A stretch of DNA of 64,000 nt, taken from Sphingobacteriia bacterium. Lineage in GTDB: Bacteria > Bacteroidota > Bacteroidia > Bacteroidales > UBA7960. The stretch spans positions 1 to 64,000 of the forward strand of contig JAABRR010000004.1 of the NCBI GenBank assembly GCA_011390785.1, written 5' to 3'. Positions 1 to 64,000 of this stretch are shown piece after piece; the stretch's first letter is position 1; each line of letters opens with the position of its first letter. The translations under genes and the position numbers were made by a program. The notes under the pieces are model-generated. The model made no database searches, was not told where the DNA came from, and saw nothing but the letters and a program-made list of their open reading frames with translations.

Positions 1-1133
1 GCAATGAAGTGGACTACCCCAACGATCCCTATTCACATCCGGTACTTGACGAAGAAGGTATTGATCAGCAACATATTAGCGGATACCAGCCCGGTCAGCC
101 CGATGCCAACAGATTGAGCACTATTGCCCTGCGGCTGGCTGCCATAGTAAGAGAACTTGATCCCTCTCGAGCCGTCACGGCAGGCCTTGCAGGACCAGTT
201 ATGTCGAACGAAACAGAATACCCCGGTGCACTGGATGTGGTTGGATACAATTATACCGAACGACGGTATGCACTTGATCATGAAAAATACCCCGACCGGG
301 TTTTTTATGGCAGTGAAAACCGCCATGATATGAATGCATGGAAAGCAACACGCGACAATGATTACATTTTTGGTCAGTTTTTATGGACAGGAATAGACTA
401 CCTGGGAGAATCCTTCCGCTGGCCTTCCCGCGGATTTACGTCCGGATTGGTTGATCTGGCAGGTTTTGTAAAACCAAGAGGATACTTCAGGCAAAGCCTT
501 TGGAGCGATGAACCTATGGTATATATTGGGACCTACCGGGTGCGCAGGGAAAGAGGTCCCGATATTAACGCCAATGCCCTCTGGAACTACAACCCGGGCG
601 ATGAGATCAGGGTAGTGAGCTACACCAATTGTGAAGAAGTTGAGCTGTTTCTTAATGGGAAAAGTGTAGGCGAAAGAAAAGCAGATATTGATGATACGGG
701 TGTGATTTCATGGGACATCCCCTATAGCCACGGCAACCTGGAAGTAGTAGGCTATATAGATGGCATTGAAGCGGCACGCCACAACATTCAAACCAGTAAA
801 CGGCCCCATGCCATTACGGCAAAAGCCTACAAACCCAATATTGCAGCCCAGAGAGGAGTTGCTCAAATAGAGATTCAAATTGTGGATGAAGATGGAATAC
901 CCGTATTTTTTGCCGACAATGAAATTTTCTGCACCATCTCAGGAGCGGCAAAGCTTCTGGGAATGGAAGCCAGCAATCCATCTGATATGGGCAATTATAA
1001 AAACAACCGCTTAAGGGCCCATCACGGGCGAATGATTGTGTATGTTGAAGCCACCGGAGAAAAAGGAACCGCTCTGGTAAATCTTTCATCTCCCTGGCTG
1101 GACGGTGCCACCATTGAAATTATTATGGAGTAA
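1..1133 (+). CDS. GH2 family beta-galactosidase-like enzyme, 3' part only
   Basis: The frame is open from the left edge, so the N-terminal sugar-binding and immunoglobulin-like domains lie outside the window. The first visible residues are NEVDYPNDPY, the GH2 acid/base motif (the E is the second full codon, bases 6-8). A GTG at base 9 is internal, not a start. About 100 residues later YGSENRHD supplies the likely nucleophile Glu, followed by the barrel-end motif GQFLWTGIDYLGE. Then come a DUF4982-like beta-sandwich (bases about 600-830) and a C-terminal bacterial Ig-like domain. Enzymes of this shape are exported exo-acting beta-galactosidases or beta-glucuronidases. It ends just upstream of a GH30 gene on the same strand, so the two are probably cotranscribed. 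The family call is firm; substrate specificity cannot be read from the sequence. Confidence 0.9.
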   Translation, partial: NEVDYPNDPYSHPVLDEEGIDQQHISGYQPGQPDANRLSTIALRLAAIVRELDPSRAVTAGLAGPVMSNETEYPGALDVVGYNYTERRYALDHEKYPDRVFYGSENRHDMNAWKATRDNDYIFGQFLWTGIDYLGESFRWPSRGFTSGLVDLAGFVKPRGYFRQSLWSDEPMVYIGTYRVRRERGPDINANALWNYNPGDEIRVVSYTNCEEVELFLNGKSVGERKADIDDTGVISWDIPYSHGNLEVVGYIDGIEAARHNIQTSKRPHAITAKAYKPNIAAQRGVAQIEIQIVDEDGIPVFFADNEIFCTISGAAKLLGMEASNPSDMGNYKNNRLRAHHGRMIVYVEATGEKGTALVNLSSPWLDGATIEIIME

Positions 1134-1174
1134 TATCCACTTTTGTGTTTAATACGATAAACAAAACAATAAAT

Positions 1175-2818
1175 ATGAAATCCTTCTATTATTTATGGCT
1201 GATGATGTTGCTTTCGGTTTCCTGCAGCAGTCAAGTAAATAAAACTCATGCAAAGCTAGGGGAGACTGAAAATTTTCAGGTCGAAAACATCATTATCGAT
1301 CCTTCCATTACTTACCAAACCATGGAAGGTTTTGGGGCTTCAGATGCCTGGCGTGTACAATTTGTGGGCAAGAACTGGCCGGTAGAGAAGCGCGATTCCA
1401 TAGCCGATCTGTTGTTTAGTAGGGAGATGGACGAAAACGGGAATCCAAAGGGTATTGGGCTTTCTCAATGGCGCTTCTATATTGGGGCAGGGAGTATGGA
1501 GCAGGGCGACGAAAGTGGCGTTTCAAACCCCTGGCGCCGGGCCGAGTCGTTTCTTAATGCCGATGGCACCTACGACTGGAGCAGGCAGGCAGGGCAACAA
1601 TGGTTTCTTAATGCAGCGAAGGAAAGAGGGGTAGACAAGTTACTTGCATTTTCAATCAGTGCACCTGTGCATATGACCGAAAATGAAAAAGCCTGGTCGG
1701 ACGGTGGCAACAACTTCAACATAAAGTCCGGAATGATGGATGATTTTGCTGATTTTCTGGCTAATGTAGCGGGTCATTTTGCCAGTCAGGATCTTACATT
1801 CGATTACATCAGTCCGTTCAATGAGCCCCAATGGGATTGGAAAGCACCGGCCAGCCAGGAAGGAACACCTGCTCTCAACAGCGAAATTGCCGAAGTTTCC
1901 AGGCTTCTTTCATCCCGCTTAATGGATACATCACCCAGCAGCCAGATTGTTATTCCGGAAGCTGCCGAGCTTCAATTTCTGTATGGCCGCAATTTAAAAC
2001 CCGGAAGACAAAACCAGATTGATGATTTTTTTAATCCTTCCTCTGATAATTATATCGGAGATCTTCCCAACCTGAAAAAATCTGTATTGGGGCACAGCTA
2101 TTTCACCACCAACGAAAACAAGAAGCTGATTGATATCCGTCGTTCACTGGCCCAAAAGCTTGAGAATTATAACGGAGAACTCAATTACTGGCAAAGTGAA
2201 TTTTGTATTTTAGAAAGGCATGATGATATCGGGGCCGGCTGGGAGCGCGACCTGGGAATGCCCACCGCATTGTACGTTGCCCGGGTAATTCATCATGATA
2301 TTACGGTGGCCAATGCAACCTTATGGAGCTGGTGGACAGCCCTTTCGCAATTCGACTTCAAAGATGGCCTTATTCATCTTGATAATGGCAATGACGGAAT
2401 CCGTGGCCCTGAAAACCCAGAGTCAGAACTTTTGAAAGAAAATGGTTTTTTCAGAGAAACAAAACTCCTTTGGGCACTGGGTAATTATTCACTATTTGTA
2501 AGACCTGGGATGAAGCGGATTTATGTGGAGTCTGTAACCACCCTATCTGAAGCTGAACAGGCCGATAACTTTATGGTTTCCGGTTATTTAAATACCACCG
2601 ACAATACCCTTGTGCTGGTTATGGTTAATTATTCAAATGAAGCCAAAAAGGTGAATATTGATAATTTGGAAACATCATTCGAAATATCAGACAACCGGTT
2701 TGATGCTTATACCACTTCCAATGAAGGCAGTTTAACCAGATCTGTGGTTTTGACCGACCATATCGAAGTTGGGCCCCGTTCGGTGATAACCCTTGTGAGT
2801 AAGATCTCCATTGATTAG
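1175..2818 (+). CDS. GH30 glycosidase, endo-beta-1,6-galactanase-like lipoprotein
   Basis: A 547-residue protein. The start is ATG 1175, because it gives a lipoprotein signal directly (MKSFYYLWLMMLLSVSCSS); a GTG at 1145 would add ten residues. After the Cys, the GH30 (beta/alpha)8 barrel begins around residue 45 (YQTMEGFGASDAW). Acid/base E217 lies in SPFNEPQWDW and nucleophile E342 in WQSEFCILE. Residues from about 430 on form the small beta-sandwich side domain typical of GH30. The NEPQWDW form resembles the annotated endo-beta-1,6-galactanase branch of GH30 more than glucosylceramidases or xylanases; this assignment is by recollection of the family, not alignment. The lipobox suggests membrane anchoring, so it could cut beta-1,6-galactan side chains at the cell surface. 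It lies 41 bases after the GH2 gene. Confidence 0.88.
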   Translation: MKSFYYLWLMMLLSVSCSSQVNKTHAKLGETENFQVENIIIDPSITYQTMEGFGASDAWRVQFVGKNWPVEKRDSIADLLFSREMDENGNPKGIGLSQWRFYIGAGSMEQGDESGVSNPWRRAESFLNADGTYDWSRQAGQQWFLNAAKERGVDKLLAFSISAPVHMTENEKAWSDGGNNFNIKSGMMDDFADFLANVAGHFASQDLTFDYISPFNEPQWDWKAPASQEGTPALNSEIAEVSRLLSSRLMDTSPSSQIVIPEAAELQFLYGRNLKPGRQNQIDDFFNPSSDNYIGDLPNLKKSVLGHSYFTTNENKKLIDIRRSLAQKLENYNGELNYWQSEFCILERHDDIGAGWERDLGMPTALYVARVIHHDITVANATLWSWWTALSQFDFKDGLIHLDNGNDGIRGPENPESELLKENGFFRETKLLWALGNYSLFVRPGMKRIYVESVTTLSEAEQADNFMVSGYLNTTDNTLVLVMVNYSNEAKKVNIDNLETSFEISDNRFDAYTTSNEGSLTRSVVLTDHIEVGPRSVITLVSKISID

Positions 2819-3116
2819 ATTTGGTGTTTTGATTAGATTTTATGATTATTTGCAATCTTGCCATTATATAAAATGGGGCTAAAGCCCTCAGTAGTTTTAG
2901 AGCCTTCAAATCGGAATTTTAGGACAAACAGATAAATTATGGCATGTTCTTGATTTGTTAAGTGGTTGATATTTAGTGTATTTGCGCGGAGTTGCACTAT
3001 TTACCCAAAAAAAAGATTGAATTGTCATACACAACCAGACAGGTTAGCAATACATTTGATACCATAAAACTATAAAAGCGAAAACAATCACATAATATTT
3101 TAATTTGTTGTATTCA
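2819..3116 (+). other. Intergenic stretch with a small palindrome
   Basis: About 300 bases between the two GH30 genes with no convincing coding frame. It holds a 12-base palindrome (GGGCTAAAGCCC, 2876-2887), a form often dispersed in Bacteroidota genomes, and an A-run at 3007-3014. It may contain the promoter of the second GH30 gene, but I could not find a convincing -33/-7 pair. Confidence 0.5.
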
Positions 3117-5297
3117 ATGCGAAAAAAATCATACTTTCTCAAAATATCAGTCCTTTTCCTTCTTTTGTTGTTTATTTTTTCTTCTCAGGATAGCAAAGGA
3201 CAGCCTACACTTATCGATCCCAATATGAAGTACCAGGAGTTTGAAGGTTGGGGAGGTTCTTTATGTTGGTGGGCCAATATAATGGGTGGATACAGCGATA
3301 CAGATGTGAAAAAGATTTGCGATTGGATTACCGATCCGATGGGGACTAACATGAATATTTTCCGCTTTAACATTGGTGGTGGAGATGATCCTACCCACGA
3401 TCATATGCGCTCTGATGGAGGAGCTATGCCAGGTTACAAAGCATCGGCAGATGCACCCTTTGACTGGACACAGGACGAAAACCAGCGCAGAATTGTATTG
3501 CAGCTTATTGAGTCGAGGATAGCCCAAACCGGGCAAAATGATATCATTCTTGAAGCATTTGCCAATTCACCCCCCTACTGGATGACCAAAAGTGGTTGCT
3601 CTGCAGGCAATTTCATTGGCGGAGAAAGCAACCTTCAGGATGATATGTATGATGACTTTGCCGATTACCTTACCGAAGTGGTTAAATATTACCATGATAG
3701 TTTGGGTGTTACCTTTCACACCATCGATCCGTTTAATGAACCCTTTTCTACCTGGTGGGTTGCCTTTGGCGGCCAGGAGGGCTGCTATTTCGGACAATCC
3801 GATCAGGAAAAAATGATCAGGGAGTTATATGCCAAACTGCAGGAAAAAGATATGCTCGGCTATACAGGTATTTCTGCCATGGATGCCAATTCCCTCGATG
3901 AAACCTATAATGGTGTGGTAGGGTATAAACAGGCCGGCGATATATTGCCAAAGCTTTCGAACATCACAACCCACAGCTATTTTGGAAGTGCCAATTCACG
4001 AAAAAACCTGGCCCGATGGTGCCACGAAAATGACTTTACCATCTGGCAATCAGAATCGGGTCCGTTGAATATTTCCGGAACCGATCAAGAGCTATTTCTA
4101 ATTATGGCTGCCCGAATCATCAAGGACATTAAGGAGTTGAATGCCATTGCCTGGATTGACTGGCAGCTTGCCGGAAATCAAAGTGCTGTATGGGGGTTGA
4201 TTGTTGGGGAGTATATAAATCCAATTAACCCGGTTTTTAAAGGTGATGGATATTTTTACAGATCCCAGTTTTCCCGCTTCATAAAACCAGGTTATACCAT
4301 TATCGACGCCAAAAATCCTTCAGTGCTGGCAGCTTTAAGTCCTGATGAGACAGAAGCCATCGTGGTGGCGGTAAACGAAACTTCATCTGCCAGAAGTTTT
4401 GAGTTCGATGTAAGTGCTTTTGGGCAAATAGATGGTACTATAGAACGATTCAGAACCCGAGAGGTGAATCCGAGTTTTACCGAAAAAGTATTCAGAACAA
4501 CCAACACAACGGTAGAGAATGATCTGATAATTTACGAAGCACCTGCCTGGTCTGTAACAACCTTTGTTATTCCGGTGCAAATGGCCGAAGAACGCATTGA
4601 ACAGGGCTCTTACTATTTCAAAAACAAGGCTACAGGTCTGTATGCCGGCATTCGTGATGCATCCATGTTTCCGGGTGGAAGGTTGGTATTAACAGGCAAT
4701 GAGCAATCATCCAATGCAATATTTCACATCACTCCGGATATACTTACCGGGGGTGCAAGAATGAAACCCGGTCATCTGAGCGAAACATCACAATTTGTGC
4801 TCGATGTTGAAGGAGCATCTGGTTCTGATGGTGCGCGTATCATCCAGTTCAATGATGCAAACAGTGAAAATCAGAGATTTCATTTTGTGCACCATCAAGA
4901 TAACTATTTTACCATTATGCCCCGAAACAGTATGAAATGCCTTAGCGTTGCACAAAATGCCACGGATGGCGACAATGTGGTGCAGAATACCTGTCAGGAT
5001 AACGATAATTTTTTGTGGGAAATGGTGAATTTAAACACTTCGGTAGAAAACAGGCTTTCAAAACCCACCACTTTGGCTTTAAAGTTTAAAAACAATCATT
5101 TGAAGATTTTTTCAAACCAGAGTAAAATCATTAAGGAAATTCGTGTGCATTCATCAGCAGGCGAGATGGTGCATTACAAAACTGATTTACATCTATATGA
5201 ATACAGCATCCCTTTAAGGATTGTACAAGGATATTATATTGTTTCAGTAACTTATCATGATGGCACAATAGCCAGTGAACGATTTGTTGCTATTTAA
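3117..5297 (+). CDS. GH30 glycosidase with ricin-type lectin domain and T9SS sorting tail
   Basis: A 726-residue exported enzyme. ATG 3117 is preferred over an upstream TTG at 3105 because it opens straight into a signal peptide (MRKKSYFLKISVLFLLLLF). The GH30 barrel and side domain span residues about 30-485: QEFEGWGGSLCWW at the N-terminus, acid/base E208 in DPFNEPFSTWW, nucleophile E313 in WQSESGPLN. Residues about 490-645 form a ricin B/CBM13-like beta-trefoil (KNKATGLYAGIRD, LDVEGASGSDGARIIQF, MKCLSVAQNATDGDNV). The last 75 or so residues look like a type IX secretion C-terminal domain. This implies release to, or attachment at, the cell surface. The enzyme differs clearly from the neighbouring GH30 and probably attacks another linkage of the same glycan. 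Family certain, substrate inferred. Confidence 0.9.
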   Translation: MRKKSYFLKISVLFLLLLFIFSSQDSKGQPTLIDPNMKYQEFEGWGGSLCWWANIMGGYSDTDVKKICDWITDPMGTNMNIFRFNIGGGDDPTHDHMRSDGGAMPGYKASADAPFDWTQDENQRRIVLQLIESRIAQTGQNDIILEAFANSPPYWMTKSGCSAGNFIGGESNLQDDMYDDFADYLTEVVKYYHDSLGVTFHTIDPFNEPFSTWWVAFGGQEGCYFGQSDQEKMIRELYAKLQEKDMLGYTGISAMDANSLDETYNGVVGYKQAGDILPKLSNITTHSYFGSANSRKNLARWCHENDFTIWQSESGPLNISGTDQELFLIMAARIIKDIKELNAIAWIDWQLAGNQSAVWGLIVGEYINPINPVFKGDGYFYRSQFSRFIKPGYTIIDAKNPSVLAALSPDETEAIVVAVNETSSARSFEFDVSAFGQIDGTIERFRTREVNPSFTEKVFRTTNTTVENDLIIYEAPAWSVTTFVIPVQMAEERIEQGSYYFKNKATGLYAGIRDASMFPGGRLVLTGNEQSSNAIFHITPDILTGGARMKPGHLSETSQFVLDVEGASGSDGARIIQFNDANSENQRFHFVHHQDNYFTIMPRNSMKCLSVAQNATDGDNVVQNTCQDNDNFLWEMVNLNTSVENRLSKPTTLALKFKNNHLKIFSNQSKIIKEIRVHSSAGEMVHYKTDLHLYEYSIPLRIVQGYYIVSVTYHDGTIASERFVAI

Positions 5298-5361
5298 AAA
5301 AATGGCTGGTTAACAGCCTGTTTAAACTAACCAATCTAATTACAAACTAAAATTTATCAAA

Positions 5362-6789
5362 ATGAAAAAACTTTTTACTGTATTATTAATCTCATTTGGA
5401 TTTCTGTTTACCACCCAGGCACAGGAACCTACGGAAACTCTTCTTCTAACCGGGGAAACATCACCCGAACTCATTACTTATTATGACTTTGTTGAATGGG
5501 CAATTGATGAGGGAAAAATGGCCGATTGGTACGTTGATTTTGGTACCCAGGAATATGCTATATGGACTGATAATCCTGAGATGGAGGGAATAAATCCTAC
5601 AGAAAAGGCCCTGTTTATGGAAACCATAGCGGGCCCCGACTGGTGGGGTAACTTCTTTAATTTCAGGTTAGAAACTCCTATTAGCATTACAGAGGAAAAC
5701 CGCTATCTCCATATTTTCCATTACAGGGAAAACCTGAATAATGGCTGGAGCTTTAGTCTTAACAATGACACTCCCCTTGAAGACCCGGATCAGGGCACTT
5801 TGCGTTTTGATGGAAACAATTCATTGCCCGGCCGTTGGGAAGACATCGTTATTGACCTCGGGTATCTTATGGACAATGAAATTGCGCTTGAAAAATTTAT
5901 GGTTATTGTTGATAAAGACTGGGATGGCCCCAGAGACAACCCGCCAACAAAATACTATTTCGATGAAATCGCCCTTACCAACGATCCATTTCCACGTGGC
6001 GTTGAGTTTCTTACCGGAACCGATCTGTTAAGCTTTGATAGCGAAGATCAGTTGGCTGAGCTTATAATTGACACCCAGAACGAATTAAATACATTTGAAG
6101 TGATCGAAAACCCCTTTACAGATAGTGAAGTCATTTCTGATGGTATGGTAGGTCATTTTTACAAGAGTGAGACGGCTTCATGGTGGCAGGGATTGAACGT
6201 TTCATTTCCAGGGATTCATCTTATTGAATACGAAGTAAAACAATACCTTCATGTTTATGTACGGGCAGAAATTGATTGCTTTATTCAATTACATATCGTG
6301 GATAATACTGACACGCATTATACAGAAATGTTTTATTATCCCGGGAGTGAAATTGATGGAGAATGGTTCGACCTTGTTTGGGATTTAAGTAGCTATACAG
6401 CCGTTAAAGCCATGACAGTCCGATTTGATGTGCAGGTGGATGAAAATGGTGATTATATCAATGGAACCCCTGCCGGTGATTTCTGGGTTGATGGCATTGT
6501 TCTCGACGATAACCCCTATGAAAGAGAAGGAACTGTTAATGTTGACGATTTAGTTAATGCCCAACCCACTCTTAGAGCATGGTCCGGAAATCAAACGATT
6601 AAATTCTCACAGGCCGATGCTTCCTATGCCCAGGTATTTGATATTTTGGGTAGAAGTATTGTTTCAACGCCTTTGGCAACAGGTTCTGATCTGCATACCC
6701 TCAATGTTCCGCAAAATGGACTCTATATTTTAAGAGTTACAAATACTAGCGGAGTTGTTTCTAATGTTAAAGTTTTGGTTAATAGGTAA
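5362..6789 (+). CDS. T9SS-exported protein with one DWWGN module and a second beta-sandwich domain
   Basis: A 475-residue protein starting at ATG 5362 with a clear signal peptide (MKKLFTVLLISFGFLFTTQAQ). Residues about 26-214 form a module not recognised from any named family. Its landmarks are LLLTGETSPELITYYDF, PDWWGNFFNFRLETP, ITEENRYLHIFHYRENLNNGW, TLRFDGN, WEDIVIDL, EKFMVIVDKDWDG and KYYFDEI. The same module occurs three times in the - strand protein at 25610-28378. Residues about 215-390 are a second, related-looking beta-rich domain (SWWQGLNVSF, YLHVYVRAE, WFDLVWDLSSY, DFWVDGIVLDDNPYE). The C-terminal ~75 residues are a T9SS sorting domain (FDILGRSIVSTPL, NGLYILRV). No catalytic residues are evident, so it is probably a surface glycan-binding protein. 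It sits between the GH30 genes and the SusCD block. Confidence 0.82.
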   Translation: MKKLFTVLLISFGFLFTTQAQEPTETLLLTGETSPELITYYDFVEWAIDEGKMADWYVDFGTQEYAIWTDNPEMEGINPTEKALFMETIAGPDWWGNFFNFRLETPISITEENRYLHIFHYRENLNNGWSFSLNNDTPLEDPDQGTLRFDGNNSLPGRWEDIVIDLGYLMDNEIALEKFMVIVDKDWDGPRDNPPTKYYFDEIALTNDPFPRGVEFLTGTDLLSFDSEDQLAELIIDTQNELNTFEVIENPFTDSEVISDGMVGHFYKSETASWWQGLNVSFPGIHLIEYEVKQYLHVYVRAEIDCFIQLHIVDNTDTHYTEMFYYPGSEIDGEWFDLVWDLSSYTAVKAMTVRFDVQVDENGDYINGTPAGDFWVDGIVLDDNPYEREGTVNVDDLVNAQPTLRAWSGNQTIKFSQADASYAQVFDILGRSIVSTPLATGSDLHTLNVPQNGLYILRVTNTSGVVSNVKVLVNR

Positions 6790-6808
6790 TTGATTGAACG
6801 AGAGGCTA

Positions 6809-6848
6809 AAGAGGCTGCCTTAACAACACAATTCTTTGGCAGCTTCTT
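6809..6848 (+). terminator. Hairpin downstream of the DWWGN-module gene
   Basis: An 11-bp imperfect stem (AAGAGGCTGCC at 6809-6819 against GGCAGCTTCTT at 6838-6848, one G/T wobble) begins 20 bases after the stop codon. No long T-run follows, so it may be an attenuating or mRNA-stabilising hairpin rather than a strict rho-independent terminator. Confidence 0.4.
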
Positions 6849-6934
6849 AATGCCTTTTGGTTGGCTCAAATGCAAGTTACCTTATTGTTACTCGCTGGCT
6901 TAAAAAGCGAAAATACACTAAATAAAAAAATCTG

Positions 6935-7333
6935 ATGATTTCTCCAGTTTTTAAATTTCTGCCGGTTTTTTTGATTCTGATGGCATTTTCCGGCTGTGCT
7001 AAGGAAGATGATGATACTACCGAAATCCAATTACTGGGTTTATGGGAGTTAGATTCTAAAACCGTTAATGGTACATCCGTTTCATTGAGTGATTGCGAAA
7101 AGCAAAGCTCCATAAATCTTCAGGAATTTAATTTATGTGTTCTTTATGATGGCTGCACTGAAACCAGCCAGAATTCAGGATGGAGCTACAACCATGAAAT
7201 GCTCAATATTGCCTTGCATCTCCCTGCTGCCTATTATATAGATGAGTTAACCGATCAAAATCTGGTTATTAGCCGGCAGGATATTACAGACCAGGGCCAG
7301 TTGGAGGTTACTGTTCTTTCGTATAGTAAATAA
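6935..7333 (+). CDS. Small lipocalin-like lipoprotein
   Basis: A 132-residue protein starting at ATG 6935. It has a lipoprotein signal peptide with lipobox near residue 21 (LMAFSGC). The mature part is short and beta-rich. GLWELDSKTVNGTSVSLSDCE, the central Cys pair region (LCVLYDGC) and WSYNHEMLNIAL follow the pattern of lipocalin-like domains found in many small Bacteroidota lipoproteins. The gene directly downstream encodes a protein with the same order of landmarks, so the two look like a tandem duplication that has diverged strongly. It is the first gene of a tightly spaced + strand run leading into SusC1. It may be an auxiliary surface or periplasmic binding protein; no enzymatic motif is visible and the function is unknown. 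Confidence 0.72.
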   Translation: MISPVFKFLPVFLILMAFSGCAKEDDDTTEIQLLGLWELDSKTVNGTSVSLSDCEKQSSINLQEFNLCVLYDGCTETSQNSGWSYNHEMLNIALHLPAAYYIDELTDQNLVISRQDITDQGQLEVTVLSYSK

Positions 7334-7367
7334 AATTAACAGTACTGACATTCCAAAACACAAACCT

Positions 7368-7883
7368 ATGAACAAGAAATTTTCTGTTTTTCTGATCTTT
7401 TTGTTTGCCCTTTTTAGTAGTTGCGAAAAAGAAACAGAGAATCCCTATATCGGATTATTGCCTGGATTTTGGACACAAACATCCATTACTATTGATGGGG
7501 TAAACCAAAGCCTTACACCCTGTGAGCTAAGCACCCGCCTACTTATTGAGCAAAATGGGATATACAGGCTTTACAGCTCATGCGATGAGGTTCAAAGACC
7601 CGGAACCTGGCTCATTTCAGATGATGATATGCTTGATCTTTCGATGGATCGTCGCAACGGAGACAGCTACTATTCCTTTCCGGTTCGTTTTACCATTCTC
7701 GAATTATCATCCAATACCCTGGAAATTAGGATAAAGACCTACGTGGGTGAAAGGAAGAAAACGGTAATGTTTACACCGCTGCCACCCGACGACACATCTG
7801 AAATGACAGATGAAGAACGATTTGCACTTGATCAGGAGAATAAAACCATCCAAACTTACATTTACAGGTTTACAAAAAATTAA
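7368..7883 (+). CDS. Small lipocalin-like lipoprotein, paralogue of the preceding gene
   Basis: A 171-residue lipoprotein (MNKKFSVFLIFLFALFSSC, lipidated Cys at 19). The pattern GLLPGFWTQTSITIDGVNQSL, TPCELSTRLLIE, YRLYSSC, TWLISDDDMLDLSM matches the preceding protein in order and spacing, including Cys residues after the first strand and at the hairpin. A longer acidic C-terminal part (PPDDTSEMTDEERFALDQ) has no counterpart there. The stop is 7 bases upstream of the SusC1 start, so it is almost certainly cotranscribed with the transporter. That placement suggests a role tied to the outer-membrane glycan importer, but nothing in the sequence shows what it binds. Confidence 0.72.
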   Translation: MNKKFSVFLIFLFALFSSCEKETENPYIGLLPGFWTQTSITIDGVNQSLTPCELSTRLLIEQNGIYRLYSSCDEVQRPGTWLISDDDMLDLSMDRRNGDSYYSFPVRFTILELSSNTLEIRIKTYVGERKKTVMFTPLPPDDTSEMTDEERFALDQENKTIQTYIYRFTKN

Positions 7884-7890
7884 CTGACAA

Positions 7891-10800
7891 ATGATCTATA
7901 TTCCAACATACCGTTTTACATCCCTGCCCGCCCTATACCGGTATATGGTTTTGGGTATTGTAGCCATTTTTCTGTCGTTAAACAGCTTTGCACAAGGACA
8001 AACTGTAACAGGTCAGGTTACTGACGATAAAACCGGTGAAACCCTTGTGGGTGTTAGTGTATTCATAAAAGGTACTACGTCGGGCACCACAACCGGAATT
8101 GACGGGTCTTACACCCTAAATGTTTCCAGCCAGGATGCTGTGCTGGTTTTTTCGTATATCGGATTCCGTACACAGGAGTTTGAAGTGGGAGAGAGAAGTG
8201 TAATCAATGTTGCCCTGATTGATGAAAACACCATGCTCAGTGAAGTAGTGGTGGTAGGGTATGGTTTGCAACGGAAAGAATCTGTAGTGGGTTCTATATC
8301 GAGTATCGACAATAAAACCATTGTTTCTCTGCCGGTTTCAAATATGACACAGGCGCTGGCCGGAAAGTTGTCGGGTGTGCAGGTTGTGCAACCATCAGGA
8401 GAAATTGGTCTTGATGAAGCAGAAATCTTCATCCGTGGCCAGGCAACATACGGCGATGCTAAACCCCTAATTGTTGTAGATGGTATAATCCGCGATGGTT
8501 TTGCGCAGATCGATCCCAACGAAGTGGCTTCCATCAACATCCTTAAAGATGCATCGGCTACTGCTGTGTATGGTGTTAAAGGTGCAAACGGAGTAATCAT
8601 TGTTACTACCCGCCGCGGTGAATTGGGCAAACCTGTCATATCTTTTACCACCCAAACGGCCATGACCATGCCCACCAGAATTCCGCGCCCCCTTGATTCT
8701 TACCGATCGGCTCTGCTTTCCAACCTGCATAAAATGGGAGGAGAATGGTCGGCACCAACTTATAATAACCAGGACATGATGTATTACAGAACCGGTGCAT
8801 CACCCTATACCAATCCTGATTATGTGTGGACAGATGTAATGATCAAGGACCAATCAACACTTTCTCAGTATAATCTTAATGTAAGTGGGGGTACCAATAC
8901 CGTTAAATACTTTATTTCGGGCGGGTTTCTTACCCAGGATGGATTTTATAATTACGATCCTTACACCAACTTCTCCCGTGCAAACTTTCGCTCAAATTTT
9001 GATATTGATGTAACCGAAGATTTTGCAGCAGCTATTAGTTTGGGCACACGCATCGAAGAAAGAACTTATCCTTCAGCAGCCTGGTATGGCAGCTGGGAAA
9101 TCTACAGGGCATCTTTTGCCGAATCAGGCAGAGACCTGCCCGTATTTAATCCTGATGGATCATTGGCCGGTAATAATAGTTTCCCCAACCTGATTGGCAG
9201 GGTTCGTGACCAGGGCTTTTATTCCGGTAAGAACAGCATTCTTGAAATGAGTGTAAACCTTAATCACAAACTCAATTTCATTACTGAGGGGCTTTCGGTT
9301 AAAGGCCAGCTGGCTTTCGATGATAACGGGGCTATGGAGAAAAACTATCAATCTACAACGGTAGTGTATCAATATGATCCCTTTAACAATACCTATACTG
9401 AATTTGGCCAAAACACTCCGTTGGGTTATGCCTGGGGCAACGTATATAACACCCGTAAAGTGTATTACGAATTCAGCCTAAATTATGCACGCGATTTTGG
9501 CCAGCATAATGTTACAGGTTTGCTTCTGGCCAATCGCGACCTGAGATTCGTAAATGAGTTCATACCCTATGCTACAGAAGGCATTGTAGGACGTATTACG
9601 TATGATTATGGCAGAAGATTTCTGGGTGAAGTAAATGTGGGCTACAACGGCTCTGAGAACTTTGCACCGGGCAACAGATACGGACTTTTCCCTGCTTTTG
9701 CATTGGGATGGAATATTATTAATGAACCTGCTCTTCAAAACACCGCGTTTACAAATCTTTTTTCAAGGTTTCGCCTTAGAGGGTCCATGGGATGGGTTGG
9801 TAACGACAGGATAGGGGAACAAAGATTTATATACCTGCAGCAATATGAAGAAGCCGGAGGTGCTTTGTTTGGCACCGGCGATAACTGGTTTCAGGGAATA
9901 AGACAGGGAACCATTGCCAATACCATGGTGCAGTGGGAAGTGGCCCGTAAACAAAACATAGGTCTTGAAACCGAGATTGCTGACGGGCTTCTGGGTATCA
10001 ACATAGATTTATTTTACGAAAACAGAGATAATATTCTGACCACCATTGCCAACACCAGGCCCGATTATGTGGGTGCCGAATTTAGTGCCGCCAATGTGGG
10101 GATTGTTGAAAACCGGGGTATGGAAGCCGAATTGAGCCACAATAACCGAATTAATAGCAACTTCTCCTATAATATCAGGGGCAATTTCTCATTTGCCCGC
10201 AATAAAATCATTCGAAGAGACGACGCTTTTATGACTCTCGATTATCAAAAACAAGAAGGCTATCCAATTGGAACACCCCTGGTATATCTGGTTGATGGAA
10301 TTTTTCAGAATTATGAAGATATTTATAATAGTCCACCGCAAATTTCACAACTTGGCGGCATTGCCGGAAATAACATTGTTTATCCTGGCGATTTGCGCTA
10401 TGTCGATGTTAATCAAGATGGAGTAATAAACCGGTTCGACCAGGTAAGGATGGGTTATCCGTATATTCCAGAAATCACTTACGGTTTAAATTTTGGTTTT
10501 GTATATAAAGGGTTAGATGTTAGTGCTATGTTTCAGGGGGCTGCAAGGGCTTCTTTCAACAAGAACTGGGAGATTATGTGGCACTTCTCAAACAATAAAA
10601 ATGTTTTTGACAAACACTGGGAATACTGGACACCTGAAACAGCAGGTTCTGAAGAATACATTAGGCTTCATGGTCAATACCAGAACAACGAAGCAGGAAG
10701 CACATACAGCCGGGGTTCGGGAGATTATCTAAGGCTCAAATTTATGGAAGTAGGCTATACCCTTTCAGGCTCTTTGTCAGAAAGACTCAGAATTTCTTCA

Positions 10801-10938
10801 CTGAGAATTTATCTTTCAGGGGTGAACTTATTCCTTTGGGCAAAGGAACCTTCCCTCGATCCAGACAATAGAAATCAACGGGGTGGCTTAATGCCTCCTT
10901 CAAAATCTTACAATATTGGGTTGAATCTTAATATCTGA
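7891..10938 (+). CDS. SusC-type TonB-dependent outer-membrane transporter (pair 1)
   Basis: A 1015-residue SusC/RagA family protein. After the signal peptide (cleavage near NSFAQG) it has a carboxypeptidase-regulatory-like domain (residues about 37-115: VTGQVTDDKTGETLVGVSVFIKGT). The TonB-box-like segment LSEVVVVGYG follows, then the plug domain (SVVGSISSID to VIIVTTRRGE, about 130-240) and a long 22-strand beta-barrel ending in a typical C-terminal strand (SYNIGLNLNI). It imports oligosaccharides through the outer membrane using TonB/ExbBD energy, with its SusD partner forming the lid. The susD gene starts 13 bases downstream. A second, distinct SusC/SusD pair follows at once, so this locus handles either two glycan products or one heterogeneous glycan. 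Confidence 0.96.
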   Translation: MIYIPTYRFTSLPALYRYMVLGIVAIFLSLNSFAQGQTVTGQVTDDKTGETLVGVSVFIKGTTSGTTTGIDGSYTLNVSSQDAVLVFSYIGFRTQEFEVGERSVINVALIDENTMLSEVVVVGYGLQRKESVVGSISSIDNKTIVSLPVSNMTQALAGKLSGVQVVQPSGEIGLDEAEIFIRGQATYGDAKPLIVVDGIIRDGFAQIDPNEVASINILKDASATAVYGVKGANGVIIVTTRRGELGKPVISFTTQTAMTMPTRIPRPLDSYRSALLSNLHKMGGEWSAPTYNNQDMMYYRTGASPYTNPDYVWTDVMIKDQSTLSQYNLNVSGGTNTVKYFISGGFLTQDGFYNYDPYTNFSRANFRSNFDIDVTEDFAAAISLGTRIEERTYPSAAWYGSWEIYRASFAESGRDLPVFNPDGSLAGNNSFPNLIGRVRDQGFYSGKNSILEMSVNLNHKLNFITEGLSVKGQLAFDDNGAMEKNYQSTTVVYQYDPFNNTYTEFGQNTPLGYAWGNVYNTRKVYYEFSLNYARDFGQHNVTGLLLANRDLRFVNEFIPYATEGIVGRITYDYGRRFLGEVNVGYNGSENFAPGNRYGLFPAFALGWNIINEPALQNTAFTNLFSRFRLRGSMGWVGNDRIGEQRFIYLQQYEEAGGALFGTGDNWFQGIRQGTIANTMVQWEVARKQNIGLETEIADGLLGINIDLFYENRDNILTTIANTRPDYVGAEFSAANVGIVENRGMEAELSHNNRINSNFSYNIRGNFSFARNKIIRRDDAFMTLDYQKQEGYPIGTPLVYLVDGIFQNYEDIYNSPPQISQLGGIAGNNIVYPGDLRYVDVNQDGVINRFDQVRMGYPYIPEITYGLNFGFVYKGLDVSAMFQGAARASFNKNWEIMWHFSNNKNVFDKHWEYWTPETAGSEEYIRLHGQYQNNEAGSTYSRGSGDYLRLKFMEVGYTLSGSLSERLRISSLRIYLSGVNLFLWAKEPSLDPDNRNQRGGLMPPSKSYNIGLNLNI

Positions 10939-10951
10939 AAATTTTAGCATT

Positions 10952-12628
10952 ATGAAATTCAATATAATTATTACAGCAATACTGCTTTCTCTGCTGCTTA
11001 GCTCATGCGATAAGGATTTTCTTGACCGGGCTCCCGACCTGAATCTGGATGAAGAAAAAGTATTTTCAGTATTTGAGAATGCCCAGAGTTATCATGCCGA
11101 TATTTATGCTCACCTGCAACAGGGATTTAACAGATTAGGTAACTTTCAGCCTGTGCCAATGTCTTCGGCTTCAGACGAGTCTGACTCCTACATGGGTTAT
11201 CATGGTACCCAAACGCTTAATTTTGGTAGCTACGACGGGGTTGATAACCAGATTTACAATTATTATGCAGGCATCAGAAAGGCCAATATATTTCTTTCCA
11301 AACTCGAAGTAATACCTTTTCCCAGCCAGGCGGTACAAAATGCCATGGAAGGGGAGGCTTATTTTCTAAGAGCATTTTACTTTTTCGAAATCATTAAGCG
11401 CTACGGCGGTATGCCCATCATGGATAGGGTGCTGTTGCCCGGCGAAGAATTGATGCTGGAAAGAGATTCGTACAAAGACTGTGTAGATTTTATACTCGCC
11501 GATTGCGAAATTGCCATTGGATTGATGCCAGCTGAACGACCCGATAATGAACTGGGGCGTGCGACCAAAGGGGCTGCCATGGCTTTAAAGGCACGAATGC
11601 TTCTTTATGCTGCCAGTCCGCTCTGGAATCAGCAAATCACCAATACCGATAAGTGGCAATTGGCAGCCGATGCAGCCAAAGCTGTTCTTGATCTTACCGC
11701 CGAAGGTGGAACTACGGTATATGAGCTTTATACTACTGGTAACGGTGCCGATGATTACGAAAGGCTATTCTTTAACAGGCGCAACCAGGGAAACCGGGAA
11801 GTAATTTTCCATCTTCATGCGACTCCGGTAGCTTTTGGTAATGGACAAATTAATGTTTGGGCTCCTAAAGGTGACGGATTTCAGGGCGATGGTGCTGTTG
11901 CGCCCACCCAAAATTTTGTTGATCTTTTTGAGATGAGTAATGGGATGTTAATACACGAACCCGGCTCAGGCTATGATCCCAACAACCCCTACATCAATCG
12001 CGACCCCCGCTTTTACAAAACCATATTGTACAATGGTGCAGTTTGGCAGGGTGTAACAGTTGAAACCTTTGTGAGTCCGGATTTGAGCCCATCAAAAAAT
12101 GGGAAACACAGGCAGAATCTTTCCGAATTTACCAGTACAGGATACTATGTTCGCAAGTATATGCCTGAAGAGGTAAAGTTTGGATCGAATAATACGGCCT
12201 ATCGCAACTGGATTTATTTTCGTTTGGCCGAAATGTATCTCAATTATGCAGAAGCTCTCAATGAAGTTTCTGGCCCTACAACTGAAGTTTATGCAGCTTT
12301 AAATGCGGTTCGTTCCCGGTCGGGGGTAACAGCAATGCCTGCCGGGCTAACCAAAGAACAGATGCGAGAGCGGATTATGAACGAAAGAGCTATAGAACTT
12401 TCCTTTGAAGAACATCGCTGGTGGGATGCACGGCGTTGGAAAAAAGGGGTAGAGTGGTTTGGTACTGAAATGTATGAAATGTATATTGAGAAAAATGATT
12501 CGGGTACACTTACCTATACCGTAAAACCTTTTGAAACACGCATTTACAGAGATTATATGGATTTGTATCCTATTCCCATCTCCGAAATGAATAAAAACCC
12601 CATGTTCCAGCAGAATCCGGGCTGGTAA
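10952..12628 (+). CDS. SusD-type glycan-binding lipoprotein (pair 1)
   Basis: A 558-residue RagB/SusD family protein. The lipoprotein signal ends in LLLSSC (Cys 19), placing it on the outer leaflet. The N-terminal TPR-containing SusD-like region is visible (GEAYFLRAFYFFEIIKRYGGMP, about residues 130-155). The C-terminal family signature is FRLAEMYLNYAEALNE ... MNERAIELSFEEHRWWDARRW ... LYPIPISEMNKNPMFQQNPGW. It forms the lid of the SusC1 barrel and captures glycan at the surface. The coding region is 13 bases from SusC1. Full length, no damage seen. Confidence 0.96.
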   Translation: MKFNIIITAILLSLLLSSCDKDFLDRAPDLNLDEEKVFSVFENAQSYHADIYAHLQQGFNRLGNFQPVPMSSASDESDSYMGYHGTQTLNFGSYDGVDNQIYNYYAGIRKANIFLSKLEVIPFPSQAVQNAMEGEAYFLRAFYFFEIIKRYGGMPIMDRVLLPGEELMLERDSYKDCVDFILADCEIAIGLMPAERPDNELGRATKGAAMALKARMLLYAASPLWNQQITNTDKWQLAADAAKAVLDLTAEGGTTVYELYTTGNGADDYERLFFNRRNQGNREVIFHLHATPVAFGNGQINVWAPKGDGFQGDGAVAPTQNFVDLFEMSNGMLIHEPGSGYDPNNPYINRDPRFYKTILYNGAVWQGVTVETFVSPDLSPSKNGKHRQNLSEFTSTGYYVRKYMPEEVKFGSNNTAYRNWIYFRLAEMYLNYAEALNEVSGPTTEVYAALNAVRSRSGVTAMPAGLTKEQMRERIMNERAIELSFEEHRWWDARRWKKGVEWFGTEMYEMYIEKNDSGTLTYTVKPFETRIYRDYMDLYPIPISEMNKNPMFQQNPGW

Positions 12629-12665
12629 AAAAAAGATTATTTCTAAACTGATTAAGACCTGTTTT

Positions 12666-15600
12666 ATGCCAGTAATACGAAATCAAGTTAAGTTATTATT
12701 CTACCTGTTTATTGCCCTATTGGCAGGACTGAATATTACAAAAGCCCAGGATGCTGAATACATTGCTGTTGAAGGCATTGTTAACTCCATAGCCGGCGAA
12801 TCCCTGGCCGGAGTTAATGTGTCAATTCCAGAAGATTTTAAATATACTGTTACAGACAGTGTGGGCAAATTTTCTATACAGGCAATGGTTGGCGCAAATA
12901 TCGTTTTTTCAAAAGACGGTTACCTCAATAAATCGCAAAAAGCAGAGTTTGGAATTTCCTACCTTGAAGTTGTTCTTGAACCTGCCGCTAAAAATAAAAT
13001 TGCTGTGGCTTATGGCTACAGGAGCAGGAATGAACTTACTCATGCTGTTTCGTCAATTGGATCAGATAATCTTGAAAGAAGCCCGGTGCCTAACCTGTCT
13101 AATGCAATTGTTGGACGAACCACAGGCATTACAGTGCTCAAAAATGGCGGCGACGAACCAGGGTATGATAATTCCAGTGTATTTGTAAGGGGTATCGGAA
13201 CATTCAGCAATTCCCGGTCGCCACTGGTGCTGGTAGATCATATAGAGCGGGATTTTACCCAGCTCGATGCCATGGAAATTGAATCTTTCTCGGTACTTAA
13301 AGATGCTGCAGCCACTGTGCAATACGGCATAAGGGGTGCCAACGGTGTTATCAGCGTACAAACCAAAAGGGGGTTTGTTGGTAAACCTGAAATCAACTTC
13401 GTTTCTCAGGCTGGGTTTGCACTCCCATCAAGATTACCCGATTACCTGGGAGCTGCAGAGTATGTAAAGTTTTACAATCAGGCCCTTTTAAACGATGGGT
13501 TGCCTTTATCTTCTGATAGCCGCTACGATCCTGCCATGTACGATGGAACCAATGACCCCTATCTTTTTCCGGATGTGGATTGGTATGGTGAGTTTTTGAA
13601 AGACTATACATCACAACAACAACATAAGCTATCTGTTAGAGGAGGTACCCAGTCGGTTCGGTATTTCCTGTTTATGGGCGTTACCCAGCAAAATGGCATT
13701 TACGAATTTGCCGATGTGAATCCACAATATAGCACCAACGCCAATTTTACCCGCTACAATCTGCGTTCAAATATTGATGTGGATGTTACCGAATCGCTGG
13801 AAGTAGCCATTGATATTTCAACCCGCGTTGAGAACCGGCATGTGCCCAATTCCAGTGCCGGGGCAATTTTTGGCACCCTGTCGCAATTGCCACCCAATGC
13901 CATGCCCATCGAAAACCGCAATGGAACACTGGCTGGCACACCAATTTATCGCAACAACCCTTTGGGTATGATTTCCCGCACCGGCTACCGCGATAATTAC
14001 AATCGTATTTTATTCGGAAATGCCGAAGCAACCCAAAAACTGGATAACATTCTTGAAGGACTTTCAGCCAATGTTTTGATCGGCTTGGATGGATCCAACT
14101 TTTATGCTTTGGGTAGAAGTCAGCAATATGCTGTTTACCAGGAGTATATGCAAAACGATTCTGTACTGTACGAACAATATGGCGAAAACAGCGATATCAG
14201 TCTTGATATTCAGAAGTTTGACGATGGGTTTTCTTATATGATCACATCTTTAGGCGGACTCGAATACTTCAATGAATTTGGGAGCAGTACCCTCGGGGGT
14301 GATATAAAGTATATGCAATCGAAGTTTTTTCCCCACGGAAATGATATTGCCTATGCCAACCAGGGAGTTTTTGGTCGAATGACCTATGGTTTCAACAATA
14401 CTTACTTTGCCGAGGTAGGTTTTTCTTACAATGGTTCTGAAAATTTTGCTCCCGGTAACAGGTTCGGGTTTTTCCCTGCCATTTCTGCTGCATGGATTGT
14501 TTCAAATGAAGACTTTATTGCTGATAATGGCGCGGTCAGTTACCTGAAACTTCGCAGTTCACTTGGTAAATCAGGAAACTCTCAACTTGGGCTGGAGAGA
14601 TTTCCTTATGAAGAACGATACTATAGTGGCTGGGGCTACACCTTTGGCACCGGCTACACATCCACACCAGGCTCTTACGAAGGAAGACTGCCCAACTCCG
14701 CCCTGCAGTGGGAAGAAGCCACCATTGCCAACATCGGACTGGATGTTGAACTGTTCAAAAGTTTCTCGCTTAGTATTGATCTGTTTAATGAAAACCGGGA
14801 AAAAATTATTACTACCGGAGCCAACACCATTCCATCAATTTTGGGGCAGAATCCGCCTTATCAGAATAACGGAAGCGTGTTAAATCAGGGAATGGAAACT
14901 ACACTGGGCTATAAAAATTCAAAAAGTAACTGGGGTTACTCTCTGTACGGGAATGTTAGCTATGCTAAAAACAAGATCATCAACATGGATGAAGTGGATG
15001 GATTGCTGGATTATCAGTACATGAAAGGTAAATCTGCTACAGCCATTTGGGGCCTTGAAACCCTGGGATATTTTGCCAGCGAAGAAGAAATTGCCGGCAG
15101 CCCCCAACAATCCTTTGACGCTGTAAAGCCGGGCGATCTGAAATTTAAAGATCAGAATGGCGACAATATCATTGATGCACAAGACAGAATAGTTATAGGT
15201 GATGCCATTCCTTCCTGGAGTTTTGGTTTGCTGGGTTCTGTAAGATATAAGAACTTTGATCTGCATTGGGTAGTAAACGCCATAATTGGACGTACCGTTA
15301 TGCTTACCAACAACAGTATGTGGATATTGCAGGGCAACAATAAAGTTACCAGTTTGGCTTATGGTGCCTGGCAAGAGGGTGTAAATGAGGAAAATGCCAC
15401 CTATCCGCGACTCACCACTTTGAGCAACCAAAATAACTACAATGAGAATGATTTCTGGGCATATAGTGGCGATTTTCTCAGACTTACCAATCTGGAAGTA
15501 GGATATTATCTTCCCCAATCTGTTCTTTCAAGAGTGGGCATTGGCGAAATCAGATTTTTCCTGAATGCCAACAACCTGCTCACCTTTGATTATACAGGCG

Positions 15601-15692
15601 AATTCAATCTTGATCCTGAGGTGCCAAATGCCGGGGTAAGTGGTTATCCTGTTATGCGGGTTTTTAACACTGGTATAAGTATTCAATTCTAA
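12666..15692 (+). CDS. SusC-type TonB-dependent outer-membrane transporter (pair 2)
   Basis: A 1008-residue SusC/RagA protein, clearly divergent from SusC1. It has a signal peptide (MPVIRNQVKLLFYLFIALLAG), a carboxypeptidase-regulatory-like domain (VEGIVNSIAGESLAGVNVSIP, residues about 35-110) and a plug domain (SNAIVGRTTGITVL, VLKDAAATVQYGIRGANGVISVQTKRG). The barrel carries the family motifs SYNGSENFAPGNRFGFFPA and the closing strand VMRVFNTGISIQF. Where SusC1 has the canonical VVVVGYG, this protein has KIAVAYGYRSRNE, a less conserved TonB-box region. The gene follows SusD1 by 37 bases and precedes SusD2 by 15, forming one transcription unit. Its specificity is probably different from pair 1. 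Confidence 0.95.
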   Translation: MPVIRNQVKLLFYLFIALLAGLNITKAQDAEYIAVEGIVNSIAGESLAGVNVSIPEDFKYTVTDSVGKFSIQAMVGANIVFSKDGYLNKSQKAEFGISYLEVVLEPAAKNKIAVAYGYRSRNELTHAVSSIGSDNLERSPVPNLSNAIVGRTTGITVLKNGGDEPGYDNSSVFVRGIGTFSNSRSPLVLVDHIERDFTQLDAMEIESFSVLKDAAATVQYGIRGANGVISVQTKRGFVGKPEINFVSQAGFALPSRLPDYLGAAEYVKFYNQALLNDGLPLSSDSRYDPAMYDGTNDPYLFPDVDWYGEFLKDYTSQQQHKLSVRGGTQSVRYFLFMGVTQQNGIYEFADVNPQYSTNANFTRYNLRSNIDVDVTESLEVAIDISTRVENRHVPNSSAGAIFGTLSQLPPNAMPIENRNGTLAGTPIYRNNPLGMISRTGYRDNYNRILFGNAEATQKLDNILEGLSANVLIGLDGSNFYALGRSQQYAVYQEYMQNDSVLYEQYGENSDISLDIQKFDDGFSYMITSLGGLEYFNEFGSSTLGGDIKYMQSKFFPHGNDIAYANQGVFGRMTYGFNNTYFAEVGFSYNGSENFAPGNRFGFFPAISAAWIVSNEDFIADNGAVSYLKLRSSLGKSGNSQLGLERFPYEERYYSGWGYTFGTGYTSTPGSYEGRLPNSALQWEEATIANIGLDVELFKSFSLSIDLFNENREKIITTGANTIPSILGQNPPYQNNGSVLNQGMETTLGYKNSKSNWGYSLYGNVSYAKNKIINMDEVDGLLDYQYMKGKSATAIWGLETLGYFASEEEIAGSPQQSFDAVKPGDLKFKDQNGDNIIDAQDRIVIGDAIPSWSFGLLGSVRYKNFDLHWVVNAIIGRTVMLTNNSMWILQGNNKVTSLAYGAWQEGVNEENATYPRLTTLSNQNNYNENDFWAYSGDFLRLTNLEVGYYLPQSVLSRVGIGEIRFFLNANNLLTFDYTGEFNLDPEVPNAGVSGYPVMRVFNTGISIQF

Positions 15693-15707
15693 AAAATCGC
15701 TTTTGCT

Positions 15708-17327
15708 ATGAATAAAATTTCATTCTTTATACTTACTGTTTTTGCCGGATTCATTTTCACTGCTTGTGAAGATTATCTTGATAAGGAGGTTGATACCAAT
15801 CTTACCGGGGATGCTGTTTTTGAAGATAAAAATCTTGCCCCCGGATTTCTCTATAATATTTATAATCACCTGTTGCCGGGTTATAACCGCTTCGATGGTG
15901 CCATGCTGGCAGCTGGAAGCGATGAAGCCGTTCATTCCAATTCGGCATCATCCATCCATATGTTTAACAATGGGGCCGTAAATCCTTCTGCCAACCCCGA
16001 TGATATCTGGGATGAAATGTACACCGGCATCAGAAAAACCAATATATTCCTTGAGAAATTAACAACCACAATAGCCGAAACCAATAGTATTCCTGAAAAT
16101 GACAGACCGGTTATGAGAGGAGAAGCATTGTTTTTGCGTGCCATGTTTCATTTCGAATTGGTAAAAAGATACCGCAACATTCCGTATGTTGATCGGGTTC
16201 TAACGGAAGAAACCATCGGAGAAATTGAGCAGTTACCTTTTGATGCTGTGGTGGAAAAGATCGTTAATGATTGCGATTCCGCTTTTGTTTACCTGCCTGT
16301 TTCCTATGACGATGCCAATAAAGGCAGAGCCGTAAGAGCCGCAGCAGCTGCATTAAAATCACGTTTACTGCTATATGCCGCCAGTCCTTTAAACAACCCT
16401 GATAATGACCTGGCCAAGTGGGAGAGAGCTGCCGAAGCTGCTATGTTGTTCCGTGGACAAAGTGGTCCTTCCATTGGTTTGGAAAGTAATTTTGAAAATG
16501 TGTTTAAAAACCCGTATTCCAGAGAAGTAATTCTGGCCACGCAGGCGGTCAACAACAATGCCTTTGAAAGGGCTAATTTTCCGTTAAGTTATGGCGGGTC
16601 AGGTTTTACCAATCCATCGCAGGCGCTTGCCGATGCGTTTGATACCCGTTTGGGAAACACCATTTATACCGATCCCAACTACGACCCTGAAAACCCCTAT
16701 GTTGACCGCGATCCGAGGTTTTATGCCACCATTTTGCATAATGGGGCCGCTTTTAAAGGCCGGCAGATACAAACCTATGAAGGTGGAAGGGATGGATTGC
16801 TTTCAGCTCCAACAGCCACCAAAACAGGTTATTACATCCGGAAGTTTATTGATCCGGCTGTTGATCTCGATTTGGGAACCACTACACGTAAACCCTGGAT
16901 TATTTTTCGTTATTCCGAAGCTTTTCTTAACTATGCCGAAGCCATGAACGAAGCTAACGGACCCACCATTGATGTATATAATGCTGTTTTTGAGCTTCGA
17001 AGGAGAAATTATGTTATTTCGAGCAGGGCACGATATCCGCAAGGAATGAGCCAGGACGAAATGAGAACCCGCCTTAAGCGCGAGCGCATGGCCGAACTGG
17101 CTTTGGAAGAGCATCGTTTTTGGGATTTGCGTAGATGGAAAGATGCCGAAACAGAGCTTAATAAGCCTGTTCAGGGTATGAGAATATTGTTTAATGAAGC
17201 CGACAGCACCTATCAATACAATGTTTTTGCTGTGGAAAACCGCTCTTTCGATCCTAAATTTTATTGGTATCCAATTCCCCTAAAAGAAGAATTGAAAGGC
17301 TATGTGGAACAAAATGCCGGGTGGTAG
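15708..17327 (+). CDS. SusD-type glycan-binding lipoprotein (pair 2)
   Basis: A 539-residue RagB/SusD protein with lipobox (FAGFIFTAC, Cys 20). Family landmarks are present: MRGEALFLRAMFHFELVKRY (about 130-150), FRYSEAFLNYAEAMNEANG, LKRERMAELALEEHRFWDLR and the terminal YWYPIPLKEELKG..NAGW. It is the surface lid of SusC2. Sequence similarity to SusD1 is limited to the family signature, so the two pairs did not arise by a recent duplication. Confidence 0.95.
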   Translation: MNKISFFILTVFAGFIFTACEDYLDKEVDTNLTGDAVFEDKNLAPGFLYNIYNHLLPGYNRFDGAMLAAGSDEAVHSNSASSIHMFNNGAVNPSANPDDIWDEMYTGIRKTNIFLEKLTTTIAETNSIPENDRPVMRGEALFLRAMFHFELVKRYRNIPYVDRVLTEETIGEIEQLPFDAVVEKIVNDCDSAFVYLPVSYDDANKGRAVRAAAAALKSRLLLYAASPLNNPDNDLAKWERAAEAAMLFRGQSGPSIGLESNFENVFKNPYSREVILATQAVNNNAFERANFPLSYGGSGFTNPSQALADAFDTRLGNTIYTDPNYDPENPYVDRDPRFYATILHNGAAFKGRQIQTYEGGRDGLLSAPTATKTGYYIRKFIDPAVDLDLGTTTRKPWIIFRYSEAFLNYAEAMNEANGPTIDVYNAVFELRRRNYVISSRARYPQGMSQDEMRTRLKRERMAELALEEHRFWDLRRWKDAETELNKPVQGMRILFNEADSTYQYNVFAVENRSFDPKFYWYPIPLKEELKGYVEQNAGW

Positions 17328-17437
17328 AAGCCAGGTATTCAGGCCGTAGGATGATAGACTTTAGGTTGAAAGACTTTAGTCTTCAGCCTTATGTCTAAAT
17401 AACCTGAGTAGTAACAAAATTTAAAATCAATTAGAAT

Positions 17438-17881
17438 ATGAGAAGTTTTTTGGCAATCATTACGATACTATTGTTTTTTGCTGTTTCCTGCGAAACGCCG
17501 GAAGATATATTAAACAATCTCGATCATCAGGTACCCGAAATCACTTTTACAACAGATACACTTGTAATTGCAGCCGGAGCAAATGCCACGGCAACTGTTA
17601 CAGTTGAAGATGAAGCCGGGATTGATCGTATTGAATTTTCTTATGGCAGTTGGCAGATCAACCAGATATTTAATCTCTCGGAAGAGGGCAGCCCGGATTC
17701 TCATACGCTGAATCTTGAATTTACCATACCTTTGGATGCCGAAACCCAATGGGATGAAACATTGTATTTCAATGATGGGTCATCCATCGTAATTTTGCAG
17801 CAATATCACAAGCTGCTGCTAAATTCATGGGATGTAAACCGAAATATGAATACGGCAATTCTTTATGTGAAAATTGAATAA
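17438..17881 (+). CDS. Small Ig-like lipoprotein between SusD2 and GH43
   Basis: A 147-residue lipoprotein (MRSFLAIITILLFFAVSC, Cys 18). After the lipidated Cys the chain looks like a single immunoglobulin-like beta-sandwich: EITFTTDTLVIAAGANATAT, VTVEDEAGIDRIEFSYG, HTLNLEFTIPLDAETQWDET. In PULs the slot directly after susD commonly holds SusE/SusF or surface glycan-binding proteins, and this protein could be a short version of one, but it is much smaller. No known family is recognised with confidence. The stop codon lies just upstream of the start of the GH43 gene, implying translational coupling. Confidence 0.7.
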   Translation: MRSFLAIITILLFFAVSCETPEDILNNLDHQVPEITFTTDTLVIAAGANATATVTVEDEAGIDRIEFSYGSWQINQIFNLSEEGSPDSHTLNLEFTIPLDAETQWDETLYFNDGSSIVILQQYHKLLLNSWDVNRNMNTAILYVKIE

Positions 17882-17885
17882 ACAG

Positions 17886-18830
17886 ATGAACCACTCTTTG
17901 CTATTCCCAATCCTTGTTTTTTTGTTTGCTGGTTGCAGCACTGAGCCGGATGTTTATATGTTTTCCTACTTTCAGAAAAATGGGGAAGATGGTTTACATC
18001 TTGCCTTCAGCGAAGATGGATTGAACTGGACCGCACTCAATAACAACGAATCTTTTTTGAAACCTGAAGCCGGGCAGGACAAGCTGATGCGCGACCCCTG
18101 CATCATTAAAGGAAAAGATGGGAAGTTTCATATGGTATGGACCGTTAGCTGGAATGAAAAGGGTATAGGATATGCCTGGTCAGATGATCTTATCAACTGG
18201 TCTGAACAGCAGTACATTCCGGTAATGGAACATGAGCCAGAAGCTCGAAACTGCTGGGCCCCTGAGCTCTTCTGGGATAAAGACAGCCGGCAATATATGA
18301 TCTATTGGGCTACTACCATTCCCGGGCGTTTTACCATGACTGAAGCAATGGGTGATGAAAACTACAACCACCGGATGTATTATACGCTAACAAGTGATTT
18401 TAAGGAATTCACCAAAGCTGAAGTTTTATACGATCAGGGGTTTAATGTAATTGATGCTACCATTCATAAGATCGATGGTGAATATGTTATGTTTCTGAAG
18501 GACGAAACCCTGCTTCCTGAAGCAGAGAAGAATATCAGAATAGCAACAAGTTCATCTTTAACATCAGGATATTCTCCTGCATCAGAACCCATAACTGATA
18601 ACTGGGTGGAAGGCCCTACTGCCATAAAAATTGATGACAACTGGATCGTTTATTTTGATCGATACACCGAAAGCAAAATGGGAGCTGTTATTTCAACAGA
18701 TATGGAATCATGGACCGATATTACCGATCAACTTTCATTTCCTGAAGGGACAAGACATGGAACCGTTTTTACCATAAAGCGCTCGTTGCTAAATAATCTG
18801 TTGAAACATGAAAGCACTGCATTCAATTAA
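17886..18830 (+). CDS. GH43-type five-bladed beta-propeller glycosidase (lipoprotein)
   Basis: A 314-residue lipoprotein. ATG 17886 gives a compact signal with lipobox (LVFLFAGC, Cys 17); a TTG at 17874 would overlap the previous gene. The GH43 acidic triad can be read: D70 in MRDPCI (base), D190 in NVIDATIH (pKa modulator) and E242 in WVEGPTAI (general acid). NCWAPELFWD and NHRMYYTLTSDF are also typical. GH43 enzymes of galactan loci include exo-beta-1,3-galactosidases and alpha-L-arabinofuranosidases; which activity applies cannot be decided here. A paralogue with the same landmarks lies at 50032-51030. Its 3' end overlaps the AraC gene start by 23 bases, so enzyme and regulator are translated together. 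Confidence 0.87.
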   Translation: MNHSLLFPILVFLFAGCSTEPDVYMFSYFQKNGEDGLHLAFSEDGLNWTALNNNESFLKPEAGQDKLMRDPCIIKGKDGKFHMVWTVSWNEKGIGYAWSDDLINWSEQQYIPVMEHEPEARNCWAPELFWDKDSRQYMIYWATTIPGRFTMTEAMGDENYNHRMYYTLTSDFKEFTKAEVLYDQGFNVIDATIHKIDGEYVMFLKDETLLPEAEKNIRIATSSSLTSGYSPASEPITDNWVEGPTAIKIDDNWIVYFDRYTESKMGAVISTDMESWTDITDQLSFPEGTRHGTVFTIKRSLLNNLLKHESTAFN

Positions 18831-19722
18831 TTCGAAGGAGGTATTAAAAGGGAAAAAAGATAATTTTTGTGGCGACAGAAGTGTGGTTATCCCTGCGCGT
18901 GTGTTGAATGCTTTCCTGGACAAAAGCCTTTTTAAAGACTTATATATCAGTGATATTGGGTTCTATCCGGCTGCCCGCAATCATAAGCGACAAAGACAGA
19001 AGGGCATTCATGAGCACATCTTGATTTATTGTATTGATGGCAGTGGCAATCTTGCTTGCCAGGGAAACGAATACACCCTGAATGGCAATTCGTGGTTTAT
19101 TATCCCAGCCCATGAGTCCCACATGTACTATGCAAGCGAGAAAAACCCCTGGTCAATCTACTGGATTCATTTTGGTGGGTCTGCAGCTGATCGGTATCGC
19201 CAGTATTTTGGAAAAGTAATGGAGCTTGCCGAATCAAACAGCTCTCATCTGTTAAACCGCATATCCTTGTTTAATGAGATTCTAACCGCTCTGGAATCCG
19301 GATTTTCCAGTGAAAACCTTGAATTTGCCAATATGAATCTGAATGGTCTGCTGGCATCTTTTTTTTATGCCCACACATTTGCATCGGTAAAAGGTTACCA
19401 TAGCAACAACCCGGTTGACAGGGCCATTCTTTTTATGCAGCGACAGTTGCACAAATCTTTGAAAATAAAAGATGTTTCAGACTATCTAAACATGTCGGAG
19501 TCTCATTTTTCTAAGATTTTCAGAAACCAGACCGGAGCATCGCCCATCGATTATTTTATACATTTAAAAATGCAGGAGGCCATGCGCCTGCTTACCAACA
19601 ATGCTACAAGGGTAAAAGAAGTAGCCTTTGCCCTGGGCTATGACGACCCACTCTATTTTTCGCGTGTATTTAGCCGACATACCGGCATGAGCCCGGCAGC
19701 GTTTGCCAAGAGGTGGTGTTAG
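18808..19722 (+). CDS. AraC-family transcriptional regulator with cupin sensor domain
   Basis: A 304-residue regulator. Residues about 30-160 form an AraC-type N-terminal cupin (GIHEHILIYCIDGSGNLACQ, WFIIPAHESHMYYAS, WSIYWIHFGG), which normally binds a small sugar ligand. Residues about 205-304 are two helix-turn-helix motifs (LKIKDVSDYLNMSESHFSKIF; VKEVAFALGYDDPLYFSRVF). The start at ATG 18808 overlaps the preceding GH43 gene by 23 bases. It ends the + strand block, so it likely acts as an autoregulating local activator of the upstream operon, responding to a monosaccharide or oligosaccharide released in the cell. It is one of three AraC-HTH proteins in the window. Confidence 0.92.
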   Translation: MKALHSINSKEVLKGKKDNFCGDRSVVIPARVLNAFLDKSLFKDLYISDIGFYPAARNHKRQRQKGIHEHILIYCIDGSGNLACQGNEYTLNGNSWFIIPAHESHMYYASEKNPWSIYWIHFGGSAADRYRQYFGKVMELAESNSSHLLNRISLFNEILTALESGFSSENLEFANMNLNGLLASFFYAHTFASVKGYHSNNPVDRAILFMQRQLHKSLKIKDVSDYLNMSESHFSKIFRNQTGASPIDYFIHLKMQEAMRLLTNNATRVKEVAFALGYDDPLYFSRVFSRHTGMSPAAFAKRWC

Positions 19723-19946
19723 AGGGGTTTTAGGTTGGTTAAACTTGCAGAGAGGGCTACTTATATCTTTGAAAAATATTAATTTAATGATCTCTAAATC
19801 TAATTAATAATATACTGTGTGTATGATGGGTTTTATTCAATATCAGTTTGTTAACAATATTTCGCAGGCTACATTAAAACCAATCAGAATCAAATCTGCT
19901 TCAAATCACAATATTGACTTCTTATTCAATTTATAATAGCCTAATA

Positions 19947-21032
19947 TTATCCAGTTATTTTGCGCATCAAAAACTCCAGTGGACCGCGTTTAAATCTCCG
20001 TCGCCAGTAATGCGAAAAAACAATTAGTACAACACTAAATACTGAAGCATAGGCAACGGTAAATTCAATGGAAAATGCGTGTTCCAACTTCCCGAAAAAC
20101 AGCTGAATTCCCAGCATTCCTATAATGACATGAAAAAAGTAGTTTGATAAGGCGAGTTGCCCCGCACTTACCATTTGTTTTATTACAAGCGTATTGGAAT
20201 ATTTTTCGGCTATATAAATGGAAAGTGAAATGATAAACACCGCCAAACTTGATGCAGTAACCATATAGAAAAACAGCGGTGGCATGGGTGATGTTCCAAA
20301 AGCGTATTCAATATCTGTTGCTTCGGAAGGAGAAAGTGCTGAAAGTACTGATACCGTAACCATCGATAGGGCTTTGAATAGAACATATATTGACAGCGAA
20401 ATGAACAAAACTTTTTTCCTTACTTTCAAATCTATGAAATTGATGCGTCCCACCCAAATTCCTGTAAGCAGGAAAGCCAACCAAGGAATTACCGGATGAA
20501 ACCCATTAATAAACAGGCTGCGGAAGAAACCCGGCAAGGTGAAAAATTCGGTGTATTCCATGATAGTCCAGTCCCAACCTTTTTCATAATTAAGCACCGG
20601 AAACAGAACAGAATAGGCAACGATAAGCAGCAATGATGTTGAAACAAGCCATTTGCGATTAAGGCTTAAAAAAAGCACGCCAATGGAAATATACAGTCCG
20701 TAATAATGTAAAATGTCGGCAGGCCAGATGAAATAGTAACTCAGTCCAATAACAAAAAGAAATGCAGCCCGTTTTCGCAAATCTGTTTTCACTTTCCTAA
20801 CAAGTTCAATACTGTTTTTGCGTTTTGCTCCGTCGTGCATTAAAGTCATGCCTATGCCGGCAAGAACCACAAAAAGGGCTGAGGCTTTTCCCGACAATAA
20901 ATCCACAATATTGTATAATAAGGAGGATTCTTCGGCAACCATTACCGTTTTAAAATTGACGAATATCATTCCTACTATTGCCAAACCACGGGCAAAATCA
21001 TAACCTAAAATTCGATTATTTGTACTGCCCAT
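19947..21032 (-). CDS. Multipass membrane acyltransferase-like protein (DUF418/DUF1624 type)
   Basis: A 361-residue integral membrane protein. The ATG at 21032 starts just after the upstream gene's stop and opens into NRILGYDFARGLAIVGMIF, the N-terminal signature shared by DUF418/DUF1624 and heparan-alpha-glucosaminide acetyltransferase-like proteins. An ATG at 21059 would overlap the upstream gene. Eight to ten hydrophobic helices can be counted across the length. The motif SAGQLALSNYFFHVIIGML near the C-terminus is characteristic of DUF418. Members are thought to transfer acyl groups across the membrane onto sugars, but this one's substrate is unknown. It marks the start of a - strand islet that does not look like part of the PUL. 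Confidence 0.8.
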   Translation of the reverse strand: MGSTNNRILGYDFARGLAIVGMIFVNFKTVMVAEESSLLYNIVDLLSGKASALFVVLAGIGMTLMHDGAKRKNSIELVRKVKTDLRKRAAFLFVIGLSYYFIWPADILHYYGLYISIGVLFLSLNRKWLVSTSLLLIVAYSVLFPVLNYEKGWDWTIMEYTEFFTLPGFFRSLFINGFHPVIPWLAFLLTGIWVGRINFIDLKVRKKVLFISLSIYVLFKALSMVTVSVLSALSPSEATDIEYAFGTSPMPPLFFYMVTASSLAVFIISLSIYIAEKYSNTLVIKQMVSAGQLALSNYFFHVIIGMLGIQLFFGKLEHAFSIEFTVAYASVFSVVLIVFSHYWRRRFKRGPLEFLMRKITG

Positions 21033-21034
21033 TA

Positions 21035-21424
21035 CTATTGTTTTTTTGTGTTTGAACAATGAATTTCAATACCTTCCATTTCCTTAATCTCAATTTCAAA
21101 AACAAAAGCATCACTATCCAATTTTTTAACAAGTAGTTTAATGTAGTCGTCATTCGTATCATACATAAGAATATATTTTTCTTTGTTGTTGAACGACCAT
21201 TTACCACTTGACTCTTGACCTATATCAACACTCACATAAGTCATGTCGTTATTGAATTGGATAAAATCGTTTTTCTCATTTGCCTCCGGTTCATAGTCAA
21301 TCCATAGGTGCTCATAATGATGCAAATACCATTTTTTGCAAAGTGTATTTTTATTTAGTGTTTGCGAAAAAACGGTAATTGCAATCAAGCACAGAATTAC
21401 GAATGTTAGAACTTTTTTCTTCAT
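21035..21424 (-). CDS. Small exported protein, lipocalin-like
   Basis: A 129-residue protein with a clear signal peptide at ATG 21424 (MKKKVLTFVILCLIAITVFSQ); an upstream ATG at 21487 would add a poor leader. The mature part is beta-rich: LCKKWYLHHYEHLWIDYEP, KNDFIQFNNDMTYVSVDIG, SGKWSFNNKEKYILMYD. This is the usual pattern of a short lipocalin-like domain (K-W..., polar strand with threshold residue, G-x-W). The function is unknown. Its stop codon is 2 bases from the start of the membrane protein gene, so the two are cotranscribed. Confidence 0.7.
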   Translation of the reverse strand: MKKKVLTFVILCLIAITVFSQTLNKNTLCKKWYLHHYEHLWIDYEPEANEKNDFIQFNNDMTYVSVDIGQESSGKWSFNNKEKYILMYDTNDDYIKLLVKKLDSDAFVFEIEIKEMEGIEIHCSNTKKQ

Positions 21425-21496
21425 ATTATTTTTGTTTTGAGTTTCATTTGTTTTGAGCCTTGTTACAAATCTACTACTCAAGTCCATTAAAAAAGT

Positions 21497-21682
21497 TTAG
21501 AATAAGTTCCGCAGAATTAATGCTTGTTTCAACTTTTCCACTTGTGTGTCTCTAATGAGCCCTTTGTTAGGAAAGTCTTGCATCATCCTAAACAGATTAA
21601 TGTAAGGATGAAAAGGGTAGCGAATACGCTCTTTCTCATTCGCTTGATATAAGTAATAAGTGATAAGGGGCGAAATATGCAT
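21497..21682 (-). CDS. Possible small protein or gene remnant
   Basis: A 61-codon frame (MHISPLITYYLYQANEKERI...) between the small exported protein and the serine hydrolase. It is hydrophilic at its end, has no signal peptide and matches no family I know. A different frame just upstream starts at ATG 21721 (MNVLINEEHFGIK) and runs into this stretch, so it may be the tail of a decayed gene rather than a functional one. Confidence 0.3.
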   Translation of the reverse strand: MHISPLITYYLYQANEKERIRYPFHPYINLFRMMQDFPNKGLIRDTQVEKLKQALILRNLF

Positions 21683-21722
21683 TTTATTCCAAAATGTTCT
21701 TCATTGATTAATACATTCATAT

Positions 21723-22901
21723 TCATTCTTCTAGCAATAGTTTAAAAACCTCATTTCGTATTTTTTTATAGTCCTTTTCAAATGCCGGTTTGTAAGCCGT
21801 TCCCAGGTTATAGCCTATAAAATAATAGGTACCGCTATCCGGAAAATAACCCAAAGCACAGCTTGCACCTACGCCAGCGCCAGTATGTCCTATTTCAGGT
21901 TTTCCATCGTAAAAAGTTTGATGCACCCCTAAGCCGGAACCGTTGGGTTCGTTAGGTTTTTTTTGAATAAAATTGAGCATATCTGCCGTGGTAGCTTCCG
22001 AGAGAATTTCGTTCGTCATTAGTTTTTCTATAAAACTGAGATAATCGAGTGGTGTGGCAATGATCCCGTCATCTCCAATGGATGTTCCCACCAGCGCACG
22101 ATGCATTTTTGAACAGTTTTCTACCTTACCGTTTCCATATTTATGCCAATAGCCATTGACCAATTTTGGAAATTCCATAAATCCGGCAGTGTGGTAAAAA
22201 GTATGATTGAAACCGTGTTTTTTCAGGATTTCTTCTTGAATGTATTTTTTGTGATCGCCTGTAATTTCATCAGCAATGAGCGCAAGAAACAAGTAGTTAC
22301 TGTTTACATACTTATATCCTTCTGAGGGTTTGAAATACGCAGGCTTATGGCGTATATAAGACAAAAACTCCATCGGCTCGAACTGATGCAATGGATTGTG
22401 CAGGTAAAAATCTATAAAATCGGGTTGATTGGTATATTCTGCTATACCCGATGTATGGTTCAATAGCATTCGGACTGTTGCTTGTCGGGTATTATCGATA
22501 TCTTGAATAAGCGTATCCGGCAAGTAGGTATCAATCGTTTCATCAAGGTCAATTTTTCCCTCTTGGCACAACAATAAAATAGCCGTAGCCATGTAAGTTT
22601 TTGCAACGCTCTGTCCAAATTGTAAATGGCAGAGTTCCATAGGTACGTTGTCTTCTGTTTTGGCGTAACCAGCAGCAGCAGCCCAAATGCCGGAACCATC
22701 TTTTATAGCGATGACAGCACCGGGTATATCAAGAGCTACTATCTCCGCTAACTTTTCTCGCAGCTTTTCAGCTTTTGGGTGGTTTTTATTAATTTTATAA
22801 GAAGAGCTACATGCTTCTGTGGAAACTTCCATGTTTGGGGTTTGGCAAGAGAAGATACTTAAAGGTAGAAGTGCTGCTAATTTGCAGATAATGTTTTTCA
22901 T
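21723..22901 (-). CDS. Class C beta-lactamase-fold serine hydrolase (lipoprotein)
   Basis: A 392-residue protein with a lipoprotein-type signal (MKNIICKLAALLPLSIFSC, Cys 19). The three class C/penicillin-binding-protein motifs are present: S98-V-A-K101, Y198-V-N200 and H-T-G near residue 336 (EIGHTGAGVGAS). The family includes D-alanyl-D-alanine carboxypeptidases, esterases and peptidases. The length and a lipid anchor fit a periplasmic serine hydrolase acting on D-amino-acid peptides or esters rather than a resistance enzyme. It belongs to the - strand islet and has no visible link to glycan degradation. Confidence 0.88.
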   Translation of the reverse strand: MKNIICKLAALLPLSIFSCQTPNMEVSTEACSSSYKINKNHPKAEKLREKLAEIVALDIPGAVIAIKDGSGIWAAAAGYAKTEDNVPMELCHLQFGQSVAKTYMATAILLLCQEGKIDLDETIDTYLPDTLIQDIDNTRQATVRMLLNHTSGIAEYTNQPDFIDFYLHNPLHQFEPMEFLSYIRHKPAYFKPSEGYKYVNSNYLFLALIADEITGDHKKYIQEEILKKHGFNHTFYHTAGFMEFPKLVNGYWHKYGNGKVENCSKMHRALVGTSIGDDGIIATPLDYLSFIEKLMTNEILSEATTADMLNFIQKKPNEPNGSGLGVHQTFYDGKPEIGHTGAGVGASCALGYFPDSGTYYFIGYNLGTAYKPAFEKDYKKIRNEVFKLLLEE

Positions 22902-23234
22902 AAATTATTCGTAAGTTTTGCATTATTTGAGGAATTTCACCTGTAATTGGGTCATTGTTTTCAAAATCAGGAAAGTCAAAGTAAGCATACTGATCATTAA
23001 AATTTCTTTTTGCCTCAGTTGGCCCATTTATTTGATAATAATCAATTTCATTTGCTCACATCGTTAAATTAAAAACAGTGCAAAATTGAGCATCAAAAAA
23101 AAAATAAAAAAATTAAAGGGGGAAAGGTGAAAATGCAGGGGTAAGCAAACTATTTTTGGGCTTTTAAGCTATTTACCCCATAACTTGGTATAAAAAACCA
23201 TTCATACCACTCAATGATTTATAATGCTTTACGA
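22902..23234 (-). pseudogene. Probable coding remnant upstream of the serine hydrolase
   Basis: This 333-base gap has no complete gene. On the - strand, bases about 23055 down to 22910 read as a protein-like frame without a start codon (EIDYYQINGPTEAKRNF, then YAYFDFPDFENNDPITGEIP). It is bounded upstream by an in-frame TGA at 23056-23058 and runs into the serine hydrolase gene in another frame. The residue pattern looks selected rather than random, so I read it as the relic of an unidentified gene. The rest (23059-23234) is AT-rich with nothing recognised. Confidence 0.3.
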
Positions 23235-24080
23235 CTATGATGAAAATTTTCTAAATTCCGAAATAAAACTTTTAGATACAGGAATTGTGACGCCAGAAAG
23301 GTGCTTTAGCCTTAAATTAAATCCCGAAGGTGTTTTTTTTGCAAATTCAATTTTACTTGTATTTACCATAAAAGACCGATGACAACGGATAATCAAGGTA
23401 TGAGAGAATTGTTCTTCCATTTTTTTTACAGAATTCCTTACCAACAGCTTTTTAGCAACATCATTTTCTAAATAATTAATTTCAACGTAATTGTCAGATG
23501 ATTGAATAAAAAACAAATTTTCGACTTTTAGAATCATTTTCACATCGTCGTTTTCATCCTTAAGTGAAATGTCTTTCAAAACTTCTCCATCTGATATGCT
23601 TGAGTTTTTTTCAGTTTCTAATCTCTTTATAATATCTTTTGTATGACAATAAGAAACATATAAGAAGTAGGGCAAAAACATGATTAAAAAATAAGCTATA
23701 AAATTTTCGAGCCAAAGTGCAAAATAATTGCCAATAAAAGTTTTATCTAAAACTTCTAAAATAAACCAAACAGAGGCAACAAGGGTAGCTTCAAATAGAA
23801 ACCAAAGAATCAATGTAACTGCTGTAAACTTATTTACCTTAAATAATTCTCTAACTACAAATTGCGTCAAAAGCAGAACTACAAAAGCAGTTAGCATTGC
23901 AATAAAAAGTTCAATAAAAACATCTTCATGTGAAATTGATTTATCGTAATATAAACCAAAAGGCTCAAAAAAATTGAGGAAAACAAAGGCTGCAAAAATC
24001 GAAAATGCCACAAGATAGAATTTTCTGTTTGTTGAGTTTAAGTCAATATTCGTTTGTAAGTATTTTCTAAATGGTTTCAA
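23235..24080 (-). CDS. Membrane-anchored LytTR DNA-binding regulator
   Basis: A 281-residue protein. Residues about 20-150 contain four hydrophobic helices (FYLVAFSIFAAFVFLNFF; FIELFIAMLTAFVVLLLTQF; AVTLILWFLFEATLVASVWF; FIAYFLIMFLPYFLYVSY). Residues about 180-281 are a LytTR DNA-binding domain (ILKVENLFFIQSSDNYVEINY, RNSVKKMEEQF, IIRCHRSFMVNTSKI, IPVSKSFISEFR). No receiver domain is present, so it is a one-component membrane-bound regulator of a type common in Bacteroidota. Its targets are unknown. A TAATTTTG element (24119-24112, - strand) fits the -7 consensus TAnnTTTG, but no matching -33 element was found. Confidence 0.9.
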   Translation of the reverse strand: MKPFRKYLQTNIDLNSTNRKFYLVAFSIFAAFVFLNFFEPFGLYYDKSISHEDVFIELFIAMLTAFVVLLLTQFVVRELFKVNKFTAVTLILWFLFEATLVASVWFILEVLDKTFIGNYFALWLENFIAYFLIMFLPYFLYVSYCHTKDIIKRLETEKNSSISDGEVLKDISLKDENDDVKMILKVENLFFIQSSDNYVEINYLENDVAKKLLVRNSVKKMEEQFSHTLIIRCHRSFMVNTSKIEFAKKTPSGFNLRLKHLSGVTIPVSKSFISEFRKFSS

Positions 24081-24357
24081 ATCAAATTCTATTAGTTAGT
24101 TGCTCACTTTGCAAAATTAACATTTTTAAAGGGCGAAAGAAAAATTGCACTCTTTAGTAAATTCGGCCATTAGGTTGGCTTGTGCAAAATTCAAATGTGT
24201 ACATTTTCCAAGGTACATAGATATATTTCTTAAACATTCTTCAAATATCAGCAGGTAAACACAAAAAACCATCGTTAGATTTATCTCCGGGGTCAAGGTC
24301 GTGTTAGTTATCTATTCCCCGTTAGTCTTTCTGGCAAGGTCGATTAACGGTTGGGCG

Positions 24358-24810
24358 TTATTTCAACTCTTTTCTCAGCATTACCATGTGTTTCAATTGT
24401 ATCCCATTTTCAAATATTGGTTCCGGATAATTATCGAGAAAGAATCTGTGTTTGATATCATAAATCTCGAAACCAACTTTTTGATACAAGTAAAGTTGTT
24501 GAATGCCAGCATCGCCGGTTCCAATGATAATCTCTTTAAATCCTTTTTCTTTTGCAAGGTTTATGGCATCTTTTAATAATCTCTGACCTATTCCTTGTCC
24601 CTGAAGAGCTGTATCTACAGCAATGTTTTTTATCTCAACCGTATCGTTGCTGATCGTTTGTAATGCAAAAACTGCAATAATTCTATTGTCCCGCTCAAGC
24701 ACATAAATGTCTGATTGATGGATGTATTTATTGATGGCTTCAATCGTCTCATCTGCAAGCAGCAGTAAATCATAGGGTATAGGCTTTTCTTTTTCCAGCA
24801 ATCTGATCAT
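24358..24810 (-). CDS. GNAT-family N-acetyltransferase
   Basis: A 150-residue protein with a complete GNAT fold. The strand-rich middle (YVLERDNRIIAVFALQTI, TVEIKNIAVDTALQGQGIGQRLL) includes the acetyl-CoA pyrophosphate loop Q-G-Q-G-I-G (about residues 71-76), and the C-terminal motif is IGTGDAGIQQLYLYQKVGFE. The fold usually acetylates amines on small molecules or proteins; the substrate cannot be predicted. It lies 11 bases downstream of a second GNAT gene and is probably cotranscribed with it. Confidence 0.9.
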   Translation of the reverse strand: MIRLLEKEKPIPYDLLLLADETIEAINKYIHQSDIYVLERDNRIIAVFALQTISNDTVEIKNIAVDTALQGQGIGQRLLKDAINLAKEKGFKEIIIGTGDAGIQQLYLYQKVGFEIYDIKHRFFLDNYPEPIFENGIQLKHMVMLRKELK

Positions 24811-24821
24811 AAGAAATATAA

Positions 24822-25208
24822 TTATTTGCGGGGAACTTCAAAAATTGACCCTATACGTTTATAACCAATCTTATTATAATATCCATCAACATCAGACATA
24901 ACATAAACAACCTGATCCCGATAATCTGAATAAATGCATTCCATTAATTTTCTCCCAATCTCTTTTCCCCTGTAGGCTGGCTTTACCAATAAATCGCAGA
25001 CATAAATATATTCGCCAAAATCATCTAACGAACGGGAATATCCACATATTTCATCATCCTGAAAGGCGACATAAGTGATAGAAGTCTGCAAAGCTGCTTT
25101 GTATTTTTCAGCAAGTGTTTCACTGGTATAATCCCATCCTTCTTCATCCTCAATCATCTTCATCAGTTTGCTTTCATCTGTCAATCTGTTGTATTTTCTT
25201 ATCTGCAT
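24822..25208 (-). CDS. Short GNAT-family N-acetyltransferase
   Basis: A 128-residue GNAT protein: IRKYNRLTDESKLMKMI at the N-terminus, YVAFQDDEICGYSRSL, then the acetyl-CoA site region YVCDLLVKPAYRGKEIGRKLME (R-G-K-E-I-G about residues 79-84) and YYNKIGYKRIG at the C-terminus. It is complete for a minimal GNAT. It is upstream of the other GNAT gene by 11 bases, and the two are only distantly alike, so this is a cassette of two acetyltransferases rather than a recent duplication. Confidence 0.9.
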   Translation of the reverse strand: MQIRKYNRLTDESKLMKMIEDEEGWDYTSETLAEKYKAALQTSITYVAFQDDEICGYSRSLDDFGEYIYVCDLLVKPAYRGKEIGRKLMECIYSDYRDQVVYVMSDVDGYYNKIGYKRIGSIFEVPRK

Positions 25209-25609
25209 TTCGGGCTATTAATTGGTTGTAGTAATACTTCTGCTATTATATATTGTCTTCAAATTTATAGTAATTATTAATGATTATCCGCATTCTTGTA
25301 TTTAATCTGTTCATGATTTTTAAAAATAAAGGATTTTTTTAATTGCGCTGTCAAGAGAATTGTTTCATTTACAGGAATGACTTCGCAGCGCAAAAAAAAT
25401 CATCATAAATTAATACTATAAAGATTTCGGGCCGCTGGCCCTGGTAAGAATCGATTTTAAACCCCTTAAAGTCCAACTACGCAGGATTTGGAGTAAAACA
25501 GTGTTCTGGCTTGTCAGGGTTTGGTTGTTAAAACATCTAAAAAAAAGGTCATCCCAAAAGCAATTTCTGCTTTGGGATGACCTAATCGTAAGGGCGATTT
25601 GCCAGATTA
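25209..25609. other. Intergenic region between the islet and the DWWGN-repeat gene
   Basis: Four hundred bases without a credible gene. It contains an 8-bp inverted repeat (TTGCGCTG near 25344 against CAGCGCAA near 25386) around a ~35-base spacer, and a strong terminator at 25539-25582 for the gene to the right. It marks the boundary where PUL-type genes resume. Confidence 0.5.
25539..25582 (-). terminator. Rho-independent terminator of the DWWGN-repeat gene
   Basis: On the - strand, a 15-bp stem (GGTCATCCCAAAGCA at 25582-25568 against its complement at 25562-25547, one bulged base) with a 5-base loop is followed by eight T (25546-25539). It starts 27 bases beyond the stop codon at 25610, the textbook arrangement. 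Confidence 0.9.
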
Positions 25610-28378
25610 TCAGTTCTTCACCATTTTATGAATTTCGCGGGTATTGTCTTCACGAACAATGGTAATGATGTAAATACCATTTTCGAATTGTTGTGTCGGT
25701 ATCCTTAAAATTTCTGAATTGCTTACTGTCAGATCAACCACATTTTGTCCGATCAGATTGGTAATCGTTATGCTTTTCATTCCCTGGGTATTGGTAATGA
25801 AAAGTTCTGATGAAAATGGATTGGGATACAGTATGCTGGTTTCCATTTCATTGGTGTCAATTCCAACGGTAGAAGTAAAAGTAACCGTAACGTTTTTGTC
25901 CATATCCATGGTCAATGCAAGGGTATCTTCTGTTGAAGTGATATCGCCACTCCAGGCATCGAACAGCCAGTCGGTATCAGGCACTGCCACAAGGGTTAGT
26001 TCTGTATTAAGATCCACGGTAAGGGCTTCGGTGTAAGCTTCTCCATTCACTTTAACAGATCCATTGCCTACAATGGCAATGTTTAGCGTTGCTGTGGGCA
26101 AGGTGGGTAAAATGCGCGGAACAGAATCATTGCTCAACATGATTTCATCAAAATAGTATTCAGTTGGTGGGTTATCGCGCGGGCCTTCCCAGTCTTTGTC
26201 AACAATAACCATAAATTTTTCCAGGGGTATTGAATTCTCGATCAAATATTGAAGATCCAGAACAATATCCTGCCACTCACCTGGCACAAGGTTATCGCCG
26301 TCAAAACGTGTAATTCCCTGGTCTGCATCACCCAATGGTTCATTTGCGTTTATACTAAAACTCCATCCATTGTTTAGGTTTTCGCGCCAGTGCAAAATAT
26401 GCAGGTAGCGGGTATGTTCTGTGATGTGGATGGGTTCTCCCAACCTGAAGTTGAAAAAATTACCCCACCAATCAGGGCCTGCAATGGTTTTCATGTGCAC
26501 ACTTTTTGCCGAAGCATTACCCGTTTCGGTGTCAGGATTATCGGCAAGGATTGTGTAAGTTCCATCACCAAAGTCGTGGTACCATGCTGGTATTTTCCCA
26601 GCATCGTCAATGGCCCACTCAACAAAATCAAAGTAAACGATGGGTTCGTCAGCTGCATCACCTGTAAGCAATACCAGGTCGCCTGCCACAGGGCTGAAGG
26701 TAACTGTTATATCGGTATTCTGGCTCATTGTAAAAGATGTTGATGCCTCAGCAGATGTAATATCTCCGGTCCATTCTGTGAATTCCCAACCCAGTCCGGC
26801 AACGGCCACGAGATCGACTGTGGTTCCTTCTTCAATGAGCATAGGCTCTACATACAGCATATCGTTTACATGTACTTTACCGCTACCAACGGTGGTAAGT
26901 GTTAATGTAAGGAGATTGGCAGGAATTTCACTAAAGGTGGCGGTGATCGTTTTATCGGCGTCCATGGTAATTGATGCTGCTTCTTCTGTTGATTCGAGGT
27001 CGCCACTCCAGCCATCGAACAACCATCCTGAATCTGCCATGGCTTCCAGGTTAACGGTGGTACCTTCGGCATAGGCAATTGTTTCGGTGTAGGCTACTCC
27101 GTTGGCTTCAATACTTCCGTTTCCAACAACATTAATGGTCAGATCAAAAGTGGCTACATTCCGGGGGTTGGGATCGTTGCTCAATATGATCTCATCAAAA
27201 TAATATTCAGTTGGCACGTTGGCATCATTGTTTCCATCCCAGTTTGTATCTGCAATGATCATGAATTTTTCAAAATCAATTGAGTTGCCAATTAGGTGGT
27301 TAAGGTCTATTACAATGTCTTCCCATACTCCGGCAGTTGTGTTCTGGCCATCGAAACGCAAAGTTCCCTGGTCTGCATCGGTCAAAGGTTCATTGGAATT
27401 GATGCTTACACTCCAGCCATCGGTAAGATTTTCCCGGTAATGGTAAAAATGGAGGTACCTGTTTTCTTCTGTTATGGTGATTGGGGTTTCCAGCCTGAAG
27501 TTGAGGAAATTGCCCCACCAGTTGGGTGCAGCGATCGTTTTTACAAGCAAGCTGTTCATGCTGGTATTGGCACCATCTGCATCCGGATTTACGGCCCATG
27601 TTACATAATTTCCATCGCCAAAATCGTGATACCAGGCTGGGATCATGTTTACATCATCAATAGTCCATTCGGCAAAATCAGCATAGTTGATCGGTTCAGG
27701 AGGTATTTCTCCTGAAAGCAATAGTGTGCCGCTACCGGCAGTTGTGCGTGGAGTTGGATCATCGCTAAGTACGATCTCATCAAAGTAGTATTTTGTAGGT
27801 GGATTATCACTGTTATCGCCATCCCAGTTTTTGTCAACAATAAGCATAAATTTCTCAAAATCTACTCCGGTAGTGATCAGGTGGTTCAGGTCAATAACAA
27901 TATCTTCCCATACCCCAGCAGTTGTATTGTCACCATCAAAACGGAGATTTCCCTGTGCATCATCGCCAAGGGGTTCGTTGGCATTGATGCTTACACTCCA
28001 GCCATTGGTAAGATTTTCACGGTAATGAAAAATGTGCAGGTAGCGATTCGATTCTGTTATTGTAACCGGGGCTTCAAGTCTGAAATTAAAAAAATTACCC
28101 CACCAGTCGGGAGCCGTTATTGTTTCAATGAGCAAACTTCTATCGGTTTCGTTTATACCATCTGTTGCCGGATTGTTAGCCCAGGCTGTATATCTGCCAC
28201 CTCCAAAATCATGATACCAGGCCGGGATTTTACCGGGGTCATCAATTGTCCATTCTGCAAAATTGTAATAGGTAATGGCTTCTGTAGCCGGCTCACCAGA
28301 CAAAAGGTTTACATCTTGTGTTTTTGCCATAAATCCTGCTAAAAGAAGGATCAGGGGCAGTAGTAGGTTTTTTTTCAT
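25610..28378 (-). CDS. T9SS-exported protein with three DWWGN modules and three InlB-type repeats
   Basis: A 922-residue protein; ATG 28378 is chosen over a GTG three bases upstream and opens a signal peptide (MKKNLLLPLILLLAGFMAKTQ). Order of parts: DWWGN module A (about 24-212), module B (220-408), two divergent InlB B-repeat/Flg_new-like domains (409-571; LFDGWSGDLESTEEAASITMD, EFTEWTGDITSAEASTSFTM), module C (572-760), a third InlB-type repeat (768-840), and a T9SS C-terminal domain (845-922; SILYPNPFSSELFI). Each module repeats WWGNF(F/L)NFRL, RYLH, REN, GWS, RFDG, WEDIVIDL or near forms, EKFM.I.D..W and YYFDEI. Module C is closest to the single copy at 5362-6789 (both EKFMVIVDKDW.GPRDNPPT). 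No catalytic site is evident; a multivalent surface glycan binder is the best guess. Confidence 0.82.
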   Translation of the reverse strand: MKKNLLLPLILLLAGFMAKTQDVNLLSGEPATEAITYYNFAEWTIDDPGKIPAWYHDFGGGRYTAWANNPATDGINETDRSLLIETITAPDWWGNFFNFRLEAPVTITESNRYLHIFHYRENLTNGWSVSINANEPLGDDAQGNLRFDGDNTTAGVWEDIVIDLNHLITTGVDFEKFMLIVDKNWDGDNSDNPPTKYYFDEIVLSDDPTPRTTAGSGTLLLSGEIPPEPINYADFAEWTIDDVNMIPAWYHDFGDGNYVTWAVNPDADGANTSMNSLLVKTIAAPNWWGNFLNFRLETPITITEENRYLHFYHYRENLTDGWSVSINSNEPLTDADQGTLRFDGQNTTAGVWEDIVIDLNHLIGNSIDFEKFMIIADTNWDGNNDANVPTEYYFDEIILSNDPNPRNVATFDLTINVVGNGSIEANGVAYTETIAYAEGTTVNLEAMADSGWLFDGWSGDLESTEEAASITMDADKTITATFSEIPANLLTLTLTTVGSGKVHVNDMLYVEPMLIEEGTTVDLVAVAGLGWEFTEWTGDITSAEASTSFTMSQNTDITVTFSPVAGDLVLLTGDAADEPIVYFDFVEWAIDDAGKIPAWYHDFGDGTYTILADNPDTETGNASAKSVHMKTIAGPDWWGNFFNFRLGEPIHITEHTRYLHILHWRENLNNGWSFSINANEPLGDADQGITRFDGDNLVPGEWQDIVLDLQYLIENSIPLEKFMVIVDKDWEGPRDNPPTEYYFDEIMLSNDSVPRILPTLPTATLNIAIVGNGSVKVNGEAYTEALTVDLNTELTLVAVPDTDWLFDAWSGDITSTEDTLALTMDMDKNVTVTFTSTVGIDTNEMETSILYPNPFSSELFITNTQGMKSITITNLIGQNVVDLTVSNSEILRIPTQQFENGIYIITIVREDNTREIHKMVKN

Positions 28379-28437
28379 CACATTTGAATATTAATTAATA
28401 ATTGATTTGGTAAGAGTGTTTGATTTTTTGCAATTCA

Positions 28438-31400
28438 TTAATCTTCTGCTTTTTTGTTTATTTGTATAAGCACAGGTCCGAAAAGTCCGGCGGGCTGTAA
28501 TTTATCGGTGCTATTGGGAGCTATAATAGTGGAAGTGGTGCGGAGTTCTTCATCGATGGAAGCATCGCCAACCAACCGGTTGTGCCAATTATTGGTAATT
28601 TCTATTTCGAGGATATTGTTTCTTCGTTTTACTGCATCTGTAATATCCAGAATAAAGGGTTTGGCCCAAACAGTACCCAAATGTTTCCCGTTTAATTTTA
28701 CTTTTGCCAGGTTTTGGAATTCGCCCAGGTTTATGTAAATGCGCTGGTTCTTGGGGATACCCCTGAGATTGAATTTCTTTTTATAGGTGGCGGTGCCACT
28801 GTAAAATTTAATCTGGTCATTTTCATTCTGAGACCAGTCGGTAAGCGAAGTGAAAGAAACTTTCCCAGGGCCACCAGCCGATTCATTAAAATGTACTTCC
28901 CAATTATTTTCGAGCTCATAAATAGTTTTACCCTGCGAGTAATTTACCAATTCAGGTTGCGTTTCACTTTTTGCTTTTCTAAAGACAACGAAATATGATT
29001 GTCCGGGGTCAAACTCCAGGGATAATGAAGTTGTGCCATTTTCTGTAGTGATATTTAAGGGCTCCCTGATTTGCAGGTTGGGTTCCCATATTTCCGGAAT
29101 CATGCCATCTACCCTGAATGATGGCGTAATGGTAGATGTAAAGTCTGTTTGATTGGAAATAAAATAGATGTCAAGATCGTCTAACTTCCGGTGAATCCAT
29201 GGAAAGTTTTCATTATTGATATTTTGTATATCGGGCAGAAGTCCGATATCAGAAAATACATCTTCAAGTTGAAACCCATTATATACCCAACCTTTGCCAT
29301 ATGAGATTTTTGCCGCAGAATCAACCGGTATGTTTTTCCAGATTTCCCGGGCCAGAATCTGTATCTCATTGTCGTTGACGGGGAAGTTTTCCATGGAGGG
29401 CGATCTCTGCGGAGCATGCCCTACCACAATACCTCCCAGGGCAATAAGTTTTTCTATTTTTTTCAATACGGATGGCCTCATGGTGGCCTGTGGTGGCAAT
29501 ACCAGTAATTTATAGCTCATGCCATCGGGCAATACAAACCTGCCATCTTTTACATCAAGCCTGGTTTCAATTACATCAGCATTAATATAATCAAAGTTAT
29601 ATCCCTGTGGAAGCGGGGGGGTATCGGGTCCGGTCATTTTTGGGGCATCCTCGCCTGTAAAGTAAGCTACATCGGCCACATACAAACCCTGTTGAAGCAG
29701 ATAGTGGGTTCTTCTTATATAATCAATCCAATCTTTTGACTGGCTAAACCATGTGTTGTGACGGTTAAACTCGATGCCAAACCATGCATTTATTCCAGGA
29801 ACCATTGTTTCATAGGGTTGATGAATATACACATGCATCACGAAATGGTTGATTCCTTTTGTGGCGGCCCAATCGGCTTTTTTCTTCAGGTTTCGGGGAT
29901 TCCAATGCCAGGCAGGCCCTCCAGAAGTAAAGGCTTCTGCCGCAATAACGTTTTTGCCATAAGTATGTGAAGCCGATGATGCAGCACGAAGTTCTCTGCC
30001 CTCATTACCGTCTCCGGTCCAGAATTCACCGGCAATATGATCACTCTGCCCCCCGTATTGAAGAAACTCTCCGGGATATCCCCAATGGCCGTAATTTTCC
30101 AGCCATAATTCAAGATTATTCTCGTTGGCTAACCTCCGCAGGGTTCCCACATATTCGTATGATATTTTATCAGCAACCATACGACGTAAATCCCACAGGA
30201 ACCGATCGGAAAGATCGGCACTACCTACTACTCTTCCAGTAAGTACTGGCAGCCATGGAATGGGATCATAACCAAATTTATTCCTGAAATCTTCTTCCAT
30301 GCCAGTGGTCCAGTTTTGGGCGCCTGTTTCGTAGCTGTCGGCAATTATTTTAGTAAGTCTGTGTCCGGAAGGTAGCCTATTGAGCAAACGCCCCAAATAC
30401 GCATTGAAGTGGTTTTCGACATACAGGGCATTCATCTTGTCCACCTCCAGCCCGGTTGCTTCGGGCGATGCAGGTCGGTTTAAAACCCCGGTAGGAATCA
30501 TGCCGATTCTCTGAATAATCCATTTACCCTCCGGAATCTGCCACTTAATATTTCCTTCACTATCCATAAGATGTGAAATGTTTAAAACTTCTGATGAAGG
30601 TATGGTAAGATTGGGGTCGTCAATGGGGGTGGGTTGTTGCCACATATAAGTATCCCATTGTGGCGAAGGATTTGGGCACAGTCTGCCAAGTTGCTTCTCA
30701 ATGTACCTTTCGGCACGGGCAGCACCCGATAATATTATTTCAGTAAAACCTGGGTTTCCTGACATGGAGTAGAATGTAAGCTTAAATTCTTTCGCACTAG
30801 TGGCAGGAAAGGTTTCTGCTACAGCTCCGAAAGGAATGAACCCTACGCTGGTATCGGTATTTGATCGGTCAATTTCAAATTGCTTAACCGTGCGGTAATT
30901 TCCATCGGCATTTTTTGCCTCTATTTTGCACCATAGCCTAAACGGTTTCCCTGCGGGTAAAAAAGTAAGACTTCTGATTGTATATTCGCTTTCTGTATGG
31001 AGCGTTATGGTAAATTCTTCGCTCCCGGGGATAAAACTTTCTGTTGAAGGGTCTTCATCAAACCACAGTTTTGCATTTGTTTCCACATGGGTGGTTATGC
31101 CTGTCAATTGGCCGGATATGCTCTTGTTGTCAAGAAGTGGGGCTTGGAAAGCCAGAATTGCCACATCTTCAAAATGCTCATGAGAAGTGGTTAATTTTTG
31201 GTTGAAGGAGGCCGGACCCTCGATAGATGTTTCTTCTGTTACCAGATACCGCATCGATTCTGATGGTTTTATCCATGGCCCTCCGGATTGGCTCCATCCT
31301 GGAGCGTTAAAAAACCCTATATCAATTCCGGTTCGTGCACCTTCTTCTATGGCAAATTCGACTAACTGCCACCATTCTTCACTCAAAACCTTTACATTTC

Positions 31401-31674
31401 CTTTTTCCTCAATCTGATCAATATTGCCAACAAAAGCTTCTCCGATTCCAACAGCTGCCATCGCTTCCAGGTCGCGTGATATTCCTTCTTTGCTAATGTG
31501 ATCACTGATCCAATACCAATACACTGCCGGTTTGGTTTGCTGTGGGGGTGAAATGAAGTTTGCCCATAATGTGTCGGGCTCATTTGCTTTTAACCCGGCA
31601 TAGGCAAAAAAAACAATACATATCAGAATCAGAAGTTTACGAAAGTAGATTTGAGCCATAATGAATTCTTTCAT
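28438..31674 (-). CDS. GH106-type alpha-L-rhamnosidase
   Basis: A 1078-residue exported enzyme. Two starts are possible (ATG 31674 or ATG 31659); both lead into the signal segment RKLLILICIVFFAYAG. The N-terminal barrel has the GH106 look: PAVYWYWISDHISKEGISRD, MAAVGIGEAFVGNI, WWQLVEFAIEEGARTGIDIG, FNAPGWSQSGGPWIKPSESMR. The C-terminal part contains a galactose-binding-like sandwich (INLGEFQNLAKVKLNGKHLG, VWAKPFILDITDAVK) and ends in AGLFGPVLIQ. GH106 enzymes remove alpha-linked L-rhamnose from the ends of complex glycans such as rhamnogalacturonan and arabinogalactan. It is 59 bases downstream of nothing but followed by the DWWGN-repeat gene, with which it is probably cotranscribed, and is divergent from the hybrid sensor gene. 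Confidence 0.85.
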   Translation of the reverse strand: MKEFIMAQIYFRKLLILICIVFFAYAGLKANEPDTLWANFISPPQQTKPAVYWYWISDHISKEGISRDLEAMAAVGIGEAFVGNIDQIEEKGNVKVLSEEWWQLVEFAIEEGARTGIDIGFFNAPGWSQSGGPWIKPSESMRYLVTEETSIEGPASFNQKLTTSHEHFEDVAILAFQAPLLDNKSISGQLTGITTHVETNAKLWFDEDPSTESFIPGSEEFTITLHTESEYTIRSLTFLPAGKPFRLWCKIEAKNADGNYRTVKQFEIDRSNTDTSVGFIPFGAVAETFPATSAKEFKLTFYSMSGNPGFTEIILSGAARAERYIEKQLGRLCPNPSPQWDTYMWQQPTPIDDPNLTIPSSEVLNISHLMDSEGNIKWQIPEGKWIIQRIGMIPTGVLNRPASPEATGLEVDKMNALYVENHFNAYLGRLLNRLPSGHRLTKIIADSYETGAQNWTTGMEEDFRNKFGYDPIPWLPVLTGRVVGSADLSDRFLWDLRRMVADKISYEYVGTLRRLANENNLELWLENYGHWGYPGEFLQYGGQSDHIAGEFWTGDGNEGRELRAASSASHTYGKNVIAAEAFTSGGPAWHWNPRNLKKKADWAATKGINHFVMHVYIHQPYETMVPGINAWFGIEFNRHNTWFSQSKDWIDYIRRTHYLLQQGLYVADVAYFTGEDAPKMTGPDTPPLPQGYNFDYINADVIETRLDVKDGRFVLPDGMSYKLLVLPPQATMRPSVLKKIEKLIALGGIVVGHAPQRSPSMENFPVNDNEIQILAREIWKNIPVDSAAKISYGKGWVYNGFQLEDVFSDIGLLPDIQNINNENFPWIHRKLDDLDIYFISNQTDFTSTITPSFRVDGMIPEIWEPNLQIREPLNITTENGTTSLSLEFDPGQSYFVVFRKAKSETQPELVNYSQGKTIYELENNWEVHFNESAGGPGKVSFTSLTDWSQNENDQIKFYSGTATYKKKFNLRGIPKNQRIYINLGEFQNLAKVKLNGKHLGTVWAKPFILDITDAVKRRNNILEIEITNNWHNRLVGDASIDEELRTTSTIIAPNSTDKLQPAGLFGPVLIQINKKAED

Positions 31675-31776
31675 TTTTAAATTGCTGACCTATGACAAAT
31701 GTATAGTGTTGCATCTTTTAGTATTATGATGATTCAATCTATTTTTGGTGTAAATCATTCAGCTTGATTCTTATTG

Positions 31777-31808
31777 TTGGGAATTTTTTTTTCCTTTCGT
31801 TACATTTG
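31777..31808 (+). promoter_or_regulatory. Bacteroidota-type promoter of the hybrid two-component gene
   Basis: TTG at 31777-31779 and TACATTTG at 31801-31808 match the Bacteroidota -33 (TTG) and -7 (TAnnTTTG) elements with a 21-base spacer, 40 bases ahead of the ATG. The same TACATTTG octamer occurs on the - strand at 31703-31696 towards the rhamnosidase gene, without a good -33 partner. Confidence 0.65.
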
Positions 31809-31847
31809 TACAAATTGTTTCGAAACGAATAATCGCTATAAATATTT

Positions 31848-34800
31848 ATGATGCTCCGGTTAGTCAATCAGCTTAAATTACCTGCTGTTATAAAGCTTTC
31901 GTTGGCTTTTATATTTGCAGGCCTTTTTTTGCGGTCAGAGGCATCGGAATCAAAGAATGATTTTTTCGTAAGTGCACGGTATAATATCAACACAGGTATT
32001 TCTTCCAATTATTTGGCTGATGTAATCCAGGATTCCGAAGGATATCTCTGGATTGCTTCTGATAATGGGATTACACGTTTTGATGGCTACTCCACCGTGG
32101 TATATAAGCCTGATTATGTTAAGGAAAACACTTTTAATACAATTGCTTTCAATTGCATTGCGGAGGATAATAACGGGGATTTGTGGTTTGGTTCTCCCAT
32201 TAACGGTGTAAATGTATTTAACAAGAAAACACAAACTGTACGTGTATTTAACAGAGATGGTGCAAACGGTCATGCAATTCATGAAAATACCATTAACCAT
32301 ATTTTTTCTGATTCACAGGGAAGAGTGTGGATTTCTACCGTGGCCGGATTAAACAGGTATAATCCTGATACTGATGAAATGATTGCATATTCCTCACCAT
32401 CCAGGGCAGGTAAAAATGATCCTTTTGGAACGGTTTCCTACGTTTATCAGGATAGTAAAGGGCAAATAATGGTTGGTACATGGGGTAATGGCTTGTATGT
32501 GTTTGATGAAGAAATGGATCAGTTTGTCCAGCTGCTGGTAGATCAGCAAAAAATAGATAATGAATTAGTTAACAGGATATTTCGTATCACAGAAGATTCT
32601 GATGGAAATTATTGGCTTGGCACCTGGGAAGGAGGCTTGCTTAAGGTTCGGTTACCTGATTATCAGGCAGTTGAAATACTTCAACATTACATGATTGATT
32701 CAATTTCCGGAAACAATCTTTCGAGTAATATAGTTTATTCTATGTATGAGGCTCAAAATGGTGATATGTGGATTGGTACCCCATATGGATTAAATATCAT
32801 AAGTGGGCATCAGGGTAAACAAACTAAGGTTGATATTGTGAGAAGCGGTAATGAACCTGGAAGCATTTCTCATAATGACGTATTCAGGATTTTTGAGGAT
32901 ATGTCGGGCATAATATGGTTGGCAACCGGCGGCGGTGGATTGAATATGGTTAATCCGAATTTTAAAAGGATTGATGCATACTCATTTCCCACTCTGATTC
33001 AATACCAGGAAAACCAGGTAGTAAGATCTTTTTTTGTAGATGATGATTCTTCGTTGTTTATTGGCGTACATGGTTTTGGTTTCGGAAAATTTTATCCATC
33101 AGAAGATCGTTTTATTTCCTATACGGAAATACCCAGGTTTAGAAATTTACAACAAGACCTTAATGCAGCTACCTGCTTTCACAAAGATAAAGCCGGCAAT
33201 TTCTGGATTGGCACACGCTACGAAGGATTATTTATTGTTACTCCGGGTAATGACCCGGAAATCCATCAGTTTTTTTATTCAGACCCGGTTACCATCGATC
33301 GGTCGCGCAATATCAATACAATTTTTGAAGACCAGTTTGGAAGTGTTTGGGTAGGCACCAGCATGGGTCTGTTTAAGTTTGTAGGTTCTGAAAAGGAAAT
33401 GGTTTTTGATATTTACCGCTTTTTACCCGGGCCGGAGAACACAAATTCCATTATTGGAGAGGTTGTAAGCTCAATCATGGAAGATTCAAACTCAAATTTA
33501 TGGGTTGGTACAATTGGCGGTGGAATAAGTGTTGCAAGGAATATTAAAGATGTTCATCAACCTATTACTTTCAGGCATTTTTTGGCTGGAAATGATAATA
33601 CCGAAACCCTGAAAAGCAACATTATCTATTCCATTCATGAAGATAAGGAAAAACGTATATGGATTGGCACCGGAACAGCCGGGCTTGCGTTATATGACCC
33701 GAAAACCAATGCATTCAGGCACTTTCGAAAAGAAACAGGTTTTAGAGATGATGCGGTTTATGATATTATTGAAGCTGATGAAAACCTCTGGCTTACTAGC
33801 AATAAAGGGCTTTTCCGATTCACCATGGATGACTACCAACCGCCGCGCCTGGAAATATTTACTTCAGAAGATGGGTTTCAAAGCGATGTTTTTATCAACA
33901 ATGCATCTTATAAATGCAAAGATGGGCGAATTTTCGTGGGAGGGTATTACGGCTACAATGTTTTTCGGCCTGATCAGCTTTTTAGAAATAATTATATTCC
34001 TCCTGTAGTTATTTCTGGTATATGGGTTGGCGATGAGCCTGTAAATGTGTATCAGGCCATGGAAGATGGGCTTGTGCTCCGTCATAATCAAAACAATATC
34101 AGTGTGGCCGTCGCAGCTCTTTCATTTTTTCAGCCTCATAAAAATAAATATACCTATATCATGGAAGGGCTTAATGATGGGTGGATTAATACAAGTTATG
34201 AGGGGCGAACGGTTAACTATTCCCACATTCCTGCCGGACATTATGTGTTGAAATTTAAAGGATCAAACAGCAGTGACGTATGGAGCGACCAGCTTGTTGA
34301 ACTTAAGATCAGAGTCAAGCCCCATCCTCTTAGGTCATCATTGGCATATACCCTATATGGTGTTATTTTTCTGCTGGTACTTGTAGTGACTTATATTTTC
34401 CTGATCAACAACTACCGCATAAAACATGCCTGGGAAATAGAAAAACTGGAACGCAAAAAAGAAGATAATATCAATCAGTTTAAGTTTAGATTTTTTACCA
34501 ATATCTCGCACGAGTTGCTTACTCCGCTTTCTATTCTTACCTTTTCAATCGAAGATCTGACAGCCAAAAAACTGGCAAACAGCGAAACCTTGTCTATAAT
34601 GGACCGGAATGTGAAAAGGATTATGCACCTGATTACCCAACTGCTCGATTTTCGTAAAGTAGAACGTGGAAGTATGTCTCCTTTGGTTTCGCCAGGAAAT
34701 TTTGCTGAGTTTACCGAAAAGATTACCACAAGTCTTAAGCCCATGGCTGCCAAAAAGAATATCTCAATTTTTCAGAGCGGCAACGTAACCAAAAAAGTGT

Positions 34801-36083
34801 TTTTTGATCACGATAAAATAGAAAAAATATTTTCCAATCTTCTTTCCAATGCATTGAAATATACCCCGCAGGGTGGACGGATTCTTATCCGGCATGACCT
34901 TGTAGTGAAAGATCAAACCGAATGGATGGAGCTTGAAGTTACCGATTCGGGCAAAGGGATTGAACCAGAGAAGATCGATGCTGTTTTCGAAAGATTCTAC
35001 CAGGTGAAGTCTGTAACGGGCCGTACTTTTGGGGTTGGTATTGGGCTGGCCCTGGCAAAAAGTCTTGTCGAAAATCATAAAGGAACAATTACCGTAAAAA
35101 ATGAACCGGGTCTGGGTGCCAGTTTCAAGGTGTGTATTCCTGTTTCACCTGAATCGTATGATTCTACTGAAGTAATGCACGAAGAATCCGATTATCAACA
35201 TAGAAATTTTATCATTTTTGACCCTGAGGAATCACTGCTGCCCAATACAGATGAATATCATTCAGATTCCGCAGGTATTGATGATGAAATCAACAACAAT
35301 GACCAAAAGAAGACCATTCTTATCGTAGAAGACAATGCCGACTTCCGGTTGTTGTTAAAAGAACATCTTGGTAATTATTATCATACCCTTGAAGCTACAA
35401 ATGGAGAAGAAGGATATGAACTTTGCCTTGAAAAACAACCCGATCTGGTAATAACCGACATGATGATGCCCGTAGTAAACGGAATTGAGCTGTGCAGCAA
35501 AATAAAAAACAACATCGAAACGAGCCATATTGTGGTAATCATGCTTACTGCGAAAATAAGCCAGGAAGCCCGCCATGCCAGTTACCTGGCCAACGCCGAT
35601 TCTTATCTCTCCAAGCCGGTTGATATCAGAACACTTCAAACCCGTGTAGAATCTTTACTAAAACGTGTTGATAGTATTACCCAAAAATACGTTACGGGTA
35701 TTATGCCTCCTTTTGAAGATAATACCATTTCTACGCTCGATGAAGAACTTCTCAGGAAAATAAAGTCGTTGATAGAGAGTAAACTGATGAACACCGAATT
35801 AAATGTTCTATCCCTCAGCCAGGAAATTGGTATGAGTAAATCCAATCTCTACCGCAAAATAACCAAGCTTACGGGTATGTCGCCCGTTGAGTTTATTAGG
35901 TACATCCGCTTACAGGCTGCTGCCGAAATGATTGTAAAGGATGGGTTGAATGTTTCTGAAGCTGCCTACTCATGCGGATTTAATGATTTGAGCTATTTCA
36001 GTAAATCGTTTAAAAAACAGTTCGGTTCAAGTCCGAAAAAGTTTCAACAACAAAACGATTTTTCCTTTCCAACAGACAAATAA
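31848..36083 (+). CDS. Hybrid two-component system sensor-regulator (HTCS)
   Basis: A 1411-residue one-polypeptide two-component system. After the signal/membrane segment, residues about 35-750 are two seven-bladed propellers of Reg_prop repeats (recurring SEGYLWIASDNGITRFD, DNGDLWFGSPINGVNVF, SNLWVGTIGGGISV). A Y_Y_Y domain follows (about 755-835), then a transmembrane helix (SLAYTLYGVIFLLVLVVTYI). Next are a HisKA domain with H888 in NISHELLTPLS, the HATPase domain (NLLSNALKYTPQGG, TFGVGIGLALAKS) and a receiver domain with D1204 in LVITDMMMP. The C-terminus is an AraC-type HTH (about 1305-1400). HTCS proteins bind PUL-derived oligosaccharides in the periplasm and switch on the PUL. It is divergent from the rhamnosidase block and immediately upstream of GH2 genes, as expected for the master activator. 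Confidence 0.97.
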   Translation: MMLRLVNQLKLPAVIKLSLAFIFAGLFLRSEASESKNDFFVSARYNINTGISSNYLADVIQDSEGYLWIASDNGITRFDGYSTVVYKPDYVKENTFNTIAFNCIAEDNNGDLWFGSPINGVNVFNKKTQTVRVFNRDGANGHAIHENTINHIFSDSQGRVWISTVAGLNRYNPDTDEMIAYSSPSRAGKNDPFGTVSYVYQDSKGQIMVGTWGNGLYVFDEEMDQFVQLLVDQQKIDNELVNRIFRITEDSDGNYWLGTWEGGLLKVRLPDYQAVEILQHYMIDSISGNNLSSNIVYSMYEAQNGDMWIGTPYGLNIISGHQGKQTKVDIVRSGNEPGSISHNDVFRIFEDMSGIIWLATGGGGLNMVNPNFKRIDAYSFPTLIQYQENQVVRSFFVDDDSSLFIGVHGFGFGKFYPSEDRFISYTEIPRFRNLQQDLNAATCFHKDKAGNFWIGTRYEGLFIVTPGNDPEIHQFFYSDPVTIDRSRNINTIFEDQFGSVWVGTSMGLFKFVGSEKEMVFDIYRFLPGPENTNSIIGEVVSSIMEDSNSNLWVGTIGGGISVARNIKDVHQPITFRHFLAGNDNTETLKSNIIYSIHEDKEKRIWIGTGTAGLALYDPKTNAFRHFRKETGFRDDAVYDIIEADENLWLTSNKGLFRFTMDDYQPPRLEIFTSEDGFQSDVFINNASYKCKDGRIFVGGYYGYNVFRPDQLFRNNYIPPVVISGIWVGDEPVNVYQAMEDGLVLRHNQNNISVAVAALSFFQPHKNKYTYIMEGLNDGWINTSYEGRTVNYSHIPAGHYVLKFKGSNSSDVWSDQLVELKIRVKPHPLRSSLAYTLYGVIFLLVLVVTYIFLINNYRIKHAWEIEKLERKKEDNINQFKFRFFTNISHELLTPLSILTFSIEDLTAKKLANSETLSIMDRNVKRIMHLITQLLDFRKVERGSMSPLVSPGNFAEFTEKITTSLKPMAAKKNISIFQSGNVTKKVFFDHDKIEKIFSNLLSNALKYTPQGGRILIRHDLVVKDQTEWMELEVTDSGKGIEPEKIDAVFERFYQVKSVTGRTFGVGIGLALAKSLVENHKGTITVKNEPGLGASFKVCIPVSPESYDSTEVMHEESDYQHRNFIIFDPEESLLPNTDEYHSDSAGIDDEINNNDQKKTILIVEDNADFRLLLKEHLGNYYHTLEATNGEEGYELCLEKQPDLVITDMMMPVVNGIELCSKIKNNIETSHIVVIMLTAKISQEARHASYLANADSYLSKPVDIRTLQTRVESLLKRVDSITQKYVTGIMPPFEDNTISTLDEELLRKIKSLIESKLMNTELNVLSLSQEIGMSKSNLYRKITKLTGMSPVEFIRYIRLQAAAEMIVKDGLNVSEAAYSCGFNDLSYFSKSFKKQFGSSPKKFQQQNDFSFPTDK

Positions 36084-36193
36084 TGCCATTTTAGCCATTT
36101 AACCATATCTTTGAATTATTTGTCCTAATTTGATTTTTCGTAATTATCTAAATTGCAGAGCTTTTTAAATATAACTAAAGGTTAGGCAATTTC

Positions 36194-38995
36194 ATGAAAA
36201 TCACTACGAAGAAAATTTACGGTCAGAATTACAGGAAAAGGTTTCCTTTTTTATCTTCTACTGGTTCCGTAATCCGGATTTTGGTTCTTATTACCCTGTC
36301 AGGCTTTATTGCCTCCTGCCAGCAAACTACCGATAAAATACTACTTAACGGTGAATGGGCACTGCACCTTGCCCCTGAAAAACCGCCACATAGCGCAGAC
36401 CCACAATCGCTGGATTATAATCTGAGTATTCAATTGCCGGGCACTCTGGATGATGCCGGCATTGGTGATCCTAACCCCGTTGAGCCAAACCTGGAGCGAG
36501 AAATAATGCTACACCTACACCGAAAGGTTACTTACACCGGGCCTGCTTTTTTTACCCGCGAAATAAACATCCCCCAAAACTGGAATGATAAAAGCATAAC
36601 GCTACGACTGGAAAGAATCCTTTGGGAGTCAATTGTTTGGGTAAACGGACAAAAAGTTGGGAGTAACCTGAGCCTCTCTACAGCTCATGAATATGATCTT
36701 TCATCATTTCTAAATCCTGGAAAAAATAACCTGACAATCTGCGTTGATAATTCGAAAAAGTATGATCTAAACAGATACGATCTGGCTCATGCTTATACCA
36801 ACCATACCCAGATTATCTGGAATGGTATTCTGGGAGATATTGTCCTTCAGGCAAAATCTAATGCCTTTGTGAGCAACATTGAAGTATATCCCGATTTCTC
36901 AGGAAAAAAAATATCGGGAAGTTTTTTGGTTTCCCAACCTGCTCAAAGGGCAGAAAATGCAGTGGTTAAGGTTTTAGATAAACAAAAGCGCGAAGTATCT
37001 TCTGTTTCGGTACCCCTAAAGGGAAGCAGCAACAGTTTTAATATCGCTATTGATGAAGAGATTTTTCCCTGGAACGAGTTTACTCCTGTACTGTATGATC
37101 TGGAAATTACGTTAACGGACACATCCGGTGCCAAGCTTCATTCTCTTTCCGAATCTTTTGGGTTTCGCAACCTTGAAGCAAGCGATGGCAGATTTTTCAT
37201 CAACGAAAAACCCATTTTCCTGCGTGGTACCCTTGATTGTGCTATTTTTCCCCTTACTGGTTACCCGCACACTGACGTGGAAAGCTGGCGTGAAACATTC
37301 GCCGCAGCAAAGGAGTTTGGCCTTAATCATATTCGTTTTCATTCATGGTGTCCACCAAAAGCTGCCTTCGAAGCCGCCGACCAAATGGGTATGTACCTGC
37401 AGGTAGAATTGCCCAACTGGGGACTAAACTACGGCCAGGATATGGGCACAGTTGATTTTTTAAACAGCGAAGCAGACGAGATTCTCAAAGCCTATGGAAA
37501 TCATCCTTCCTTTGTGTTGCTGTCGCTGGGCAATGAGCTACAGGGAGATTTTGGCATGCTTAACGGGCTGGTAAACCGTCTTCAAAATCTTGACAACCGA
37601 CATTTATATACCACAACCAGTTTCACTTTCGAAAAAGGACATGGTCTTTACCCTGAGCCGGTTGATGATTTTTTCATTACCCAATATACAGAAAAAGGGT
37701 GGGTGAGGGGACAAGGTGTTTTCGATCAGTACCCACCACGCTTTAATGCCGATTATACCGAGGCAATGTACCATATCCAGGTGCCCCTGGTAACTCACGA
37801 AATCGGGCAATATTCCATTTATCCCGATATGAGCGAAATTGAGAAATATACAGGAGTACTTGAGCCAACCAATTTTGTAGCCGTAAAAAATGATCTTGAT
37901 AAAAAGGGGCTTCTACCTATGGCTGAAGTCTATACGGAAGCAACCGGAAAATTCGGCACTCTGCTCTACAAGGAAGAAATTGAAAGAGCCCTTAAAACCG
38001 ACGGAATTGATGGATTCCAACTGCTCGATCTGCACGATTTCTCGGGGCAGGGAACAGCGCTGGTAGGCGTTCTCAATGCTTTTTGGGAACCCAAAGGTTT
38101 TGTAACCGGCCAGCAATGGCGAATGTTCTGCTCTGAGGTGGTGCCTTTGCTTTGGTTCGACAAAGCTGTTTATACCAGTTCAGAAACATTTAACGCCGAA
38201 TTTGGAATGGCCAATTACAGCCATGATTTATCAAACCAAAGTGTAGTATGGGAATTAAAAGATAGCACCGGGCAATCGATCGAAAGCAATACCCTGACTG
38301 GGTTTGAAATTGTGTCGGGAAAAACATCTAAACTGGGAAATATAAGTTTCGACCTGACGAGGTTGAAAACCCCTGCCAAATACACAATAGAACTATCCTT
38401 ACCCGAAACCAACTACAAAAATAATTGGGAAATATGGGTGTATGGAGACAATGTTGTTATGCCTGAAAATCAAATTGTTGTAATTGATATTTGGGCTGAT
38501 GCTTTAACTGCCCTTGAGCAGGGTAAATCGGTATTATTTTCTGGAAATCCTTCTAATCTCAATGGGATTGAAGGAAAGTTTGTCCCAGTGTTCTGGAGCC
38601 CGGTTCATTTCCCAGATCAACCCGGAACTATGGGTCTGTTGATTGATCCTGATCATGAAGCTTTTGCCCATTTCCCAACCGATTTTTACTCAAACTGGCA
38701 ATGGTGGGATCTGTGCAAAAACTCAAAAACGCTTGATGTTGACAGTTTAAATGTTGAGCCGGTGGTAACTGTTATCGATAATTTCTTTAAAAACCGAAGG
38801 CTGACCAACCTTTTTCAGGCAAGGGTAAAAGAAGGGAAACTGATGTTTTCGTCCATCGATCTGCACAATGATCTTGAAAACAGACCGGTGGCACGACAAC
38901 TGAAATACAGTCTGATTAACTACATGAACAGCCCTGCTTTTTCTCCGGAAAAAGAGATTTCGGAAGCGCAACTTGAAGCATTCTTTGCGCAATAA
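36194..38995 (+). CDS. GH2 family glycosidase, lipoprotein
   Basis: A 933-residue protein starting at ATG 36194 with a long N-terminal leader before the lipobox (LITLSGFIASC). Domain order is the GH2 one: sugar-binding jelly roll (about 45-215; LNGEWALHL, WESIVWVNGQKVG, NGILGDIVLQ), Ig-like domain (220-330), then the catalytic barrel with acid/base E448 in LSLGNELQGDF and nucleophile E536 in THEIGQYSIYP. Residues from about 660 on are additional beta-sandwich domains. The NEIGQ.. nucleophile context and the long C-terminal extension separate it from LacZ-type enzymes and from the partial GH2 at the window start, so substrate (beta-galactoside or beta-glucuronide) is open. It begins 110 bases after the HTCS stop. 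Confidence 0.87.
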   Translation: MKITTKKIYGQNYRKRFPFLSSTGSVIRILVLITLSGFIASCQQTTDKILLNGEWALHLAPEKPPHSADPQSLDYNLSIQLPGTLDDAGIGDPNPVEPNLEREIMLHLHRKVTYTGPAFFTREINIPQNWNDKSITLRLERILWESIVWVNGQKVGSNLSLSTAHEYDLSSFLNPGKNNLTICVDNSKKYDLNRYDLAHAYTNHTQIIWNGILGDIVLQAKSNAFVSNIEVYPDFSGKKISGSFLVSQPAQRAENAVVKVLDKQKREVSSVSVPLKGSSNSFNIAIDEEIFPWNEFTPVLYDLEITLTDTSGAKLHSLSESFGFRNLEASDGRFFINEKPIFLRGTLDCAIFPLTGYPHTDVESWRETFAAAKEFGLNHIRFHSWCPPKAAFEAADQMGMYLQVELPNWGLNYGQDMGTVDFLNSEADEILKAYGNHPSFVLLSLGNELQGDFGMLNGLVNRLQNLDNRHLYTTTSFTFEKGHGLYPEPVDDFFITQYTEKGWVRGQGVFDQYPPRFNADYTEAMYHIQVPLVTHEIGQYSIYPDMSEIEKYTGVLEPTNFVAVKNDLDKKGLLPMAEVYTEATGKFGTLLYKEEIERALKTDGIDGFQLLDLHDFSGQGTALVGVLNAFWEPKGFVTGQQWRMFCSEVVPLLWFDKAVYTSSETFNAEFGMANYSHDLSNQSVVWELKDSTGQSIESNTLTGFEIVSGKTSKLGNISFDLTRLKTPAKYTIELSLPETNYKNNWEIWVYGDNVVMPENQIVVIDIWADALTALEQGKSVLFSGNPSNLNGIEGKFVPVFWSPVHFPDQPGTMGLLIDPDHEAFAHFPTDFYSNWQWWDLCKNSKTLDVDSLNVEPVVTVIDNFFKNRRLTNLFQARVKEGKLMFSSIDLHNDLENRPVARQLKYSLINYMNSPAFSPEKEISEAQLEAFFAQ

Positions 38996-42310
<3,315 letters not shown>

Positions 42311-42328
42311 AGTAAATTTTATTTTTTT

Positions 42329-42371
42329 ATTGCGTTATCCTAATCCATTTGGAGATGGGGGATAACGCAAT
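42329..42371. repeat. Perfect 12-bp inverted repeat after the beta-galactosidase gene
   Basis: ATTGCGTTATCC (42329-42340) and GGATAACGCAAT (42360-42371) form a perfect 12-bp stem with a 19-base loop, 18 bases after the beta-galactosidase stop. There is no T-run on its 3' side on either strand, so it is not a standard terminator; it could still stop transcription or protect the mRNA end. Confidence 0.55.
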
Positions 42372-42522
42372 ATTTTGGTCCTATCAATTATCCGGAGATC
42401 ATGATGTGGAAGGACTCAAACATGGCGCTGATGATTTTTATACCGAAGGATTCATTAAGGATACCAATAAAAGAAAGCGTAGTGGTATGCTTGCCTTCAA
42501 ACCCTACCAAAACGCTTTCTAA
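42361..42522 (+). pseudogene. C-terminal remnant of an unidentified enzyme
   Basis: Fifty-three codons in one frame read DNAIFWSYQLSGDHDVEGL, then HGADDFYTEGFIKDTNKRK and SGMLAFKPYQNAF, ending in a proper TAA. There is no start codon or upstream body: the frame dissolves at the inverted repeat just before it. The residue pattern (aromatic, GADDF, KPYQ) looks like the conserved tail of a large exported enzyme, probably a glycosidase, but I do not recognise the family. It is most simply the 3' end left after deletion of a gene that once followed the beta-galactosidase. Confidence 0.5.
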
Positions 42523-42593
42523 CCTTTTCCTAAAATAAAAAGTAACTCTGAAAAAGTCCATAGGCTAAGGTTTTTTTAAAAGCAATTAATTCA

Positions 42594-43190
42594 TCATTTC
42601 CCTTTCATCAAGGTAATAGTTCCGGTCCAGTGATGGAACGAATTTTCAGGATAGGAATCCCGGTTGTAGTCGTCGGTATAGCCACTTCCGGTAGCTCCGG
42701 CAAATCTTCCGGTGCCGCCAAGAATAACAAATGGATCAATAAAGTATGAATTCACATCTTCCGGATGGTGGTCCAGTCTACCGTTAAGAACCTCTCCGGC
42801 ACATGCTACGTAAAGGCTGTCGCCATTGGCCGCCACAAACCAGGCATGCATATACTCTCCTGGATATTCGCCGGTCATGAAATTAGCACAGAATTCGAAA
42901 TAATGATTAAACTTACCAAGGTGGGTACCGGTACCCCCGCCTTCATTCTGTACAAGCCCCCATGCTTCTCCGACGGAGAAATCCCAGGGACCACATTCGG
43001 GACAGGGAACAATTCCATCCAGGTACGTACCCATAAATTTGATTTTAAAAGGTACAGTTACCATAGCCTGTCCTTTTTTCAGACTCATATCGGTGAGTTC
43101 TTCATTAAAACTCAATTCATCTGTTTTGTTACATGCTGCAATAATGCTAAAAACAGCCATCAGCAGCAGGATTTTTCCAAGTGTTTTCAT
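42594..43190 (-). CDS. Lipoprotein with allene-oxide-cyclase-like beta-barrel domain
   Basis: A 198-residue lipoprotein (MKTLGKILLLMAVFSIIAAC, Cys 20). The C-terminal half carries ILGGTGRFAGATGSGYTDDY and HHWTGTITLMKGK, the signature of the small barrel shared by allene oxide cyclase/dirigent-like proteins. In bacteria it occurs in secreted proteins of unknown function. An N-terminal acidic stretch follows the lipid anchor. CPECG in the middle is a possible metal-binding or disulfide pair. No neighbouring gene is in the same transcription unit. Function unknown. Confidence 0.68.
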   Translation of the reverse strand: MKTLGKILLLMAVFSIIAACNKTDELSFNEELTDMSLKKGQAMVTVPFKIKFMGTYLDGIVPCPECGPWDFSVGEAWGLVQNEGGGTGTHLGKFNHYFEFCANFMTGEYPGEYMHAWFVAANGDSLYVACAGEVLNGRLDHHPEDVNSYFIDPFVILGGTGRFAGATGSGYTDDYNRDSYPENSFHHWTGTITLMKGK

Positions 43191-43880
43191 AATACAATTT
43201 TTTAGGTTAAAAAATGCGGATTAAAATGCTTTAATCCAAACTAAATTTCTGAAGAAAATGCAGGTATTACCTGGCAACTTTGTTATTTAAACTTTCAATT
43301 TTTAAAAAGAAATTATTAAAATCAAACTGAGTGGCCATTGCTTTTTCATAATTTTTTGTTTTAAATGATCACATTTTCTCATTTATAAACTGTAAAACTT
43401 ATTTATCAAACCTTTTTCAAAATGTAAACAGATATTGTACTATTGATTGTCTTCCAGTTTTGTGCAATTTCATAAAATTCGGCAATCTCATAAAAATCTA
43501 CTACAGATGATATAAATTTCGTCAATAAACCTAATTAATACATAGCAGCTGAATAGCAAAGAATTACACTAAATGCACATTCGTTTCAATATAATTGCAA
43601 TGATTATATTCTTTTTGCAAAATGATGTCTTAAGACGATCAGGCATAAAAAAATCAGGGAATATTAAAATGGACCGAGCCATCACAAAAATTTTGACACA
43701 CGTAGCTTGTCCCGTAATAAAACGGGAGGGATATTTATAATTCGCAGTATGTTAAAACATGAAGTCAGAGTATTTTTGGTGATTTATCCCGCTTTTCGCG
43801 GGAGCTCTCTCGCTGATGAAATACACAAGGTCATTGCCAGCTCACAAACGGGAATGAGAAAAAATAATCAAAGTGGGTAT
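43191..43880. other. Long non-coding stretch with two small hairpins
   Basis: Nearly 700 AT-rich bases with no convincing gene on either strand. Two hairpins of similar shape are present: TCCCGT/ACGGGA (43710-43727) and TCCCGC/GCGGGA (43787-43803). They resemble short dispersed repeats rather than terminators, because neither has a T-run. The left part probably contains the promoter of the - strand lipoprotein gene. Confidence 0.5.
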
Positions 43881-45758
43881 TTATTGGGTAAGATCGAGTT
43901 GTTGGGCCAGTTCCTTAAAACGGGGCTCATTGTACAAAGGTTTGTAGTAGGGGTTTTTTTCCATCCAGGGGATAAAATCCTGGCGCAAGTCGAAGGCTGT
44001 TTCCACCCATTTCATGGCCAGCTCTGTTTCACCAAGAGTTGCATAAATATCCGATATTCCCCAGGCATTCCAGGCATTAATATTTTTTTCAAGCATCCCG
44101 GCAATTTCGAAGGCCTGTTCAGTTTTTCCAGCCCGGGCATAGGTTACTCCGAGGCCACATAAGAATCCCGGTTCAATGTCGATACCCTTTTTATGAATTT
44201 CAATGGCTTCTTCATATTTTCCCTGTTCGGCAAGCGCCGAGCCCATAATATAATAAGCCATGGTATAGTTTGGGTCAATTTCGAGCGTTCTTTGGGCTTC
44301 TAATATGGCTTCCGGAAAAAGATCAAGCCAAAGATAAAGCCAACCCAGGTATCCTGTACAAATGGGATTCAGAGGATCTATTTCCACAGCCAGTTTCATT
44401 TCATTAATGGCCTTTTCGTTCTCGCCTTTTATTAAACTGTACCAACTGTTGGTATAGCGAACAAGCGATAAATTGGGATTGATTTCGATGGCTTTGCTTA
44501 AATTATAATCTGTTTTTTCCCAGTTCCATTCATGATAAAGAAAAAAAGTGGAGAGAACAGCATAGGCTTCAGCCAATGTTGAATCAAGTTCCAGTGCTTT
44601 TAGTGCATAAGTTTTGGCCAGCAGGTGTGCTTCTTCGCCGGCTTCAGAAACATGCCCCGTGTTGCTGTAGGCGATAGAAAGTCCTAAATAGGGTAGAGGA
44701 TCATCAGGATCAATTGAAATGGCTTCGCTTAAATATTCAAGTCCTTTTGCCAGACCATCGGGTGTCATCCTGTTCAACTGAAACATACCGCGCATATACA
44801 GCTGATACAAAGCAGGATTAATTTCCCGTGACCGGCTCATCTGTTCTGCCTGTTTCAGGTCAAGCTTCAGATGAATATTTTCAGCAATATGCCGCGTTAC
44901 ATTCCGGTAAATGGAAAGAACATCTTGCCAGTCATAGAAATATGTACCCGACCATACGTGCTTTTCTTCCGGAAATGCTTTTATAAGTTGTACGATTATC
45001 TGAAGGCTGTCTTCCGATCCCAAAACTGAACCTTCAACAATATAGTTTACTTCCAGTTCATTGGCAATTTGCTGAACAGAGTGCTTGCCGTTCTGGTATT
45101 GCAGGGTTGATGTTCTGGATTTAACAACCAGATTGTCTAATCTGCCCAATTCTCCTATAATAGCATCATGAACCCCGGATGAAAAATATTCGAGGCCCGG
45201 ATCTCCTGTAAAGTTGTTAATAGGAAGTACGGCAATGGAGCTTGTTTGCGAAATATTATCAGTTGATAAGGGAGGTGTTTTATTTCGTTTATTAAGAAAG
45301 ATAAAAGCCAGAATCATAAAAATGAAAGAAAGGAAACCGATTATTGCAAACGGATTTATTCGCAATTTATGCCAATGGTTTGATTTATTGTTGTCTTTGT
45401 TAACAAGATACTTCTGGTGAATTTTTACTCTTGATTCGCCGGGTGTAAAACCATGAAACTCATGAAAGCACTTGTTAAAATAGGTTGGACTGGAAAATCC
45501 TACCCGGTAAGCAATTTCAGAAATGGTTGATTTTTCGCTCAACAAAAATTCTATAGCTTTTTCAAGCCGGATTTCACGAATAAACTGATTGGGAGTTTTA
45601 TTGCAAGCATTATGCAGCCTGCGATTAAGCGTGTGATAGTTTATTTCTGCGGCACACGCAAGTTCCTTGCCCCTGAAATTTTCATTCTCCAGATTTTCAA
45701 GGGCAACCTGAGTGAGTTTATTAATAAACTCTTCATCTTTGCCATGTATACCAGACAT
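43881..45758 (-). CDS. Membrane regulator: N-terminal AraC HTH, TM helix, TolB/FlgO-like domain, TPR repeats
   Basis: A 625-residue protein. Residues about 10-110 are an AraC-type HTH (NYHTLNRRLHNACNKTPNQF, TISEIAYRVGFSSPTYFNK), at the N-terminus rather than the usual C-terminus. One transmembrane helix follows (FAIIGFLSFIFMILAFIFL, about 137-155). Next is the SSIAVLPINNFTGDPG ... YIVEGSV domain (about 172-290), as in adenylate-cyclase-associated and TolB-like proteins. Then come at least six TPR units (LEYLSEAISIDPDDPLPYLG, AEAYAVLSTFFL, AILEAQRTLEIDPNYTMAYY). The layout implies a cytoplasmic DNA-binding head and a periplasmic TPR sensor, a direct membrane-to-DNA regulator. Its targets are probably nearby genes, but no operator can be seen. 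Confidence 0.88.
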   Translation of the reverse strand: MSGIHGKDEEFINKLTQVALENLENENFRGKELACAAEINYHTLNRRLHNACNKTPNQFIREIRLEKAIEFLLSEKSTISEIAYRVGFSSPTYFNKCFHEFHGFTPGESRVKIHQKYLVNKDNNKSNHWHKLRINPFAIIGFLSFIFMILAFIFLNKRNKTPPLSTDNISQTSSIAVLPINNFTGDPGLEYFSSGVHDAIIGELGRLDNLVVKSRTSTLQYQNGKHSVQQIANELEVNYIVEGSVLGSEDSLQIIVQLIKAFPEEKHVWSGTYFYDWQDVLSIYRNVTRHIAENIHLKLDLKQAEQMSRSREINPALYQLYMRGMFQLNRMTPDGLAKGLEYLSEAISIDPDDPLPYLGLSIAYSNTGHVSEAGEEAHLLAKTYALKALELDSTLAEAYAVLSTFFLYHEWNWEKTDYNLSKAIEINPNLSLVRYTNSWYSLIKGENEKAINEMKLAVEIDPLNPICTGYLGWLYLWLDLFPEAILEAQRTLEIDPNYTMAYYIMGSALAEQGKYEEAIEIHKKGIDIEPGFLCGLGVTYARAGKTEQAFEIAGMLEKNINAWNAWGISDIYATLGETELAMKWVETAFDLRQDFIPWMEKNPYYKPLYNEPRFKELAQQLDLTQ

Positions 45759-46151
45759 TGCCTGTCATATTTTATAGCAGTATGGTAAATGTAGTTAAAA
45801 TATTGATTTAAACAGTCATTACATAGAAAAAATCATGTCAAAGCAAGTTGTTTTTTTTGTGCACTTGATATGAAAGCAACCAGTGAATGGCCTTTGAAAG
45901 AGCGGTGAAGGATTCCCTGAGAAAGAAAAAGCAAATTGTAAACTTATTACCGTTGGCTGGCCGAAAAATATATACTAATCTGTTTATCTTTTAATTAGTT
46001 ATTTTAAACTTTAAGAAGTGGTGGAAGATACATGAAATCTGAAAAAATAAGACACCTACGCTTCAAACAGAATAAATCCGATTCAATAAGCAACTGAACT
46101 TTTTGCTCATCCTTTTTGCTTTAATATAAATAGTAAATAAAACTAAACATC
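45759..46151. other. Divergent intergenic region
   Basis: Some 390 bases between the divergent AraC-TPR regulator and the DUF4174 gene. It is AT-rich and presumably holds both promoters, though no full TTG/TAnnTTTG pair is convincing. No coding frame or hairpin of note. Confidence 0.45.
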
Positions 46152-46589
46152 ATGAATTATTTGAAAACACTTTTTTTCGTTATGACTCTATTTACTGCTT
46201 TGCTCGGTTCCGCGCAGGATCTATCGAAACACAGATGGGAAAACAGACTTATATTGCTCATTTCTGACGATGAAAACAACCCTACCTTAAAGGCTCAGAT
46301 AGCTGAGTTTACGAAGGATTTGACAGGCCTGGAAGAACGGAAATTAATCATATACCAGGTAATGCCTGAAGAGTATAAAATCATACTAAATGGCGATACA
46401 ACAAAACAATCTTCAAAATTGTATAAAACTTATAAAAAGACCGAAAAAGGGTTCGAAGTCCTGTTACTTGGCCTCGATGGTGGAATAAAGCATCGGCAAA
46501 GTGAATTATTACCATTAGAAAAATTATATGCCATTATCGATGCTATGCCCATGAGGCGCAGTGAGATGAAAAGAGAAAAACGGCAATAA
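46152..46589 (+). CDS. DUF4174-domain exported protein
   Basis: A 145-residue protein with a signal peptide (MNYLKTLFFVMTLFTALLGSAQ). The mature part matches the DUF4174 pattern: LSKHRWENRLILLISDDENN near the N-terminus, RKLIIYQVMPEEYK, FEVLLLGLDGGIKHRQSEL, LEKLYAIIDAMPMRRSEM at the end. The domain has a thioredoxin-like outline but lacks a CxxC. It is thought to be periplasmic and of unknown role. It stands alone here between two regulators/remnants. Confidence 0.85.
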   Translation: MNYLKTLFFVMTLFTALLGSAQDLSKHRWENRLILLISDDENNPTLKAQIAEFTKDLTGLEERKLIIYQVMPEEYKIILNGDTTKQSSKLYKTYKKTEKGFEVLLLGLDGGIKHRQSELLPLEKLYAIIDAMPMRRSEMKREKRQ

Positions 46590-46930
46590 AAAAAATCACA
46601 AACGAAAAGAAAGGCTACCCGGAAAGAGAGCATTTTTTTTCTTTATATAAATTCAGATGATTCCAGTGTGTTGAAATCAATAACAGTCTGGCACGTTTTA
46701 ATGGGGTTGATTTTACGATTTACAACAGCAGCTTTTTTAATGAAAACATGCTGCCCGGTATGGGTAAACAAATTTGCCAATAATAAATAATATATTTATC
46801 TCGGAAAGGGCAGCAGGAATTTGTTTATTTGTAGTGAATATCTCATATCGGCGTATAAATAGCTCCAACTGTTGGTTTCCCGATACGGCAAGGTGTTATT
46901 GATGAGTTGGAGAAAAAATAAGTGAAAAGA
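46590..46930 (+). other. Gap holding a beta-helix gene remnant
   Basis: A 341-base gap. It contains the remnant listed separately at 46661-46783 and nothing else convincing. The last 100 bases before 46931 presumably hold the metallophosphoesterase promoter. Confidence 0.4.
46661..46783 (+). pseudogene. Short remnant resembling a right-handed beta-helix protein
   Basis: Forty codons between an in-frame TGA (46658-46660) and TAA read FQCVEINNSLARFNGVDF, then TIYNSSFFNENMLPGMG. The N-S-x-F/N-G-V-D-F/I-Y-N-S pattern is typical of rungs in parallel beta-helix enzymes such as GH28 or polysaccharide lyases. No start codon or body is present, so this is at most a relic. Confidence 0.33.
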
Positions 46931-49168
46931 ATGAAAAGAAGAACATTTATAGAACGGGTAATTCTGGGCGGTTCATCAGTATTGGTTGCTCCCAGCCTTA
47001 TGGGTAATACGGCAACCCGCGAGTTTCCATCCTACGAGTATGGCAAACCCGAAAAACTGGAAGATATTCTTTCAAAGGATGGCCAGGTAATGCTCAGGCT
47101 GGAAATTAAAGCTGCTAACTCACTGGAACCGATTGATATCGATACTGCGGTTGAAGTAACCCATGGTCGCCTAAGCCGGGTAAAACATTATTTCTTTGAA
47201 CCGGGAATGCAGATTTCTGATGCCCGCATCGATAGAGTGAAGGCCAAAGTAAACAGGGTAGATGCCGGTATTATGGTTGCCTGGATTGACAATCCGGCAA
47301 ATGACACGAGGGTCAGGATAAAACTGAACGGGCAAAATTTTGACTTTCGGCTGGAAGAGTTGATAGGAAATCATGAATTGGAATTTTTACAGGGTGAAGC
47401 GAAGGTAAATGTAAACTACCTTCTTGATCGTGAAATAGCTTTTCTCACACCCCAACAGATGGGTCTTAAGGTACCTGAAAATGCCGAAGATTTTCGCTTC
47501 GTTATTATGGCCGATACGCAGGGTGGTGCCATAGGAGTGCCGGGGTCATCAGATACCCGCATCAAAATCCACAATGCCTTTATTGAAGAAAGTATAAAAA
47601 TAACCAACAACCTCGATCCTCAACCTGTTTTTACCCTTGTATTGGGCGATATTGTTGACGCCCAGGGAGAAAAAGAACATTTTGCCGCTATGCACGACTA
47701 TTTGAAAAAACTCAATAGCCCTGTATTATATGAGATCGGCAATCACGAATCTCCCTACCGTTCTTCCTTTTCACCGGGTTATAAGATGGACGATTTCGAC
47801 AATTACTATGCTGCGCAAAAAGCCATCAACGGCATGATGGAGCTGCTCTATAGCTTCAATATAGGCAAATGGCACTTCGTGGTATGGCCCGACCCACTGC
47901 GCAACCGCTTTTGGGAAACCCATCCCCATTATTTCGACTGGCTGGAGCGCGACCTGGAAAAGCACATGGATTACCCGGTTATGTTTTTGCAGCACATCCC
48001 TATTCACCCCATTGGCATCGACCCCCTTATCAACTATGCCGAATCGGTGGCAGTAAAGAGAATGGTTTCAGATATATTGAGCAAGCATGGCAAGGTGCAG
48101 TATGTATTTAGTGGCCATGTGCATATACCTATCAGAGCGTCATTTAAAACCGCAGTGGATTACAAGGGTATGAAAATGATCAATTTACCAGCTGCCGGTT
48201 ACCGCCCCAGAGCTTTTGGTGAAGAAGAGTGGAATGGTGGCCCCAGCCAGGGAGTTTTGGTTGCCGACATAAAAGGTGAAATGGCCAGTGTGAGTTTCAA
48301 AACCGTAACCGAAGAGGTTTATCCCTTTCCTGATAAACTTCCTGCTTTTGATGAGAACCATTATTCACTCTGGTTCACCCACAAATGGGAACTTACTGCA
48401 TCAAAAGAAATCAGAAATGGCAATTTTGAGAATGAGCTGGATCATTGGGCACGTCGCTTTGTGTACCAGGAAACAGATAACCCCAGCAACATAATGGAAG
48501 TGCACAAAATGATCAGGGAGAGCAGCGCTACTGCATTGTATGTCATGTCGCGAAAGAGGGGCTATCATACCCCCGGACAGGATCGCCTTCCCCAGAATAT
48601 TAACCACATGTGCCAGGCAATTAACATCAGTGGTAAGCCGGGCACATTGAAGTTCGACTATTTTATCGATAGCCGGAATACAGATATGGGCAAATTTTGT
48701 GGTGCATTTGTTTGGATAGAAGGATTCCGTGGAAGATTCCATCTGCTCAATATGGCTTATTGGGTGGGCTTTAGCGAAGTAAATATTGGGGGGAATCACA
48801 GCTACGCCAATGTGGTTAATCCGCAACATCTTCACCTTGATGAAACCATGGATACATGGCATTCGGCGAGCCTAAACCTGGAAAAGGATGCCGGCACCTT
48901 TGGAAAAACCATTTCTGAACTTCAGCTCGACAGGTTGGTGATCAACATAGGAACCTGGAACATCAACGATGCCGAAAATGTATCTTTTGGCGCCTGGTTT
49001 GACCGGTTCAGACTTGATTCTTATGATGCTGATCTGCAAAGTAATGTAAGCGGAGAACCCGTGCTGGAAACTCCCCTCGATAAGAAATGGTGGCGTGGAA
49101 AATACGAGCCCAATGTAAATATTGCCGGCGAGCACAGGTATATCATGGCAACGAATAAGCAGCTTTAG
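46931..49168 (+). CDS. Tat-exported metallophosphoesterase with C-terminal beta-sandwich
   Basis: A 745-residue protein. ATG 46931 is preferred over a GTG at 46922; the N-terminus KRRTFIERVILGGSSVLVAPS is a twin-arginine-type signal. After an Ig-like N-terminal domain, the calcineurin-like metal ligands appear in order: VIMADTQGG, LVLGDIVDAQGE, EIGNHESPY, FLQHIPIHPIG and FSGHVHIP (about residues 190-400). Residues from about 505 to the end form a beta-rich domain (NGNFENELDHWARRF, TLKFDYFIDSRN), resembling a carbohydrate-binding or LamG-like sandwich. Such phosphoesterases occur sporadically in PULs and may act on phosphorylated glycans or nucleotides. The substrate is unknown. Folding with metal before export would explain the Tat signal. 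Confidence 0.85.
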   Translation: MKRRTFIERVILGGSSVLVAPSLMGNTATREFPSYEYGKPEKLEDILSKDGQVMLRLEIKAANSLEPIDIDTAVEVTHGRLSRVKHYFFEPGMQISDARIDRVKAKVNRVDAGIMVAWIDNPANDTRVRIKLNGQNFDFRLEELIGNHELEFLQGEAKVNVNYLLDREIAFLTPQQMGLKVPENAEDFRFVIMADTQGGAIGVPGSSDTRIKIHNAFIEESIKITNNLDPQPVFTLVLGDIVDAQGEKEHFAAMHDYLKKLNSPVLYEIGNHESPYRSSFSPGYKMDDFDNYYAAQKAINGMMELLYSFNIGKWHFVVWPDPLRNRFWETHPHYFDWLERDLEKHMDYPVMFLQHIPIHPIGIDPLINYAESVAVKRMVSDILSKHGKVQYVFSGHVHIPIRASFKTAVDYKGMKMINLPAAGYRPRAFGEEEWNGGPSQGVLVADIKGEMASVSFKTVTEEVYPFPDKLPAFDENHYSLWFTHKWELTASKEIRNGNFENELDHWARRFVYQETDNPSNIMEVHKMIRESSATALYVMSRKRGYHTPGQDRLPQNINHMCQAINISGKPGTLKFDYFIDSRNTDMGKFCGAFVWIEGFRGRFHLLNMAYWVGFSEVNIGGNHSYANVVNPQHLHLDETMDTWHSASLNLEKDAGTFGKTISELQLDRLVINIGTWNINDAENVSFGAWFDRFRLDSYDADLQSNVSGEPVLETPLDKKWWRGKYEPNVNIAGEHRYIMATNKQL

Positions 49169-49248
49169 GAAAACTATTGGGTCGGTTGAAAAACGCCTTG
49201 CCAAATTCTATTCTCACTAAAATTTATTTTGGAAGACCTGGATAGGAG

Positions 49249-49793
49249 CTATTCCAGAGTGCGCGGAGGGATAAGAATACCTGGCTCTGATGGTTGTTGG
49301 AAATTTGAACCAATAGTAATAGTTTCAACCTCCAGGGCTTTAAAGAAATTGTAAAGCAACTCAATAGCAACCGTTTCGCTTTGCTCTAATATCCCCATTT
49401 CAATGGCTCGCCTGCTCATAATTTTAGCCGCGCACCTTTTTATGTTAAACTGATAACCCTTGCATGAAGGATCGTTATTTCGATACTTTTTCCGTTGAGT
49501 ATTATATCATCTTCACCGATTTCCGCCATATTTGTTCAAGCTTTGATGCGGGCTTTGCACGAAATAAGCAGTTTATGGTCTCCATATTTGTACCAATCAG
49601 GTACATCATTTACTTTCACAACTTTGGAAACCACAAACTCCACCGTGGCCATATCCGCCATGTTTTGCAAATGGTGTATCACATTAATCTCTTTTTCCTT
49701 TTCCCAAAGTGAACAACTGAAAAATGAAAGCAAAAAGAAAGGTATCAGAAAAGTAATAAAGAAGCTGGTTTTTGGGAAGTATTTAGGATTCAT
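49249..49793 (-). pseudogene. DUF4230-family lipoprotein pseudogene
   Basis: From ATG 49793 the frame encodes a lipoprotein signal (FFITFLIPFFLLSFFSC) and a DUF4230-like start (MADMATVEFVVSKVVKVND, DHKLLISCKARIKA). It then meets TGA at 49536-49538. The same frame continues at once with TNMAEIGEDDIILNGKSIEI and ARVISLT before a second stop. After a frameshift and an apparent deletion, the family's C-terminal part follows in another frame (AKIMSRRAIEMGILEQSETV, FFKALEVETITIG), ending at 49249. In related proteins the residue at the first stop is Gly, so a GGA to TGA change is the simplest explanation. With three lesions this is a dead gene. Confidence 0.7.
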
Positions 49794-50031
49794 TGCATTA
49801 GGTTTTTGATGGGCTGGGTATAGATAGTGAATGCAAGAAAACGCCAATTGCTGCGTTGGGCTTGTCTTCAAAACAGTTATGTAAGAAAAGCTTTCCAGTA
49901 TGCTGTGATCATTATTTGATTACAGCTGCTGGTTAGTTATTTTCTTAAGATACCATTTAAATTATTGCGATATATCTTAAATAGTTTAATGATTTTCTTT
50001 ATTTTTACCTCTTAAATTTTTTAAAAAACTT
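49794..50031. other. Divergent intergenic region without features
   Basis: About 240 AT-rich bases between the DUF4230 pseudogene and the second GH43 gene. Nothing coding or structured is seen; presumably the GH43 promoter lies here. Confidence 0.4.
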
Positions 50032-51030
50032 ATGTTATCACAAAATAAACTTCACTCCTTTAAAAGTATCCCGGTGATCCAGGCATTGGTTCTTATGTTT
50101 TTATTTTTGGGCTGTAATGTACATCAAGCTGATAAAAAGGATGCTTACATCTTTTATTATTTTGAGGGGTATTCTGGAGAAAAAGGCGGTCTTTTCGCCG
50201 CTTACAGCTACGACTTACATGCATGGCACCATCTGGGCGATTCATTGGTTGACTCCGGAATAGGGGAATGGGAAGTCTTCCGCGATCCATCAGTAATCAA
50301 AGGGCCTGATGGTGATTTTCATCTGGTGTTTACTACAGGCAGCAACGGGTTCGGGTATGCAAACTCAAAGGATGGTATCAATTGGGAAAACAAACAATAT
50401 ATTACTGTAGCTGATCCCCGGCGTGGACTGGAATTCGCCAATGTATGGGCCCCGGAGTTTTACCTGGAAGGCAATAATGTGTATATCATCTGGTCATCAA
50501 CTCTAATAGAAGATTATGTACCCCCAAAAAAACCTGAGCAATGGTGGGCATCAACCTGGAATCATCGGTTGTATTATACTGTAACCACTGATTTTAAGAA
50601 TTTTACTCCAACACAAAAATTCTGGGACACGGGTTTCAACGCCATTGATGCTACAGTACACAAAACCGACTCTTTGTACTACATATTCTTTAAAGATGAA
50701 CGCCGTCCACCAAAACAAATTATGATGGCGCAGAGTAAAACACTAATGGGCCCCTATGAGAACATTCAACCATTGGCCTATACCCTTACGGAGGGTGCCA
50801 TTGCCCTGCAAGCTTATACAGCCTTTGTATTGTATTATGATTATTATCATGAATACAATGGCTATCGCTATATCACCACCAATGATATGGTAAACTGGAG
50901 CGATGAGATTATGCCCGAAAAAGTAGGCTTCGAAGATGTGATACGGCATGGATCAGTTGTAAGGGTAAGTTGGAAAGAGCTGGAAGGAATGAAAAAAGCC
51001 ATAATTACACCTTACCGCACAAGAGGATGA
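50032..51030 (+). CDS. GH43-type beta-propeller glycosidase (second copy, lipoprotein)
   Basis: A 332-residue lipoprotein with lipobox (LMFLFLGC, Cys 28). The GH43 triad is D85 in FRDPSVIKG, D206 in NAIDATVHK and E254 in TLTEGAIAL. FANVWAPEFYLEG and TWNHRLYYTVTTDFKNF correspond position by position to the GH43 at 17886-18830, making them paralogues with the same domain and a clearly different sequence. The TEGA context of the general acid differs from the usual EGP, so specificity may differ. It is the first of a + strand series (GH43, GH28, GH27 relic, TIM-barrel enzymes, sulfatase) that looks like a second enzyme cluster. Confidence 0.87.
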   Translation: MLSQNKLHSFKSIPVIQALVLMFLFLGCNVHQADKKDAYIFYYFEGYSGEKGGLFAAYSYDLHAWHHLGDSLVDSGIGEWEVFRDPSVIKGPDGDFHLVFTTGSNGFGYANSKDGINWENKQYITVADPRRGLEFANVWAPEFYLEGNNVYIIWSSTLIEDYVPPKKPEQWWASTWNHRLYYTVTTDFKNFTPTQKFWDTGFNAIDATVHKTDSLYYIFFKDERRPPKQIMMAQSKTLMGPYENIQPLAYTLTEGAIALQAYTAFVLYYDYYHEYNGYRYITTNDMVNWSDEIMPEKVGFEDVIRHGSVVRVSWKELEGMKKAIITPYRTRG

Positions 51031-51145
51031 TTAGTATTCGGCAATAGCCATTGCGCTTATAATGGTAATTGTTGGCGACCCCAATTTGATATATTTAATA
51101 TAATTATATACAGGTGAAAATACTGGTTAATAAGGATAGTTATAA

Positions 51146-52726
51146 ATGAAAAAACGATTGCACCAAATATTCAACTCTATTATAATTTTACTGCTATTGG
51201 CAGGCTGTAACAACAACCCCGGATGGCTCACCCCAGACCAGGCTGATAAAGAAATTGATAGAATCATCAGTCAGATACAAGAGCCTAATATTCCTAACCG
51301 TACTATCAATATTATAGAATTCAGTGGGTTGGAACCAGATGCCGACGGTTCAACAGACTTCCATCCCTACATTCAGCAAGCCATTGACAGCCTGGAGAAA
51401 ATGGGCGGCGGATGGCTGCATTTAGCCCATACCGACGGGATAACCCATTGGTTGCGCTATACAGAAACCTACCAGGTGTGCGGCTCCATTAACCTGAAAA
51501 GCAATACCGGTTTATTGATTGACCGTTCGGTGCGCCTTTTCTTTCCCTTCGACCCGGTTAGCTATCTTGACAACGGAGAAGGGGTTCTGAACAGGTATGA
51601 AGGGACAACCATTTTTTCCTTTGCTCCTCTGATTCGGTCATTCAACCAAAAAAACATTGCCATAAAAAGCAATGGCACCAATGGATCACTGCCTGTTATT
51701 GACGGAGATGGCGAAAAATGGCAGCGCTGGATGTGGGAAGGAGAGATGAACCGCGAAGCCCGTGGTTTGAAGCACTCCTACCAGTTGCTGAAGGATGTAA
51801 ACAATGCTGATGTGCCCATCAGGGAAAGGGTTTACACCGATCCGGAGAATGATTTTTTTCGTCCCGAGACCATGCAGTTTTACCTGTGCGAAAATATGTT
51901 GGTGGATGGGATAAAAATCCGAAATTCACCATTCTGGTGTGTTGGCCTGGTGTTTTCCAATTCTGCCATATTCAGGAACATGGAATTTGACGCATACAAC
52001 GTAAATAACGACGGTATTGATCCCGAATCATCGCGTAATGTACTGATAGAGAATGTTGTTTTTGGAAACCATGACGATAATGTAGCCATAAAAGCAGGGC
52101 GCGATAAAGAAGGACGCGATGGAGCCCTTGTGGAGGGTACCATATTGGAGAACATTGAAAGCGAATACATCAGGGATGGAAGAATAACAGGGTGTACCGA
52201 GAACATTGTGATCCGCAACAATCATTTCTCCGGCCACTATGCCATCTGTATCGGCAGCGAAATGTCGGGTAGTGTGCGCAATGTGTATGCTGTTGACAAT
52301 GTATCCGTAGGCAGTGTAAATATGGGTGTTTTTCTGAAGAGCAGCCGTCTTCGTGGGGGGATCATTGAAAACGTTTATGTGAGAGGTTTACATTTAAACA
52401 ATGTTAAGAATGAAGTGATTGCCATGATCCCCAACTATGACAAAGCCGACGATAAGCCCTATGTGCCCGAGTTTAGAAACATCCATATTGAGGATGTTAG
52501 CTGCAATTCGGCAGGACGGGGTATTTTTATTCATGGCTGGGCAGAGAAGCCTGTAAAGGATGTATTTCTTAGAAACCTTACCCTTAATGGGATAGAAGAT
52601 GAAAAATACCTTCAGGTGAAACAGGTTTTAAATGTGGTATTGCGAAATGTTTTACTCAATGGGAAGAAATATGATAAAGAAATATCAAATGTGTTGGAAG
52701 ATGCGGCGCCGCCGGTGGTGATCTGA
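51146..52726 (+). CDS. GH28-family polygalacturonase-like lipoprotein
   Basis: A 526-residue lipoprotein (lipobox LLLLLAGC, Cys 21). The right-handed beta-helix fills most of the chain (repeated NVLIENVVFG, NIVIRNNHFSG, NVYVRGLHLNN). GH28 catalytic features are visible: NVNNDGIDPES with D289, GNHDDNVAIKAG with D310/D311, and GHYAICIGSEMSG in place of the family's GHG..(I/S)GS motif. The N-terminal YGA-type start is replaced by EFSGLEPDADGSTD. GH28 members hydrolyse alpha-linked galacturonic acid, or in some branches other alpha-glycosides. The role here would be removing uronic acid or rhamnogalacturonan units. Full length. Confidence 0.87.
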   Translation: MKKRLHQIFNSIIILLLLAGCNNNPGWLTPDQADKEIDRIISQIQEPNIPNRTINIIEFSGLEPDADGSTDFHPYIQQAIDSLEKMGGGWLHLAHTDGITHWLRYTETYQVCGSINLKSNTGLLIDRSVRLFFPFDPVSYLDNGEGVLNRYEGTTIFSFAPLIRSFNQKNIAIKSNGTNGSLPVIDGDGEKWQRWMWEGEMNREARGLKHSYQLLKDVNNADVPIRERVYTDPENDFFRPETMQFYLCENMLVDGIKIRNSPFWCVGLVFSNSAIFRNMEFDAYNVNNDGIDPESSRNVLIENVVFGNHDDNVAIKAGRDKEGRDGALVEGTILENIESEYIRDGRITGCTENIVIRNNHFSGHYAICIGSEMSGSVRNVYAVDNVSVGSVNMGVFLKSSRLRGGIIENVYVRGLHLNNVKNEVIAMIPNYDKADDKPYVPEFRNIHIEDVSCNSAGRGIFIHGWAEKPVKDVFLRNLTLNGIEDEKYLQVKQVLNVVLRNVLLNGKKYDKEISNVLEDAAPPVVI

Positions 52727-52828
52727 GTCATCAATATGAAAATTTAAATTCAAGCGCCACGATTGTAAATATTGTAATATGATTAATCGCAATTTTATAA
52801 GTTGTGAGTTATTATAAAGTATCCACTG

Positions 52829-52848
52829 CCGTTGACTTAAGTCAACGG
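52829..52848. repeat. Perfect 20-base palindrome in an intergenic spacer
   Basis: CCGTTGACTTAAGTCAACGG is its own complement over 20 bases. It lies in a 297-base spacer (52727-53023) that otherwise holds only AT-rich sequence and a CTTTGTGACTTTGTGTG segment (52961-52977) of the kind often dispersed in Bacteroidota. Probably a mobile or structural intergenic repeat. Confidence 0.6.
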
Positions 52849-53023
52849 GATAATTTACAGGATAATAAGTGCGCTGCACTGCTCAGGGAGCAAAAACTTC
52901 AGAAAGGCAATTAACCCTTTTACCTGGTTTAAGCCTGAATAGGAATAGCAAACACGTTTCGCCTTTGTGACTTTGTGTGAAACAATCTTACAGACTTCAT
53001 TAATTATCAAAATATTACATCCA

Positions 53024-53980
53024 ATGCCGAATAAAATTTTTCAACCAGCAACATTCCTGATCATTATCAGCATTTTCTTTTCTTGCAACACAACCCAGGA
53101 AGAAAAAGCACTTAGCAAAACCATCAACTACAACAATTTTCCCATCGAGAAAGTGGCGCAAACACCCCCGTTTGGCTGGAACAGCTGGGATGTTTTCGGC
53201 ACTGATGTTACCGAAGTAGAAGTCAAGGCCATGACCGACTATATGGCCGAAAACCTGAAACAACATGGCTATGAATACATTGTGGTTGACCTGGCATGGT
53301 ATGCCATTGAGCAGGTTGAACGTTCCATGGTATTCAGTACATCGCCGGGTGCTACCAATAGCTGGGACCGCAGTTTCCTTTTCCATTTTGCTGAAATGTA
53401 CCGTATTTCCGGCGATTTTTGGGATAATTGGCCAAGTCTCCTCAACATGTTTAACCGGGCACAAATTTTCAAAGGACATACCGGCCCGGGAGGTTGGGCC
53501 GATTGCGATATGATACCACTTGGCGTGATCAACATCCGCGGCGAGCAGGGCGATGGTGCCCGTATGACCCGTTTTACGCAAGACGAGCAATATACCCTGA
53601 TGTCGTTCTGGACCATTTTCCGTTCACCCCTTATGCTGGGTATGGATTTGACCCAACTCGATGAGTTTTCTATGGCGCTGCTTACCAACGAAAAGGCACT
53701 GGATATTAACCAGAACAGTACGAATAACGATGAGTTGTTCAACAACGAAGACATGAGCATCTGGGGCGCCGAATCAGCAGACGTGTTGGAAAAGTATATC
53801 GCTGTATTTAATTTTATAGAGAATGCCATCAGATACAACCTGAACCTGAAGGAATTACTTCCTGAACTGGGAGAAGTAACTTCGGGTTATGATATCTGGC
53901 TGAACAAGGAGTTGGATGTAGATGAATTGAAAAACCTGAATGTCAATTCGCATGGGGTAAGTTACCTGGTGGTGAAATAA
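53024..53980 (+). pseudogene. GH27-like enzyme with internal deletion of the nucleophile region
   Basis: A 318-residue lipoprotein (start ATG 53024, lipobox FFSC, Cys 21). It is open from start to stop, yet GH27 proteins of this subgroup are usually well over 450 residues. The N-terminal barrel strands are normal (TPPFGWNSWDVFGTDVTEVE, YEYIVVDLAWY). After residue ~93 the chain jumps to VERSMVFSTSPGATNSWDRS, which belongs much later in the fold. The barrel strands between, including the K-x-D-D nucleophile strand, are missing. The acid/base Asp is kept (D131 in YRISGDFWDNW) and the C-terminus is intact. Without the nucleophile and several strands it cannot be an active alpha-galactosidase; an in-frame deletion at about 53303-53326 is the simplest reading. 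An assembly error is the alternative. Confidence 0.72.
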
Positions 53981-54044
53981 GAATTCAAAATGGCCCAGAA
54001 CGGGACTTGCATTTATATTGCCAAACTGATTAATTGAAAAAACT

Positions 54045-55517
54045 ATGGAACGAAGATCTTTTATCAAAAAATCAATGATGGGGGCAGCGGCCATTTCTGC
54101 CGCGAATTTTCACCCGGCGTTCGGAATTCTTAATCCGGGCAAATTCAAACCGGATTTGTTTATCGGCACACCCGTTCTGCCTGAATATATTCTGCATCGG
54201 GGCATTGCCCAAACGCTTGATGAAATGCGCGATATGGCAGATATCAAAACGGTTCTGGTATTTAGCCATGATCATGTTTTCCGGCAGTACCAACCTGGGT
54301 TTCGTCCCAAAATGCACGATGGGCAACCCCTTACCAACGTTTGGGTAAAAACTCACCCCGAATATTATCAGGATCCGGCATTGCAGGGGCGCCATGACGA
54401 TTTACTGTTTGGTGGCCGTGATGTGCTGGATGAAATTTGGGAAGAAGCTCAACCCCGGGGTATGGAAGTATATGCACGTATATTGGAGCCTTTTGTAATT
54501 ACCGGAGCCATTCCGGGTTTCGAAAATTTTGCCGAAGTAGATGCCAACGGTGAGAAAAGAAACCACGTGTGTTTCAATCATCCTGAATATATTGCTTATT
54601 GGGCGTCGGTTATTGAAGACCTGGTTCGTACTCATCCCTATATGCATGGCTTCAAGTTTGGACAGGAGCGTGGAGGTCCGATGCTTTCTACCATGGGCAG
54701 CCAAAGGCCGGCCGGATGTTTCTGCCAACATTGTATCCCCCTGGCCAGAAATCGTGGAATCGACATTGAAAAAGCACGCAAAGGATTATTGGCTATACAA
54801 GACTATGGTAACCGGATCAAAGCGGGAGAGAAGCCTGTGGATGGCAATTTCGTTACTTTCTTTCGTATCCTTACCCAATACCCCGATTTGCTTTCGTGGG
54901 AGCAATTCTGGATGGACTCACGCGAAGAGCAAAGAAAACGAATTTACACCCAGATCAAGGGCATAAAACCAAAAGTTCAGGTAGGCTGGCATATTTGCCA
55001 CGGCATGACATGGGACCTGATCACTCGCGCCACATGGGATTACAGCAAAATGGGAACTTATTCCGACTGGCTCAGCGTGGCGGTGTATTTCGATAGCATT
55101 GGCCGTCGTTCCATGGGGCATTACAACCGAAATTACAAGGACATTCTTTTTGGCGATGCCACAGAAGATTACTCCTATCCCATGTATCTGAGCATGCTCG
55201 GGTACGATCCTAAAACCGAACCACCCCTGGAAGCGCACCGGGAACAAGATACTGCCTTTACCCCCGATTACGTGTACCGCGAATGCAAAAGGGTGGTAAC
55301 GGCCGTAAATGGTGCAGCCCACGTGCATGCACGCCCGGGGTTTGATATGCCTTCTTACGATTGCAATGTGCAACCCGAAACTGTGTATAAAGTAGTTTCC
55401 AGGGCGCTGGATGCAGGTGTGGATGGACTTTGGTGCGGTCGTGAATGGGATGAACTGAAACCTGAAAACGCCATGGCCTTTGGAAGGGCGGTGAGGGATT
55501 ACCAGAGAAAGAATTAA
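54045..55517 (+). CDS. Tat-exported TIM-barrel-like enzyme of unknown family
   Basis: A 490-residue protein with a twin-arginine signal (MERRSFIKKSMMGAAAISAAN). The body alternates strands and helices like a glycosidase barrel. It has LDEMRDMADIKTVLVFSHDH, GMEVYARILEPFVITGAIPG, YMHGFKFGQERGGPMLS with a candidate acid/base Glu, a CFCQHC cluster that may bind metal or form a disulfide, KVQVGWHICHGMTWD, and near the end VDGLWCGREWDELKP with a second candidate Glu. Proteins of this look appear in exported sugar-degrading sets, but I cannot place it in a numbered GH family. It lies 64 bases after the GH27 relic and upstream of a sulfatase, suggesting it acts on the same glycan. Confidence 0.72.
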   Translation: MERRSFIKKSMMGAAAISAANFHPAFGILNPGKFKPDLFIGTPVLPEYILHRGIAQTLDEMRDMADIKTVLVFSHDHVFRQYQPGFRPKMHDGQPLTNVWVKTHPEYYQDPALQGRHDDLLFGGRDVLDEIWEEAQPRGMEVYARILEPFVITGAIPGFENFAEVDANGEKRNHVCFNHPEYIAYWASVIEDLVRTHPYMHGFKFGQERGGPMLSTMGSQRPAGCFCQHCIPLARNRGIDIEKARKGLLAIQDYGNRIKAGEKPVDGNFVTFFRILTQYPDLLSWEQFWMDSREEQRKRIYTQIKGIKPKVQVGWHICHGMTWDLITRATWDYSKMGTYSDWLSVAVYFDSIGRRSMGHYNRNYKDILFGDATEDYSYPMYLSMLGYDPKTEPPLEAHREQDTAFTPDYVYRECKRVVTAVNGAAHVHARPGFDMPSYDCNVQPETVYKVVSRALDAGVDGLWCGREWDELKPENAMAFGRAVRDYQRKN

Positions 55518-55589
55518 TAACATTTGATCAATTATAATCAGATGAGAGATCCATGATTGGCCTTAAACACACACGAGAATGATTAACAG

Positions 55590-55682
55590 GATAAATGGAA
55601 CGCAGATAACACAGATTGAACGGATTTACGCAGATTTTTTCTATCTGCGATTATCTGCAAAATCAGTGTCATCAGCGTTCTA
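55590..55682. repeat. Dispersed imperfect inverted repeat
   Basis: GAACGCAGATAACACAGATT (from about 55598) pairs imperfectly with ATCAGTGTCATCAGCGTTC (to 55680), with ATTTACGCAGA and TCTGCGATTATCTGC in between. This resembles an intergenic palindromic repeat seen across Bacteroidota. It fills the spacer before the sulfatase gene. Confidence 0.55.
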
Positions 55683-55715
55683 ATACCAGGTGATACAATT
55701 AATTTGAAAGAAGTT

Positions 55716-57167
55716 ATGAAGCATCTCTTATTAGTTTTTTTGATCATATTTTTCATTGAAAAGTTCAATCTTACAGCTAGTAACAAAAAAACCAATTTTA
55801 TCATCTTCATAGCCGATGATATCAGTTGGGATGATTTTGGATGTTATGGGAACACCCAGGTTAAAACACCGGTAGTTGATGACCTGGCTGAGAAGGGCAT
55901 CAAATTCAATAACACCTATCTTACGGCCAGTTCCTGCAGTCCCAGCCGCAACAGTATCCTTACCGGCCGATATCCCCACAACACCGGCGCTGCCGAATTG
56001 CACACGCAGCCACCACTGGATATGATTTCATTGCCCGAAGCGCTCAGGGAAAATGGGTATTTCACAGCCCATGCAGGCAAGTGGCACATGGGCGATTATG
56101 CAGAAAGGGGATTTGAGGTAATTTCGCGTACATACGAAGAAATTGGAAACAGCGGCTCTGATTCCTGGGTGCAGGTATTACAGGAACGCCCCAGGAATAA
56201 ACCCTTTTTCCTGTGGTATGCATCTCTGGACGCCCACCGCGACTGGGGCGAAAATCAATACAGCGGCACGCACAACCCCGACTCCATCGTACCGCCGTTT
56301 TACCTGCACAACGGTCCCGAAACGCGAAAAGATCTGGCGCAGTATTATGATGAAGTGCATCGCTTCGACCTTAGAATAGGAGAAGTGATTGCAGAGCTTG
56401 AAAGGCAAGGTGATTTGGACAATACCTTGATTATCGTTATGTCTGACAATGGCCGTCCTTTCCCACATAGCAAAACCCGGGTGAACGATAGAGGAATGAA
56501 AACCCCGTTTGTTATTTTTTATCCAGGAAAAGTGGCAACCAAACCGCAAATCTCCAACAGCCTTATCAGTGTAATTGATATAGCCCCCACTATTTTGGAA
56601 GTTGCCGGCACACAAATTCCGGAGTCATTTCAGGGGGTAAGCTTCTTGCCCGTTATAGAAGACCCGGCCAAAGAATTCAGAAATTTTGTTTTTGCCGAAC
56701 ACAACTGGCATGATTACGAAGCCCACACCCGCATGGTGCGTGATAAGCATTATATGTACATCCTTAACTCCAGGCCCAACCTATCGCAATTGGGACCTGC
56801 CGATGCAGTGAGCAGTCCTTCCTATCGTGAATTAATAGAATTAAAAGCTACAGGAAAACTAAGTGCTGCACAGGCAGATATCTTTATGGTTCCCAGGGCC
56901 AACGAAGAGTTATTTGATTACACTAAAGATCCTCTGCAGCTCCTTAACGTTGCTTCGGTGCCTGAATATACCATGCCCTTGAAAGAATTGCGCAGTGTAT
57001 TGCAAAAATGGATGGAAGAAACCGGTGATAATATACCAGGCTATATCACCACAGACTGGTACCTGCGGGTTCCGGGTTATATAGGAACAGAAGCCAAAGA
57101 TGTAAGAGGTGAAATGCCTGGTGCAGCCAACAATGCAGTTGAAAATAAAAATAAAGGACCATTTTAG
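55716..57167 (+). CDS. S1-family sulfatase (formylglycine type)
   Basis: A 483-residue exported sulfatase; ATG 55716 is preferred to a TTG at 55704 and gives the signal MKHLLLVFLIIFFIEKFN. The formylglycine motif is C74-S-P-S-R in TASSCSPSRNSILTGRYP. Metal-site residues are visible in IFIADDISWDDFG and MSDNGRPFPHS. HAGKWHMGD and the C-terminal DPLQLLNVA are typical of the family. The Cys must be converted by an anaerobic or aerobic formylglycine-generating enzyme encoded elsewhere. It would remove sulfate esters from the glycan before glycosidases act. It sits between the two TIM-barrel-like enzymes in a + strand run. Confidence 0.94.
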   Translation: MKHLLLVFLIIFFIEKFNLTASNKKTNFIIFIADDISWDDFGCYGNTQVKTPVVDDLAEKGIKFNNTYLTASSCSPSRNSILTGRYPHNTGAAELHTQPPLDMISLPEALRENGYFTAHAGKWHMGDYAERGFEVISRTYEEIGNSGSDSWVQVLQERPRNKPFFLWYASLDAHRDWGENQYSGTHNPDSIVPPFYLHNGPETRKDLAQYYDEVHRFDLRIGEVIAELERQGDLDNTLIIVMSDNGRPFPHSKTRVNDRGMKTPFVIFYPGKVATKPQISNSLISVIDIAPTILEVAGTQIPESFQGVSFLPVIEDPAKEFRNFVFAEHNWHDYEAHTRMVRDKHYMYILNSRPNLSQLGPADAVSSPSYRELIELKATGKLSAAQADIFMVPRANEELFDYTKDPLQLLNVASVPEYTMPLKELRSVLQKWMEETGDNIPGYITTDWYLRVPGYIGTEAKDVRGEMPGAANNAVENKNKGPF

Positions 57168-57208
57168 CCCTTCAGAAAAAAATCTAACCTATCAATCATG
57201 AAATTAAT

Positions 57209-58612
57209 ATGAAAACTTTAATGATTACAATCATGGCTGTAATGGCCTTAGCCTGTCAGCCCACCACAGAAAAGACCGAATCCATCCGCCCATCCATCCA
57301 ATTTCCCGGATACTGGGAATACAAAGGTGTGCCGGTGCTACTGCTGGGAGGTACCCGCAACGACAACCTTTTCCAGGAAGTAATTGCCCCCGATCATTTG
57401 CGCGAATTGGCTGTTGCAGGAGGCAATTATATTCGTAACACCATGAGTGCGCGCGATTCGGGCGATGTACAACCCTTTATTAGACTGGAAAATGGACTGT
57501 ATGACCTGGATCAGTGGAACGATGAATACTGGCAACGCCTTGATAATCTCCTGGAAACGGCCAGGGAACTGGAAATAATTGTACAGCTGGAGGTATGGGA
57601 TCGTTTCGATTTCTCAAGGGCTGAATGGCACTTCAATGCCTTCAACCCGGGTATCAATATCAATTATACCTACCAAAGCACGGGTCTGGATTCCCTGTAC
57701 CCTGAGCACCCCGGGCAGGATCTTCAACCCTTTTTTCATTCTATACCAGGCATGCCAAAGTATGTACACCAGCTGGATGTAGTGCGCAGTTATCAGGAGA
57801 AATATGTGGAAAAGCTTCTGAGCCACACCTTTCCCTATCCCAATGTTTTGTACACGATGAACAATGAAACCAACACCCCTGTGGAGTGGGGTCAGCACTG
57901 GATGACCTTTATCAGAAATAATGCAAAACAACAAAGCGTAGAAGTGTATGCCACCGATATGTTCGATGCCAATTACCGCCCACGCACATGCCCCCCTTGT
58001 ATGTTATCCATTTACGACTCTGAGATGTATCAGTTCCTGGATGTATCCCAGATCAATAGCCGCAATTTTGGTCAGGCACACTGGGATACCCTTCAGGTTA
58101 TTATGGACCTGGTGCGTGACCACAAAAGACCCGTAAATTGTACCAAGGTGTACGGTAGCGGATTTTCAGGATTTGGCAGTGGTTCTCCACAGGACGGGGT
58201 AGAACGTTTCTGCCGCATACTCGTGGGTGGGACTGCAAGTGCACGTTTTCACCGGCCCACTTATGGCAATGGGCTGAACGATTTGGCCAAAGCTACCTTT
58301 GCTGCTGTGCGGGAAGTAGAAAAACAAATCCATTTCTGGGAAGTGGATTTTGCCATGGATTTGCTTTCTAACCGTGAGGAAAACGAAGCCTATCTGGCCA
58401 GCAACAGGAAAGATAAATTCCTTGTCTATTTCCCTGCAGGTGGTTCAGTTGATATTTCTGTTGGAGAAGGTAGCCATACCTTCGATATTCATTGGATAGG
58501 TGTTACTCCCGGAGAAAAACGCCATACCATCACAACAGAAGCCCAGGGCAGAATTACTTTGGAAACACCCGATGATAGCGGGTGGTTCGCGGTTGTTAAT
58601 TTGAAGGAATAG
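57209..58612 (+). CDS. Lipoprotein with glycosidase-like TIM barrel (DUF4038/GH140-like)
   Basis: A 467-residue lipoprotein (MKTLMITIMAVMALAC, Cys 16). The N-terminal beta-strand PGYWEYKGVPVLLLGGTRNDN and barrel strands GGNYIRNTMSARD, ARELEIIVQLEVWDRFDFS follow the style of DUF4038/GH140 apiosidase-like proteins. YTMNNETNTPVEWGQHWM holds a likely acid/base Glu, and VNCTKVYGSGFSGFG follows later. The C-terminal ~90 residues form a small beta-sandwich (FLVYFPAGGSVDISV, WFAVVNLKE) like the putative collagen-binding domain often attached to that family. It follows the sulfatase by 41 bases. Exact family and substrate are open. Confidence 0.72.
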   Translation: MKTLMITIMAVMALACQPTTEKTESIRPSIQFPGYWEYKGVPVLLLGGTRNDNLFQEVIAPDHLRELAVAGGNYIRNTMSARDSGDVQPFIRLENGLYDLDQWNDEYWQRLDNLLETARELEIIVQLEVWDRFDFSRAEWHFNAFNPGININYTYQSTGLDSLYPEHPGQDLQPFFHSIPGMPKYVHQLDVVRSYQEKYVEKLLSHTFPYPNVLYTMNNETNTPVEWGQHWMTFIRNNAKQQSVEVYATDMFDANYRPRTCPPCMLSIYDSEMYQFLDVSQINSRNFGQAHWDTLQVIMDLVRDHKRPVNCTKVYGSGFSGFGSGSPQDGVERFCRILVGGTASARFHRPTYGNGLNDLAKATFAAVREVEKQIHFWEVDFAMDLLSNREENEAYLASNRKDKFLVYFPAGGSVDISVGEGSHTFDIHWIGVTPGEKRHTITTEAQGRITLETPDDSGWFAVVNLKE

Positions 58613-58753
58613 GTTATTCCGGGAACAATCAGTGTTGATAATGTCAGGCTGGCTGAAAATATCAGAATTATAAGACGTGTTTTTTATTTCATTCTGTTTG
58701 GAGAAGTATGCATTATTACTTCACCTCTGCAACTCTTCTTTTATTGAGTGATC

Positions 58754-60307
58754 TTATTCCGGCTTCGGAAAGTTCCTTATACTTCCCCGCAATCGGGGGT
58801 AGGTTTCAAAGATATCACCGTTTCCGGTAACACGCGGATCGTTTGTCTTCATCAGGTAGCCACCCAGCAGCTCACGATGACGATTTAATTCTGTACGGTA
58901 TGCAGGATCACCGGCCAGATTGTTCAGACAGTAGGGGTCGTTTATTATATCAAACAGCTCCTCCGCAGGCCTTTTGGCCACAGCCAGTTGCAAATACTTT
59001 CCATATTCATGATGGTCATGATTTGCCACCAGGAAATCCTGCGTGGGACATGCATCAATATCATAGTAGGCATGGTGCATTTCCTTAGGGGTCCCATCAG
59101 CAAGCAAATCCTGCGGATCGCCGGCCGGCCATCGGTCGGGAGCGAAGTTGCGGATATAAAGAAAGTTTTTTGTTCGGACACTACGTGCCGGGTATCCCAG
59201 GTTGTTCCACCGGGAACTGGAATGGCGCTCACGGGCGGAGTATACAGCACTTCGGGACTCATCTACCAATCCCTGTTTGCTGCTATTAAGAATATTCATC
59301 AGGCTCCTTCCTTTCAGTATTTCAATAACATTTCCTTTTACACCAGCTGCTTCAAGGAAGGTTGGCGTGATGTCAATCAGGTTGATCAAATCATCCACCA
59401 CGCGGCCCCCCTTAATTTTATCCCCCCAGCTGATGGCCAGCGGCACATGTATCCCGTCTTCATAAAGGTTAGCCTTGGCTCGTGGGAAGGGCATACCATT
59501 ATCTGATGTAACCACAATTATAGTATTTTCCAGTTCGCCCATCTCTTCCAACAAAGCAATCATTTTTGCCAGGTGTTGGTCAAACCATTCAATTTCCACA
59601 GCATAATCCAGCAAATCGGAACGTACTTCTTCCGTATCAGGCAGGTATCCCGGAACTTCGGCCTGATCAAGCTTTTTGCCTGATGCCAGGCCTGACCCTT
59701 CTTCATAAATCCGGTGAGGCTCAGAGCTACCATACCAGAAATAGAAAGGCTGCCCCTGAGGCCGTGCATCCATAAATGCTTTGAAGTTAGTCGCATAATC
59801 GGTGCTGACAATTCCATAGGAAGGAGGATCCAGTTGATGTTCATTAAACATATTCCCTCCAGGGTTACGGTCACGGTCGCTACCCTGCCAGTCGCCAGGT
59901 GCCCAGCCTTTCTGGGTATAGCCAATGTAATAGCCTGCTTCTTCCAGCAGATCGGGGTAAACTTTAAATTTCGATGGGAACAAACTGGCATGGGTGCCCG
60001 CTTCTTCAATTTGCCAGGTATTCAGTCCGGTCAGCAGGGCAGCACGACTGGGGGCACAACCCGGTGATGCAACAAAGGCATTGTTAAAAAGAACTCCCAT
60101 TTTTGCCACCCGGTCAAAAGCCGGTGTACTGACCATTTGACTGCCATAAGCCGAAGCATGGGGATAGCTTTGATCATCGGATATGCCGATGAGAATATTG
60201 GGTCTTTTAAAATGTTCTTTCTCCTGCTTGTTTTTTTGGGCACATGACGAAATAAGGGCTGTACCAAGGGAAAGACAAACTATGGTTTGATTAAAAAGGG
60301 CTATCAT
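58754..60307 (-). CDS. S1-family sulfatase (lipoprotein, second sulfatase)
   Basis: A 517-residue sulfatase with lipobox (GTALISSC, Cys 22). The formylglycine motif is C84-A-P-S-R in SPGCAPSRAALLTGLN, and the metal-site segments are LIGISDDQSYPHASAYG and VTSDNGMPFPRAK. YDIDACPTQDFL and ELFDIINDPYCLNNLAG are typical of the C-terminal subdomain. It differs from the sulfatase at 55716 in subfamily-level detail, so the target glycan probably carries sulfate at more than one position. It is convergent with the preceding enzyme gene, so it is transcribed separately. Confidence 0.93.
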   Translation of the reverse strand: MIALFNQTIVCLSLGTALISSCAQKNKQEKEHFKRPNILIGISDDQSYPHASAYGSQMVSTPAFDRVAKMGVLFNNAFVASPGCAPSRAALLTGLNTWQIEEAGTHASLFPSKFKVYPDLLEEAGYYIGYTQKGWAPGDWQGSDRDRNPGGNMFNEHQLDPPSYGIVSTDYATNFKAFMDARPQGQPFYFWYGSSEPHRIYEEGSGLASGKKLDQAEVPGYLPDTEEVRSDLLDYAVEIEWFDQHLAKMIALLEEMGELENTIIVVTSDNGMPFPRAKANLYEDGIHVPLAISWGDKIKGGRVVDDLINLIDITPTFLEAAGVKGNVIEILKGRSLMNILNSSKQGLVDESRSAVYSARERHSSSRWNNLGYPARSVRTKNFLYIRNFAPDRWPAGDPQDLLADGTPKEMHHAYYDIDACPTQDFLVANHDHHEYGKYLQLAVAKRPAEELFDIINDPYCLNNLAGDPAYRTELNRHRELLGGYLMKTNDPRVTGNGDIFETYPRLRGSIRNFPKPE

Positions 60308-60416
60308 AAATATAATTAGTATTTACAGTATTTAAAACTTGCTTCATTAAGCAGGTCACTTGTATTATGAGCCACCATCATCCGCGGACGCTTACAACCA
60401 AAATCCAGGGTTCATC

Positions 60417-60701
60417 TCAGGTTTTTGGCGTCATACACGGGGCACATGTAATCAAATTTGTTCCAAAAAAACCACCACCGGAACCAGTATAGGCGTCCAA
60501 AGCAGCCTGGTAACTTTGAGTGGTAAGTACAATCCCGTTGTTGACCGCTCCATAATCCATTATACAGAAGGTATTCTTCGGAAAAGTATATCCCTTGAAA
60601 CCAACGGTATCAATCCAGTTGTCTTTGTTAAAGTCTTTATCAACACACAAAGCATGCAACGGTAAAAACAGCAGACTAAAAAGAGTAAATACTTTTGACA
60701 T
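60417..60701 (-). pseudogene. GH28/pectate-lyase-fold N-terminal stub
   Basis: A 94-codon frame with a signal peptide (MSKVFTLFSLLFLPLHALC) and the classic beta-helix entry motif FCIMDYGAVNNGIVLTTQSY, AALDAYTGSGGG. It ends shortly after at a run of seven A/T bases (60465-60471). In the frame shifted at that run the sequence continues WNKFDYMCPVYDAKNLR and stops at 60412. Normal GH28 proteins run past 400 residues, so the body has been deleted and only the head, possibly plus a foreign tail, remains. Confidence 0.7.
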
Positions 60702-60943
60702 TTTAAAACTCCTTTCAATTAATATGACAATTCAAAGATAATCTTCCTACCGCAAACTGGCTTATGGTAAAAGGGGTATTCTTGGACATATATTATAGGG
60801 TAAATGTTATTCTTCTGGTAAAAGAAGCAAAATAAAATTATAAGGCAAATCATCAAATAATTGCATTAGCTGGAATTCATTGAAGGGCTTCCAAAACGAT
60901 TACTTTATTAACAAAAGCGTTGGTGGATAAAATAAAAAGAAAC
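60702..60943. other. Short AT-rich spacer at the PUL edge
   Basis: Between the GH28 stub and the nifJ terminator. No gene or clear regulatory element seen; it separates the PUL region from housekeeping sequence. Confidence 0.4.
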
Positions 60944-60975
60944 AAAAAAGGCCACCGTTTCGGATAGCCTTTTTT
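60944..60975 (-). terminator. Rho-independent terminator of nifJ
   Basis: AAAAAAGGC (60944-60952) and GCCTTTTTT (60967-60975), with the inner CCG/CGG pairs, form a stem that has T-runs on either strand. It lies 22 bases beyond the nifJ stop codon and could act in both directions. Confidence 0.85.
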
Positions 60976-60996
60976 GTTTTGTAATAGAGATTCAGT

Positions 60997-63900
60997 TTAT
61001 TTTGCCGGACTAAAATCCATTGCCGCGTAACGTTTGTAAGTTTCGTAGCGCCATTTTGAATTCGCTTCAGCAGCTTTAAACAATTCAGTAGCTTCTCTTG
61101 GATACGCTTTCTTGAGTGAGCTATAGCGAACTTCGCTGGAGAGGAAGTCCTGGAACTTATTCCAATCGGGTTCTTTAGAGTCTAATTGGAATGGGTTCTT
61201 TCCTTCTTTTTCGAGCATTGGGTTGTATCGATACAAGTGCCAGTAACCTGCTTCAACAGCATCTTTGGTTTGGCGTTGGGTAGAGCCCATACCTGCTCTT
61301 AAACCATGGTTAATACAAGGAGAATATGCAATTATCAACGATGGTCCCGGATACGCTTCTGCTTCGCGAATAGCCTTTAAGTATTGGTTTTGGTTGGCGC
61401 CCATACCTACCTGGGCTACATAAACATAACCATAAGTCATGGCCATAAGTCCAAGGTCTTTTTTACGAACTCTTTTACCTGAAGCAGCAAATTTGGCTAT
61501 AGCACCTACCGGAGTAGATTTTGATGCCTGTCCACCGGTATTAGAGTAAACTTCAGTATCCATTACCAACATATTGATATCTTCTCCTGATGCCAATACA
61601 TGATCAACACCACCGTATCCAATATCATATGCCCAGCCGTCGCCACCAAATACCCAAACCGACTTTTTAACAAGGTATTGTTTCAATGCCAGAATGTCTT
61701 TAGAGAGCTGATTGTTCTCTTTTTTGAGCATTTCTACAACTTTGTCAGATGCATCTTTCGATTTGCTGGCATCTTCTTTACTGTCGAGCCATGCTTTAAA
61801 GGCTTCTTTGGTTTCAGATTTCATATCATCAGCTTCCATACCAATTTGCATGAAACGGGCCAGGCGTTCGCGAATTTTTGCTACACCGGTTGCCATACCA
61901 AAGCCATATTCAGCGTTATCTTCAAAAAGAGAGTTAGCCCATGCAGGGCCTTCGCCTTTACTATTTATTGTATAAGGGGTTGCAGGAGCTGATCCACCAT
62001 AAATTGAAGAACAGCCTGTTGCATTGGCCACCATCATACGGTCGCCATAAAGCTGGGTAATAAGCTTGATGTAGGGGGTTTCGCCACAACCTGCACAGGC
62101 GCCGCTAAACTCGAACAATGGTTGAGCAAACTGACTGTTTTTAACTGTAGCTGCCTTATCTTGCAGTGTATCTTTGTAAGTTACATTATTAATGATAGTA
62201 TCCCACCGTTGGTCTTCGTGCATTTGCGATTCGAGCGACTTCATTATGAGGGCCTTTTCAGGTGCCGGGCAAACATCAGCGCAGTTACCACAACCGGTGC
62301 AGTCAAGCGGACTTACCTGCATGCGGTATTTATAACCAGCAAGCTTACCTTTTGTAATATCAATTACAGGGGTATCTTCACCAATTTTTTTCATTTCTTC
62401 ATCATCCATCAGGAAAGGACGGATAACGGCATGTGGACAAACATAAGCACACTGGTTACACTGGATGCAGTGCTCTAGTTGCCATTCAGGAACATGCACA
62501 GCAATACCACGCTTTTCATATGCAGTGGTTCCAGCTGGAAAAGTGCCATCTTCGCGATCCAGAAAGGCACTTACAGGCAGGTCGTCTCCCTTTTGCGCAT
62601 TGATGGGGAATACCATATCGCGGATAAATTCAGGAATATCATCGCGTTTGGCTTCAGGTTTTATAACAATGTTTTTCCATTCAGCAGGAACATCAACTTT
62701 AGTAACTTCAGCACCTTTGTCAACTGCAGCATTATTCATGTTTACAATCTCTTCCCCTTTCATTCCATAAGATTTCTTGATGGCATTTTTCATTTCTGTC
62801 ATCGATTTTTCGTAAGGAATTACTTCAGTCACTTTGAAGAATGCAGATTGCATAATAGTATTGGTGCGGTTACCTAAACCAATTTCTTCTGCAATGGCTG
62901 TAGCGTTTATGATATAAAACTTAACATCATTTTTAGCCATATATTTTTTCATATGGTCGGGAAGACGTTTTTTTGTTTCTTCCACATCCCATATTGAATT
63001 CAAAAGGAAAATACCACCTTTTTTCAAACCTTTAAGCATATCATATTTTTCGAGATATGCAGGTACGTGGCAAGCTACAAAATCGGCGCTATTTACCAGG
63101 TAAGGTGAGCGAATTGGGGAGTCACCAAAACGAAGGTGAGAAACAGTTATACCACCAGATTTTTTTGAATCGTAGCTAAAATATCCCTGTGCATATTTAT
63201 CGGTTGAGTCGCCAATAATTTTGATTGAGTTTTTATTGGCACCCACGGTACCATCAGAACCCAGACCATAAAATTTGGCTGCGTAGTTACCTTTGGGAGA
63301 CACGTCAACTTCTTCACCAAGAGGTAAAGATTTGAAAGTAACATCGTCATTAATACCCACGGTAAATTGGTTTTTAGGCTCATTCATTTTGCTGTTTTCA
63401 AATACAGCAATCATGTGTTGGGGAGTGGTATCTTTCGAACTGAGACCATAACGGCCACCATATACTTCAGGAGCATTGGGATTGCCATAATACATCTCGC
63501 GAATATCAAGATATAAAGGATCACCATTAGCACCAGGTTCTTTGGTACGGTCCAGTGCAGTAATTCTTTTTACCGTTTTTGGCATTACCTTGAGTAAATA
63601 TTTGGCGCTGAAAGGTCTGTATAAATGAACGCTAACCAAACCCACTTTTTCACCTTTAGCCATCAGGTAATCGATGGTTTCTTTAAGGGTTTCGGTGACA
63701 GATCCCATAGCTACAACTACATGTTCTGCATCAGCAGCACCGTAATAGCTAAATGGGTGGTATTCGCGTCCGGTAAGTTTTGTCATTTCCTGCATGTATT
63801 CTTCAACCATATCAGGAAGTACATCGTAAAAACGGTTGGCTGCTTCTCTTGATTGGAAGTAGATGTCAGGGTTTTGAGCGGTACCTCGGGTAACAGGATG

Positions 63901-64000
63901 TTCAGGGTTGAGCGCTCTGTCGCGAAATTCCTGAACTGCTTTCATATCTAAAAAGCCCTTAAGGTCATCCTGATCGCATGCTTCAACTTTTTGAATTTCA
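60997..64000 (-). CDS. nifJ: Pyruvate:ferredoxin (flavodoxin) oxidoreductase, 5' end cut by the window
   Basis: The frame is open to the right edge: before ATG 63945 it continues as EIQKVEACDQDDLKGFLD, so that ATG is internal and the first ~180-200 residues lie outside. The visible ~1000 residues contain the pyrimidine-binding domain II, the EKR region, a ferredoxin-like domain with two 4Fe-4S sites (CIQCNQCAYVCPH and CTGCGNCADVCP), the proximal-cluster motif CAGCGETPY, and the thiamine diphosphate domain (GGDGWAYDIGYGG, SNTGGQASKSTPVG). The enzyme oxidises pyruvate to acetyl-CoA, CO2 and reduced ferredoxin and is a mark of anaerobic metabolism. It is unrelated to the PUL and marks its outer edge. 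Confidence 0.97.
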   Translation of the reverse strand, partial: EIQKVEACDQDDLKGFLDMKAVQEFRDRALNPEHPVTRGTAQNPDIYFQSREAANRFYDVLPDMVEEYMQEMTKLTGREYHPFSYYGAADAEHVVVAMGSVTETLKETIDYLMAKGEKVGLVSVHLYRPFSAKYLLKVMPKTVKRITALDRTKEPGANGDPLYLDIREMYYGNPNAPEVYGGRYGLSSKDTTPQHMIAVFENSKMNEPKNQFTVGINDDVTFKSLPLGEEVDVSPKGNYAAKFYGLGSDGTVGANKNSIKIIGDSTDKYAQGYFSYDSKKSGGITVSHLRFGDSPIRSPYLVNSADFVACHVPAYLEKYDMLKGLKKGGIFLLNSIWDVEETKKRLPDHMKKYMAKNDVKFYIINATAIAEEIGLGNRTNTIMQSAFFKVTEVIPYEKSMTEMKNAIKKSYGMKGEEIVNMNNAAVDKGAEVTKVDVPAEWKNIVIKPEAKRDDIPEFIRDMVFPINAQKGDDLPVSAFLDREDGTFPAGTTAYEKRGIAVHVPEWQLEHCIQCNQCAYVCPHAVIRPFLMDDEEMKKIGEDTPVIDITKGKLAGYKYRMQVSPLDCTGCGNCADVCPAPEKALIMKSLESQMHEDQRWDTIINNVTYKDTLQDKAATVKNSQFAQPLFEFSGACAGCGETPYIKLITQLYGDRMMVANATGCSSIYGGSAPATPYTINSKGEGPAWANSLFEDNAEYGFGMATGVAKIRERLARFMQIGMEADDMKSETKEAFKAWLDSKEDASKSKDASDKVVEMLKKENNQLSKDILALKQYLVKKSVWVFGGDGWAYDIGYGGVDHVLASGEDINMLVMDTEVYSNTGGQASKSTPVGAIAKFAASGKRVRKKDLGLMAMTYGYVYVAQVGMGANQNQYLKAIREAEAYPGPSLIIAYSPCINHGLRAGMGSTQRQTKDAVEAGYWHLYRYNPMLEKEGKNPFQLDSKEPDWNKFQDFLSSEVRYSSLKKAYPREATELFKAAEANSKWRYETYKRYAAMDFSPAK

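Follow-up and report, generated by a model that had tools for sequence, protein, structure and literature searches.

A putative T9SS-exported glycan-binding protein with two tandem beta-sandwich modules, encoded between GH30 and SusC/SusD genes in a Bacteroidota genome

We describe here an open reading frame (ORF) at positions 5362 to 6789 (plus strand) of the first 64,000 nucleotides of contig JAABRR010000004.1 (assembly GCA_011390785.1, Sphingobacteriia bacterium), a stretch referred to below as the window. Other loci, genomes, and contigs carry our own L, G, and C numbers, and G000 is the genome of the window. The ORF is real, has an ATG start, and encodes 475 amino acids. Upstream on the same strand lie a GH30 gene (Glyco_hydr_30_2; 1145 to 2818), whose best solved match is 3clw, a "conserved exported protein," and a second GH30 gene with a ricin-type lectin domain (3105 to 5297), whose best solved match is a secreted endo-beta-1,6-galactanase (3.3e-46 over residues 36 to 445). 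Downstream, also on the plus strand, are two lipocalin-like ORFs (6935 to 7333 and 7368 to 7883) with relatives in several of the loci described below, followed by SusC1-like (TonB-dependent importer; 7891 to 10938), SusD1-like (10952 to 12628), SusC2-like (12666 to 15692), and SusD2-like (15708 to 17327) genes. The initial annotation had placed the ORF between GH30 and SusC, which is correct, with the two lipocalin-like ORFs intervening before SusC1. A galactan-type PUL, as also proposed there, is plausible from the best match of the adjacent GH30. Another polymer is possible as the target, since genes of the GH28, GH106, GH43-like, and sulfatase types are also found in the window. The GH106 gene (alpha-L-rhamnosidase family; 28438 to 31674, minus strand) lies beside a second ORF with copies of the module, and a hybrid two-component sensor/regulator (31848 to 36083, plus strand) does not adjoin ORF 5362-6789. 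No GH16 or GH17, as expected of a beta-1,3-glucanase locus, was found among the 30 window proteins scanned.

The encoded protein consists of a signal peptide, two modules, and a type IX secretion system (T9SS) sorting domain. The Sec signal peptide (5362 to 5424, residues about 1 to 21) was read by eye from the sequence, with no lipobox seen. Module 1, of the DWWGN type (5437 to 6003, residues 26 to 214), is supported by module homology, alignment, and a predicted model, and module 2 (6004 to 6537, residues 215 to 392), a diverged copy of the same superfamily, by profile comparison, model, and tree. The type A C-terminal sorting domain (6592 to 6786, residues 411 to 475) scores 32.3 bits with TIGR04183 against a cutoff of 23, and the modelled tail resembles the C-terminal domain of RemA (VIA-align, Z 11.2, 72 residues aligned). 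These matches bear out the T9SS export given in the initial annotation; Pfam Por_Secre_tail (PF18962) stays under its cutoff (18.1 versus 27). Eight homologues align with the protein right through the C-terminal domain.

With Pfam and NCBIfam, the sorting domain is the sole recognised part. Module 1 searched alone against Pfam gave no match at E up to 1, CBM_4_9 included, in agreement with its first description as having no recognised family, and when 30 modules were scanned singly no Pfam family matched more than two of them. All sequence landmarks quoted for module 1 do fall within residues 26 to 214; the gap between EKFM and DKDWDG is three residues rather than the two first given. W69/W70 and several polar residues are near-invariant among 15 module-1 rows of the alignment.

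The protein had been described as a single copy of the module plus a second domain. Residues 215 to 392 are instead a diverged second copy. Compared directly with phmmer, the modules resemble each other weakly (1.3e-5 and 6.9e-6), and the module-1 profile finds module 2 at just 9.2e-4. Modules from genome G086 resemble both copies, with values of 1.7e-11 to 1.1e-17 for module 1 and of 3.5e-12 to 0.003 for module 2, and profile comparison of the module-1 type with the module-2 type gives 98.9% (E 1.2e-17). Because the G086 modules bridge the two copies and the profile comparison agrees, the ORF is read as a tandem pair, and the possibility of two unrelated domains is rejected on the same grounds.

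The module recurs in the window, as first noted. A 923-amino-acid ORF (25610 to 28381, minus strand) contains three DWWGN modules, Flg_new_2 (InlB B-repeat type) domains, and a T9SS sorting domain. Its copies B1 (27743 to 28306), B2 (27155 to 27721), and B3 (26111 to 26671) all lie on the minus strand. The three are 60 to 66% identical to module 1, depending on the alignment used (60, 61, and 65% in the first search; 60, 63, and 66% on the later alignment). This ORF adjoins the GH106 gene and has no SusC/SusD genes alongside. A 30-module profile gave 13 matches in G000, of which five fall in the window and the remaining eight are spread over three further loci. The module protein on contig C9 (L107) lies near SusC/SusD-like ORFs, GH31, and CBM96, and itself scores 20.3 with CBM_4_9, under the cutoff of 25.9. 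Neighbours of the one on C140 (L105) are SusC/SusD-like ORFs, GH3, GH20, and a glycoside phosphorylase, and those of the one on C73 (L106) are a sugar transporter and a GH17 match that falls below threshold. As these surroundings differ, the superfamily seems to be put to several glycans within one cell.

An alignment of six closer modules led to nine loci in other genomes, with L056 read as L019/L020. The recurring gene order is GH30, module protein, lipocalin-like ORFs, SusC1, and SusD1, with SusC2 where the contig extends. For the SusC1/SusD1 count, L108 and L109 were added to the nine loci and the window. The module protein lies upstream of one orthologous SusC1/SusD1 pair in 9 of the 10 loci with enough DNA (the window, L056 read as L020, L057, L058, L060, L061, L063, L108, and L109; SusC1 is split over two ORFs in L058). 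L062 lacks a downstream SusC1/SusD1 pair, and L059 and L064 end too early to count. A GH30 orthologue adjoins the module gene in the window and in eight of the nine loci, although the L058 contig contains just the C-terminal part of the enzyme and the L064 orthologue flanks the module gene on the opposite side. It does not adjoin in L062, nor in L108 and L109, where the module protein is nonetheless beside SusC1/SusD1. In L062, one ORF carries a module upstream of a GH78-type rhamnosidase domain, and a GH106 gene is also present. In L019 and L057 a relative of the regulator adjoins the GH30 gene, in L063 it is one gene away from the GH30, and in L108 and L109 it adjoins the module gene.

In the Paludibacter loci L060, L061, and L064, the GH30 orthologue itself bears an N-terminal module of the superfamily (L060:7578-9755, L061:7424-9658, and L064:6408-7741, the last cut by the contig end). 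These fused enzymes are 54.6, 55.9, and 70.9% identical, respectively, over the aligned catalytic part. Pfam detects no ricin-type domain in the fused GH30s of L060 and L061 and does detect one in the GH30s of the window, L019/L020, and L059. On this enzyme, the module may thus take the place of the lectin domain and vice versa. In L061, a two-module protein (6084 to 7391) is encoded just upstream of the fused GH30.

The modules belong to a wider superfamily. A 12-module profile gave matches in 50 of 395 genomes of the phylum, and ORFs of about 520 to 690 amino acids with two or three tandem modules are frequent among the top hits elsewhere. Compared with the window type, 46 such outside modules scored a probability of 98.6% (E 9e-16), or 98.8% when realigned, across some 143 columns. 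Decoys made from the related alignment, six with shuffled columns and one reversed, stayed at or below 3.2%, which makes chance an unlikely cause of this homology. A relative of the window modules matches PDB entry 8qx6, titled "Novel laminarin-binding CBM X584," by sequence at 8.5e-10. Against PDB sequences, the window protein itself gave nothing of note and the 12-module profile gave only 8qx6 (E 0.2) and 4yu5 (0.21). Since direct searches reached E 0.2 at best, the link to 8qx6 runs through intermediates, which extend over most of the module, and through predicted folds. 8qx6 is probably CBM102 of a Christiangramia forsetii surface glycan-binding protein (SGBP), a module reportedly described by Zuehlke et al. 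in 2024; among the papers listed from the collection searched, none was on CBM102 or 8qx6.

Structure prediction gives a beta-sandwich of carbohydrate-binding type, in line with the jelly roll that had been suggested. The two-module model, built from nine alignment rows, has a mean pLDDT of 73.7 and a pTM of 0.56, and the module-1 model, from 30 rows, a mean pLDDT of 78.6 and a pTM of 0.78. Strands predominate in both models, and parts of each have a pLDDT under 50. With VIA-align, 8qx6 ranks first for the module 2 model (Z 15.3, rmsd 2.2, 141 residues aligned; next 14.0) and first but tied for the module 1 model (Z 12.2, rmsd 2.9, 138 aligned; runners-up 4bq2 and 7t7y at 11.8), so that both predicted modules share its fold. 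Foldseek lists 8qx6 fourth for module 1 (E 2.3e-4), behind 2w91, 1wzx, and 3gdb. For the whole model, the top places go to 4xup, a tandem CBM22, and 7kwb, an SGBP-B of Bacteroides, and 8qx6 is absent from the best 50 matches. The Bacteroides SGBP-B structures 7kwb and 7k44 are likewise all-beta and appear among the Foldseek or VIA-align matches, but they are absent from the PDB sequence searches. CBM4, CBM11, CBM22, and the N-terminal domain of exo-beta-agarase 4bq2 have the same general beta-sandwich (Z 9 to 14 on the predicted models; 9 to 13 for CBM11, CBM22, and other sandwich CBM families), with CBM4 set apart by the lack of a Pfam CBM_4_9 match in module 1. The fold alone says nothing of the ligand.

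The module had been thought possibly new, as it was not known as a named CBM. Module 1 indeed lacks a Pfam family and the beta-sandwich was recovered in the predicted models, but a solved CBM relative exists in 8qx6. For that reason, the window modules are a new branch of a known kind and not an orphan.

The position of this branch was examined in a tree of 163 modules and 164 columns, which is unrooted (the midpoint root serves for drawing only) and in which 8qx6 is a 95-residue fragment; the program warns of long branches in the tree. 8qx6 falls among 114 rows split off at 99/97. Sixteen module-1 rows and one ungrouped row (L068_1378_39) form one side of a branch at 99/85. The module-1 rows, 14 of the 15 module-2 rows, and three GH30-fused rows come together at 94/88, with the GH30-fused modules on the module-2 side (95/82); the module-2 row L061_6084_21 falls elsewhere. 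The window type did not group with 8qx6 among these 163 rows, on a tree that is unrooted and holds 8qx6 as a fragment. A YLH landmark is present in nearly all rows of the module-1, module-2, and fused types, though not in L068_1378_39; some rows close to 8qx6's side share it, so it is no defining mark of the branch.

Locus and export route also separate the window type from 8qx6. Typical SGBPs are outer-membrane lipoproteins encoded with a SusC/SusD pair. The pairing is present here (9 of the 10 loci with enough DNA), and a lipobox pattern was found in none of the module proteins of the nine loci. The tandem-module, SGBP-like proteins of other Bacteroidota share tandem modules of the superfamily with the window protein, and L054, the one whose surroundings were read (PKD match just over the cutoff, 27.7 versus 27), belongs to a Sus-type locus that also encodes SusD, a GH16, and a large protein the size of SusC. 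Yet 14 of 17 ORFs of this other group carry a lipobox, compared with 0 of 9 for the window type. The 17 are those with the N-terminus in view and the FD-[DEN]-I motif, others being left out, and a lipobox-like site in L026 escapes the pattern.

Taken together, the data point to ORF 5362-6789 as probably encoding a T9SS-exported surface glycan-binding protein whose two tandem beta-sandwich CBMs serve a galactan importer. The analysis shows homology, a predicted fold, tandem duplication, a sorting domain, a recurring gene order, and fusion of a related module to the orthologous GH30; sugar binding as such, the final location of the protein, and the ligand are inferred. That the protein carries tandem, CBM-type modules, is exported by T9SS, and is tied to one SusC/SusD importer is well supported by inference. 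The CBM type of the modules is very likely, and an SGBP-like role for the protein is likely. Galactan as the ligand is plausible, with about even chances, and is opposed by the fact that the solved relative 8qx6 binds beta-1,3-glucan. The signal peptide would direct the protein to the periplasm, and the C-terminal domain would let it leave by T9SS, to end up on the cell surface or further out. There the two modules may hold a polymer rich in beta-1,6-galactan, of the type II arabinogalactan type, for cutting by the neighbouring GH30 and import by the SusC1/SusD1 pair, and the protein would do the job of lipoprotein SGBPs elsewhere.

The strongest competing reading keeps this scheme and changes the ligand: the modules may be CBMs for a rhamnose-rich pectin or a sulfated polymer of the rhamnogalacturonan type. 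The GH106 gene adjoining the three-module ORF, the GH78-type fusion with GH106 in L062, and the GH28 and sulfatase genes of the window all fit. Against it, the enzyme neighbour that recurs across loci is GH30 and no rhamnosidase, and rhamnose also caps type II arabinogalactan; we consider this reading possible but rather unlikely. It is improbable that the modules have retained the specificity of 8qx6, as binders of beta-glucan (laminarin-like), and are mere passengers of a galactan locus. Laminarin is indeed the ligand of the one solved relative identified, and other superfamily members lie near GH16 (L054) or the sub-threshold GH17 match of L106, but the window type is on a separate branch of the tree, the 30 window proteins scanned include no GH16 or GH17, and in most loci the module is beside or fused to a galactanase-like GH30. 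Similarly improbable is a role without sugar binding, in which the modules act as spacers or protein-protein contacts for holding the enzyme or the SusC/SusD complex: the fold is common to MAM and other non-sugar domains and sugar binding is a prediction, but the best solved match is a CBM, the W69/W70 pair and its polar companions are near-invariant, and two module-fused GH30s lack a ricin-type domain, as if swapped.

Under the preferred reading of galactan-binding tandem CBMs, the window module is a good candidate for a sugar preference that is new relative to its laminarin-binding relative. To our knowledge, few modules bind the beta-1,6-galactan found in plant and algal arabinogalactans. 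More tentatively, the DWWGN branch might be a new CBM family for beta-1,6-galactan or rhamnosylated arabinogalactan, carried on T9SS proteins that replace the lipoprotein SGBP of a SusC/SusD importer, within a superfamily retargeted to several glycans in one genome. A defined branch with recurring partners would permit a direct test of the retuning of a CBM scaffold from beta-glucan to galactan, and the same system could show whether T9SS-exported proteins can partner a SusC/SusD importer in binding.

The module-1 type is sparsely distributed. A single-protein scan of genome contigs with the window protein found no relative. When 98 genomes were searched with it, nine matched, its own included: G068 and G086 strongly, G074 weakly in the module region (2.2e-5), and most others in the module-2 end or the sorting tail. 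None of 11 other genomes of the window's genus (82 to 98% complete) has a module-1 match, and one of that genus, G010, matches residues 372 to 467 only. The module-1 profile matched 35 of 393 genomes of the order, only G000, G068, G534, and G713 above 80 bits. The locus is thus probably patchy and was perhaps transferred.

Several further ORFs lack Pfam matches. In G086, a 1785-amino-acid ORF (L022:3889-9246) has none at E up to 0.01. In the window, ORFs at 54045 to 55517 (490 amino acids), 42594 to 43190 (198 amino acids), and 17438 to 17881 (147 amino acids) have none at E up to 0.1. A relative of the last also follows SusD2 in L020 (14376 to 14849; 46% identical).
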